A DNA stretch of 40,565 nucleotides from a virus. A program made the position numbers and the translations under genes. Positions 1 through 40,565 of this stretch are shown here, in pieces. Below the pieces are notes generated by a model. It ran no database searches and had not been told where the DNA came from. It saw only the letters and a program-made list of their open reading frames with translations. How positions within the stretch are numbered: the first letter of the stretch is position 1; each line of letters opens with the position of its first letter. The stretch spans positions 1 through 40,565 of the IMG/VR virus record IMGVR_UViG_3300025132_000094. One strand, 5' to 3'.

Positions 1-1
1 A

Positions 2-226
2 TCACGAGTTGCGTGAACGATTTCTTTTCTTGCTCTGAACTCTCAAATTCTTTGGAGAGTTGTTGTTTGGATTTCTGTCCTTATGATCAACATCTTTACC
101 AGCTACCGCAGAAGAACCCAATTTACGCTTCACGCGACTCCGAGCCGTGTTCCTTCCAGCTCTCCGCTTCTTTTGGAGAGGGGATGAGTGGTAATTATCA
201 TATTCTTTTCTATAATTTCTTTCCAT
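2..226 (-). CDS. small HNH-motif basic protein
   Basis: A 74-residue, very basic protein. Its C-terminal half has the pattern VDHKD-x-NP-x-NN-x-PKNLRV followed by an Asn (about residues 47-69), which resembles the core of HNH endonucleases (His48, Asn60, Asn69). The N-terminal half is rich in Lys and Arg and has no recognisable domain. It is much shorter than a full HNH nuclease, and similar short proteins are common in marine phages. It could be a minimal nuclease or a DNA-binding protein. The stop codon lies at the very edge of the window. The gene reads toward the terminase genes if the molecule is circular, and HNH proteins next to terminases are known to assist packaging in some phages. 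That role is inferred only. Confidence 0.7.
   Translation of the reverse strand: MERNYRKEYDNYHSSPLQKKRRAGRNTARSRVKRKLGSSAVAGKDVDHKDRNPNNNSPKNLRVQSKKRNRSRNS
211..216 (+). promoter_or_regulatory. candidate -10 box of the rightward early promoter
   Basis: A perfect TATAAT lies just ahead of the first rightward open frame. The hexamer 17 bases upstream (188-193, GTGGTA) matches the -35 consensus at only three positions, and there is no extended -10. The position at the divergence between the leftward HNH gene and the rightward early arm makes a promoter sensible, but the sequence evidence is weak. Confidence 0.3.
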
Positions 227-257
227 AGTGATAAACAGCTATTCACCATATATTTCT

Positions 258-392
258 ATGGTAATGGCGAAGATAACAAAAACAATAGTCCGTGTCGCTG
301 TTCCTGTCGTTCTTGAGCTTGTTGCATCTGCAATAATGAGACAAAGCTTTAGAATCAGAAGAAGATCAAGGAACCATACTGACTATTCATAA
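258..392 (+). CDS. small hydrophobic/basic peptide, first gene of the early arm
   Basis: A short open frame of 44 codons from the ATG at 258, or 42 from the in-frame ATG at 264. The product has a hydrophobic middle (VRVAVPVVLELVASAIM) that could form one membrane helix, and a strongly basic tail with RIRRRSR. I do not recognise it. Small membrane peptides at the front of early arms are often host-takeover or exclusion factors, but nothing here shows that. The stop codon lies two bases before a 14-bp hairpin, which supports it as a real transcription unit. No Shine-Dalgarno is visible. Confidence 0.4.
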   Translation: MVMAKITKTIVRVAVPVVLELVASAIMRQSFRIRRRSRNHTDYS

Positions 393-393
393 A

Positions 394-425
394 GAACATC
401 CGTCAGATTGCTCTGACGGATGTTC
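394..425. terminator. perfect 14-bp hairpin
   Basis: Arms 394-407 and 412-425 are perfect inverted repeats (GAACATCCGTCAGA) around a TTGC loop. On the plus strand it follows the stop of the small ORF but has no U-tract, being followed by CCCATATG. On the minus strand it is followed by TTTATG. It may be a terminator, an RNase processing site or a protein-binding site in front of the ubiquitin-like operon. Confidence 0.6.
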
Positions 426-479
426 CCATATGAACAACAGAAACACAACACAACTAACGTTGTGACTACACTATTTAGC

Positions 480-680
480 ATGACTCCAAACAAATCAAGC
501 AAAAAATTATCTAATAAAAATTTAATCAATCTACTTATCAAACAAGATGAGGAGATGAGGTATTTGAAACTTGAGAATTACAAGCTTCAAAAACAAATAA
601 TTGCTGTTCTTCAGCAATCAACAAGAACAACCGAAACCAACATAAAGTATGGCAGTAACAATCCGCTACGGCGTAACTAA
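480..680 (+). CDS. small charged helical protein
   Basis: A 66-residue product from the ATG at 480. The same frame is open back to an ATG at 420, but that codon lies inside the hairpin at 394-425, so the later start is preferred. The centre (NLINLLIKQDEEMRYLKLENYKLQ as a region, roughly residues 15-45) has heptad-like Leu/Ile spacing and is probably a short coiled coil. The last 32 bases overlap the ubiquitin-like gene in another frame, suggesting coupled translation. No family is recognised, and non-coding status is possible. Confidence 0.45.
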   Translation: MTPNKSSKKLSNKNLINLLIKQDEEMRYLKLENYKLQKQIIAVLQQSTRTTETNIKYGSNNPLRRN

Positions 681-876
681 CACGATCACTCGTGACTTCG
701 ACAACGAAACTACAGTTAGTGATCTTCTCAGCGACCGCAGTCTCCTAGGTGCTCTTAACGCGCCAGAGGGCTGTGTCGCTTTATCAGGTGGCACACAGCT
801 CTCTCCCAATTCATTTGTAAGTGATTTTAGTGGTGAGACTGTAACACTAGAAAAACAAGCCTCCAGCAAAGCTTAA
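649..876 (+). CDS. ubiquitin-like beta-grasp protein (Ubl)
   Basis: A 75-residue protein whose pattern fits the beta-grasp fold: strand VTIRYG (3-8), strand NTITRDF (11-17), helix from TVSDLL through LLGAL (22-36), then strands around CVALSGG (42-48) and ETVTLEK (63-69). The size and order resemble MoaD/ThiS/ubiquitin relatives and the small Ubl of PRTRC cassettes. The assignment rests on this pattern and on the neighbours: E2-like, E1-like and JAB genes follow on the same strand. Its expected role is as the modifier activated by the E1-like protein and transferred by the E2-like protein. The C-terminus (KQASSKA) lacks the Gly-Gly typical of conjugated modifiers. It starts inside the preceding small gene and is separated from the enzyme genes by a long stem-loop. 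Confidence 0.75.
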   Translation: MAVTIRYGVTNTITRDFDNETTVSDLLSDRSLLGALNAPEGCVALSGGTQLSPNSFVSDFSGETVTLEKQASSKA

Positions 877-887
877 CTGGAACAAGT

Positions 888-942
888 CCTTGTTGCCTAG
901 ACGATTTCTTACTTCTATGAGTTTCTCGTTTAGGCAACAAGG
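888..942 (+). terminator. 17-bp stem-loop between Ubl and E2-like genes
   Basis: Arms 888-904 and 926-942 pair over 17 positions with a single G-U wobble (G900 with T930), enclosing a 21-base loop. The segment CCTTGTTGCCTA is mirrored by TAGGCAACAAGG. It begins 11 bases after the Ubl stop and ends 30 bases before the E2-like start. The downstream CAATCTTTT is only a weak U-tract. It is likely a partial terminator or mRNA stabiliser letting the Ubl be made in excess over its enzymes; that role is inferred. Confidence 0.65.
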
Positions 943-972
943 CAATCTTTTATCCATAGAACCACAGATCCA

Positions 973-1884
973 ATGCCAGAACCAAAAACATACGAACACA
1001 CAACTCCGTTGCCGTTTGAAAAGCAATACATCTTAGCAAGCGATGGCGTTTTCTACAGTAGAGAGATAATCACTACTCCAATAACAAATCAGCGAAACTT
1101 GGTAGAGAACTGCCAGTTTGAAGAAACCATGAATCTAAATCAATGTGTTAACCGATTGGAAATTAACGATCCAATGCGAGACAGAAGTTCAGTCCCTCTA
1201 TCTAGTTGCTACTACGAAGGTTACTACAACAGTGATTACAGTAAAAAACACATATTTGTTCCTATCTATGCGTTTACGTTTCCTAAAGCTGATCTAACTA
1301 AAGTAAACATCAACTACAATATTCCCGACACTAATCCTGTGTATGAGTATCAACTCACTCCAAACCAGTATACTAGGGATTTTACCAACAGGATTATACC
1401 TAAATATACTCCTCGTTTTTACAGTGATCGCCATCAAATGTATATACATTTTATTATTAACGATTCTAACTATGCAAACGGAATAATGGGTGATCGAACA
1501 ATAAGCTATCCAACTTTGTTTGCTGTAAACAAAGACACAAAGGAACCTGTTTCAATGGACTTACCAAACATATATGACACAGGCAAAATTTGCACTGGTG
1601 ATTCTTACGGCAGGTTTGACATGGACTCATCGGTAAGCACTCACGAAATTGTGCGTAATGTGCTTATTGAATTGTTTAGTTCTCCAGCTAACACAGACCT
1701 GTATCCCAGAGAAGACTTTGTAAGAGCTTATCTAATGTATGATTCAGAGGCTCAATGCTTACTTCTTCCAGACAGAGAAGGATCTCCAATCGGTGATCCG
1801 TATGCTACAAAAGAACGTGGCTTCTTCTTTCCAATAACTAAATCAGTCATTCTAGACTTTACATCAATATTATGGAAGAAATAA
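973..1884 (+). CDS. E2-like ubiquitin-conjugating enzyme (PRTRC protein B-like)
   Basis: A 303-residue protein. Residues 198-207 read PNIYDTGKIC, matching the E2 active-site signature PNI-x3-G-x-IC with identical spacing from Asn to the catalytic Cys (here Asn199 to Cys207). Downstream, IVRNVLIELFSSPANTDLYP (226-245) resembles the E2 helix after the active site that ends in the PNPDDPL-type turn. A YPTLF strand lies just before (179-183). The N-terminal 150 residues match nothing I know; they include a Cys/Tyr-rich patch near residues 79-90. By family it should take the Ubl from the E1-like enzyme as a thioester on Cys207. It overlaps the next gene by 13 bases. Length and motif position resemble the B protein of PRTRC cassettes. 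Confidence 0.8.
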   Translation: MPEPKTYEHTTPLPFEKQYILASDGVFYSREIITTPITNQRNLVENCQFEETMNLNQCVNRLEINDPMRDRSSVPLSSCYYEGYYNSDYSKKHIFVPIYAFTFPKADLTKVNINYNIPDTNPVYEYQLTPNQYTRDFTNRIIPKYTPRFYSDRHQMYIHFIINDSNYANGIMGDRTISYPTLFAVNKDTKEPVSMDLPNIYDTGKICTGDSYGRFDMDSSVSTHEIVRNVLIELFSSPANTDLYPREDFVRAYLMYDSEAQCLLLPDREGSPIGDPYATKERGFFFPITKSVILDFTSILWKK

Positions 1885-2234
1885 CACCACTAAGCATACT
1901 AAACAATGGTCACTCTGTGTTTCAAACAAACCACGGTTACCATTACCATTCTCCATACCGAGGAAGAACAGATGCTATACGATCATCTACAATTAGAAAT
2001 ATCGAGCAAACTTCTAGTCAAGTGCTAGATACATACAACATAGAGCATGGCTTGAGTCCAGCAGAGCTTCGTGTTCTGCTAAAAATTGTAGCAAAGTCTT
2101 ATCACGATTGTGGTAGAAAACGTGGAGCAATCCTTAGATACATTAAACATTACATGGAACAAGATGTTCCTCTTGGTAACAAAAGAATATTCAACAAACT
2201 GAAAGCAATGGACGAAGGATCCAGAAACAGGTAA
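1872..2234 (+). CDS. unknown protein inside the Ubl cassette
   Basis: A 120-residue protein lying between the E2-like and E1-like genes, overlapping the former by 13 bases and ending two bases before the latter. The N-terminus has a His/Tyr-rich stretch (HGYHYH near residue 21). The rest looks helical, with a conserved-looking segment AELRVLLKIVAKSYHDCGRKRG (about 64-85). No RING, B-box or other E3 cysteine pattern is present; I see only one Cys. Its tight packing into the operon suggests a cassette function such as substrate adaptor, but no homologue is recognised. Confidence 0.75.
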   Translation: MEEITPLSILNNGHSVFQTNHGYHYHSPYRGRTDAIRSSTIRNIEQTSSQVLDTYNIEHGLSPAELRVLLKIVAKSYHDCGRKRGAILRYIKHYMEQDVPLGNKRIFNKLKAMDEGSRNR

Positions 2235-2236
2235 CC

Positions 2237-2935
2237 ATGAAACAAAAACTAAACGCAACAATCATCGGTGCAGGTGGTGTAACAAGCTACCTGTTACCCG
2301 CACTCAAACGTAGCTTTGATCTCAATGTCGTATTGTTCGACGCAGACAAGCTAGAAACTCACAACCTCGACCGTCAACTGTTTCGTAACAGTGACATCGG
2401 CAAATACAAAGCAGATGCGTTGCTCAAAGCTAACGTGTTCCGCAAATCAGAGGCAGTCGCTGTAACTTCATACTTTGAAGAAGACTTGCTCGACACAGAG
2501 TATCGTCTTTACTTCGGTAAAAATTGTGACGTTATCATTTGTGCAGCCGACAATCACCCAGCTCGACGTGCAGCAATCTACGCTGCCAACGAGATGAACA
2601 AGCCGTTGATTATCGCAGCTAACGAGTTTTCTACCAGCCAAGCGTTCTTCTATGACAAACAGTATGCTTTGGAATACCAGAAGATTGACCCGTATGTTCG
2701 CTACCCTGAGATTGAAGAATCTAACGAAGGTTCTCCAATCCGCTGTCAAGGTGAAGCACTTGAGTCTACACCACAGCTTGCAATTGCTAATCAAGTTGCA
2801 GCATCATTTGCAAACTACTTAGTCTGGGCATGGTTCTGTGAAGGCTACGGCAACACATCCGACACATTCAATCCCATCGAGTTTCAATCTACATTCTCTC
2901 GTATGGAAACTATAACCTTAGCTGACTGTGCATAA
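2237..2935 (+). CDS. E1-like ThiF-family Ubl-activating enzyme
   Basis: A 232-residue Rossmann-fold protein of the ThiF/MoeB/E1 superfamily. It has the nucleotide-binding GAGGVTS loop (11-17), the acidic strand end LFDAD (33-37), the NLDRQ signature (Asn43, Arg46, Gln47), a Lys at 56 and the ICAAD segment with Asp105. A later RCQGEALES segment puts Cys170 where PRTRC-type ThiF proteins carry a conserved Cys before the final helices, making it the candidate for the thioester. It would adenylate the Ubl C-terminus with ATP and pass it to the E2-like protein. It is about the minimal E1 length, with no extra Cys domain or CxxC zinc site. Its stop and the next start overlap as TAATG. Confidence 0.88.
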   Translation: MKQKLNATIIGAGGVTSYLLPALKRSFDLNVVLFDADKLETHNLDRQLFRNSDIGKYKADALLKANVFRKSEAVAVTSYFEEDLLDTEYRLYFGKNCDVIICAADNHPARRAAIYAANEMNKPLIIAANEFSTSQAFFYDKQYALEYQKIDPYVRYPEIEESNEGSPIRCQGEALESTPQLAIANQVAASFANYLVWAWFCEGYGNTSDTFNPIEFQSTFSRMETITLADCA

Positions 2936-4131
2936 TGAGTGATAAAAAATACGCAATCCACGACGATGCTGTCTATGAAGTATCTAGCAACAACCTGTAT
3001 ACAACATACACTAAATGCAAAGTTCCTGTAACAAAATCAGTAGCTCCCGAATGGAAAGGTCAAGCCATACCTTACAAGATGTGGCAAGACATCACAGACT
3101 GGTGCGTCCTGAGTTATGAAAAATTTAAATCAGAAACACTCGTGTTTCTTTATTACGATTTAAACAAAAAAGAAGACGAGAACCGTTGGTCGTTCTGGAT
3201 ACCACCCCAGATAACCAATGGCATGACCGTCAAGTCCAACCCAGAATCAGAGTTCTTTGAAAAAGAACGCAAGAATTTTCCTGACACAATGTTTGGGACT
3301 GTGCATCACCATTGTAGTAGTTCTGCATTTCAGTCAGGAACGGACCACGCAGACGAGCTGGGGCGTGAAGGTTTACACTTCACTATTGGTCATCTAAACA
3401 AACCATTTGACTTAGATGTCCATGTAAGACTTACGATTGGAAAAGCTCACGGCGATGTGGAAGCATCGTCCGTAATCCAAGCAGATCCTAAGTTACAGAA
3501 GTGTTTCGAAAGCTTGCAAAGCTCGTACCAAATAAATACAATAAAGCAAGCTTTTGATACCCTTCACGACCTCAGCATTTGCTCTGCGTCTAAGAACTAC
3601 ACTAAACGAGAAAAACAGTTCTCCAAGCACTACGCTAAAGTAGAAAAACCAGTTACAACCAGTTACAAAAGTTCTAGTCTTGGACTAGGTTATGGTGCTA
3701 GTCACACAGGCTACACTAGAAACAATTACCAAAGTCAAATGCAATTTGACCACGAAAGTGGATGGTATACTGATAAAAAAAACGTCGAAGACACAGTAGA
3801 CGATGATTATTACTTCAGTTATCAAGACATAGCAGAAGCTACTGTTGACGAATTGTTTACAGAGCCAGACGTTCTAGCACTTCAAACTGACTACTTAGGC
3901 ACAACAAACGCAAATACATTATCCAGACCTGACAACATCAAAAAATATATTCAGATGTTAGAAGACGAAGTTTATCTGTGCACAAAAGAAGGCTTAGAAT
4001 TTACAGAACTTCTTGACAACTACTTTGACGAGAGTTTTTCTAACTACGCAATTGAAAAAGATCAGCTTGTAAAAGCTCTCAAAGAAATTGCAGAGATTGA
4101 GGCAGACATACCTCCATCTACTTTTCTATGA
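2935..4131 (+). CDS. JAB/MPN (JAMM) metalloprotease, deubiquitinase-like
   Basis: A 398-residue protein with a JAMM zinc signature HxHx7SxxD at His124, His126, Ser134 and Asp137. Glu67, in the strand ETLVFLYYD, is a candidate for the upstream catalytic Glu. The JAB domain covers roughly residues 40-175. A 220-residue C-terminal extension is charged, probably helical and acidic near its end, and is longer than in stand-alone bacterial JABs. In Ubl systems such enzymes trim the Ubl precursor or remove it from targets. It forms TAATG with the E1-like gene upstream and ATGA with the nuclease downstream. The family call is strong; the substrate is inferred from context. Confidence 0.85.
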   Translation: MSDKKYAIHDDAVYEVSSNNLYTTYTKCKVPVTKSVAPEWKGQAIPYKMWQDITDWCVLSYEKFKSETLVFLYYDLNKKEDENRWSFWIPPQITNGMTVKSNPESEFFEKERKNFPDTMFGTVHHHCSSSAFQSGTDHADELGREGLHFTIGHLNKPFDLDVHVRLTIGKAHGDVEASSVIQADPKLQKCFESLQSSYQINTIKQAFDTLHDLSICSASKNYTKREKQFSKHYAKVEKPVTTSYKSSSLGLGYGASHTGYTRNNYQSQMQFDHESGWYTDKKNVEDTVDDDYYFSYQDIAEATVDELFTEPDVLALQTDYLGTTNANTLSRPDNIKKYIQMLEDEVYLCTKEGLEFTELLDNYFDESFSNYAIEKDQLVKALKEIAEIEADIPPSTFL

Positions 4132-4496
4132 AAAATGAAGCAGCATTCTCAACTTGGGTTCGTAAATTAGCATATAAATATACCCAAAGTTCAGTGCTGT
4201 TTCAGCGCATCGAGACCACCACATCTAGTGGTGTTCCCGATGTGCTTATGCTTACTAACAACAAAACACTTCTGCTTGAGTTAAAATATGAAACAAAAAA
4301 TCTTCGCCCAATGCAAAAAGCTTGGCACAAGCGTATCCAAAAACTGGTCGAATCTAATGAAACACTTGAGCTTTGCGTTTTATGTGCTTATCCGAAAACT
4401 AAAAGACTGGTGCACTTCGTGGTAGACCAAGAACCAGTAGAATACCCACTAACTCAAGAAGGAATATACAATTTGTTTGACACATTAAAAATTTAG
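4128..4496 (+). CDS. PD-(D/E)XK nuclease, VRR-NUC-like
   Basis: A 122-residue protein with the nuclease pattern SGVPDVLML (Asp38) followed by LLLELKYE (Glu51, Lys53), then RPMQKAWHKRI (60-70), as in VRR-NUC domain proteins. An N-terminal Glu (Glu4) is in the usual helix. Phage VRR-NUC proteins are usually structure-specific nucleases acting on branched or flapped DNA. The start overlaps the JAB stop as ATGA, so it is translated with the Ubl cassette. It may simply be the first replication gene, or an effector tied to the cassette. A 206-bp noncoding gap follows it. Confidence 0.8.
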   Translation: MKNEAAFSTWVRKLAYKYTQSSVLFQRIETTTSSGVPDVLMLTNNKTLLLELKYETKNLRPMQKAWHKRIQKLVESNETLELCVLCAYPKTKRLVHFVVDQEPVEYPLTQEGIYNLFDTLKI

Positions 4497-4702
4497 ACAG
4501 TGCGTTTCCCGCCTCAGGCAAAGCATGGCGTTCGCCGTGTAATTCCTCAGGTCCGATTCCAAGCTCTAAGATGCGACTCTGCGCTGCATCTTCAAACTGC
4601 GTAGACTAGGCGAATACAGTGAATCCCCCGCGGGAGGTTGAATCCGAGAGATTCCATCCTAGATAACTGGTTAGCATTTATGCTAGCCAGCCAATTTACA
4701 AC
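4497..4702 (+). other. structured intergenic region before DNA polymerase
   Basis: No gene is seen here. It contains several hairpins: CATGGC/GCCGTG at 4524-4539 with a GTTC loop, AAGATGC (4568-4574) with GCATCTT (4586-4592), a CCCGCGGG palindrome near 4626-4633, and CTGGTTAGCA (4667-4676) with TGCTAGCCAG (4681-4690) around a TTTA loop. The motif CCTCAGG occurs twice (4512-4518, 4545-4551). A GGTCCGATTCC segment (4550-4560) recalls a tRNA T-arm, but its stem does not pair and no cloverleaf can be drawn. It may be a structured RNA leader, an origin or a control region. Confidence 0.5.
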
Positions 4703-6592
4703 ATGCAACAAGAACTACTAACTATACCAAGAAGCGAGCGACCAGCAAAAAATCTACCCCCAGCATGGGAGCCTAGTTCTTTTTGGAAAGCACCCGCCGA
4801 GTTACCTGAACTGTCAGGAGAAATAGCCATTGACCTTGAAACTTACGATCCGTATCTAAAAGAAACAGGACCCAGTTACAAACGCAATGAAGGCTTTGTA
4901 GTAGGTATAGCTATTGCAGATAAAAACCACACAATGTATTTACCCTTCGCCCACCAAGGCGGGGACAACCTACCTAAAAAAATCATAATACCTTATGTTC
5001 AAAATCAAATCAACAATGCTAATTCTATTATCTTTGCTAACGCTTTATATGATATGGGCTGGCTACACACGCTTGGAATCTCTATTGGATGCACAGTCCG
5101 AGATGTACAAGTTGCTGAAGCCTTAATCGACGAAGAGCAATTTAGCTACTCGTTAAACAGCTTATCACTAAAATACCTTGATCGACCTAAAGACGAAGAG
5201 CATCTTAAGAAAGCAGCCGAAGCTTACGGAGTAGACCCCAAAGGCGGTTTGTGGAAACTAGGAGCACGACACGTAGGCACTTACGCAGAGATTGACGCAC
5301 GTAACACTTGGGATGTGTATCAAGAACAAAAGCCAATACTTGTAAAAGAAAACTTAACCCAAATATGGGAACTAGAATGTAAGGTAACTAAAGTTCTTCT
5401 TAGTATGACACTTAAAGGTGTCCCAGTAAATATACCAGCAGCAGAAGAATACAATGACACTCTAAAGCAACGAGAAAAAGAACTAAGTTCCCAATTTGGT
5501 AGCTTAGACATCTGGTCTCCTCAACAACTCGGACATTATTGTGAGACTACACTAGGAGTTAAAGTTCCGCGAACTGAAAAAGGTAACTACTCAGTAGACA
5601 AATTCTTTTTGCAAACTACTGAAAACTCAACTTTAGCAAATATACACGAACTACGTAGTATTAACAGGTTACGAAAAGTATTTATTGAAGATATTATACT
5701 CGGGCAGAATTACAATGGTCGTATACACGCAGACTTTAAACAAACTGCGTCAGAACAAGGTGGAACACGAAGCGGTCGGTTGTCTTCTAGCAACCCCAAC
5801 ATGCAACAAGTTCCAAAAAGAAGTGCTATAGGCAAGAAGATACGCTCCCTGTATATTGCTGAACCAGATATGCTATGGTGTAAAGCAGACTATAGCTCTC
5901 AAGAGCCTCGACTACAAGTGCATTACGCTTTGTTAGGAGACATACACACAGGCAAACCTTTACCCAAAGCAGAAGAAGCATTAGCAGCTTTTAAAAAAGG
6001 AGAAAAGTTATACACATTCTTTGAAAAAGAAACAGGGTTACCTTATGACACCTGTAAAATGCTTTGTCTTGGCATCTCATACGGAATGGGAAATAAAAGA
6101 ATGGCAACACAGTTAGATATTGGAGAGGAAGAATGTAAGTTAGTAACTGAAAAATTTAATGCTAAAGCACCTTTTCTCCGTATTCTGTTCGACAACGTTA
6201 TGTTGCGAGCTAAACAAAAAGGAGAAATTAAAACTATACTAGGCAGAAAGGCTCACTTTGATTTCTGGATGCCTAGTTACGACGATAAACCAGTAAAAGG
6301 ATACAACAATGCAACTACAAAATATAAAGACCAAATTAAAAATCTCCAAAGAGCATTCGTTAGCAAAGGGCTTAACAGACTTATTCAAGGCTCTGCTGCT
6401 GATCAAACGAAACTTGCTATGGTGCTTGCTCATGACGCTGGGCTGGATCTTCGACTGCCTGTGCACGATGAGATCAATGCTATGGTTACCGACGAAGCAG
6501 AAGCTAAAAAGCTTGGTAAAATCATGGAGGAAGCAATCAACTTAAAAGTCCCTGTAGTCGCTGACATCGACCTTGGACCAACTTGGTGTTAA
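4703..6592 (+). CDS. polA: family A DNA polymerase with 3'-5' exonuclease
   Basis: A 629-residue replicative polymerase. The exonuclease domain shows DLETYD (Asp44, Glu46), an ExoII-type Asp117 and the Tyr-x3-Asp ExoIII motif at Asp198. The polymerase domain shows motif A DYSSQEPR (Asp396, Glu401), motif B K-x3-L-x3-YG (Lys452, Leu456, Tyr460) and motif C VHDE (587-590). There is no 5' nuclease domain, as usual for podoviral enzymes. Aligned on Lys452 and Tyr460, the residue equivalent to E. coli Phe762 is Leu456. The ATG at 4703 follows the structured gap and has no Shine-Dalgarno. It is the core of the replication module that runs to 14605. Confidence 0.96.
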   Translation: MQQELLTIPRSERPAKNLPPAWEPSSFWKAPAELPELSGEIAIDLETYDPYLKETGPSYKRNEGFVVGIAIADKNHTMYLPFAHQGGDNLPKKIIIPYVQNQINNANSIIFANALYDMGWLHTLGISIGCTVRDVQVAEALIDEEQFSYSLNSLSLKYLDRPKDEEHLKKAAEAYGVDPKGGLWKLGARHVGTYAEIDARNTWDVYQEQKPILVKENLTQIWELECKVTKVLLSMTLKGVPVNIPAAEEYNDTLKQREKELSSQFGSLDIWSPQQLGHYCETTLGVKVPRTEKGNYSVDKFFLQTTENSTLANIHELRSINRLRKVFIEDIILGQNYNGRIHADFKQTASEQGGTRSGRLSSSNPNMQQVPKRSAIGKKIRSLYIAEPDMLWCKADYSSQEPRLQVHYALLGDIHTGKPLPKAEEALAAFKKGEKLYTFFEKETGLPYDTCKMLCLGISYGMGNKRMATQLDIGEEECKLVTEKFNAKAPFLRILFDNVMLRAKQKGEIKTILGRKAHFDFWMPSYDDKPVKGYNNATTKYKDQIKNLQRAFVSKGLNRLIQGSAADQTKLAMVLAHDAGLDLRLPVHDEINAMVTDEAEAKKLGKIMEEAINLKVPVVADIDLGPTWC

Positions 6593-6596
6593 CCAT

Positions 6597-6851
6597 ATGG
6601 ACATATTAAAAACAGCTTTAAAATTAACCACTGGTGACAGACACAGTGAATATGGAGACTGCACTGTCGAATTAGACAGAGTAGCCACTATGTGGTCTGT
6701 TATCTTTGAAACCGATATTACACCCAATCAAGTAGCTTTAGCTATGATTGCTTTAAAAATAACTAGACAAATGCACTCAAATAAAAAAGATAACTGGGTT
6801 GACATAGCTGGTTATGCTAGAATAGGAGATATTGTAAACAAAGAATTATGA
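6597..6851 (+). CDS. DUF6378-like phage protein
   Basis: An 84-residue protein starting at the ATG in CCATATGG at 6597. The frame is open further upstream, but that extension would overlap the polymerase coding end. It has the pattern ILKTALKLTTGDR near the N-terminus, an ITPNQVALAMIALKI helix and the ending DNWVDIAGYARIGD, which I recognise from a widespread phage family (DUF6378) of unknown function often near DNA metabolism genes. It is probably all-helical and has been compared with MazG-like folds, which is unproven. Its stop overlaps the next start as ATGA. Confidence 0.8.
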   Translation: MDILKTALKLTTGDRHSEYGDCTVELDRVATMWSVIFETDITPNQVALAMIALKITRQMHSNKKDNWVDIAGYARIGDIVNKEL

Positions 6852-7435
6852 ATGAAGATCCACTACTAGTTGAGGCTCAAGAAGCCATTGACAATCAAGA
6901 ACTGTTCTCTGAAGAAGAGACAACCTCACAGCGACCAGCTGACATGGCTGCTGTTATAGAACTAAGTGACACCTTAGTTAGTTTGGAAGCCCAAATAGCT
7001 GAAGCAGAAGAAAATCTGTCAGCCTTAAAAGGCTCAAGAAAAAAAGTAGCAGAAGAACACCTGCCCTCAATGTTAGAAACACTGGGCATTGATTCTCTAA
7101 GACTTACAAATGGTAAGCAGATTGTAATTAACTCATTTGTTGATGCTCGTATCAAAGATGAAACTGCTGCTTACAGCTGGTTACGAGACACAAACAACTC
7201 CTCTATTATCAAGAATGAAGTGAAAGCTAATCTTGACAGAGGTAATGACCAGCTTGTATCTCAGATACTAGAAACCCTTCAGGAGATGGGTGTGGAGGCA
7301 AGTTGTAAGTCAACAATACACCACGCTACTCTCAAGTCTTTCTGTCGCGACGCTCTGGATAACCCAGAGCTGGCAGAATCTCTACCTCGTGAAGCCTTTG
7401 GTATCTACCAAGGTAAGCGAGCAAAAGTAACCTAA
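6848..7435 (+). CDS. conserved phage protein with N-terminal coiled coil
   Basis: A 195-residue protein. Residues 1-30 are acidic and probably disordered; about 35-75 form a coiled coil (SLEAQIAEAEENLSALKGSR); a short beta region follows (LRLTNGKQIVINSF, near 85-98). The C-terminal half includes SWLRDTN, IIKNEVKANLDRG and EAFGIYQGKRAKV segments that I associate with a protein common next to the SSB-like gene in marine podoviruses. Its function is unknown; the partner gene suggests a role in replication or recombination. Confidence 0.75.
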   Translation: MNEDPLLVEAQEAIDNQELFSEEETTSQRPADMAAVIELSDTLVSLEAQIAEAEENLSALKGSRKKVAEEHLPSMLETLGIDSLRLTNGKQIVINSFVDARIKDETAAYSWLRDTNNSSIIKNEVKANLDRGNDQLVSQILETLQEMGVEASCKSTIHHATLKSFCRDALDNPELAESLPREAFGIYQGKRAKVT

Positions 7436-7454
7436 GAAACAAAGAATAATAATC

Positions 7455-8192
7455 ATGGCATATGATATAACAAAAGTAGCGGGAATGGGCACTGAGAACC
7501 TTGATGAAGGTTCAGCAATGCCTTTCATCCGCATCCTGCAAGACTTGAGCCCACAGCTCAAGCCAAACAAAGACGAGTATGTCGAAGGCTCAAAAGCTGG
7601 AGACCTGTTCTTCGCTAAGACAAAAGAAATACTGGACAACCCAGTAGAAATGATCCCTGTGTATACTACTGCAATGTATACTGAGTGGATTCCTCGCAAC
7701 AAAGGCGGGGGCTTCGTAGGAAGTCACCCTCTATCTGTTGTTGGTAATCCCCTCTACGAAAAGGGTCGTGAGCGTCAATACGATGAATGGCTCGGAGACA
7801 ACGAACTACGCTATACTAGCTACTGGTTTGTTCTTATTAATGTAAACGGTGCATGGGAAGAAGCAATGATTCCTTTCACATCGTCTCAGTTGAAAGTTTC
7901 TCGTAAGCTTACATCTGACATTAATCGTTTCCGTTACACTGACAATCCTAGCATTGTCCCGCCTCTGTTTGCACAGAAATGGCAACTAGCGACCGTCATG
8001 GAAACTAGCAAGAATAACGACGATTATTGGAATTTCGACATCAAGAGTCCAACAGTTCTTGACTTCGAAGCCGATGAAGATCTTCTTGAGTTAGCTGCTG
8101 CTACCTCAGGCAAAGCTGCAGACACTCCTCTGCTACAGAGCCCCAAGGAAGAAAAAGCACCAGCTTTGACTACTGACGAAGATATATTCTAA
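7455..8192 (+). CDS. probable single-stranded DNA-binding protein
   Basis: A 245-residue protein. The N-terminal segment SAMPFIRILQDLSPQLKP (about 19-36), the later EWIPRNKGGGFVGSHP (73-88) and a beta-rich middle match a family that occupies the SSB position in many phages. The last residues (TDEDIF) form an acidic tail ending in a hydrophobic residue, as in SSBs that recruit replication partners through the C-terminus. No OB fold can be proven by eye. A strong terminator follows directly, consistent with high, separately tuned expression. The upstream context AATAATAATC has no Shine-Dalgarno. Confidence 0.65.
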   Translation: MAYDITKVAGMGTENLDEGSAMPFIRILQDLSPQLKPNKDEYVEGSKAGDLFFAKTKEILDNPVEMIPVYTTAMYTEWIPRNKGGGFVGSHPLSVVGNPLYEKGRERQYDEWLGDNELRYTSYWFVLINVNGAWEEAMIPFTSSQLKVSRKLTSDINRFRYTDNPSIVPPLFAQKWQLATVMETSKNNDDYWNFDIKSPTVLDFEADEDLLELAAATSGKAADTPLLQSPKEEKAPALTTDEDIF

Positions 8193-8200
8193 TTAACTGT

Positions 8201-8229
8201 AGCCCAGCCCTTGCAACAGGGGCTGGGCT
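8201..8229 (+). terminator. GC-rich stem-loop after the SSB-like gene
   Basis: A 10-bp perfect stem AGCCCAGCCC (8201-8210) with GGGCTGGGCT (8220-8229) around a 9-base loop, starting eight bases after the stop codon. The following CCTTTAT is a poor U-tract, so it may act as a partial terminator or a 3' mRNA stabiliser. The next gene begins 12 bases later. Confidence 0.75.
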
Positions 8230-8241
8230 CCTTTATCCCAT

Positions 8242-9786
8242 ATGAGCAACGACACTACACTAACTGAGCTAGCTACTAGCTTTATGGAATTGTTTACATG
8301 CAATCCAAATGTCCACGGAGAAACTAAACTAACAGGTAAGTTTCGTGACCGAGACGGCAAGTGTGATTCAAAATCTTTCTTAGTAAAAAGCGGAGTAACT
8401 GTAAGTTTATGGGAAGAACATATCCAAGGTAAAAAACGTATAGGTTGCACACCACTACAAGAAGACAGCTCTGTATTATGGGGAGCATTAGACGTAGATG
8501 TATATCAGAAAGAAGATACCCTTGAAAAATTAAATCAAAAGGTAGCAGAAAACGAGCTACCTTTTATAGTGTGCAGATCTAAGTCAGGCGGTGCACACGT
8601 ATACTTGTTCTTAAGCGAACCCGTAGCTGCTAAGGACATGATTGACAAGCTTAAAGCTTTTAGTGCGTTCTTTGGTCAAGGTGTATCAGAAATATACCCT
8701 AAGCAACCAAAGATTGGCAGTCGCAAAGACGACTCTAAGTATGGTAACTGGCTCAACATGCCTTATAGTGGTAACCCTACGCTTCAATATGCCTTTAACA
8801 ACAAAGGTGAGGCTCTTGACCCTAAAGAGTTTATAGACGCAGCTACAGCTAATCGTATGACCTCTGAGGCATTTCACAGCCTTAAAGTCCCTAGCAGTTC
8901 ATCTGAAACATTCCCCGACGGACCACCATGCCTAAATTACATATTTAGCGAACGAACTCAGGCAAGCGAAAGTAGAAACATTACTCTAGCTAACGTAGCT
9001 GTTTATCTTAAAAAGTCTAACCCTAGCGAATGGAAACAACTTATACACAAGTATAACAGGATGTTTTCTGAGCCTCTCAATGACCGAGAAGTAGATGCAA
9101 TCATAACTTCATACAGTAAAAAAGACTACAAATATCAATGTGCCCAAGAACCACTGTGTCGTTTCTGCGATGCAAAAGCATGTGGTATGACCAAGTATGG
9201 TATTGGAGGAGAGGACTTTATGCCAAACAATCGTTCACTTGTTCAACTAAAAAGTGACCCGCCTCTTTGGTATCTAACACTAGACGACACTGAGCTACAG
9301 CTCAGCACTGCAGAGTTTGATAATTTTAATTTGTTTAATCAAAAAGTAATGGAACGACTGCTTTACAAATTCCCGCCAATCAAGCAAGAAGATTGGATTA
9401 AACAACAAAACTTACTTCTTAAAAACTGCACACAAATAGACATTCCTTTTGAAATGACACCTGTAGGTCAGCTAATAGAACTTGTATCAGGTTTCTGTGA
9501 CTCTGCTGTAGAAGAAGCTCACCACATTAAGAACGGACCCATTAAAAGGTCAGATGGTAACTACTTATTTCGTATGTCGCATCTTAGAGACCATCTTGAA
9601 CAACAACGATTTAAAGATCTGCCTTCAAACAAAATACTTTCTGTGTTAAAGAAAGTATTAAAAGCAGAGCCTGACCGAGTCCAGCTTGACAGTGTAAATA
9701 CTAGATGCTGGCGTATTCACCAGAATATGTTAAATGTTAACAATGTTACAACGTATCCTGACTTAATAGAACACAACAACTACTAA
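8242..9786 (+). CDS. archaeo-eukaryotic-type primase (TOTE/PrimPol-like)
   Basis: A 514-residue primase. The AEP catalytic motifs are ALDVDVY (Asp84, Asp86), SKSGGAHVYLF with His119, and GNWLNMPY (168-175). The downstream region (about 230-320) resembles a primase C-terminal domain and ends in a cysteine cluster, Cys300, Cys306, Cys309 and Cys314, before KYGIGG, likely a metal site. The final 170 residues are less conserved and may bind DNA or a helicase. It would lay down primers for the family A polymerase. No DnaG- or T7 gp4-type primase is present, so this is the only candidate. Its stop overlaps the muramidase start as TAATG. Confidence 0.88.
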   Translation: MSNDTTLTELATSFMELFTCNPNVHGETKLTGKFRDRDGKCDSKSFLVKSGVTVSLWEEHIQGKKRIGCTPLQEDSSVLWGALDVDVYQKEDTLEKLNQKVAENELPFIVCRSKSGGAHVYLFLSEPVAAKDMIDKLKAFSAFFGQGVSEIYPKQPKIGSRKDDSKYGNWLNMPYSGNPTLQYAFNNKGEALDPKEFIDAATANRMTSEAFHSLKVPSSSSETFPDGPPCLNYIFSERTQASESRNITLANVAVYLKKSNPSEWKQLIHKYNRMFSEPLNDREVDAIITSYSKKDYKYQCAQEPLCRFCDAKACGMTKYGIGGEDFMPNNRSLVQLKSDPPLWYLTLDDTELQLSTAEFDNFNLFNQKVMERLLYKFPPIKQEDWIKQQNLLLKNCTQIDIPFEMTPVGQLIELVSGFCDSAVEEAHHIKNGPIKRSDGNYLFRMSHLRDHLEQQRFKDLPSNKILSVLKKVLKAEPDRVQLDSVNTRCWRIHQNMLNVNNVTTYPDLIEHNNY

Positions 9787-10142
9787 TGACAACATCACAA
9801 CTAATACTAGCAATTATGCTAGTCGAAAGCAACGCAGATATTAACGCAATAGGCGACAACGGTAATGCTCACGGCTGTTTCCAACTAACCAAAGCTTATA
9901 TTCAAGACGCTGCTGAACACGCAAACGAAGACTGGACTATAGAGGATGCTTATAGCTACCAAAAGTCTCGTATGATTTTTAACGCTTACATGGATCGTTA
10001 TGCAACGCCCGAAAGATTAGGTAGAGCAGTTACATCTGAAGATATTGCAAGAATACATAATGGTGGACCCAATGGGTGGAAAAAAGAAAGCACTAAAAAA
10101 TACTGGGAGAAGGTAAAAGATGTATTAGACTATGAAGAATAA
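9786..10142 (+). CDS. small lytic transglycosylase-like muramidase
   Basis: A 118-residue SLT/lysozyme-like domain. Glu14 in MLVESNADINAIGD is the expected catalytic acid, followed by the family's GDNGNAHGCFQL (23-34) and a late HNGGPNGW (91-98) with a C-terminal Tyr-containing helix. It has no signal peptide or membrane anchor, so release would need the holin-like proteins encoded on the other strand. It is the only peptidoglycan hydrolase I can see outside virion proteins. Its position among replication genes, overlapping the helicase start by 11 bases, is unusual for an endolysin. Confidence 0.85.
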   Translation: MTTSQLILAIMLVESNADINAIGDNGNAHGCFQLTKAYIQDAAEHANEDWTIEDAYSYQKSRMIFNAYMDRYATPERLGRAVTSEDIARIHNGGPNGWKKESTKKYWEKVKDVLDYEE

Positions 10143-11646
10143 AACCAAAATATATGTTGCCAGCGCAGGAACAGGTAAGACCACTACGCTTATGAATCTT
10201 CTAGGCGAGTGCTTACAAGAAACTAGCCCACGTAAAATTGGTTTTACTACCTTTACCAAAGCAGGTGCTCAAGAAGCTATTGACAGAGCTTTATTAAAAT
10301 ATCCTGACTACGAACCCAAAGAGTTTGAAGCTTTTAGCACATTGCACGCTCTTTGTTATCGACGCATACCAAATAAAAGAATCATGAACTGGAAGGATTA
10401 TCAAGCCTTCAGTAAGCTTAGTTCTTTTAAGTTCACGGGAGCTGCTGCCGTCTCTAAAAAAGATGGCAGCAGTTTTTCAACAGGCATTGGAGATAGAATA
10501 TTATATTACAACGGACTTATGCGTAACATGCTAATGTCTTCTAAAGAAGTTTTATTAGCAACTCCTAGTAACGAAGTATCTGTTGAAGAACTAGACGAGT
10601 TTTCTAAATTTTACAAAAAGTTTAAAGACCAAACTGATGTTTATGACTTTACTGATCAACTAGAAAAGTTTGTTGATTTAGATGTTCAACTTAACCTTGA
10701 TTACTTGTTTGTAGATGAAGCTCAAGACCTGTCTCCATTACAATGGAAAGTAGTAGACCATCTTAGTAAAAAAGTTAAACAGCTATATATTGCTGGTGAT
10801 GACAAACAAAGCATTTACAAGTTCTCAGGCGGTGACCCTGCATCATTAATCAATAAAGAAGGATTTAGAATCATTCTAAATAAGAGTTACAGGTTACCTT
10901 CTAAGATACTAGAATACTCTGAACAAATTGCTAAAAAGATTACAGAAAAACAAGACTACACTATTAGCACAGATAACAAAGGTGGTTGTGTTTCAAAAAT
11001 TAAAACTCTAACAGACCTAGACTTTTCACAAGGCTCATGGTTTTTATTGTGTAGAAACAGAGCATTCCTGCCATACTTTGAAAACTTGTTGGTAAAACAA
11101 CGCCAGTTGTTTGTATCTGGCGGTGAGTGCTCACTGTTTAATGCTAACACAATTAGAATGATTAAACTGTGGGAACAACTCCGACAAGGATTTAAACTCT
11201 ATGTAAGAGACTTAAAAGTGTTGTATAGAGAGTATCTGCCCTCTGGAGTAGCAGTAGCCCGTGGTTCTAAGAAACTTATGGATTCTATGCACGACTTAGA
11301 CATGTTTGATAAACACGAATTATCCACTAATTATGGTCTACGAACCACTGTTTCTTGGGACAAAGTGTTTAAGCTTTCAGACACCGCTAGAGAAATACTA
11401 AAGAAAGCAGAAGAACAAGGAACTTTAACCAACGGAGGCAACGTAGAAATTAACACAATTCATAGTGTAAAAGGTAGAGAAGCAGACAATGTAGTTATAT
11501 TACCCGATATGGTGGAGATGACAAGTAAGGGTTTTGCTAAAGACCCTGACAACGAGCATCGTGTTTTTTATGTTGCAGTCACTCGGGCAAAAGAACATCT
11601 TTATGTGCACCACCCCGTAACTTCAAGATTTTACGAAATGCCATGA
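10132..11646 (+). CDS. SF1 UvrD/Rep-like DNA helicase
   Basis: A 504-residue superfamily 1 helicase. Motif I is SAGTGKTTT (Lys16), motif II VDEAQD (194-199), motif III GDDKQSIYKFSGGD (222-235), motif V HSVKGREAD (444-452) and motif VI VAVTRAKEHL (near 481-490). It is shorter than UvrD (about 720 residues), with reduced 1B/2B domains. It would unwind DNA 3'-5' by family. As no DnaB/gp4-type ring helicase is encoded, it may serve the fork or recombination. A terminator-like hairpin sits inside the gene. Its stop overlaps the next start as ATGA. Confidence 0.93.
   Translation: MKNKTKIYVASAGTGKTTTLMNLLGECLQETSPRKIGFTTFTKAGAQEAIDRALLKYPDYEPKEFEAFSTLHALCYRRIPNKRIMNWKDYQAFSKLSSFKFTGAAAVSKKDGSSFSTGIGDRILYYNGLMRNMLMSSKEVLLATPSNEVSVEELDEFSKFYKKFKDQTDVYDFTDQLEKFVDLDVQLNLDYLFVDEAQDLSPLQWKVVDHLSKKVKQLYIAGDDKQSIYKFSGGDPASLINKEGFRIILNKSYRLPSKILEYSEQIAKKITEKQDYTISTDNKGGCVSKIKTLTDLDFSQGSWFLLCRNRAFLPYFENLLVKQRQLFVSGGECSLFNANTIRMIKLWEQLRQGFKLYVRDLKVLYREYLPSGVAVARGSKKLMDSMHDLDMFDKHELSTNYGLRTTVSWDKVFKLSDTAREILKKAEEQGTLTNGGNVEINTIHSVKGREADNVVILPDMVEMTSKGFAKDPDNEHRVFYVAVTRAKEHLYVHHPVTSRFYEMP
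10442..10477 (+). terminator. terminator-like hairpin inside the helicase gene
   Basis: CTGCTGCCGTCT (10442-10453) pairs with AGATGGCAGCAG (10461-10472), 12 positions with one G-U, around a 7-base loop, and is followed at once by TTTTT (10473-10477). By shape this is a complete intrinsic terminator on the plus strand, lying in codons about 104-115 of the helicase (region VSKKDGSSF). Confidence 0.55.
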
Positions 11647-11792
11647 AACTAGAAGAACTTTTAAATGAGCTGCTTGACCTTGCTAATGAGCACGGAGGAG
11701 ATGCAGATACAAACATTGAAAATGTTATCTGTAACTCTGAACAATCAGACAGCTCAACAGAAGTAACAGTTGTTATAAAGACTAAACAGTAG
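11643..11792 (+). CDS. small acidic protein
   Basis: A 49-residue product starting in an ATGA overlap with the helicase stop. It is acidic, with a helical start (KLEELLNELLDLANEHGGD) and a C-terminal strand-like stretch (TEVTVVIKTKQ). The next gene starts one base after its stop, so it fits an uninterrupted operon. No family is recognised. Confidence 0.65.
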   Translation: MKLEELLNELLDLANEHGGDADTNIENVICNSEQSDSSTEVTVVIKTKQ

Positions 11793-11793
11793 C

Positions 11794-12102
11794 ATGGATC
11801 CAGAAACATATGAAACAGCTGCAGGAAGCGTAAGTAACTTTATGCGGTGGGCAGAACGTCGGCTCGCTGAAGAAGTAGAAAAGAATGATAAAATTGAGAA
11901 AGCTTTAAAAAAACAAAAGTCTCCTACAGATCTTTTTTTAACAAACAATGAAAAAATATTAATTATTCAACATATACACAAATATAGAGCCGAGGGAAAA
12001 ACCGTAACAGAAGCGTGTAAAATATTTAATATACATCCAAACACATATCACAACTGGCGTAGGCACTTTAAGATTCCAGTATTTAAGAACAATGTTATAT
12101 AA
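11794..12102 (+). CDS. small helix-turn-helix protein
   Basis: A 102-residue protein. The C-terminal 45 residues look like a transposase-type HTH: LIIQHIHKYRAEGKTVTEAC then KIFNIHPNTYHNWRRHF, with the recognition helix at about 80-92. The N-terminal part is charged and helical. It may regulate phage genes or help load the adjacent helicases. It overlaps the SNF2-type gene by 11 bases. It is too short to be a transposase, and no catalytic domain follows. Confidence 0.7.
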   Translation: MDPETYETAAGSVSNFMRWAERRLAEEVEKNDKIEKALKKQKSPTDLFLTNNEKILIIQHIHKYRAEGKTVTEACKIFNIHPNTYHNWRRHFKIPVFKNNVI

Positions 12103-13504
12103 AACAAAACCATTTGAACACCAGAAAGCAGCAGTAGAACGCTTCGTAGATAAACCCTACGGAGCTTTGTTTTGCGAAATGGGCACGGGTAAAACTAAAA
12201 TTATGTTAGATATACTCGGTAACAATGATTCTGAGGACATAGTTATAGCCGCACCCAACGGTCTACACTTTAACTGGGAAGCTCTAGAAATACCCAAACA
12301 CTTTCCACATACTTGTGAAGTGTATACTTGGCGGGGGATGCCAACTAGTAAAACTCGCAAAAGAGATTTAAATCAGTTTTTAAAGTCTGATGCTAAATAC
12401 AGGTTCTTACTCATTAACGTAGAAGCACTTAGAACAAAAAACGGTTATAGTCTAGTGCAAGATTTCCTTAGTTCTTGGTTTAGTAGAAACAAACAGTTTG
12501 TTATTGATGAGTCTACTTGTATAAAAAACCCTAAAGCACAACAAACACGAGCTGTGCTAAAGCTAGCAGAAATGTGCCATAAAAGATGGTTACTCAATGG
12601 CACTCCAATTACGCAAGGACCTTTGGATCTGTTTAGCCAATGTAGATTCTTAAACAAAACAGCGTTGCCTTACAATACGTATACAGCTTTTAAACACAAA
12701 TTTGCCATAGAAACCACAATGACAATGGGTCAACGGTCTTTTAAAAAGATTATTGGCTACCAAAATGTAGAAGAGCTAACAAAGCTGTTAGAACCCTTTA
12801 GCCTTAGGTTAGAGAAAAAAGACTGCTTAGATTTGCCTGACAAAACATTCTCAACGGTCTCTGTTGAGCTAGAACCACAGCAAGAACGATTGTATCAAAG
12901 AATGAAGGACGAATGTATTATAGAGTTCGAAACAGGAAACATAGTCACAGCGACAATGGCTCTCACCCAGTTGGTTAAATTGCATCAAATTCTTACAGGG
13001 TTTGTTACTACCGATGAGGGTGAGGCTGTTTCGCTCAAAAATAATAGAGTAAAGATGTTACTTCAGATTGCTGAAACTAGCAGTCCTCTAGTCATATTCT
13101 GTGCATACAAAGAAAACGTTCGTCAGTTGCATGAAGCATTGACCGAGAAATACGGAGAAGACAGCGTCGTTGTATACAGCGGGGACACACCGCTTAATCA
13201 ACGGTCTGATGCAATTAGGAAGTTTCAAAGCGGTAGAGCTCAGTTTTTCATAGGCACATCAGCTGCAGCTAAGGGGTTGACATTGCACCGTGCATCCACA
13301 ATGGTCTATTACTCAAACAATTACAGCTTAGAAACTAGGTTGCAAAGCCAAGACAGAATACACCGAATAGGTCAGGATAACAAATGTACATACATCGACC
13401 TTGTCGTTCCTAATACATTAGACGATGCCATTCTTAAAAGACTTAAACAAAAAAAAGAATTATCTAGCATGGTGTTAGATGACTTAATCGAAATTATCAA
13501 ATAA
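12092..13504 (+). CDS. SF2 SNF2-type DNA helicase/translocase
   Basis: A 470-residue SNF2-family ATPase. It has Walker A EMGTGKT (29-35), the Walker B variant DEST (139-142), motif III NGTPITQGPLDLFSQCRFLN (about 169-188), motif V TSAAAKGLTLHRA (about 389-401) and motif VI QSQDRIHRIGQ (418-428). There is no bromodomain, SWIM or HNH accessory domain. Such proteins are common in phage replication modules, where they probably translocate on duplex DNA to remodel forks or branched molecules. A 33-residue ORF follows after a short gap. Confidence 0.92.
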   Translation: MLYKTKPFEHQKAAVERFVDKPYGALFCEMGTGKTKIMLDILGNNDSEDIVIAAPNGLHFNWEALEIPKHFPHTCEVYTWRGMPTSKTRKRDLNQFLKSDAKYRFLLINVEALRTKNGYSLVQDFLSSWFSRNKQFVIDESTCIKNPKAQQTRAVLKLAEMCHKRWLLNGTPITQGPLDLFSQCRFLNKTALPYNTYTAFKHKFAIETTMTMGQRSFKKIIGYQNVEELTKLLEPFSLRLEKKDCLDLPDKTFSTVSVELEPQQERLYQRMKDECIIEFETGNIVTATMALTQLVKLHQILTGFVTTDEGEAVSLKNNRVKMLLQIAETSSPLVIFCAYKENVRQLHEALTEKYGEDSVVVYSGDTPLNQRSDAIRKFQSGRAQFFIGTSAAAKGLTLHRASTMVYYSNNYSLETRLQSQDRIHRIGQDNKCTYIDLVVPNTLDDAILKRLKQKKELSSMVLDDLIEIIK

Positions 13505-13511
13505 CCTAATT

Positions 13512-13613
13512 ATGAAAAACACAAACGAACAACTAAAAGACGCTATCCTTTCAAATTGGGATTCACTACCAGAACACGTCCAAGACGAAATTGCAAAAAT
13601 CCTTGACTTTTAA
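13512..13613 (+). CDS. small acidic peptide
   Basis: An open frame of 33 codons lying between the SNF2-type and phosphoesterase genes, seven bases after the former. The product is acidic and probably helical (LKDAILSNWDSLPEHVQDEI), a clean fit to the operon spacing. No homologue is recognised. Confidence 0.5.
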   Translation: MKNTNEQLKDAILSNWDSLPEHVQDEIAKILDF

Positions 13614-13627
13614 ACCACAAACAAACT

Positions 13628-14605
13628 ATGAAAAAATCAGACGTAGTAAGGAAGTATGTAGAAAAGTTCCCCGAGCACGGAAATAGAACCCTTGCTTCGT
13701 TAGTTCTAAAAGAAAACCCCAACCTGTTCACATCTTTAGACGCAGCTAGATCCAGTGTTCGATATGTTCGGGGCAACCAAGGCAAACACAACAGAGAATT
13801 TAGAGAAAAAGAATCAAACCTTTTTAAACCAAACGGCAAAGCGGGTGAGTACAAAATTCCTAAGTCGTTAACTCCTAAGAAACGAATTGTACGCATACCA
13901 GATGGTAAGACCTTACTGCTGTCAGACATACACCTACCTTACCACGACGTTGAAGCTTTAGAATGTGCATTGGAACATGGGCACGACGCTGACAATATTA
14001 TACTCAACGGAGACACTGTAGACTTCTACGCTACCAGCCGTTGGGACACTGACCCCAACCACCGAGACCTAGCGGGAGAGCTGCAAGCTGCTAGACAGTT
14101 TCTTATGCACCTGCGTGAACGGTTTCCAGTAGCCAATATATACTTTAAAATTGGCAACCACGAAGAACGCTGGGAAAAGTTCTTATGGCGTAAGGCTCCT
14201 GAGCTTTGTGGAGTACCTGACTTCAAAATGGAAAAGCTATTAAGGTTTGAAGACCTAGACATCCAAGAGATTGGCGGTCGCCAACTTACCAAAGCAGGTG
14301 GTCTGTGGATACTACACGGACACGAGTTCTTTAATACCTTTGACCCAGTAAACTTTGCTCGCACTCTGCAAGTAAAGACTGGAGTATGCACCATCGCTGG
14401 TCATAAACATAAAAGCAGTCAACACTCTGTTAAATCAATGGACAGCAACACTGTAGCTTGTTGGTCAGTTGGCTGTCTTTGCGATCTTGAACCTGACTAT
14501 ATGCCCGTGAACCAATGGAACTTAGGCTTTGCTGAGATTACCCACAAGGGTAAAAAGTTTGATGTTAACAACTACCGCATTATTGACGGTGAAGCTTATC
14601 GTTAA
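13628..14605 (+). CDS. calcineurin-like metallophosphoesterase with N-terminal HTH
   Basis: A 325-residue protein. Residues 1-60 look like a DNA-binding or assembly helical domain, including DAARSSVRYVRGNQG. The phosphoesterase domain has every canonical motif: SDIH (Asp100, His102), NGD (Asp129), GNHEER (176-181), HGH (230-232) and GHKH (His259, His261), which bind two metals. In phages such enzymes occur near replication and repair genes and may act on DNA ends or nucleotides; the substrate is unknown here. Its stop shares the TTAA with the stop of the opposing minus-strand gene, marking the end of the early arm. Confidence 0.9.
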   Translation: MKKSDVVRKYVEKFPEHGNRTLASLVLKENPNLFTSLDAARSSVRYVRGNQGKHNREFREKESNLFKPNGKAGEYKIPKSLTPKKRIVRIPDGKTLLLSDIHLPYHDVEALECALEHGHDADNIILNGDTVDFYATSRWDTDPNHRDLAGELQAARQFLMHLRERFPVANIYFKIGNHEERWEKFLWRKAPELCGVPDFKMEKLLRFEDLDIQEIGGRQLTKAGGLWILHGHEFFNTFDPVNFARTLQVKTGVCTIAGHKHKSSQHSVKSMDSNTVACWSVGCLCDLEPDYMPVNQWNLGFAEITHKGKKFDVNNYRIIDGEAYR

Positions 14606-15210
14606 ACTGCAACAAGAGTAATATATCCTCCATAAAATTGCATATTGTATCGAGGATAGACACCTACGCGTAAGTAATTTGTAGAAGTAGATGTTACATC
14701 ACTACTAAAACTCATTGTACGACTACCTTGTGTAGTAGATGATGCTTTTGTTGTAAGTGAACCATTAGTTAAATTTCCTTCACTTACACTTACTGTAGTA
14801 TTATGTCCGCTACTTGCATATATTTGCAACTCAGTAGCTTTATATCCATCAGGAATATCGTAATTAGCAACAAAGTCTTGATTAGCCTCAACTGGCATTA
14901 CTTTTATTATTAGACGATTATTAGGGGTTGTAGACAAAGAAGATATATTAGTATCTACAAAATCTTTAACAGCCGCACTTGTTGGAATACTAGTTTCGTT
15001 GTCAGTGTTATTTATACCCGTGCTTTCTGTAGTTACAGTTTTGCCAGCAAAATCACCTACTTGTGAGTCAACATATGTTTTAACTGCACCAGCTGTTATT
15101 AACGATGGATCGCTATTGTCTGTCCCTGTTAAAGTTGTATCAGGGCTTAACACTTTACCAATAGCAGTATTAATGTCTGCAGCGTTATTATCTAATATAT
15201 AATTTGCCAT
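14602..15210 (-). CDS. tail fibre-associated protein, paralogue 1
   Basis: A 202-residue protein. Its first 50 residues contain AADINTAIGKVLSPDTTLTGT and SDPSLITAGAVKTYVD, closely matching the N-terminus of the next gene upstream. A second segment, ETSIPTSAAVKDFVDT (about 71-86), repeats the same XTSAAVKXFVD idea. The C-terminal half is a beta-rich Thr/Ser domain (SSGHNTTVSVSEGNLTNGS). It is probably a virion decoration or receptor-binding protein with a shared docking module and its own tip. It is the last gene of the leftward arm. Confidence 0.65.
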   Translation of the reverse strand: MANYILDNNAADINTAIGKVLSPDTTLTGTDNSDPSLITAGAVKTYVDSQVGDFAGKTVTTESTGINNTDNETSIPTSAAVKDFVDTNISSLSTTPNNRLIIKVMPVEANQDFVANYDIPDGYKATELQIYASSGHNTTVSVSEGNLTNGSLTTKASSTTQGSRTMSFSSDVTSTSTNYLRVGVYPRYNMQFYGGYITLVAV

Positions 15211-15216
15211 AATATA

Positions 15217-15921
15217 TTAAAGAGTATCTACACTCCCAGCCCCATATCTGGTAATTGTAAGTTCTTTTGCTAGTGATCCTGTTGAAATGTAAGCACTATA
15301 ATATGACTGGGTAGCATTTTGAAATATCTCAAAATTTACTGTTTGGTCTACATCACTAACAAACTTTTCAGATCTCATTACAATAATTGATGAAGTAGCA
15401 TTAGGAGTATCAATAATAACTTTGCTACCTTTCCTAAACTGCGTAAAATTATCTCCATTTAAGGCAAATGTAAGATAAAAATCATAAACACCCCCTTCTT
15501 TAAGAGTTACAGAAAATTCTGTATTAGTAGAACTAGTGTTAGATGCAATATCTCCTACAAGAGGATTAGAAGCTCCAGTAATGGCTCCTAAATAAAGCCC
15601 ATTATTTCTTCGATAACTATTTTTTCCTGCAAAAGTTGCAGTTATACTTACATCATTTAATATCTGACTTGGGTAAACAAGATTGAGATAATTTAATAAA
15701 CCAGCACTAGTTGGACCATGAGACTCTGAATCTGTAATTCCAGTAGTAGCTGTGTCTGCTGTTAAAATTGGCAGATTATCTAACGCTGTTCTTATAGCAC
15801 CTGCTGTAGCTAACGATGGGTCACTACCTAACGTCCCCGTTAAAGTCGTATCAGGAGCATGTGCTTTTCCTAAAGCAGCATCAATTTCCGTAGCTGTAAG
15901 TGAAAGTGGGAATTCAGACAT
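15217..15921 (-). CDS. tail fibre-associated protein, paralogue 2
   Basis: A 234-residue protein. The N-terminal 45 residues (TEIDAALGKAHAPDTTLTGT, then SDPSLATAGAIRTALD) are paralogous to those of the downstream gene. The remaining C-terminal domain is unrelated to its neighbour's and beta-rich (STNTEFSVTLKEGGVYDFYL, SGSLAKELTITRYGAGS), like a TNF/C1q-type fibre head, though this is not proven. The pair suggests duplication of an attachment module followed by tip divergence. Confidence 0.65.
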   Translation of the reverse strand: MSEFPLSLTATEIDAALGKAHAPDTTLTGTLGSDPSLATAGAIRTALDNLPILTADTATTGITDSESHGPTSAGLLNYLNLVYPSQILNDVSITATFAGKNSYRRNNGLYLGAITGASNPLVGDIASNTSSTNTEFSVTLKEGGVYDFYLTFALNGDNFTQFRKGSKVIIDTPNATSSIIVMRSEKFVSDVDQTVNFEIFQNATQSYYSAYISTGSLAKELTITRYGAGSVDTL

Positions 15922-15924
15922 GTT

Positions 15925-16164
15925 TTAACATTTCCATTTGCGAAGAGCCAACGCTTTGCGAGTTGGTCTTCCTTTAGAATCTTTCATTGGACCCTTGACT
16001 CCAGACATACGAGCACAAAAAGAACGGCGACGCTTAGCTGCTTTTGAGCCCCGCTTCACCTTCCCTGTAACTGGAGCTTTCAAATTAGAACCGTCCTTAC
16101 GTTTAAAGTAAGCACGTCCCTTCTTTGTTAATCCTCCAGTTTTGCTCTTATGTTCTTTTCTCAT
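15925..16164 (-). CDS. DUF6321-like small basic phage protein
   Basis: A 79-residue, strongly basic protein. The C-terminal half (KAAKRRRSFCARMSGVKGP, then GRPTRKALALRKWKC) is a pattern I recognise from a family widespread in marine phages (DUF6321). Two Cys (in SFCARM and the final residue) are typical. It is of unknown function; the charge suggests nucleic acid or head interior binding. Its start overlaps the preceding stop by one base (TAATG). Confidence 0.8.
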   Translation of the reverse strand: MRKEHKSKTGGLTKKGRAYFKRKDGSNLKAPVTGKVKRGSKAAKRRRSFCARMSGVKGPMKDSKGRPTRKALALRKWKC

Positions 16165-16253
16165 TATTTTTTAGGTTTTAAAGAACGAACTACTTTCTTC
16201 TTTTTAGGTGGGCGACCTACTTGGTTGCCGTATGTTCCTTTTCCGTATGGCAT
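16164..16253 (-). CDS. tiny basic phage protein (YGKGTYG type)
   Basis: A 29-residue product beginning MPYGKGTYGNQVGRPPKKKK, a motif I have seen in short proteins near structural genes of marine phages. It is Gly/Lys/Pro-rich and probably unstructured. The one-base TAATG overlap with the downstream gene supports its being translated. Confidence 0.7.
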   Translation of the reverse strand: MPYGKGTYGNQVGRPPKKKKVVRSLKPKK

Positions 16254-16259
16254 AGTATT

Positions 16260-16355
16260 TTATATTTTAGATTGAATCCAAGAAACAATCTTGGATAGGG
16301 TTAATTTTATCTTAGCGACAAGACTGTCTTTAGTTTTGCAAATGCAACATTTCAT
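16260..16355 (-). CDS. tiny Cys-containing amphipathic peptide
   Basis: A 31-residue product, MKCCICKTKD followed by an amphipathic helix (LVAKIKLTLSKIVSWIQSKI). Three Cys in the first six residues could bind a metal or be lipidated, though no lipobox is present. It sits in the lysis-like cluster two bases after the 51-residue membrane protein. It is unrecognised and could be a lysis accessory. Confidence 0.5.
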   Translation of the reverse strand: MKCCICKTKDSLVAKIKLTLSKIVSWIQSKI

Positions 16356-16357
16356 AG

Positions 16358-16513
16358 TTATTTTTTACGTTTATTATGAAAATCAAATAGGACTTTTACT
16401 TTTTCTGATAAGGATTCAAGGTTGTAGTGCATTCTAGCTAATACAATTATTAGAGTAATAACTGCAATTAGGACTGGAGTAAGGGCTGATATGACTTGTA
16501 AAAATTCATTCAT
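16358..16513 (-). CDS. small single-pass membrane protein (holin- or spanin-like)
   Basis: A 51-residue protein: a short N-terminus, one clear membrane helix (ALTPVLIAVITLIIVLARM, about 10-28), then a helical basic tail ending HNKRKK. The layout resembles small holins or i-spanin fragments. Its start overlaps the stop of the upstream holin-like gene as ATGA. A role in host lysis is inferred from size, topology and neighbours. Confidence 0.65.
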   Translation of the reverse strand: MNEFLQVISALTPVLIAVITLIIVLARMHYNLESLSEKVKVLFDFHNKRKK

Positions 16514-16905
16514 TTAATGGTTGATGACCCAAAATAAAATCCAACGATAGCCAAAACTGTTTGACGAACTTCTGGTAAGATTAAGTAGCCATTAAGAGTC
16601 TGATACTTAACACCTCCAAATAATCCAAAGAAACCTTTTGTTTCTTGTCCTACTGTGACTCCTTCTGGGCTGTGAGCCAATATAAATGGGGCTATAACGA
16701 CCGCAAACAATACAGTGCATACTATGACCCGTCTAACCCATTCGCCACCTCTTGTAGCGGCTTTTTGGTGGCTTTCGTCGGCTGCGGCTTGCTTCTTAAG
16801 CATAGCATCAACAGTACCTTGCTGATTAGCGACAAGCTGTCCAATCAGTTTAAAAATAAAACCAGAGGCTCCTCCCCCTAACATAGCTATAAGTTCAGTG
16901 GTCAT
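16510..16905 (-). CDS. GTA-type 3TM holin-like protein
   Basis: A 131-residue membrane protein. It has a Gly-rich N-terminal segment (MLGGGASGFIFKLIG), a charged linker (KKQAAADESHQKAATRGGEW), a central membrane helix (about 59-78, VIVCTVLFAVVIAPFILA) and a C-terminal hydrophobic segment (VLAIVGFYFGSS). It matches the family of holins described from gene transfer agents and common in marine phages. By family it would permeabilise the inner membrane at lysis. ATGA overlaps couple it to genes on both sides. Confidence 0.8.
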   Translation of the reverse strand: MTTELIAMLGGGASGFIFKLIGQLVANQQGTVDAMLKKQAAADESHQKAATRGGEWVRRVIVCTVLFAVVIAPFILAHSPEGVTVGQETKGFFGLFGGVKYQTLNGYLILPEVRQTVLAIVGFYFGSSTIK

Positions 16906-17063
16906 TTATCTCTAAGCTCCTTAATTATTTTATAAATAGAAAGTCCGAGAAACGCTATAGTGGCTACTCCCACCCACAAACTAACAACTGAGTTGATATT
17001 TTGTAATTCCATACAAGCAAAAAATCCTGCGGGTGCTACAGCTCCTCTAATTATTGGTTCCAT
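16902..17063 (-). CDS. small membrane protein of the lysis cluster
   Basis: A 53-residue protein with a hydrophobic stretch near the N-terminus (GAVAPAGFFACM) and a stronger membrane helix (VVSLWVGVATIAFLGLSIY, about 27-45), ending in a charged KELRDK tail. It lies two bases after the tail fibre gene stop and overlaps the holin-like gene as ATGA. It may be an antiholin or holin partner. No family is recognised. Confidence 0.65.
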   Translation of the reverse strand: MEPIIRGAVAPAGFFACMELQNINSVVSLWVGVATIAFLGLSIYKIIKELRDK

Positions 17064-17065
17064 TA

Positions 17066-18802
17066 TTAAAAAGCCGTTCCTATTGTTTGATCTACGTTGT
17101 TTTCAAATCCACCAGATTCCCCAAGAACCATGTATTCAATACGAATATACCATGCACCGTCTGGAGCGTTTGCTTCCGAGCTAGGATAATTGCTATTAAG
17201 TGCTTTAAGAACTATATCTCTGTTAGCGAACTGCTTGGATTCAATGTTTCTAAAAGTTTTGTGAGCCAACCAGTCTCCTGTATTTTCCGCAGTTGAAACT
17301 GGTAAAGTCAAGAACGGTGCAAAGTTTCCGTCATTTGCACTGTTTTGAAAAGTGCCAATTTGAATAGAAGCCTGTGATCCATTTGAACCCCACTCCCCTG
17401 AACGCTCCGTTGGTCCAGCTTTATGGAATATAGTCATTTCGAGAGGAACATTATACTTACCTGCTCCAGCTGCAGCAACAATTTGAACAGGAGTTCCTAA
17501 TCCAGTAAATCCTGTGCCTTGAAGTTTAAACGTTTTAATAAAAGTCTTTTCAACTACCTTTCCATTGTTTCCAAAAGCAGGAGTTGTCTTCGGTTGATTT
17601 TCTGATCCTGAAATAGCCGCAAATGTTCCGTCCCCGTAAGCTCCTGCCTTAATGTAGTTATCCGTTGAGTCAACAAAAAAGGTTTGAGAATCGATATTTA
17701 AATCAGTGCCTTTAATAGTGCCATTAACATCTAACGCAGAAGTTGGAGACGAAGTCCTTACACCTACTTTAGCTGAACTACCAGTTACAGTAACATCACT
17801 GTCAAATTGACAAGCATCTTCTACACTACATTGACCCAATACAGTTAAATCCGAGGCAGTTTCTATAGAACCAGCTATGTCTATATTACCTGATCCTTGA
17901 ATTCTTTTACCACTAGCAATCTCTAAGTTGTCGTTTAACGCAACAGTTGTATTTATTGTAGTAGCTCCAGTTATTGTAGTAGCTCCAGTTATTGTAGTAA
18001 CGCCTTTTAAGTTAGTAGTATCTTCTAAGTTAGTAACTCCATCTACAGTTAAACTACCATTAACTTGAAGATTTGTGCCAATGTCTGCAGTGGTACTTGT
18101 TACAAGAGTTCCAAGGGATGCGTTTCCTTTAATATAACCAGTGCCAGTAGCTTCGATGTCTCCACCACCACTAACTTCAATACCTCCTGTGCCAGTAACT
18201 TCAATGTCTCCTGTGCCTTGAATATCAATGCCTCCACCATTACTAAGTTTAAGGTCTCCACCGTTAAGTTCTACGTTTCCACCACCACTAAGCTCTACAT
18301 TGCCGTCTTCGTTATCAAAATCGCCGTTAGTAATTTTTATTCCATCTTGAAACTCTGCTTGATTTTCAAATAAAACGTCGTCTTGAGTAGTAAGTTGACC
18401 TCCAATTGAAACATTATCGCTTATTACTACAGCATCATCAAAAGTTGCAGTGCCTGTAAAAGTAGGAGTTAAACTAGGTGCTTTTGTCGCAAGAGCAGCG
18501 TCAGCGTCCGCTTCGTTCTGGTCAACGTCAGCTTGAACAGCAGCAATTGCAGCGTCAGCATCAGCCTCATTCTGGTCAACGTCAGCTTGAACAGTTGCTA
18601 TTAAAGCATCAGTTTCAGATTGGCTGTAAGTTTCACTCTTGGCATAACTGTCGTCATCCGTGTTCAACGCAGCAATAAGGCTGCTATACGAGATTTTCTT
18701 AGTCTCTGTGTTCGCGGTGTCAACAATGGGGATAAAATCCTCATTAGACGGGTCTGTAAGCTCTGTAAGCTCTGAAATCTTGGAGTTCTTGGAGTCAGCC
18801 AT
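17066..18802 (-). CDS. tail fibre / receptor-binding protein
   Basis: A 578-residue fibrous protein. A typical fibre N-terminus (KISELTELTDPSNEDFIPIV) is followed by an 18-residue tandem repeat, VQADVDQNEADADAAI at about 71 and 89. A Gly-rich beta repeat of the type GTGDIEVTG/GGGDIEATG follows (about 167-225), then further ITGATTI repeats and a folded C-terminal domain from about residue 400. The repeats fit a trimeric shaft, and the C-terminus would be the receptor-binding tip. It follows the giant internal virion gene after a 40-base gap with a possible promoter. Confidence 0.85.
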   Translation of the reverse strand: MADSKNSKISELTELTDPSNEDFIPIVDTANTETKKISYSSLIAALNTDDDSYAKSETYSQSETDALIATVQADVDQNEADADAAIAAVQADVDQNEADADAALATKAPSLTPTFTGTATFDDAVVISDNVSIGGQLTTQDDVLFENQAEFQDGIKITNGDFDNEDGNVELSGGGNVELNGGDLKLSNGGGIDIQGTGDIEVTGTGGIEVSGGGDIEATGTGYIKGNASLGTLVTSTTADIGTNLQVNGSLTVDGVTNLEDTTNLKGVTTITGATTITGATTINTTVALNDNLEIASGKRIQGSGNIDIAGSIETASDLTVLGQCSVEDACQFDSDVTVTGSSAKVGVRTSSPTSALDVNGTIKGTDLNIDSQTFFVDSTDNYIKAGAYGDGTFAAISGSENQPKTTPAFGNNGKVVEKTFIKTFKLQGTGFTGLGTPVQIVAAAGAGKYNVPLEMTIFHKAGPTERSGEWGSNGSQASIQIGTFQNSANDGNFAPFLTLPVSTAENTGDWLAHKTFRNIESKQFANRDIVLKALNSNYPSSEANAPDGAWYIRIEYMVLGESGGFENNVDQTIGTAF

Positions 18803-18813
18803 TATAAGGTAGA

Positions 18814-18840
18814 ATTATTAATTTATAGTAAAATTGTCAA
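18814..18840 (-). promoter_or_regulatory. candidate promoter of the tail fibre gene
   Basis: On the minus strand a perfect TTGACA (18840-18835) is followed after 15 bases by AATAAT (18819-18814), which matches five of six -10 positions. The spacing is short of the optimal 17. It lies in the only sizeable gap between the giant virion gene and the fibre gene and would give a very short leader. Confidence 0.35.
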
Positions 18841-18842
18841 GG

Positions 18843-21800
18843 TTAAAATTTTTGCAAGTAGTCAAACTCAGCTTCAACAATGCTTCCTGCTGATTCTGTA
18901 AATGCCATGCCTAGCATAGCTTTAATAGGTCCACCTACAACAGGTAGACTACCTCCTGCAAAAGGAGCTACGGCTTTAGCAACTTTCTTGCCGTCCCTGC
19001 CAAGAACCCCTGTAGCAAGGTCAACTGGAGCTTTAGCTATAGGCGACACAGGCAAAGAACCTTCTAATAGCTCTAGAGGTATTTCTCCAATGCCCACAAG
19101 CCCTGATTGGCTTATAATCCTCTGCCAATCAAATGACGACATGTTCGTTGGGTTAATCGGAGCTCGACCCTTAGACAAGTCTTTCATTGCTGTGACAAAC
19201 CAAGCAGTCGCTAAGGAAGTGCCAATAAATGCAACCAAGTGCGACATTGCTCGGACGTGGTTCAGCTGAGAACCCGTGTACCCGTTAGCAAAACGGTTAA
19301 ATATAACACGGCTAAGACCTAGTATAAACGAGGTATACTGAAACCCTGTTCTCATGACTTCGCCACCAACAGTTCCTGCTTTAAAGTTACCGCGAGTAAT
19401 TGCTTGAGCACCAGCATCAGGCTCAAGAATTGCCTGTTTCATGTAGTGCAAGTAATACTCCCTAAGCTTGTTAGAAACGTTAGCATCTTCAACGGTCTGA
19501 GGCATAACACGAGATATGCCATCTGGAGCTTCTTTACTTGCAGACTTTAACAAAACCTTAATCTCTGCATCTGTAAAACCAAAGTTACGTAGACTTTCAA
19601 GGCGCACGTCATTAAACTTACCTGATGCAGCGTCTTTACCCAAGCTACGACTTGTCCAGTCTGCAAATGCTTCCTGACCAGCAGCAGTAATTCTAAGCAT
19701 ACCGTTAGCTTCAAACATAAAGGACATAGCTATATCTAGCAGACCCTTTTCGCCTGACACATCTCCAGTAATCTGCCTGACATTAGCATTATTAACTACG
19801 TCGTAAGCTGCGCCTACGTCTCTAAAATAGGCAGTCATACCAGACTTGTCTCCTTTAAACTGTCGAGACATAGCTTCTATGAACTGAGGCATAAACTCAT
19901 TTACGCCTATTTCTGCTCCTGTATACTTTAACGTAGATACGCTAAGCGGTATGTCCATAAGAGCAGAGAACCCAGAAAGAGGTAAAAACGCAAGATTACC
20001 GACCTTACGAACATTTTTAAATATAGACGCAAACGAAGCGTCTACAGGGTTGTCTAGTTCGTTAATTAGCAACTTAGTTGTGCCAAGAACCGTGTCATAC
20101 TTAAACTTGCCAACATTGTCTCCGCGTCTTAGATCAGCAGCATCTAGTGTTTTCTGAATAGTAGCCGTTGGGTCACTTCCAAAGAAACCTAAAGATGCAA
20201 TCATCTCCGACCGATAACGAATCTGGTCCATAAGAAGTTTACCTAAGTTACCTTCTCCGCTATACTTAGCTAGTAGTTTAGCTTCAGCATCAGCTTTTAG
20301 GTGCACCATACGAGACTGTTCAAAAGACCTTGCAACGTCTCCTCCTTCCAGTGTTTCCTTAAGCTCAGTTATGCGGTAATACCATTCTTTCAAATATGTT
20401 TCTCGGTCAAAAGGAATATCCTTGCCGTCTTCACGAGCTAACACACCTCCGTGGGCTTTACTTGTAGCCTCCCAATCAATGCCAGCAAGCATGTCTTTGC
20501 GGAACTGATCAAAACCTATATTTTGTATAGTGGCACTAGACCATCTTTGGCTCCAACCAGAAAAGTCGTTTCTCACACGAACATTAGAGCCAAAACGATT
20601 AAGAGCAACTAATTGTGAATCACGAACTTTTTTAATAGCGTCAACAAGCTCTTCAAATGCTTCAGAACCTTTCCATTTAGCTGGAGTTTCGCCAGTTCGC
20701 ATTGCAACCATAAGGTCGGCAGCAAAAGCGTTAACGTTTGCACGTAAGTCTTTACCGTAAATTCTAACTGCATCTGGGTTACCGCCTGTTTGCTTACGGA
20801 GCACATCAAGGTAGGGACCGTGACCAGCACCAATAAACACATCCCACAAACCGTGTTTTTCTAACACATCGTTTATAGGCTTAGCATCTACAACAATCTG
20901 TGCTTTGCTTTTAACATTAGCAGAAGCTTCTGGGTTAAACCCTGAGCGTTGTTGACCGTCTAACTGACTCTGTATCCACTCAATGCGTTGCTTAGGATTT
21001 TTAAACTGAGTCGCTCCTTCTATAAAGGTATTTAAAATTTTGCCGTTTCGAACAGCTCTTAATATCTCAGAATCAAATGTTTCGTTTAAAGACTGAAGAA
21101 CTCTAGCTCTAGCTGTAGACATGTCGTTACTTTCAGAAAGTAATATGCGTATGCTTGTTTTTAACTCTTTAGACAAACCTTTTACATTTAAATCAGCGGT
21201 TTGAAAGTAATTACTAGACCCATCAAAAATGTCATTTATTAAAGACTCTTGAAAGTCTTTTCTAGCTGCAATGTCTATTATAGTTTCTGCAATATCAGAA
21301 TAATTCTCTAATCCGTTTTGCTCAAGAACTGTGCGGACATGAGCCTTACGAGCTACAGCTCCTTTATCGTTAGCTGCGGTGTAACCTTCAGGAGTGCTTA
21401 GTATGGTTTGTAAAACAGTAGGATTACCCAGAACTGTGTTAGTCTCATTAATAAAAAACTCAGATCGGTTATCGTTTAAACTTCCAGATTCGTTAAGATT
21501 TCTATTTAACGTTTCTTCAGCTTCTAAGGCTAACTCAGATTGTTGAGGCTCTGGCTTGTCAATCTGCTCGCTGTTAAAAGTTTCGTTAAGTTGTTTTTTT
21601 ACGTCTTTAAAATTCTGAGCATTAAGCGTAGGATCTAACGACCCTGCTCCCGCAATTGGCTTAGAAACTCCTGAGCTGTTAATTGCTCCAATAATAACCC
21701 CCACATCATAAAAAGCTTGTCGATCCCTGTCAGTTAACTTTGATCTATTTAACCTTCTATACTTTATAAGATTTTGCCACACAGCAACAAACCAGTCTCT

Positions 21801-24800
21801 TAGTTCATTAAACAAAGTAGGATTTGCTGCGTGCATTCCTTTCCAGAACTCGGAATGTCTAGAAGCTTCGGTAACAAACCAAGCAACTCCTTCTTCGGTA
21901 TGACGTTCATCTGCCCAATCGTAAGCTTCCCGTTTTACTTTTGGATCATCAGTATCTTTTCCAAGGCTTCTTAAATAATCAAAATAGTACGCAAGATCGT
22001 CTCTATTATACCGCTTCCATGTATCATCATTAAACAATTTGTCTCGTAAGCGAGCATTATTCTTAACTACGTCAAGTATCTGCTGATACGCTGGTTTAAA
22101 ATCACTAGCAAGATGATGAACAAGTTCGTGCAAAGCACTAGAAACTGCTGACTCATTAGCACCAAAAATAGCTAAATTAAAAGTAATTTCTTTAGAACCT
22201 TGGTCATATTCAGCTTTAAAATCGGCTTCTGGATCAGAAACAAGCTTAATTTTACCTTTAAATCCCAATTCAGGTAATAACATTGCTGCACCTGCAAATT
22301 GATTAGGATCATCTCCTATTTTGTTAAACCTAGTTCTAACATCTGACTGAAATGTTTTTGCATACACTTCTTTAATAGCTTTTCTTCCTACAGTATTTAA
22401 ACTACGAGTTCCTATCCCTGCAAAGTTTTTTGTAAGTGTGGGGGTATCTACTGCCTCCCAAGTTTTTTCAGCAGAATACCAAGCAAACCATTGATTCTGA
22501 TCTTGGCTAAACACTGCCACAGGCTTACCCATGTCCACAGCCATTTGAACTGCCCAGCCTGTTCCTCCTTGTGGAACTCCGTCTACAATCTCTGTTATGG
22601 CAAAAACAGCATCTGAATTTACAACTTGATAATAGTTTCTGCGTAACAAGTTATTTACATAAGGCTTACTTGTTGGAAAAGTTCTCTGTAAGGTTTTATT
22701 CGCTTTTATTAAAGCAGCATCTGCCGCATTAGCTTGTTCCTGTGTAATTGGTGTATTACCTTTTGGAGTTTTGTTACCTTCTACATAATAATGACGAGAA
22801 GTTATACCATACTTCTCTCCGATACTTCCCCATATATCGTCAGCACCTCTTGCACCTCCAGAATGATTTACAAAATCTTCCCCTCTTTTAGTTAAACGTC
22901 TGCTTTTAACACCTCTGCGAGCTTCAATAAACTCTGCAAGTGCTGTTGCGTGGTTAGGCTGAACACTTTCATCGTAATACAAAAGTTTTTTGCCGTCTAG
23001 CGCACCCGAATCTATTTGAGTTAAAATCCACTGTCTTTGTGCTTGGTTGACATCTGTATGATCAGTTCCCTCTAGCCACGAACGATACGAGTCAACAGTT
23101 TCTTGCAAACTAGCTGTTTTGACAGTGCCCTTATACCCCAGATGACTAAACGGGTTGCCATAGTGCTCGTCAGTCCCATATTTTCTAAGAACATTTATAC
23201 CTTCACCAGATGCTTCAGCTGCTCTAACAGCTGCTGTTCCTTTTTTGTAAATTACATTTGTAAGTTGCCCTGATTCAGTAGGTTGAGTAGACTGAGTAAC
23301 TGGGGTTTCGTTAAGAATATCTGCAAGAGCGCGAGCCTGATTGTTCTCAGTATTGGCGAACTTGTCTGTTAAAACTTTACCCTTAGCTTTTTGTCTAAGG
23401 TCTTCTATTAAATCTGGATTTTCTTTAGCCCACTGTTTCCATATTTTTAAATAAGTTCCATAATAGTCAAAATTTGGGTCTTTAGCGGGTTGTCCTTTAC
23501 CTGATCCTTTAGCTTGCTGATAAGTCTCTTCAACAGTTCGACCATCTTTTAATCTAGCTCTAAAAGCACTAAAACGAGAGTCTCCTGCTGAAGATAATTC
23601 ATAACCATTTTTTGAGTAACGTGCTGAAGTAAACTTAGCAGTCAGCTGGCTCTTTACAGTAGATTCCTCAAGTTTAGCCTTTAATAGTTTATCTATGTCT
23701 GAACTGTTTTTGTTTCCATAATATTTCTTAAGATTTTCAGGGGTTATTTCAATAAACCTTGGTTTAAACTCAGTAGTTAGCACACGACCTGCATTTGCTT
23801 TTGGTGGGTTGAGTGGCTCCCATAATTCTTTTTGAGGATGGTCTACAATGTAACGTTTACCATTAACTTCTGTTACTGCTACTTTATGGCTACCAAGTTT
23901 TTTAGTTGCACCTGTTGTATCCAGTTGACCTATGGACACAAAAGTTGAGGGTAAACCTGACATTCTTAAGTCAAAAGAACATCGACCACTTGTTACACCA
24001 CACAAATCAATGTTTTCGTATACATCTCCTACTTTTAACTTACCTGACCACTCAAATGCTAGCTGAGGCAAAAGCTTACCATCTGCAGCAGAAGTAATTT
24101 GACCCAATCCTCTACTAGTTGCTTTAGCTTGTCCAATAGTGTCCTTATAAATATCATTAATAATCCCAGTATTTTCAGAGGATTTTAAAAATTTCAAGTA
24201 AGCATTGTAATCTTTATTTTCATCAGGAGCATTTTTCCAAGCATCTAAGTTGTCTTCATAGACTTGAGCAACTCTGTCTAATGTTTCTTCTGACACAGGG
24301 ATCTTTTTACCTTCGTAAATAAGAAATCCAGATTTAGCTGCTTTAGCAAACTCTTTAAATGTGGTGTCTCCACTAGTTTGGTGTTTTTCCGTTTTAATTC
24401 TTTCTAAAAGTGTTGAAAATCGTTCAGTAAACTTCTCAGCCAACTGCTTACTAGGAATATCTGGCTCTAAATCTAGCTCAAGTTGTCTTTGAGAATTTTC
24501 CCATTGATTTCGTAATGCAAGGTCTTCAGGGGAAGGGTCCCACCCAGACTTAACTAAAACCTGCCAATCTTCGTCGGCTAAAGTTAGATGCTGGTTGTTA
24601 TCAATAGCATTGTGTATTCTTGCAATCTGCTCTGCTATGGTTCCAGCTAATTCTTCTTGAGGAACACTGCTCGCAGCATCTGAAGCTAATACGCTCAAAG
24701 CCTGATTTGCTACACTATTTTTAAGCTCTTCAAGGGTGACCATCTGCTGAAACCTAGCAGCAGCGTCAACTTGCTCTGGGGTCAATTTATTTATGTCATC

Positions 24801-25796
24801 AACATCTTGAAGCAAGAACGCAAACTCTTCGTTTTCTTTAGCAATCTTTTTAGCGGGTTCATAAAAATCTGCCAACTTAAACGCAGCTTGAGTTGTTTCT
24901 CCGTTCTCAAGAAACCTAGAAACAGCATCTATGTCTTGGTTAAATTTAAGAACTTTATCTTGTTCTTTAAATGCTCGTCTAACTCCAAAAAATGCAAAAG
25001 GTGAGGACATGCCTACACTAAACAATTGATTTAATAGTAAATCTGTTCCAGTAACATCTCCTCCAACGTATTTCTCTCCAGCCCCCCATAAACCTGTTTC
25101 TACTGTAGAAGCAATTAAGGACTCTTTAAAAAAGTCTTTAGAAACAAGACCAGCAACCTTTAATCTAGAACCTGAAGCCAAAGCAGATTCGTATGCTGCA
25201 GCTCTTGTAAATTTTTGAGTAGCTGCTTGAGCCGAAGCTTGCTTCCATCCAGATTGTAAAGCTTTACTTGCTACGCCTATTCTTGCTGCAAATGCTGTAT
25301 AAGGGACAGCTGCAACTGGAACATCTCCAGTTAAACCTCCCGCAAATTCAGCTCCAAAGTTTGCTATCTTTTGAGCAGTTCCACCTCCACTTGTATTTTC
25401 TTGAGACACAACTCTTTTAATAAACCTGTTAAAGCGTAATTGAGTTTGTGATGGAGTCTCGGAAGGCTGATGTTCAAAAGCATCCCCATACATTCCAAAG
25501 CCTTTATCTTCAAACTGGTCCTTAGTTAAAGGCTTAAGACCAAATTCTTCGTCTAACGAAGCTGCTTTTTTTCTAGCAAGAACGTCTGGGAGTATTCCAG
25601 AAATAAGGCTCTCGTCTATTCCTCTAGAAAATGATTCTTTAAGTTGTTCAAGAGAACCAGCTTGAGCAACATGAGTTGGCAAATATCTAGTAGTCGAGCC
25701 TTGGCTACGGTCTTTTAAAGACTCCTCGACTCCAACAAACCCCTCATTGGGGTTTGAAAAAACAGCAGAAGCAAAACTGTTATATGATTTAGACAT
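18843..25796 (-). CDS. giant multidomain internal virion (polyvalent) protein, gp16 position
   Basis: A 2317-residue protein from the ATG at 25796. An in-frame ATG 33 bases upstream lies inside the previous gene, and TAATG coupling supports the later one. It occupies the T7 gp16 slot. Visible segments: a helical N-terminus; a possible thiol peptidase near 600-660 (Cys606, His637, Asp652 in YIVDHP); a DUF4326-like domain at about 860-957 (RKYGTDEHYGNPF, then LLYYDESV); a SLOG/YspA-like Rossmann domain at about 975-1110 (SGGARGAD at 979, GGTGWAVQMA near 1077); and a zincin with HELVHH (His1223, Glu1224, His1227). The last 800 residues are helical with hydrophobic stretches. This mix is typical of polyvalent proteins ejected with phage DNA. 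Confidence 0.85.
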   Translation of the reverse strand: MSKSYNSFASAVFSNPNEGFVGVEESLKDRSQGSTTRYLPTHVAQAGSLEQLKESFSRGIDESLISGILPDVLARKKAASLDEEFGLKPLTKDQFEDKGFGMYGDAFEHQPSETPSQTQLRFNRFIKRVVSQENTSGGGTAQKIANFGAEFAGGLTGDVPVAAVPYTAFAARIGVASKALQSGWKQASAQAATQKFTRAAAYESALASGSRLKVAGLVSKDFFKESLIASTVETGLWGAGEKYVGGDVTGTDLLLNQLFSVGMSSPFAFFGVRRAFKEQDKVLKFNQDIDAVSRFLENGETTQAAFKLADFYEPAKKIAKENEEFAFLLQDVDDINKLTPEQVDAAARFQQMVTLEELKNSVANQALSVLASDAASSVPQEELAGTIAEQIARIHNAIDNNQHLTLADEDWQVLVKSGWDPSPEDLALRNQWENSQRQLELDLEPDIPSKQLAEKFTERFSTLLERIKTEKHQTSGDTTFKEFAKAAKSGFLIYEGKKIPVSEETLDRVAQVYEDNLDAWKNAPDENKDYNAYLKFLKSSENTGIINDIYKDTIGQAKATSRGLGQITSAADGKLLPQLAFEWSGKLKVGDVYENIDLCGVTSGRCSFDLRMSGLPSTFVSIGQLDTTGATKKLGSHKVAVTEVNGKRYIVDHPQKELWEPLNPPKANAGRVLTTEFKPRFIEITPENLKKYYGNKNSSDIDKLLKAKLEESTVKSQLTAKFTSARYSKNGYELSSAGDSRFSAFRARLKDGRTVEETYQQAKGSGKGQPAKDPNFDYYGTYLKIWKQWAKENPDLIEDLRQKAKGKVLTDKFANTENNQARALADILNETPVTQSTQPTESGQLTNVIYKKGTAAVRAAEASGEGINVLRKYGTDEHYGNPFSHLGYKGTVKTASLQETVDSYRSWLEGTDHTDVNQAQRQWILTQIDSGALDGKKLLYYDESVQPNHATALAEFIEARRGVKSRRLTKRGEDFVNHSGGARGADDIWGSIGEKYGITSRHYYVEGNKTPKGNTPITQEQANAADAALIKANKTLQRTFPTSKPYVNNLLRRNYYQVVNSDAVFAITEIVDGVPQGGTGWAVQMAVDMGKPVAVFSQDQNQWFAWYSAEKTWEAVDTPTLTKNFAGIGTRSLNTVGRKAIKEVYAKTFQSDVRTRFNKIGDDPNQFAGAAMLLPELGFKGKIKLVSDPEADFKAEYDQGSKEITFNLAIFGANESAVSSALHELVHHLASDFKPAYQQILDVVKNNARLRDKLFNDDTWKRYNRDDLAYYFDYLRSLGKDTDDPKVKREAYDWADERHTEEGVAWFVTEASRHSEFWKGMHAANPTLFNELRDWFVAVWQNLIKYRRLNRSKLTDRDRQAFYDVGVIIGAINSSGVSKPIAGAGSLDPTLNAQNFKDVKKQLNETFNSEQIDKPEPQQSELALEAEETLNRNLNESGSLNDNRSEFFINETNTVLGNPTVLQTILSTPEGYTAANDKGAVARKAHVRTVLEQNGLENYSDIAETIIDIAARKDFQESLINDIFDGSSNYFQTADLNVKGLSKELKTSIRILLSESNDMSTARARVLQSLNETFDSEILRAVRNGKILNTFIEGATQFKNPKQRIEWIQSQLDGQQRSGFNPEASANVKSKAQIVVDAKPINDVLEKHGLWDVFIGAGHGPYLDVLRKQTGGNPDAVRIYGKDLRANVNAFAADLMVAMRTGETPAKWKGSEAFEELVDAIKKVRDSQLVALNRFGSNVRVRNDFSGWSQRWSSATIQNIGFDQFRKDMLAGIDWEATSKAHGGVLAREDGKDIPFDRETYLKEWYYRITELKETLEGGDVARSFEQSRMVHLKADAEAKLLAKYSGEGNLGKLLMDQIRYRSEMIASLGFFGSDPTATIQKTLDAADLRRGDNVGKFKYDTVLGTTKLLINELDNPVDASFASIFKNVRKVGNLAFLPLSGFSALMDIPLSVSTLKYTGAEIGVNEFMPQFIEAMSRQFKGDKSGMTAYFRDVGAAYDVVNNANVRQITGDVSGEKGLLDIAMSFMFEANGMLRITAAGQEAFADWTSRSLGKDAASGKFNDVRLESLRNFGFTDAEIKVLLKSASKEAPDGISRVMPQTVEDANVSNKLREYYLHYMKQAILEPDAGAQAITRGNFKAGTVGGEVMRTGFQYTSFILGLSRVIFNRFANGYTGSQLNHVRAMSHLVAFIGTSLATAWFVTAMKDLSKGRAPINPTNMSSFDWQRIISQSGLVGIGEIPLELLEGSLPVSPIAKAPVDLATGVLGRDGKKVAKAVAPFAGGSLPVVGGPIKAMLGMAFTESAGSIVEAEFDYLQKF

Positions 25797-28342
25797 TATA
25801 ATGTATAGGGATAAAGTGTGCGAATCCAACCAAAATACTTTTTATTAAAATCTACATTTGCTTGAATTTGTTCAGCAACTTTTCTATGAGCACCGTTTAA
25901 AGGAAGTTTTAATATCTTTGTAGCTCCTGAACCATCTGTATACTCAAAAGGTTCGTACAACGTAGATTTACCTTTTTTAAAACGAGGTATAATGTAGTCT
26001 ACTCCGTCCTCAGTAATTATATCTGAATAATCTACGTATGGTAGCCCCCCTGTTGCTGTGCTACTACTCAGCCCTCTAGCCAATTTTTTAGCTTCTTCTG
26101 TGTTATCAATAGACATCCCTGATAAAGCCTCTTGTAAAGCTGGATTACCTCCAGTAGCTTCTAACATCTCTGAAAGAAGAGTAGTTGGAACTTCTAATTC
26201 TAAAAGAGACTCAACTAAAAGATTGGACACAGCCTGACCATATTGATTTGCCATTCCTCCTGTAAAAAAATCTGCTCGTTCAAAGTGCCTTAACACATTT
26301 CTGTGAAGTTCGTTTGAAGGGTCAAATGCTGGCATTGATATTATTGTGTCGTTTTCTGTAAAAATCTTATTGCCTAAAGACTTTACAAATTTATCTTGCA
26401 TATCCAAGACAAGGTTGTAAACGTCCATTGTAGTTCCGTCTCTTTTTGCATGTATAGCTTTAGCTATTTGACCACGCTCAATTACATCGTAAAATATACG
26501 TAGCTCTTCGTTACCTTGCCGTTCAGCAGAAAGCATATGAGCGTCTAAAGGAGTTTCAAGTCCTCTAAGTCTAAGAGCTTTGTAAAACTCGTTAACCGAA
26601 GCAGACTGAAGGGATACTTCCCCGTCTTTATCAGTCATTGTAAAAGAAGCACCTCCGTATACTGAAGTTCCTATAGATGCGTATTCTAAAGCTTCCTCGG
26701 ATAAACCATCTAGTTCAAGAGCTAACATAACTCCTAATGTTTGGTCAGAGCTATTAGAGGTTTGCAAGTCTTGAGCAAAAGCATAAGAGCCATACCCATT
26801 AAGTTCTCTCATCTTTTTTATATACTCCAACTTTCCAGCTTTGTCCATGCTACTAAAAGAAGTTCCATTGGTTTCTGGTAATATACCAAAAGCCCTAGTA
26901 CCTCTAAACACTTCGGCAAAGTCAGGGTTGTTTCTATATTGATCTACTACTTGGCTCAACCTCTTCCAAGCCATAGATCTTACTCCTTCATCTTCAGTGC
27001 TGTGAAGTAATTTCCATTGCTTGGCAAAAAAAGGGTCTATTTTTGCTAACACAGAAAAATCATTGTTAGCAATGCCTTCTTCAAATTCTCGTTTTCCTTC
27101 TTCAACTCTTTTATTGTGCGACTCAAAAGTATCAGGATCTTTTTGAAGTTCAGTTCTGTCCCACACAACTCGTTGACCGTCGACAGACCTTAATATATAT
27201 GCTTCATCAGGAAGTTCTTTAAACTCTTTTCCTGCGTATGAGTCTTGTATTGCGTTTCCAATGTAGGTGTTACCGTTATCAGCAACACGCACAGCAGCTA
27301 AATCAGCTACAGCTTTATTTTGTGTTTTTATATCCGTATCTGAAGCATCTTCAGACATAGGCGCAAATACTGCACCAAAACCTTTTTGATCTGCAACCTT
27401 GCCAATAACTGCTCCAGTTACGGGGTCTGTTTGTATTTGCTCACCAAACAGTTTAGCGTCAGATGCAAGCTGTGCATCTTGCGCTTTGTTAGCTTCTTTT
27501 CGCTGTTTGCTTCCTTCAACTCCTAATGATTTAAGAGCTGTTTTAACAGCAGTAAGTGCAGTGTCTGCAGCTTTCTGAGCTCTTGCATTACCTGTGCCTG
27601 AAAGGGCAGAAAGAGAGTCTTGAATTTTTAACAACTCAGCTTCTTGTTGTTTAGTGTTTGGAATTTCACTCAAACGAGAAATAGTTGTAGTAAGCGTCTC
27701 ATTTAAATCAGAAAAAAGATCTTTATGTTGAGTATCTGGGTTGTTTAATGCAAAAATTGGGTCTTTTTCACTAGTAAGAGACACCACAATCTCATCAACT
27801 TGACTAACGTAGCTGTCAGCTGAAGGAACTCCTGTCAAAGCAGAGTCATATTTGTTAATCTCTTCTCTTCTCTGAGTCACTGCTTTCAGTTGGTTCTGAG
27901 TTTGAACTGTAACATCGTAGCTAGACTTATGCGCTTCGTAGCTAGCCTGAAGAACTGGCATATAATTAGTATAATAGTCTTCAGAGACTTCTGACTCTGG
28001 ATCTATTAAAGAATAATCAAACTCTTTATACCGTTCTGTAGCTGCTAACGCATCAGCTATATCTTCTTTTGTAGAATTAGGATCTTTTTTAAGAGCTTCT
28101 AGATTTGAAAAATCTGAACGCATCTGAGTATCCAATATTTTAAAATTGGTTGCAGCTAATTGTTTGTTAGCGTTATCATTTTTAGTATGAATCTTTTGAG
28201 CAAGCTTCCCAGCAGCATCACCAGCTTGACCGATACCACGAGCCAGCTCTTGAAGCCCTGACTTAAAGCCTATATTAGGGTCAAAGACCTCTTGGGATAA
28301 AGGTCCTGTTGTTTGAGTATTTGCTGATAAATTTATAGCCAT
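25796..28342 (-). CDS. internal virion protein, gp15 position
   Basis: An 848-residue, mostly helical protein, rich in Ala, Glu, Lys and Gln, with predicted coiled-coil stretches in the first 300 residues (TQNQLKAVTQRREEINKY and similar). It has no enzymatic motif that I can see. Its place between the gp14-like and gp16-like genes, its size (T7 gp15 is about 750 residues) and its helical nature support a role in the ejected core that spans the periplasm. The stop overlaps the giant gene's start as TAATG. Confidence 0.75.
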   Translation of the reverse strand: MAINLSANTQTTGPLSQEVFDPNIGFKSGLQELARGIGQAGDAAGKLAQKIHTKNDNANKQLAATNFKILDTQMRSDFSNLEALKKDPNSTKEDIADALAATERYKEFDYSLIDPESEVSEDYYTNYMPVLQASYEAHKSSYDVTVQTQNQLKAVTQRREEINKYDSALTGVPSADSYVSQVDEIVVSLTSEKDPIFALNNPDTQHKDLFSDLNETLTTTISRLSEIPNTKQQEAELLKIQDSLSALSGTGNARAQKAADTALTAVKTALKSLGVEGSKQRKEANKAQDAQLASDAKLFGEQIQTDPVTGAVIGKVADQKGFGAVFAPMSEDASDTDIKTQNKAVADLAAVRVADNGNTYIGNAIQDSYAGKEFKELPDEAYILRSVDGQRVVWDRTELQKDPDTFESHNKRVEEGKREFEEGIANNDFSVLAKIDPFFAKQWKLLHSTEDEGVRSMAWKRLSQVVDQYRNNPDFAEVFRGTRAFGILPETNGTSFSSMDKAGKLEYIKKMRELNGYGSYAFAQDLQTSNSSDQTLGVMLALELDGLSEEALEYASIGTSVYGGASFTMTDKDGEVSLQSASVNEFYKALRLRGLETPLDAHMLSAERQGNEELRIFYDVIERGQIAKAIHAKRDGTTMDVYNLVLDMQDKFVKSLGNKIFTENDTIISMPAFDPSNELHRNVLRHFERADFFTGGMANQYGQAVSNLLVESLLELEVPTTLLSEMLEATGGNPALQEALSGMSIDNTEEAKKLARGLSSSTATGGLPYVDYSDIITEDGVDYIIPRFKKGKSTLYEPFEYTDGSGATKILKLPLNGAHRKVAEQIQANVDFNKKYFGWIRTLYPYTL

Positions 28343-28348
28343 AATTAT

Positions 28349-28984
28349 TTAACTTAAAACTCCTCCGTCTGCACTGAAGCCAGCGTATTGACCACCAGCT
28401 TGACCCAAGCCTCCAATAAGCGATCCAATGCCAGCTAACCTAGAAGCACCTGCTTGGTTTTCAAAGGAAATTGCTCTGTTCTCACCTGCAGTTAAAACAT
28501 TAGCAGCTTCGTATGCTCCTAAAGAAAGACTTCTTCTTCCCGAAGCTCTAGCCAAGTCAGCTTGCTCACCAAATTCGTATCCTTTTTCTGAGTAACCTGC
28601 TGAAAGTTTTGCGGAGGCTAAATTAAACGACCCTTCTTGAGCATTAAACAAATCCTCAAAACTACCTTGAGTCGAAAACGCATTATTAATAAATGAAGCC
28701 TGAGCTTCCTCTACTTCATTTTGAAACTCCAGTTCTTCTCTTCCAAACTCAGCTACAACTTGACTCTTATTATACTCAGCAACACCTGCTTTATATTCTG
28801 CGTCCTGTTGCTCTGCCTGACGTTTCTGGTAAGCAATTTTAGAGTTAACCTCAGCTTGAGCACGAGCAGAATCTGCTTGATACTCGTAAGCTTTAGCCTG
28901 TCTTTGTGCACCAACATAAGATATCCCCGCTGAGGCTATAGAACCTGCAATTGCCGTATATGCTGCTATTACTTCTAGACCCAT
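28349..28984 (-). CDS. internal virion protein, gp14-like
   Basis: A 211-residue protein. It opens with a hydrophobic, glycine-containing helix (VIAAYTAIAGSIASAGISYVGA), followed by a long Ala/Gln/Glu-rich helix (AKAYEYQADSARAQAEVN), the hallmark of T7 gp14-type core proteins that form the outer-membrane channel during DNA ejection. The C-terminal LAGIGSLIGGLGQAGG repeats a Gly-rich segment. It sits directly after the tail tubular B gene, as in related phages. Confidence 0.85.
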   Translation of the reverse strand: MGLEVIAAYTAIAGSIASAGISYVGAQRQAKAYEYQADSARAQAEVNSKIAYQKRQAEQQDAEYKAGVAEYNKSQVVAEFGREELEFQNEVEEAQASFINNAFSTQGSFEDLFNAQEGSFNLASAKLSAGYSEKGYEFGEQADLARASGRRSLSLGAYEAANVLTAGENRAISFENQAGASRLAGIGSLIGGLGQAGGQYAGFSADGGVLS

Positions 28985-28990
28985 GATTAG

Positions 28991-31900
28991 TTAAGGATTA
29001 AAGTCTGTCTTAACTACAAGAGAGACTAAGGTTAGTGGATAAGGGCGATCATGTTTGATTGTCGGAACTTTGTCCACACCAAAAAGTGATCCGCGAACAG
29101 GAAGTTCTTTACCGAACCCTGTGTAAAATTTGTCTAATGTATTTTCACCGTTAAGCATTACACCCCCATCTTCTTGTAGGAGGTAAGTAGATTCTTCTTC
29201 AAGAATAGCTTCGGGTCCGACTCTGTCGAATCCAACATACTCAAACTTATTATCAATACCGATAGAGTAGCCTACAGAGTTATAAACGTAAGGACGAACA
29301 GATATTACACGAGATTCTCCTCCGTAACTACTACCTAGTGCAGTAGCCCAAGTGTTTATGGTCATACCAATAAGACCTGTGTAACTAACTCCTATTAGGA
29401 CATGATCTGTTTTTGGAAAGTCAGACACATCTACAAGTCCTGAAGCACCAACAGTCACATCTCCTCGATCTACACCATCGGTAACTACTCTAACTGTTTG
29501 TCCTTCCACAAACCTAGCTGACACGTCTAATGAGTCAGCTATAGGCGATTCAGCTGAGCCAGAAGCTGGAAAGCGAATATGTGAGTCTAAGAACAAAGAT
29601 TTATTTTTAAGTTCTGCACTGTCTACCTCATCTCTGTAATATGGCGATAAAACTTCGTAGTCATAACGATTGCCATTCTTAACAGTAATCCAAAGCTGAT
29701 CTTCACCGTCCTGTAAATAACCTTTACGAAGAACACATATGTCTTTTACTTCTCCTGCACACTCAATCTTAGACCACGCATAAAAATCTTCTTTTTTGTG
29801 GTAAGTTAAACAGTATATATGTCCATTAGTAGTCAAGCACCAGATTCTAGGTTGTGGAGTGTGCGAGTAATCAATGCGAATAATTGGGTCGTTTAAAAAT
29901 ACAGGATATACTAGCTTAGTAATATCATTTGTATTAGTAGCCTGTGCATTAATATCGTATACAAACTCTAAAAGTCGAGCACCCGATATATCTGCAAAAA
30001 ATACTGCTGAACCTATAGTAGTTGGAGGAGTTTTAGCACCCTCTGGATCTTCTAACTCTATTCGTATGTTTTTAGGACTAATAGCAGCAGTATACTCATT
30101 AGGAGCTAACTTATAAATACCGTTGTCAGTTCCAATAGTAAGAGCCTTAGATGGAGACAACCATTTAATTGTAGAACTCACATTACTAAGTGGGTACGAA
30201 ATACCCGTAGTATCTAACACATCTCCATCATACTCTGCAGTTCTAAAATCAGTGTCATCTTCATTTTTACTCAGCCAAACATAGTTAGGAGAGTCATAGC
30301 TTCCTGCGTAAACTCGACGCTGCTCAAAAAAAGCAACGGATTGGGGGTAATTATCTGTAAACCAAGCTCCAAGTCTAAAAGACTTAAATACCCCGTTGTT
30401 TTCTATTTTACCTGTTAATTGATTTTTAGGAACAGAAGAAAGAATATCAACAGTTGCAGAGCTACTGTCGGTAAAAGCAGAAACTCTTAAGGTTACGTAG
30501 TTAGTCCCTAATCTAGCAAAAATAAATCGTCCAACATCTTTTGTATTAAACAAAGACTTGCTTGCGCTAAGAGTAGCGGTGTGAGTAGCAATCCCTTCAG
30601 GATCTGTAACTACGTCAAATACAGAAATAACACCCTCTGCTGATATTAAATTACCATTAGGTGTAGCTGATGCTGAATATCCTGTAGTGTTTTCTACAAT
30701 CTCGGGTATATTATTAGGAGCTGTGTCAAATGAATGATAACAATCAACTACATCAAACTGTTTTTGTGTTGAAAGATTTCCAATATGGGTCTGCGCATCT
30801 GCAGTAAATGTAGTAGATGAACCACCGTCGTCTGAAAATGAATGATTAAACGAAAAGTCTCTAGATCCTGCTGACGTTACAATGGCGGTTGTTTGAGTAG
30901 TAGTGCCAGCCTCATTATGTCCAATTGAGTATACCTTAAAGGAATCATCTGCATAAGATCTATAAACAGAACCTGGTCTATATCTGTCTTCATTATCAGC
31001 AGAGAGTCCTGAAATAAAATCTACAGGATAATCACTAGTGCCTAAGTGCTCTTTAATCTTATACCAGCGAGTGCGATTATCTAACGGAGTAACAATATCA
31101 AGAGACAGCCTTTCACCACCTACACGTATATAACTATTTACTTGATTAGGTGAAAATACAAGAGAAGTTGCTCTTATGTTTACGGTGTTTTCTTCAACGT
31201 CTTCATACTCAAAATAGTCGTGAGTAGAGTCAGCAGCTACTGCAACATCAGTTCTGTCAGCTACCGCCAATCGACAAGCTTCATCTTCTATGTTAACAAC
31301 TGAATCTACTGGGTCTACATACACTACAGAACTTGTTGGATCTGGTATACTAGAGTCTGTAGTGCTATTAACAACTTTGCCTACAGACCACTGGTTATTA
31401 ACATAATATTCTACATACCAATCAGTTTGTTCAGTAGTGCTATCTCCTGATGGAGTGCCATTAACAATCCAGTCAAAGTCCGAAGAAACATTTGACTCAA
31501 GCCTAATAAATTCTTGCCTATTATTAATAGAAATAACAGTGCCAGATGTGTCTGTGTTTAAAAATGGGGGAGAAGTAAATTCAACTTCATTAAGTGACCA
31601 AGAATCATCTCCCAGTTCATAAACTGCATCTGCTAACAGTGTTTGATTAGATTCATCGTCTTCAGTGGAAGATAAGCCTGTGTATGTAGATGAACCGTCA
31701 GGTTCTGTATCACTTGGAATCAAATTACTAGTTTGATACTGAACATCTACAGTTATTGTTCTGGGAGCATGTCTTCCGTGGCAGATATAAAGTATATCTG
31801 TCTCAGAGCTCCAACGAAGTTCGTCTAACTCAGAAACCTTATACGGTGCGTCAATCTCTGTAAGATGAGTCCCTTCTGAATTATATACGTCTATCTTTAA

Positions 31901-32149
31901 ATGAGAAATAACTACTCGATAGGATCTACCATCCGAGAGCGACATAGAAAGAGAAAGCGTAGCATCAGCATCTGCTGGTGATGAATAACGAAACCCATCG
32001 CGATAAAGAGCTGGACCCTGTAGCGACGGAAAAAAGTTAGTAAATGGCTTAGCCGACTTTTGTAGACGTTCAATGTCAATACGACCAAGGATATGGTCAG
32101 TTACAAGTCCTCCGCTAAAGTCAGTTGTTACATTTCTAAACTTTGCCAT
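28991..32149 (-). CDS. tail tubular protein B (nozzle), gp12-like
   Basis: A 1052-residue beta-rich protein. The start (MAKFRNVTTDFSGGLVTDHI) and the segments FPSLQGPALYRDGFRY and LDELRWSSETDILYICHGRH are typical of podoviral nozzle or stabilisation proteins. A mid-protein block with DNGIYKL and DISGARLLEFVYD supports the same family. It is longer than T7 gp12 (794 residues), with extra beta domains in the middle. It would form the distal tail tube beneath tail tubular A. Its start overlaps the A gene by 14 bases. Confidence 0.9.
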   Translation of the reverse strand: MAKFRNVTTDFSGGLVTDHILGRIDIERLQKSAKPFTNFFPSLQGPALYRDGFRYSSPADADATLSLSMSLSDGRSYRVVISHLKIDVYNSEGTHLTEIDAPYKVSELDELRWSSETDILYICHGRHAPRTITVDVQYQTSNLIPSDTEPDGSSTYTGLSSTEDDESNQTLLADAVYELGDDSWSLNEVEFTSPPFLNTDTSGTVISINNRQEFIRLESNVSSDFDWIVNGTPSGDSTTEQTDWYVEYYVNNQWSVGKVVNSTTDSSIPDPTSSVVYVDPVDSVVNIEDEACRLAVADRTDVAVAADSTHDYFEYEDVEENTVNIRATSLVFSPNQVNSYIRVGGERLSLDIVTPLDNRTRWYKIKEHLGTSDYPVDFISGLSADNEDRYRPGSVYRSYADDSFKVYSIGHNEAGTTTQTTAIVTSAGSRDFSFNHSFSDDGGSSTTFTADAQTHIGNLSTQKQFDVVDCYHSFDTAPNNIPEIVENTTGYSASATPNGNLISAEGVISVFDVVTDPEGIATHTATLSASKSLFNTKDVGRFIFARLGTNYVTLRVSAFTDSSSATVDILSSVPKNQLTGKIENNGVFKSFRLGAWFTDNYPQSVAFFEQRRVYAGSYDSPNYVWLSKNEDDTDFRTAEYDGDVLDTTGISYPLSNVSSTIKWLSPSKALTIGTDNGIYKLAPNEYTAAISPKNIRIELEDPEGAKTPPTTIGSAVFFADISGARLLEFVYDINAQATNTNDITKLVYPVFLNDPIIRIDYSHTPQPRIWCLTTNGHIYCLTYHKKEDFYAWSKIECAGEVKDICVLRKGYLQDGEDQLWITVKNGNRYDYEVLSPYYRDEVDSAELKNKSLFLDSHIRFPASGSAESPIADSLDVSARFVEGQTVRVVTDGVDRGDVTVGASGLVDVSDFPKTDHVLIGVSYTGLIGMTINTWATALGSSYGGESRVISVRPYVYNSVGYSIGIDNKFEYVGFDRVGPEAILEEESTYLLQEDGGVMLNGENTLDKFYTGFGKELPVRGSLFGVDKVPTIKHDRPYPLTLVSLVVKTDFNP

Positions 32150-32726
32150 ACATTCTTTGAGCCGTTAAAAACTTAGAGGTAGTTTCATCTATGTATTCTT
32201 GAGCAGGTCCTTGTCTTCCAGACAAAACTCTAGCTCTAGTTAAAGCTCTCAGATACTGCTTTTGTAAATCGACCGATCTTGTCTCAGATCCAGACAGCTC
32301 CAAAACAATGCTTTGTGCTATATGCAGACAAATTAGCTTGTTTAAATATGCAGGTAAGGTTGCCAAATCGGTCGGCAGATATGCGTAATAAACTGTAAGA
32401 GTTGGGTATTTGCACAGAAGCGTCCCTGCTTCTCTGTAGTAATCAGTAACGATATACCCATCCCCGTTAACTGCTTTAATAAAAATATTTAAATCTTGAG
32501 GCAAATCAAAAGTATAACTGTAATCGTCATCTTCTATTTCAGTGCCTGTTAGTTTTGCTCGCTTGCTGTTGTAGCCAAAGATATTGTCTCCGAACACTTC
32601 AAGGAAAGCTTGATCGAAGGCAGCGTTTGCAATCTCGTAGGTAGACGAGCCGTCGTCTAACCTTTCAAGATGGTAGCTCCCAACCATACGGAGAGCCGAA
32701 TTTATAATGTCTAGTTTTAAAGCCAT
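32136..32726 (-). CDS. tail tubular protein A (adaptor), gp11-like
   Basis: A 196-residue protein with the standard start of this family (LDIINSALRMVGS), AFDQAFLEVFG and SKRAKLTG segments and a helical C-terminus (KQYLRALTRARVLSGRQG). It forms the ring between portal and nozzle. It overlaps the nozzle gene by 14 bases. A terminator separates it from the capsid gene upstream. Confidence 0.9.
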   Translation of the reverse strand: MALKLDIINSALRMVGSYHLERLDDGSSTYEIANAAFDQAFLEVFGDNIFGYNSKRAKLTGTEIEDDDYSYTFDLPQDLNIFIKAVNGDGYIVTDYYREAGTLLCKYPTLTVYYAYLPTDLATLPAYLNKLICLHIAQSIVLELSGSETRSVDLQKQYLRALTRARVLSGRQGPAQEYIDETTSKFLTAQRMYGKV

Positions 32727-32735
32727 TCAAGAAAA

Positions 32736-32768
32736 GTAGCCTCCCCCGAATTTTACAGGGGAGGCTAC
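32736..32768 (-). terminator. intrinsic terminator after the capsid gene
   Basis: An 11-bp perfect stem, GTAGCCTCCCC (32736-32746) with GGGGAGGCTAC (32758-32768), around an 11-base loop. On the minus strand it is followed by TTTTCTTG, making a Rho-independent terminator between the major capsid gene and the tail genes. Partial read-through would give more capsid than tail mRNA. Confidence 0.85.
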
Positions 32769-32776
32769 GAATGAGT

Positions 32777-33844
32777 TTAAGCCTCTACGCAGCGAATTTC
32801 GCCAGCGACTTCACCCCACATACGAGACGCATCAGCACAAAGCTTGAAGTACAAGTATGGAATGTTCTTCTTAGAAGTGTCGCGCCAGATATCACCCTTG
32901 AGGGCAGTACCAACAGACATCTTAAGAGCCTTAGGAACAGAAACAATAACACGACGCTCGTCTGCATTAGATCCTGAAGAAAGCGGAAGACGCTCTGTAA
33001 GGATGAAACGATAGCCCATGAATGTTGTAACTTCACCTTCAGCAAGTGACTTGCGAACTGCATAGTCGGAGTTGATGATTTGCTCGATACCAAGCAGATC
33101 CTCCATTTGCTTGTGAGTTACAAAGGCATTCAAGATTGTGCCTTGATCAATTGCCTCTAAACGCTGCATGGTTGCACGAAGACCCTTGAGTTTTTCAAGA
33201 GTCAATCCTGTTGCAGATCCACCGCTAGAAGTTCCGTCGTATTTAGATCCGACAGAAACACCTTCAGTTGTAGCAGCACCAAGAGTGTAGAAACCTCCTG
33301 TAGCAATAGGATTTGACGAACCAGCATTGTTACCACCGACAGAAATGCCAGTGCCTTCTTCAGCAGTTGCAGCAGTCACGTAAGTAACATCATTAGCACC
33401 AGACTTACCTGTGTGGGCAGTTCCGAAGTAACGATCAATGATGATATCGTCAACCTTACGCTTGCCAGAAGCTAGCATAGCTTGGGTATAAGCATTCATA
33501 GGATCAGTAAGAACTCTCTTGAGATCTTTCTCATCCACATACTTGCCAAGCTCGTAGTCCTTAAGTCCAAGACGACGACGGTTGTTTTCAATTTCGCTCT
33601 GAGGGTTGACTTCGTAACGACCAGTATCTTCGGTCATTGCGGCTGCCTCTCCTATACGATCAAAGAATTGAAACTCAGAACTCTGAGATTCAGATTCGAA
33701 GTAAGGCTGAAGTTTTGATTCAGTCTGTTGATAAGCTTGCTCAAAACCCGCGCGAAACGAGTCGTAGTAAGCAGCTTCAATAAAGTTTTTTCCGTCTGTA
33801 GCGGGGGAAGCACTATAACCCTGTGAACCTACATCTAGTCCCAT
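32777..33844 (-). CDS. major capsid protein
   Basis: A 355-residue protein in the capsid position, directly after the scaffold gene. It shows a helical N-arm (FIEAAYYDSFRAGFEQAYQQ), NRRRLGLKDYELGKYVDE and DPMNAYTQAMLASGKRKVDD, which I recognise from podoviral HK97-fold capsids. A Gly/Thr/Ser-rich insertion (about 150-205) may be a surface loop. The codons favour C-ending choices more than the neighbouring genes, as expected for high expression. It is flanked by two terminators, so it is likely expressed from its own message. Confidence 0.9.
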   Translation of the reverse strand: MGLDVGSQGYSASPATDGKNFIEAAYYDSFRAGFEQAYQQTESKLQPYFESESQSSEFQFFDRIGEAAAMTEDTGRYEVNPQSEIENNRRRLGLKDYELGKYVDEKDLKRVLTDPMNAYTQAMLASGKRKVDDIIIDRYFGTAHTGKSGANDVTYVTAATAEEGTGISVGGNNAGSSNPIATGGFYTLGAATTEGVSVGSKYDGTSSGGSATGLTLEKLKGLRATMQRLEAIDQGTILNAFVTHKQMEDLLGIEQIINSDYAVRKSLAEGEVTTFMGYRFILTERLPLSSGSNADERRVIVSVPKALKMSVGTALKGDIWRDTSKKNIPYLYFKLCADASRMWGEVAGEIRCVEA

Positions 33845-33962
33845 AATAAATAAAGAATTTAATTAATATTGTTAAGTTAAGTTTTTCAACAAGCTACCCT
33901 CTCGGACTCATCTAGCTGTACGGAACCAACGGCTTTCTAAAGCTGTTTGCTGGACCTAAAAA
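33845..33962 (-). promoter_or_regulatory. capsid gene leader with small hairpins
   Basis: A noncoding gap between the scaffold terminator and the capsid ATG. On the minus strand, AGCTA/TAGCT arms (33917-33913 and 33896-33892) enclose an inner UCC-GAGA-GGG hairpin with a GNRA loop, and another hairpin GCTTT-AG-AAAGC lies upstream. The last 45 bases are very AT-rich (TTGAAA, TATTAA) and could hold a promoter, but no convincing pair of hexamers is seen. It is probably a structured 5' leader for the capsid message. Confidence 0.45.
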
Positions 33963-33997
33963 AATAGGCTACCCAACAAACAATTGAGTAGCCTATT
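33958..33997 (-). terminator. intrinsic terminator after the scaffold gene
   Basis: A 10-bp perfect stem, AATAGGCTAC (33963-33972) with GTAGCCTATT (33988-33997). On the minus strand it is followed by a run of seven T, a textbook Rho-independent terminator 20 bases after the scaffold stop. Confidence 0.9.
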
Positions 33998-34016
33998 CTA
34001 AAAGATATGTCAAGCA

Positions 34017-34958
34017 TTAATTACCATACAATTCAGAGTATAGCTTAATTCTCTTTTCAAGAATCTTTTCTCGCTTTTCTTTGTCTGCGAAAGACAAAGA
34101 AGACGGGTCAGTCATAATCAACTGCTCGTTGTTTGTGTCCAGTTCTTGAATTTGAGCTTTAATAGCCTGAACACTTTGATCTTGACCAAACGGAGATGTC
34201 TGGTTTGTGCCAACGGCTGGCAAAGCATCTCCAGAAATCTCAGAGATTTTGTGGAACAACTTTAGAACAGCAGGGTGGTTAGCAACTACAGGACTCCAAT
34301 TGACTAAATCCTGTAGCTCAGGTATCTCCTGAGAAAGAGCATCAAAAGTTTCATTTGCTTGCTTCATGTTAACTTCAAACTGGTTACCCCAGTGTTCTGC
34401 CATATCAGCACCAAATTTGCTTATAGTGTCTTTATTGTAGGTCTCTATGTTATTTCGACCTTGCATCTCCATTTCGGTGTATCTTGAAAACAAAGCTTCA
34501 AACTGCTTCTGAGTAAGACCTGCTTCATTAGCAAAGTCAGTCAGCTCTTGAACAGCTTCTTCGCTGTGCTGAGGTAGCTCCATGTCATCAAAGTCTTCAG
34601 ATATAGAAACTTCTTCAGGTATGTTATACCCATCTTTTGGTCTCAGCTCTTCGTTAAAAGACTCCCACTCCTCATCTCCCCAGTCTTCCTGTGGTGCTTG
34701 AAGACGTTTAGTCCCTAATGCACTCTGAGCGTTAACTAGTTGACTAGCCAGCGCATCAAAAGATTTAGTGTTCTGAATAGTTGGGTTATTCTGCAGCTCT
34801 TCTGGAAGAGACTGAAGAAGTTGGCTGTAGGCATCTACGTCTGGGCTAGTCTCGGGAGTAGATTCAGTAGCAGTTTCGCTAATAATCCCTCCTCCTAGAC
34901 CACCGCCTGTAGAAGCTTCACCTTCTTCTTGTCGTAATACATCATTTGTTTTAATCAT
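34017..34958 (-). CDS. scaffolding (capsid assembly) protein
   Basis: A 313-residue acidic protein. The N-terminus is Gly/Ser/Thr-rich and probably disordered; the middle includes PKDGYNIPEEVSISEDFD; helices include TDFANEAGLTQKQFEALFSR; and the C-terminal end is basic and coiled (DKEKREKILEKRIKLYSELYG). It matches the usual podoviral scaffold, which guides procapsid assembly and leaves the head. Its position between portal and capsid supports this. It overlaps the Bbp19-like gene by 8 bases. Confidence 0.88.
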   Translation of the reverse strand: MIKTNDVLRQEEGEASTGGGLGGGIISETATESTPETSPDVDAYSQLLQSLPEELQNNPTIQNTKSFDALASQLVNAQSALGTKRLQAPQEDWGDEEWESFNEELRPKDGYNIPEEVSISEDFDDMELPQHSEEAVQELTDFANEAGLTQKQFEALFSRYTEMEMQGRNNIETYNKDTISKFGADMAEHWGNQFEVNMKQANETFDALSQEIPELQDLVNWSPVVANHPAVLKLFHKISEISGDALPAVGTNQTSPFGQDQSVQAIKAQIQELDTNNEQLIMTDPSSLSFADKEKREKILEKRIKLYSELYGN

Positions 34959-35226
34959 GATTTCCTTGCTCTATTATGTTTATCAGTTGATGTGGATCGT
35001 CTTGACCCAGTAGAGATAGAAAGCTCATTGCCAGTCTTCGTCTACCCTCAGACTCTCTTAGTTTATTAGTGTCTGAGTGAAATACTGGTTTGGTAACATG
35101 GCACTCCTTAAGGAGCACCTTAAAGAATCGTTTTCCTTCTGGTGTGCTTAGGATCGTATTAAGATCGTCCCTCAGCTCTCCGCGTTGACGCAGACGAGCA
35201 ACAGCATCTACTGCTTTGTCTAACAT
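34951..35226 (-). CDS. Bbp19-like small virion protein
   Basis: A 91-residue protein with LNTILSTPEGKRFFKVLLKE and SEGRRRLAMSFLSLLG segments. This arrangement (a TPEGRRF helix, then a GRR helix) is seen in the Bbp19 family found between portal and scaffold in podoviruses. Its function is unproven. Its start overlaps the portal stop by one base. Confidence 0.75.
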   Translation of the reverse strand: MLDKAVDAVARLRQRGELRDDLNTILSTPEGKRFFKVLLKECHVTKPVFHSDTNKLRESEGRRRLAMSFLSLLGQDDPHQLINIIEQGNHD

Positions 35227-36845
35227 TAAATATTAAGTAATTGTCCTACGCCTTCAGGGTCTGCTTGTCTTGCTTGGGCAACATCTTTCATGGCTCCTGC
35301 TACGTCTGGCATAGCCTGAGTCATCTGCGCTGCTTGTTGTTGTTCAGCTTGAGCAGCTTCTTGTTGCTGCATGTCTTCGCTGGACTTAATAACCGTTGGG
35401 CTGATGTTTCTGTATTTAGCGTAGCTGTCTAGAAGCTCACGCTCATTAACAGATTGTAAAATCTCAGGTTTAACATTAGCCAGCGGAGTGATATCTTGCA
35501 TAAACGCACTGATGTCAGACAGTCGACTTGCAAACTGAGCTTGAGAACTTGGACTTGCGTAAGCAACTTCTAACTTAGCACCGTTTAGACTTGCAGGTAT
35601 ATCAGGTAACTGACGACCACGATTTAAGAACATAAAGGTAGCTTCCACTGCAGGAGCTATATACTCTGACTCCATGCGGTTAAGAAGTGGAGACAGCTGT
35701 TGCAGCATTTGACCACGAGTATCTTGAATCTCTAAAATACTCTGACGCTCTTGCTTTTGCTCGCGGATAATCTGGTCTACAAAGAACGCCCGTTGAATTG
35801 AGGACTTGTAAGACTCAATCATCTGCATGACAAACTGCGGTTGAGAACCGTTCATTATTGGCTGAGGCTTCTCGCTTCCAGCTTCATGGAACATAATTTG
35901 ACGTGCACCATACTTAATCGGCAGTAGGATGCTGTCTTCCTCTGCTGTCAGAGTAGGAGCGTTTAGATACTCAGATGAGATCAACACTTCCTTCACCATC
36001 TTGTTCAACACACGAATGTGAGACAAGCAGGTCATTGCAGGACTACGACCGTAAACTTCGTCCGACTGTTTCGCCCAACGAGGTATTAAGAACGTAAAGT
36101 AACTCGCACCATCTTGTCGTATAGGCTTTTTAAGATCTGGGCTCCAGTAAGTAACTTTGTAAGGTCTCTCAGCTCCAATACGACCACCCTTCTTAGCACG
36201 GCTGTCTTTGCTAGGCTCAATAGAGTATACTAGCTCATACTTTCTATTGGGGTCTTTATCTGAAAAACCTTCGACGTTTACGACTTCAGGAAGCAAACCA
36301 GCCATCTGACGTGCAGTCTTAAAGCACCTATAATAAACTGTATTAACTTCGCCATGCTCATCTACATCAAAGAACACGTCCGCGAGAGGTCTCGCGCGAA
36401 AATTTACAACGCCTTTTACATAGGACATCTGCACAGGAGAAGTTCCATATGCTCCAATGTCTAAGAAACATTCATGACTTGCTCCGTAGAACTGAGACTG
36501 AGGCAAAGCTAGTTCATGAAAAATACGATCAGTTACTGCGTTAAGATAAGTATGCTGTTCTTTATTTAATTCAGAGTTCTCAGTATCTTGAACTCGCAGA
36601 TACATCCACTTCTCTGCTTTGGGAATCAAGTTGGACGACAGCCCATTAGCAAACATCTGATTACACCAAACGGCTGTATCGTCGTGTATGTCTTTAGAAC
36701 CGTCGTTTTTAAAGTTAGCTCCGTGATCAAATTCAGGTGAGTTCGGACGCACGTATCGTTGAGTATCCTTAAGCATACCATCAAGGCTGCTTCTAAGGAG
36801 TTTCAACTCTTCATAGCGCGTACGTAACCTGACTATTTCGTCCAT
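35226..36845 (-). CDS. portal (head-tail connector) protein
   Basis: A 539-residue portal of the T7 type. Family segments include SPEFDHGANFKNDGSKDIHD near the N-terminus, VWCNQMFANGLSSNLIP, YGRSPAMTCLSHIRVLNKM and a Gln/Ala-rich C-terminus (QQEAAQAEQQQAAQMTQA). It would form the 12-subunit vertex for packaging and tail attachment. It lies between the polyproline gene and the Bbp19-like gene. Confidence 0.93.
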   Translation of the reverse strand: MDEIVRLRTRYEELKLLRSSLDGMLKDTQRYVRPNSPEFDHGANFKNDGSKDIHDDTAVWCNQMFANGLSSNLIPKAEKWMYLRVQDTENSELNKEQHTYLNAVTDRIFHELALPQSQFYGASHECFLDIGAYGTSPVQMSYVKGVVNFRARPLADVFFDVDEHGEVNTVYYRCFKTARQMAGLLPEVVNVEGFSDKDPNRKYELVYSIEPSKDSRAKKGGRIGAERPYKVTYWSPDLKKPIRQDGASYFTFLIPRWAKQSDEVYGRSPAMTCLSHIRVLNKMVKEVLISSEYLNAPTLTAEEDSILLPIKYGARQIMFHEAGSEKPQPIMNGSQPQFVMQMIESYKSSIQRAFFVDQIIREQKQERQSILEIQDTRGQMLQQLSPLLNRMESEYIAPAVEATFMFLNRGRQLPDIPASLNGAKLEVAYASPSSQAQFASRLSDISAFMQDITPLANVKPEILQSVNERELLDSYAKYRNISPTVIKSSEDMQQQEAAQAEQQQAAQMTQAMPDVAGAMKDVAQARQADPEGVGQLLNI

Positions 36846-36848
36846 TAT

Positions 36849-37067
36849 TTAGGTAAACTTCATTCCTCCTCCTAGACTAGCTCTCCCTGTCTTTTGCCGC
36901 TGAACATATGCTGGCTGATCCGCAGAACGACGCTGCATTGCAGTAGGAGCAACAACCTTACTACGTTGCGTAGCTGGAGCAATAGCCTTACGTGCTACTG
37001 GCGTTGGCGGTGGAGGGGGAGGTGGTGGAGGTGGAGGTGGAGGAGGTCTTTTAGGTTTTGATCCCAT
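36849..37067 (-). CDS. polyproline small protein
   Basis: A 72-residue, basic protein with 14 consecutive prolines (residues 8-21) followed by an Ala/Arg/Gln-rich tail ending LGGGMKFT. It starts inside the preceding gene (17-base overlap) and ends three bases before the portal start. Short Pro-rich proteins occur next to portals in marine podoviruses; the function is unknown. The coding DNA is a C/T-rich run that could slip in sequencing or replication, so the Pro count may vary. Confidence 0.65.
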   Translation of the reverse strand: MGSKPKRPPPPPPPPPPPPPPTPVARKAIAPATQRSKVVAPTAMQRRSADQPAYVQRQKTGRASLGGGMKFT

Positions 37068-37494
37068 AGCTAGTTATACGTTTTAATTTGTCCCAAGAAT
37101 AGAACTTAAACTCAGACACTATTCCATCTTTATTACGCATAAAACATATTTTGTCAAGTCTATATGGAGCGATCTTAAACAAAGTTTGGGCAAAGCCATC
37201 CAAGCAATGTTGCCAAGCAATGTGCCAGTAGTTATCTACTTTCTTTGAAGTAGGATCCATTGGGTCTTCATAGTCTATGTCCTCAGCCAAAATAAAATAC
37301 CTAGGACCAGAAAAAATATATCTCTTCTGATGAGGTGGGCAGTTGAGGTAGTAGTCTAACAACTCAATAAACTCCATCCCCTGTGCGTGATACATTACAG
37401 TCGCCTGATCAATAAGCGACAAGGTCGTATATACCTTATCACCAATTGACTGGCTGGACTTTGTAGCTGGTGTCTCGTTGTTTTTGTTTTCCAT
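37051..37494 (-). CDS. hypothetical protein after the large terminase
   Basis: A 147-residue protein. It has a YFILAEDID strand near residue 65, HIAWQHCLDGFAQTLFKIAP (about 90-110) and a C-terminal FYSWDKLKRI. I associate such proteins with the terminase-portal interval of marine podoviruses, where they are occasionally likened to T7 gp13 or acetyltransferase-like folds; no catalytic motif is visible. The start overlaps the terminase end by 56 bases, longer than other overlaps here, so a later start is possible. Confidence 0.65.
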   Translation of the reverse strand: MENKNNETPATKSSQSIGDKVYTTLSLIDQATVMYHAQGMEFIELLDYYLNCPPHQKRYIFSGPRYFILAEDIDYEDPMDPTSKKVDNYWHIAWQHCLDGFAQTLFKIAPYRLDKICFMRNKDGIVSEFKFYSWDKLKRITSYGIKT

Positions 37495-38761
37495 AACCTT
37501 GTTTGTTTTCTTTAAGCCCCATCGCTAGTGTTCTAAACGCATCAGCTCCGTGCGAGCTTGAGTCGTGCACAGGGGTTTTTCTGTAGACTTGCTTTGAGCT
37601 ATCCCACTCTTTGTGATAACCCTTCAAATGTTCTAGCCCCAAAGCACAGCCAGTTCTACCAAACCAACAGCGAGGCAAAATATTTCTGACGGCTTCGATA
37701 CCGTCCTGAACGGGTAGCTTACGAACGGGGGTAAACTTCAAACCCAAAGAGCGTGCTACTTCTAGTCGGCTCTTACCTGTGCCAAGCTCACGAACTTTAA
37801 TATCGTGCGGAGCGTAGTGCTTGCCATAAGTTACCCCTTTCTGCACAGCCCAACGCTGTAACTCTCTAGCGTAAAACGGAAACCCCTCTCCGCTATTTTC
37901 GTAGTAGTTAACTAGGCGAAGCTCGCTTTTATACTGCTGAAAAAACCAAATACTCGTAGAGTCGTCCATACCCAAGTCCCAAGCGGTGTGCACAGGCAAA
38001 GCTGTCTCAGGATTCAGTTCCTGCAGGACTTGATTGTTCTTATACAACCTCGATATAATCGGACCGTAGTAGGATCCCTCGATGGGAGTCTTAAACGAAC
38101 ACATGTATTCCGACTGGAATCGAGCTTCGTTGTTAAGTTCGTCGCGAGCTTTACGTAGCTCTTCAGGGGATATAGCCTTCGTGTCTTTGACTGACAGGTG
38201 GCTGTCGAACCAATCCTTGGTAGCCTGAGCTTTAAGAAGCAGCTTGTAGAAATGATTCTCGCCACGAGGCGTGCCGTTAAACAAAGCCCACCCGCCGTTC
38301 TCTGCGAGGATGGGGTTGATCAGCTGCCAAGCACTGGGGTCAGAGATACTAAACTCTGAGAAGACAACACCGACGGGGTTTGCACCCACCATCTTGTCGG
38401 GGTCGTCAGAACCTAGTAGCTGTATGACCGAGCCGTTAGTCAGGTGCAATCGCATCTCCTGCTCACTCTTCTTCTCTACTAGTTCTCTAGGAAAGTAGTC
38501 AATGAACTTCTTGCCCTCGCCAGTCATGCCGTTCCAAACAATACGACGCGCCTGATTACCGTAGGGGAGCACGTACCAATATGTGCCCACGCGTTGCATG
38601 GACTTAATCGCCATAATGTTAATACACGTCAGATCCTTACCAGCTCTCCGATGCCACGCAACACACGCTCTCAGCCCACGCTTGGGCTTAGTCATGTATT
38701 TTAGTAATGGTAGTTGGTAGGGTCTAGGTGTCCACCCTTGTGCTGGAACAGTTACGTTCAA
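37439..38761 (-). CDS. terL: terminase large subunit
   Basis: A 440-residue packaging motor. The ATPase has a Walker A-like WHRRAGKD (36-43) and Walker B VGVVFSEF (130-137). The RNase H-like nuclease shows AWDLGMDDSTS (Asp262, Asp267), HDIK (Asp320) and HDSSSHGADAFR (Asp400, Asp407). It is shorter than T7 gp19 (about 586 residues) but complete for both domains. It overlaps the small acidic gene upstream as ATGA. Confidence 0.95.
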   Translation of the reverse strand: MNVTVPAQGWTPRPYQLPLLKYMTKPKRGLRACVAWHRRAGKDLTCINIMAIKSMQRVGTYWYVLPYGNQARRIVWNGMTGEGKKFIDYFPRELVEKKSEQEMRLHLTNGSVIQLLGSDDPDKMVGANPVGVVFSEFSISDPSAWQLINPILAENGGWALFNGTPRGENHFYKLLLKAQATKDWFDSHLSVKDTKAISPEELRKARDELNNEARFQSEYMCSFKTPIEGSYYGPIISRLYKNNQVLQELNPETALPVHTAWDLGMDDSTSIWFFQQYKSELRLVNYYENSGEGFPFYARELQRWAVQKGVTYGKHYAPHDIKVRELGTGKSRLEVARSLGLKFTPVRKLPVQDGIEAVRNILPRCWFGRTGCALGLEHLKGYHKEWDSSKQVYRKTPVHDSSSHGADAFRTLAMGLKENKQGYGKQKQRDTSYKVQPVNW

Positions 38762-39000
38762 TCGTCCTCCTCCTCTTCCTCCACTTCTTCTTCCTCTGTC
38801 TCCCAGCAGAGGGATATAGGTTCACTAGCCATGTCCAAAGCAGTTTCATTTAATAACATACGACCCACTCTTGGGTTAGTATAATCATAATACAAGTCTC
38901 CATCTTCGTCGAGAATTATAAACATGTAGTTAGAAAAGTGCTCCCCAAGGTTAGCACGTATCTTACAGACTAAGTCGTCGTACTGGCTGTCAATTGCCAT
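38758..39000 (-). CDS. small acidic protein between terminase genes
   Basis: An 80-residue protein. The ATG at 39000 (MAIDSQ) is chosen over the in-frame ATG at 39015 because GGAGGA lies just upstream, one of the few clear Shine-Dalgarno sequences here. The C-terminus is a run of Glu and Asp (EEEEVEEEEEDD). The middle (SNYMFIILDEDGDLYYDYTN) looks like a beta hairpin. It overlaps the small terminase end by 11 bases. The acidic tail could mimic DNA or bind the terminase, which is speculative. Confidence 0.7.
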   Translation of the reverse strand: MAIDSQYDDLVCKIRANLGEHFSNYMFIILDEDGDLYYDYTNPRVGRMLLNETALDMASEPISLCWETEEEEVEEEEEDD

Positions 39001-39532
39001 GCTTGTCCTCCTCACTTACAAACTCGTCATAGTCCTCTAGATCAACTACGTCCGCTTCCGCTTGTTTCATAAGCTGGTCTTGAGTCAGCTTAGAGAAGTC
39101 CATAGTCACAACTTTCATCTCTCCAGTTACGTTAGCCGATATATCTACACTCTTTAGCTTCGGCTGAGTGTAACTAGCAAGCTCTTTCCATATAGAGATC
39201 CTCTCCTTCAGGGGAACTTCATCATCTGAAGTAAAATTCATTAGCTCCTCAATAGGGTTGATACCCTTCTCCGCAAACAAAGCCAGCAGAGCCTTACGTT
39301 GTTGGGCGGGTGTGGGTGCGCTGCTCATTGCATTTAAGAACTGCTGCTTTACAGTCAGCTCTTTCTCTACCGAAAGAAGCTCCTTCTTTGCCTTTTCCAT
39401 ATCTTTCTCTGCCTTCATCTTCTTTCGGGTGCAGGTGGTTCGCTTAACCTCACGCTTCTTCTTAGCTTGGACAGGGAGCACACCGTTAGAGGTCGTCCGT
39501 TTATCTGCAGATGGGTCTCGCTTCTTTGGCAT
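38990..39532 (-). CDS. terS: probable terminase small subunit
   Basis: A 180-residue protein: a basic N-terminus, a long coiled coil (about 35-70, EKDMEKAKKELLSVEKEL) and the segment RISIWKELASYTQPKLKSVD (about 108-127), a signature of podoviral small terminases, then an acidic tail. Its location immediately before the large terminase fits. It would recognise the packaging start, which may lie in the noncoding kilobase just upstream. Confidence 0.8.
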   Translation of the reverse strand: MPKKRDPSADKRTTSNGVLPVQAKKKREVKRTTCTRKKMKAEKDMEKAKKELLSVEKELTVKQQFLNAMSSAPTPAQQRKALLALFAEKGINPIEELMNFTSDDEVPLKERISIWKELASYTQPKLKSVDISANVTGEMKVVTMDFSKLTQDQLMKQAEADVVDLEDYDEFVSEEDKHGN

Positions 39533-39582
39533 GTGGGGAGACTATTAGTTTCTCGGTGCATTGTGTCAAGTTCATTGTCAAA
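39533..39582. other. short untranslated stretch upstream of terS
   Basis: No gene is seen. Two minus-strand TTGACA hexamers (39569-39564 and 39581-39576) lie within 20 bases, but neither has a good -10 at the right distance (best TAATAG at 39547-39542). A late promoter here is plausible but not shown. Confidence 0.3.
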
Positions 39583-39831
39583 AGTACATGTTAGTACATG
39601 TAAAACCAGCTATTTTACCCCTAGTGGCGAACGTTAAGTATACTAATAATAAAGGAGTTATATTTCATAAGTACAGAAAGTACACTTTACTAAGGGGTCT
39701 AACAAATAAAAAAAATATTTAATAAAAAGATGTGTTTTATGTACTAAATTACATAAGTCGTTGATAACTCTAATACTTTATAACAGTCATTTCTTAGAAA
39801 AAAGTGTGCTATAGCTGTACTTTGATGTACT
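39583..39831. repeat. seven-copy AGTACA site array in AT-rich DNA
   Basis: AGTACA occurs at 39583, 39593, 39670 and 39679 on the plus strand and as TGTACT at 39740, 39816 and 39826. Six of the seven form three pairs whose starts are 10, 9 and 10 bases apart, about one helical turn. The first pair also forms the palindrome TACATGT-TAGT-ACATGTA. Rows 39661-39780 are about 22% GC by count. The arrangement resembles origin iterons or clustered operators ahead of the leftward late arm. Confidence 0.65.
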
Positions 39832-39889
39832 GAATCCTCAAAAATTGAAAAATTTATACGCGGGTTGTTACTTCAAGTTTAAATTTTCA

Positions 39890-40145
39890 ACGTTTCCCCC
39901 ATGCCCCCCCCCTCGCAAAATGATTCGTTGAATCATTTTTCTCGGCTGCCACTCACAATGCCCAATGAATCTGGCTTCGCACAGATGTCATTGACCATTG
40001 TTCGTGCTCCATCCTCCGTCACACACAACACTGCGTCACGTTCCGCGACTTGGTTGCGTGTGACTACGGATTCCGCGGCTCCCGCACCACGGAACACGCA
40101 CGATTGCTCCACGATCCATGCACCTACGGATCCCGCCGTGCCAGA
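39890..40145. other. GC-rich noncoding patch with C-run
   Basis: No convincing gene. Rows 39961-40140 are about 58% GC by count, beside 22% GC DNA on the left. It begins near a run of cytosines (39904-39912) and a 10-bp hairpin (39917-39926 with 39930-39939, GTT loop). Imperfect repeats such as CTACGGATTCCGC and CTACGGATCCCGC occur. Open frames exist on both strands but lack convincing starts. Confidence 0.45.
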
Positions 40146-40429
40146 ACCATAGTATCTGACGATACTATGTTTCTGTGGATCAGCGACTTACGTGCCATCA
40201 TACGCCTAGCCAATTGACTTGGGTCAATTGACAAAGGCTATTCAGCACACGTCGTTCCGTTAGATACTATCATCCAACAGCTTACATGATCCCTGTATCT
40301 CTCTTACCACGTAACACCAACAAGGCTTATCAGCCTCTGTTTTAGTGCCTAAAACATTCACCGATTTGATTGCTCAATCAAAGGAGCGAGGTGACGCACC
40401 TCGAAACGACAAGCTACTAAAGTAGCTTG
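40142..40429. repeat. series of closely spaced hairpins
   Basis: Perfect or near-perfect inverted repeats follow each other: CATAGTATC/GATACTATG (40148-40169, with outer CAGAA/TTCTG), CAATTGAC/GTCAATTG (40211-40230, with outer TAGC/GCTA), AGGCT/AGCCT (40323-40336), GTTTTAG/CTAAAAC (40339-40355), TTTGATTG/CAATCAAA (40365-40382), CGAGGTG/CACCTCG (40387-40403) and CAAGCTACT/AGTAGCTTG (40410-40429). No reading frame explains them. Confidence 0.7.
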
Positions 40430-40437
40430 ACAATCGT

Positions 40438-40547
40438 GCAACGTCCACTGGACGTTGCGTTCTTCTTTCTCGTAGAAAGAAGCAAAGACCGATGTCGTGT
40501 AATGTCCACTGGACATTACGTTCTTCTTTCTTCTAAAAAGAAAGAAG
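40438..40547. repeat. two tandem double-hairpin modules with compensating changes
   Basis: Module 1 is a 10-bp palindrome GCAACGTCCA (40438-40447, C centre, arm to 40458) then CTTCTTTCT/AGAAAGAAG (40462-40482). Module 2 repeats this 61 bases later as GTAATGTCCA (40499-40508, arm to 40519) then CTTCTTTCTT/AAGAAAGAAG (40523-40547). The first stems differ at two positions per arm, and both differences are matched on the other arm (C-G changed to T-A), so pairing is kept while sequence is not. Confidence 0.75.
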
Positions 40548-40565
40548 CAAAGAAAGCGTATACTC

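Follow-up and report, generated by a model that had tools for sequence, protein, structure and literature searches.

Large proteins whose single chain unites a number of unrelated enzyme-like domains have been described in phages and conjugative elements as polyvalent proteins (Iyer et al. 2017, PMC5512222). Their genes are found among virion genes, the proteins are predicted to be injected with the DNA, and the zincin is their most common member; the word SLOG is absent from the text of that study. For viral SLOG and DUF4326 domains, both predicted to process nucleotides, ADP-ribose derivatives have been suggested as the targets (PMC9503650), and SIR2-SLOG ThsA effectors are activated by cyclic ADP-ribose isomers (PMC11204291). 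Giant proteins associated with RNA polymerase were found by mass spectrometry in crAss001 virions (PMC10172136). Ejection proteins of the T7 gp16 type ranged from 609 to 1337 residues in a reviewed set, in which the transglycosylase domain was phage-specific and able to swap to gp15 (PMC8954989).

Here, a gene for a protein of 2317 residues was investigated in a viral record of 40,565 bases, the whole of which is referred to as the window. Like the polyvalent proteins, this protein holds several dissimilar modules in one chain (PHROG 9995, DUF4326-like and SLOG domains and an HExxH region), and its gene sits among phage late or virion genes. It differs from them in its carrier, an ejection protein of the gp16 type that has a defined slot for exchange. 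The polyvalent idea is already known; new here are the exchange slot in such an ejection protein and a cargo in common with virion RNA polymerases of unrelated phages.

The gene and its genomic neighbourhood

The gene occupies positions 18843..25796, as the original prediction had it, and is read from the minus strand from an ATG at 25796 to a stop at 18843. The start overlaps the 3′-end of the preceding 848-residue ORF (25796-28342). The predicted gp16 position is evident from the late gene order in the window, which runs terminase, connector (35226-36845), major head protein (32777-33844), two tail proteins (32136-32726 and 28991-32149), a 211-residue ORF, the 848-residue ORF and finally the 2317-residue ORF. 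The gene thus follows tail tubular proteins and two other candidates for internal proteins, the order known for T7 gp16. A homologue in Pseudomonas phage Flu_PA14_4 is encoded shortly downstream of genes annotated as internal virion proteins, and PHROG 684, annotated 'virion structural protein', is matched at 3e-33 by a stretch of roughly 500 residues towards the C-terminus (1709-2226). Gene position and hydrophobic stretches are shared with the T7 gp16-like ejection proteins, whereas the length of 2317 residues exceeds the range of the reviewed set. Pfam found no transglycosylase domain in the N-terminal part, a further departure from T7 gp16.

Searched as a whole, the protein had no match above cut-off in Pfam and NCBIfam and no convincing match in a PDB sequence search (best E 0.13). 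At the DNA level, the search turned up no near-identical phage. A search of the window for a T7-type RNA polymerase gave no match, the positive control being likewise silent.

Other genes of the window were also recognised. A ThiF/E1-like protein (2237-2935, plus strand; PF00899, 2.6e-17) is encoded in the early region of this small podovirus. A TOTE-type AEP primase (PF22548) with PriCT_1 lies at 8242-9786 on the plus strand and is adjoined by Pam3 gp33- and gp34-like proteins at 6848-8192. On the minus strand, a 79-residue ORF (15925-16164) matches several long PHROGs at their C-terminal end and is perhaps a shared C-terminal tip domain.

Domains of the 2317-residue protein

All residues and motifs named in the original prediction (C606, H637, D652, SGGARGAD at 979, GGTGWAV at 1077 and HELVHH at 1223) were found exactly as stated. 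The four predicted domains fared differently, and the SLOG domain (22341..22874, minus strand; residues 975-1152) is the best supported. For most of its length, structure prediction gave block confidences of approximately 81-97, and the model has a Rossmann-type fold matching the solved structure 3imk (Z 12.3, 3.4 Å, 136 residues; next entry Z 5.8), which we take to be a SLOG protein of the cpYpsA type. 3imk is a putative molybdenum carrier protein. ThsA matched the model weakly (Z 4.0), and a PDB sequence search with the SLOG profile gave no convincing match. Among Pfam models, cpYpsA (PF12694) was the commonest match, touching 16 of 32 SLOG family members, all below the cut-off (best E 0.0083). 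Since the window protein reached 12.7 bits against a curated cut-off of 26.2, its domain is filed as a relative with the SLOG fold and not as a member of PF12694. A joint alignment of all domains placed the SLOG rows wrongly and was left out of the analysis.

The prediction of a DUF4326-like domain (22914..23261, minus strand; residues 846-961) was supported through relatives of the window domain. The window domain itself scored below the PF14216 cut-off (E 0.069; 14.2 bits against 25) and is called DUF4326-like instead of a PF14216 member because the curated score was missed. The corresponding domain of a close relative, L011, is 68% identical and matches PF14216 at 0.0014 (19.6 bits), and 14 of the 29 sequences in alignment A10 match it, the best at 8.8e-7. 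Upstream of it in the gene, a domain that the original prediction did not name matches PHROG 9995 (phrog_9995, 8.7e-27; 23304..23612, minus strand; residues 729-831). Both domains were modelled with block confidences above 90 over most of their lengths. When the model of residues 556-970 was compared with solved structures, Foldseek returned nothing at or below 0.001 and VIA-align nothing at Z 5; PDB searches with the DUF4326 and PHROG 9995 profiles gave no convincing match. Two identities considered for the PHROG 9995 domain were given up: a second copy of DUF4326 (0.6% probability in a profile comparison) and a NADAR-like domain (suggested by a single member out of 15, at E 0.08, with PF22397 silent in the window).

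A zincin-type metallopeptidase domain of type A (21642..22340, minus strand; residues 1153-1385) is likely. The predicted HELVHH motif (22113..22130, minus strand; residues 1223-1228) is present, has no second HExxH beside it in the window's open frames of at least 120 codons, and is kept in L006, with HEFIH at the same motif in L008; the region was, however, modelled poorly (blocks of 45-82). A PDB search with the zincin profile gave no convincing match, and the type B zincins of relatives touch the MPTase-PolyVal and M78 models below cut-off.

The proposed Cys606/His637/Asp652 peptidase, which would call for a papain-like fold, found no support. The three residues exist, but they lie in an orphan stretch at the start of the slot (23652..24449, minus strand; residues 450-715), where residues 450-569 are common to L013 only, a search for relatives of residues 545-715 found none, and model confidence stays largely at 32-72, briefly reaching 79. 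With no relatives and low model confidence, the proposed triad is read as a residue pattern only.

Backbone and slot in close relatives

Eight IMG/VR relatives (L006-L013) were compared with the window protein as far as their contigs reach. They share the N- and the C-terminal backbone, and everything in between is swapped. The N-terminal backbone (24447..25796, minus strand; residues 1-450) is present, with 42-95% identity, in each of the seven relatives that have contigs extending to it (L006-L009 and L011-L013). The C-terminal backbone (18846..21641, minus strand; residues 1386-2317, approximately 930 in all) is 60-90% identical across seven relatives; it contains the PHROG 684 match and, at residues 1935-1953 and 2186-2204, the two stretches where the protein is most hydrophobic.

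The slot of L007, L009 and L012 holds an HExGH zincin only, which in L007 and L009 touches the M78/IrrE models below cut-off. In L011 the HExGH zincin is accompanied by DUF4326, and the truncated L010 likewise has DUF4326 after the end of an HExGH zincin. L008 combines an HExGH zincin with one of type A, and L006 carries DUF4326 and SLOG together with a type A zincin. In L013, which is truncated where its contig ends, the match to the window protein runs up to residue 569. An HExxH peptidase is accordingly found in every relative with a whole slot, and DUF4326 and SLOG vary; from these slot contents, the peptidase is the constant part and the rest is variable. The comparison of these sequences shows the middle of the protein to be a slot, evidently one for effector domains.

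The slot also differs from its flanks at silent sites. Between the window and L006, the nearest relative, synonymous codons were changed at 35 of 255 positions (14%) in DUF4326 and SLOG, at 34 of 182 (19%) in the zincin and at 258 of 808 (32%) in the C-terminal backbone; the differences from the backbone have p values of approximately 3e-9 (DUF4326 and SLOG) and 3e-4 (zincin). Silent divergence in the slot is hence about half that of the C-terminal backbone (0.14 vs 0.32). The N-terminal backbones of the two proteins are only approximately 62% identical. Because the slot appears younger than its flanks at silent sites, recombination probably exchanged the cassette, or a part of it, once the backbones had separated. 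The comparison concerns one pair of sequences and therefore supports recombination without proving it, and the lower silent divergence could partly reflect a different constraint on silent sites.

The modules in other giant proteins and their possible role

The SLOG, DUF4326 and PHROG 9995 domains were each searched alone and irrespective of context. SLOG was detected at 45 loci, 39 of them in ORFs of more than 1000 residues under the standard code and two more with TAG read as sense (41 of 45), DUF4326 at 34 viral loci, all in ORFs of at least 883 residues, and PHROG 9995 in ORFs of at least 1011 residues at 13 of 14 viral loci, counts that are not independent, several loci being near-copies and the queries themselves having been taken from giant proteins. 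Standalone SLOG was found at only four of the 45 loci and was of two kinds. Such separate genes, of approximately 190 residues, occur in L045, L057 and Caulobacter phage Cr30, the last (180 codons) among more distant SLOG relatives from jumbo and other phages; the context of an ejected protein is therefore not needed for SLOG function. Bacterial genome contigs contained SLOG in both giant and short ORFs, and a scan of a plasmid collection for the domain did not find it.

Many of the giants that bear these modules carry a DxDxD motif such as AGSDFDGDKLF, putatively the motif with which two-barrel RNA polymerases, such as those of crassvirus virions, bind metal. Since Pfam names no RNA polymerase in the giants with this type of motif, we infer that identity from the motif. 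The Klebsiella phage Pylas protein AYP69319.1 is, like the window protein, a giant of the ejected kind with SLOG, here approximately 55% identical to that of the window; the Pylas protein has the domains of an N4-type virion RNA polymerase (Pfam), whereas no RNA polymerase could be recognised in the window protein, and the two do not match outside SLOG. Crassvirus cr113_1 encodes a giant chain of 4328 residues among its virion genes (YP_010112838.1), a putative homologue of the crAss001 giants, again with an HExxH motif (HEAWH) and a SLOG approximately 55% identical to that of the window. It differs in the C-terminal location of SLOG, in the DFDID RNA-polymerase motif (GSDFDIDK) and in TAG being apparently a sense codon. 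The scan of twelve SLOG giants also revealed, among other domains, NADAR and an ART of the polyvalent type.

Some individual loci deserve mention. The SLOG of L033, L042, L127, L129 and L132 (near 10300) lies in ORFs of 3542-4351 residues only if TAG is read as sense, as in recoded crassviruses. In L090 (701-10783), a PHROG 9995 domain shares a single ORF of at least 3361 residues with SLOG and a DVDID motif. NADAR was above cut-off in a 2863-residue frame of L138, which belongs to the same record as L039 and whose frame equals the SLOG-bearing ORF of L039 in length.

The variable slot, the cassette exchange and the presence of the modules in giants of unrelated phages strongly support the original prediction of a polyvalent effector delivered by the virion. 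With moderate confidence, we regard it as a polyvalent ejection protein in which a gp16-like backbone bears an effector slot acting on defence signals derived from NAD or ADP-ribose. The backbone would be packed in the head and ejected, as its position and kin suggest, and would probably help to form a DNA channel across the inner membrane. The HExxH metallopeptidase of the slot would probably cut the polypeptide and so free the cassette, or else cut a host protein. The SLOG and DUF4326-like domains would enter the cytoplasm and there, judging from their families, probably bind or degrade NAD- or ADP-ribose-derived signals of defences such as Thoeris. This blocking of signals would precede any phage gene expression, and the cassettes would be traded between phages by recombination, to which the silent sites of the one pair point. 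It is plausible that the window protein disarms NAD-derived defence signals; the SLOG could also be a sensor of DNA or nucleotides with no role in defence.

Other roles of the slot domains have to be weighed against this. It is unlikely that they serve ejection, with SLOG and DUF4326 giving structure or ligand sensing to the channel or its cytoplasmic hub and a zincin that does no more than trim virion proteins during assembly or ejection: their embedding in an ejection-type protein fits such a role, as do the zincin motif in every relative with a whole slot and the HExxH domain in the C-terminal part of the N4 virion RNA polymerase seen in a new structure (PMC12633501), but L007, L009 and L012 do without SLOG and DUF4326, and the standalone SLOG genes fit an independent activity. 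A cassette that re-sets host metabolism, for instance NAD or nucleotide pools, and has no part in defence appears improbable; the nucleotide processing predicted for SLOG and DUF4326 agrees with it and fusion to virion RNA polymerases would place the domains at the start of takeover, yet the way the domains come and go in close relatives resembles a response to varying host immunity rather than a core need. Ranked last, and likewise improbable, is a DprA-like SLOG working on the incoming DNA, either as a shield or as an aid to early recombination or replication. PHROG does label the SLOG match DprA-like (phrog_768, 2e-12) and 3 of 32 family members touch the Pfam DprA model; the lead of 3imk among the fold matches and of cpYpsA among the Pfam matches speaks against it, and NADAR and ART, co-occurring in other giants, point to NAD chemistry.

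That the ejection protein has these modules in common with virion RNA polymerases of unrelated phages suggests a shared injected tool-kit, probably blunting host defences. More tentatively, SLOG, DUF4326 and PHROG 9995 may form a virion-delivered counter-signalling kit against NAD-derived alarm signals, grafted onto three unrelated ejected carriers. These would be the gp16-like ejection protein, the N4-type RNA polymerase and the crassvirus-type RNA polymerase, and many phages might then, in an equally tentative reading, enter the cell pre-armed. The idea can be put to the test in cultured phages such as Pylas, and the exchange slot is a simple place to look for new effectors. If the idea is true, counter-defence against nucleotide alarm signals works at time zero by way of the ejection machinery, and could be searched for in any phage in the middle of its ejection protein.
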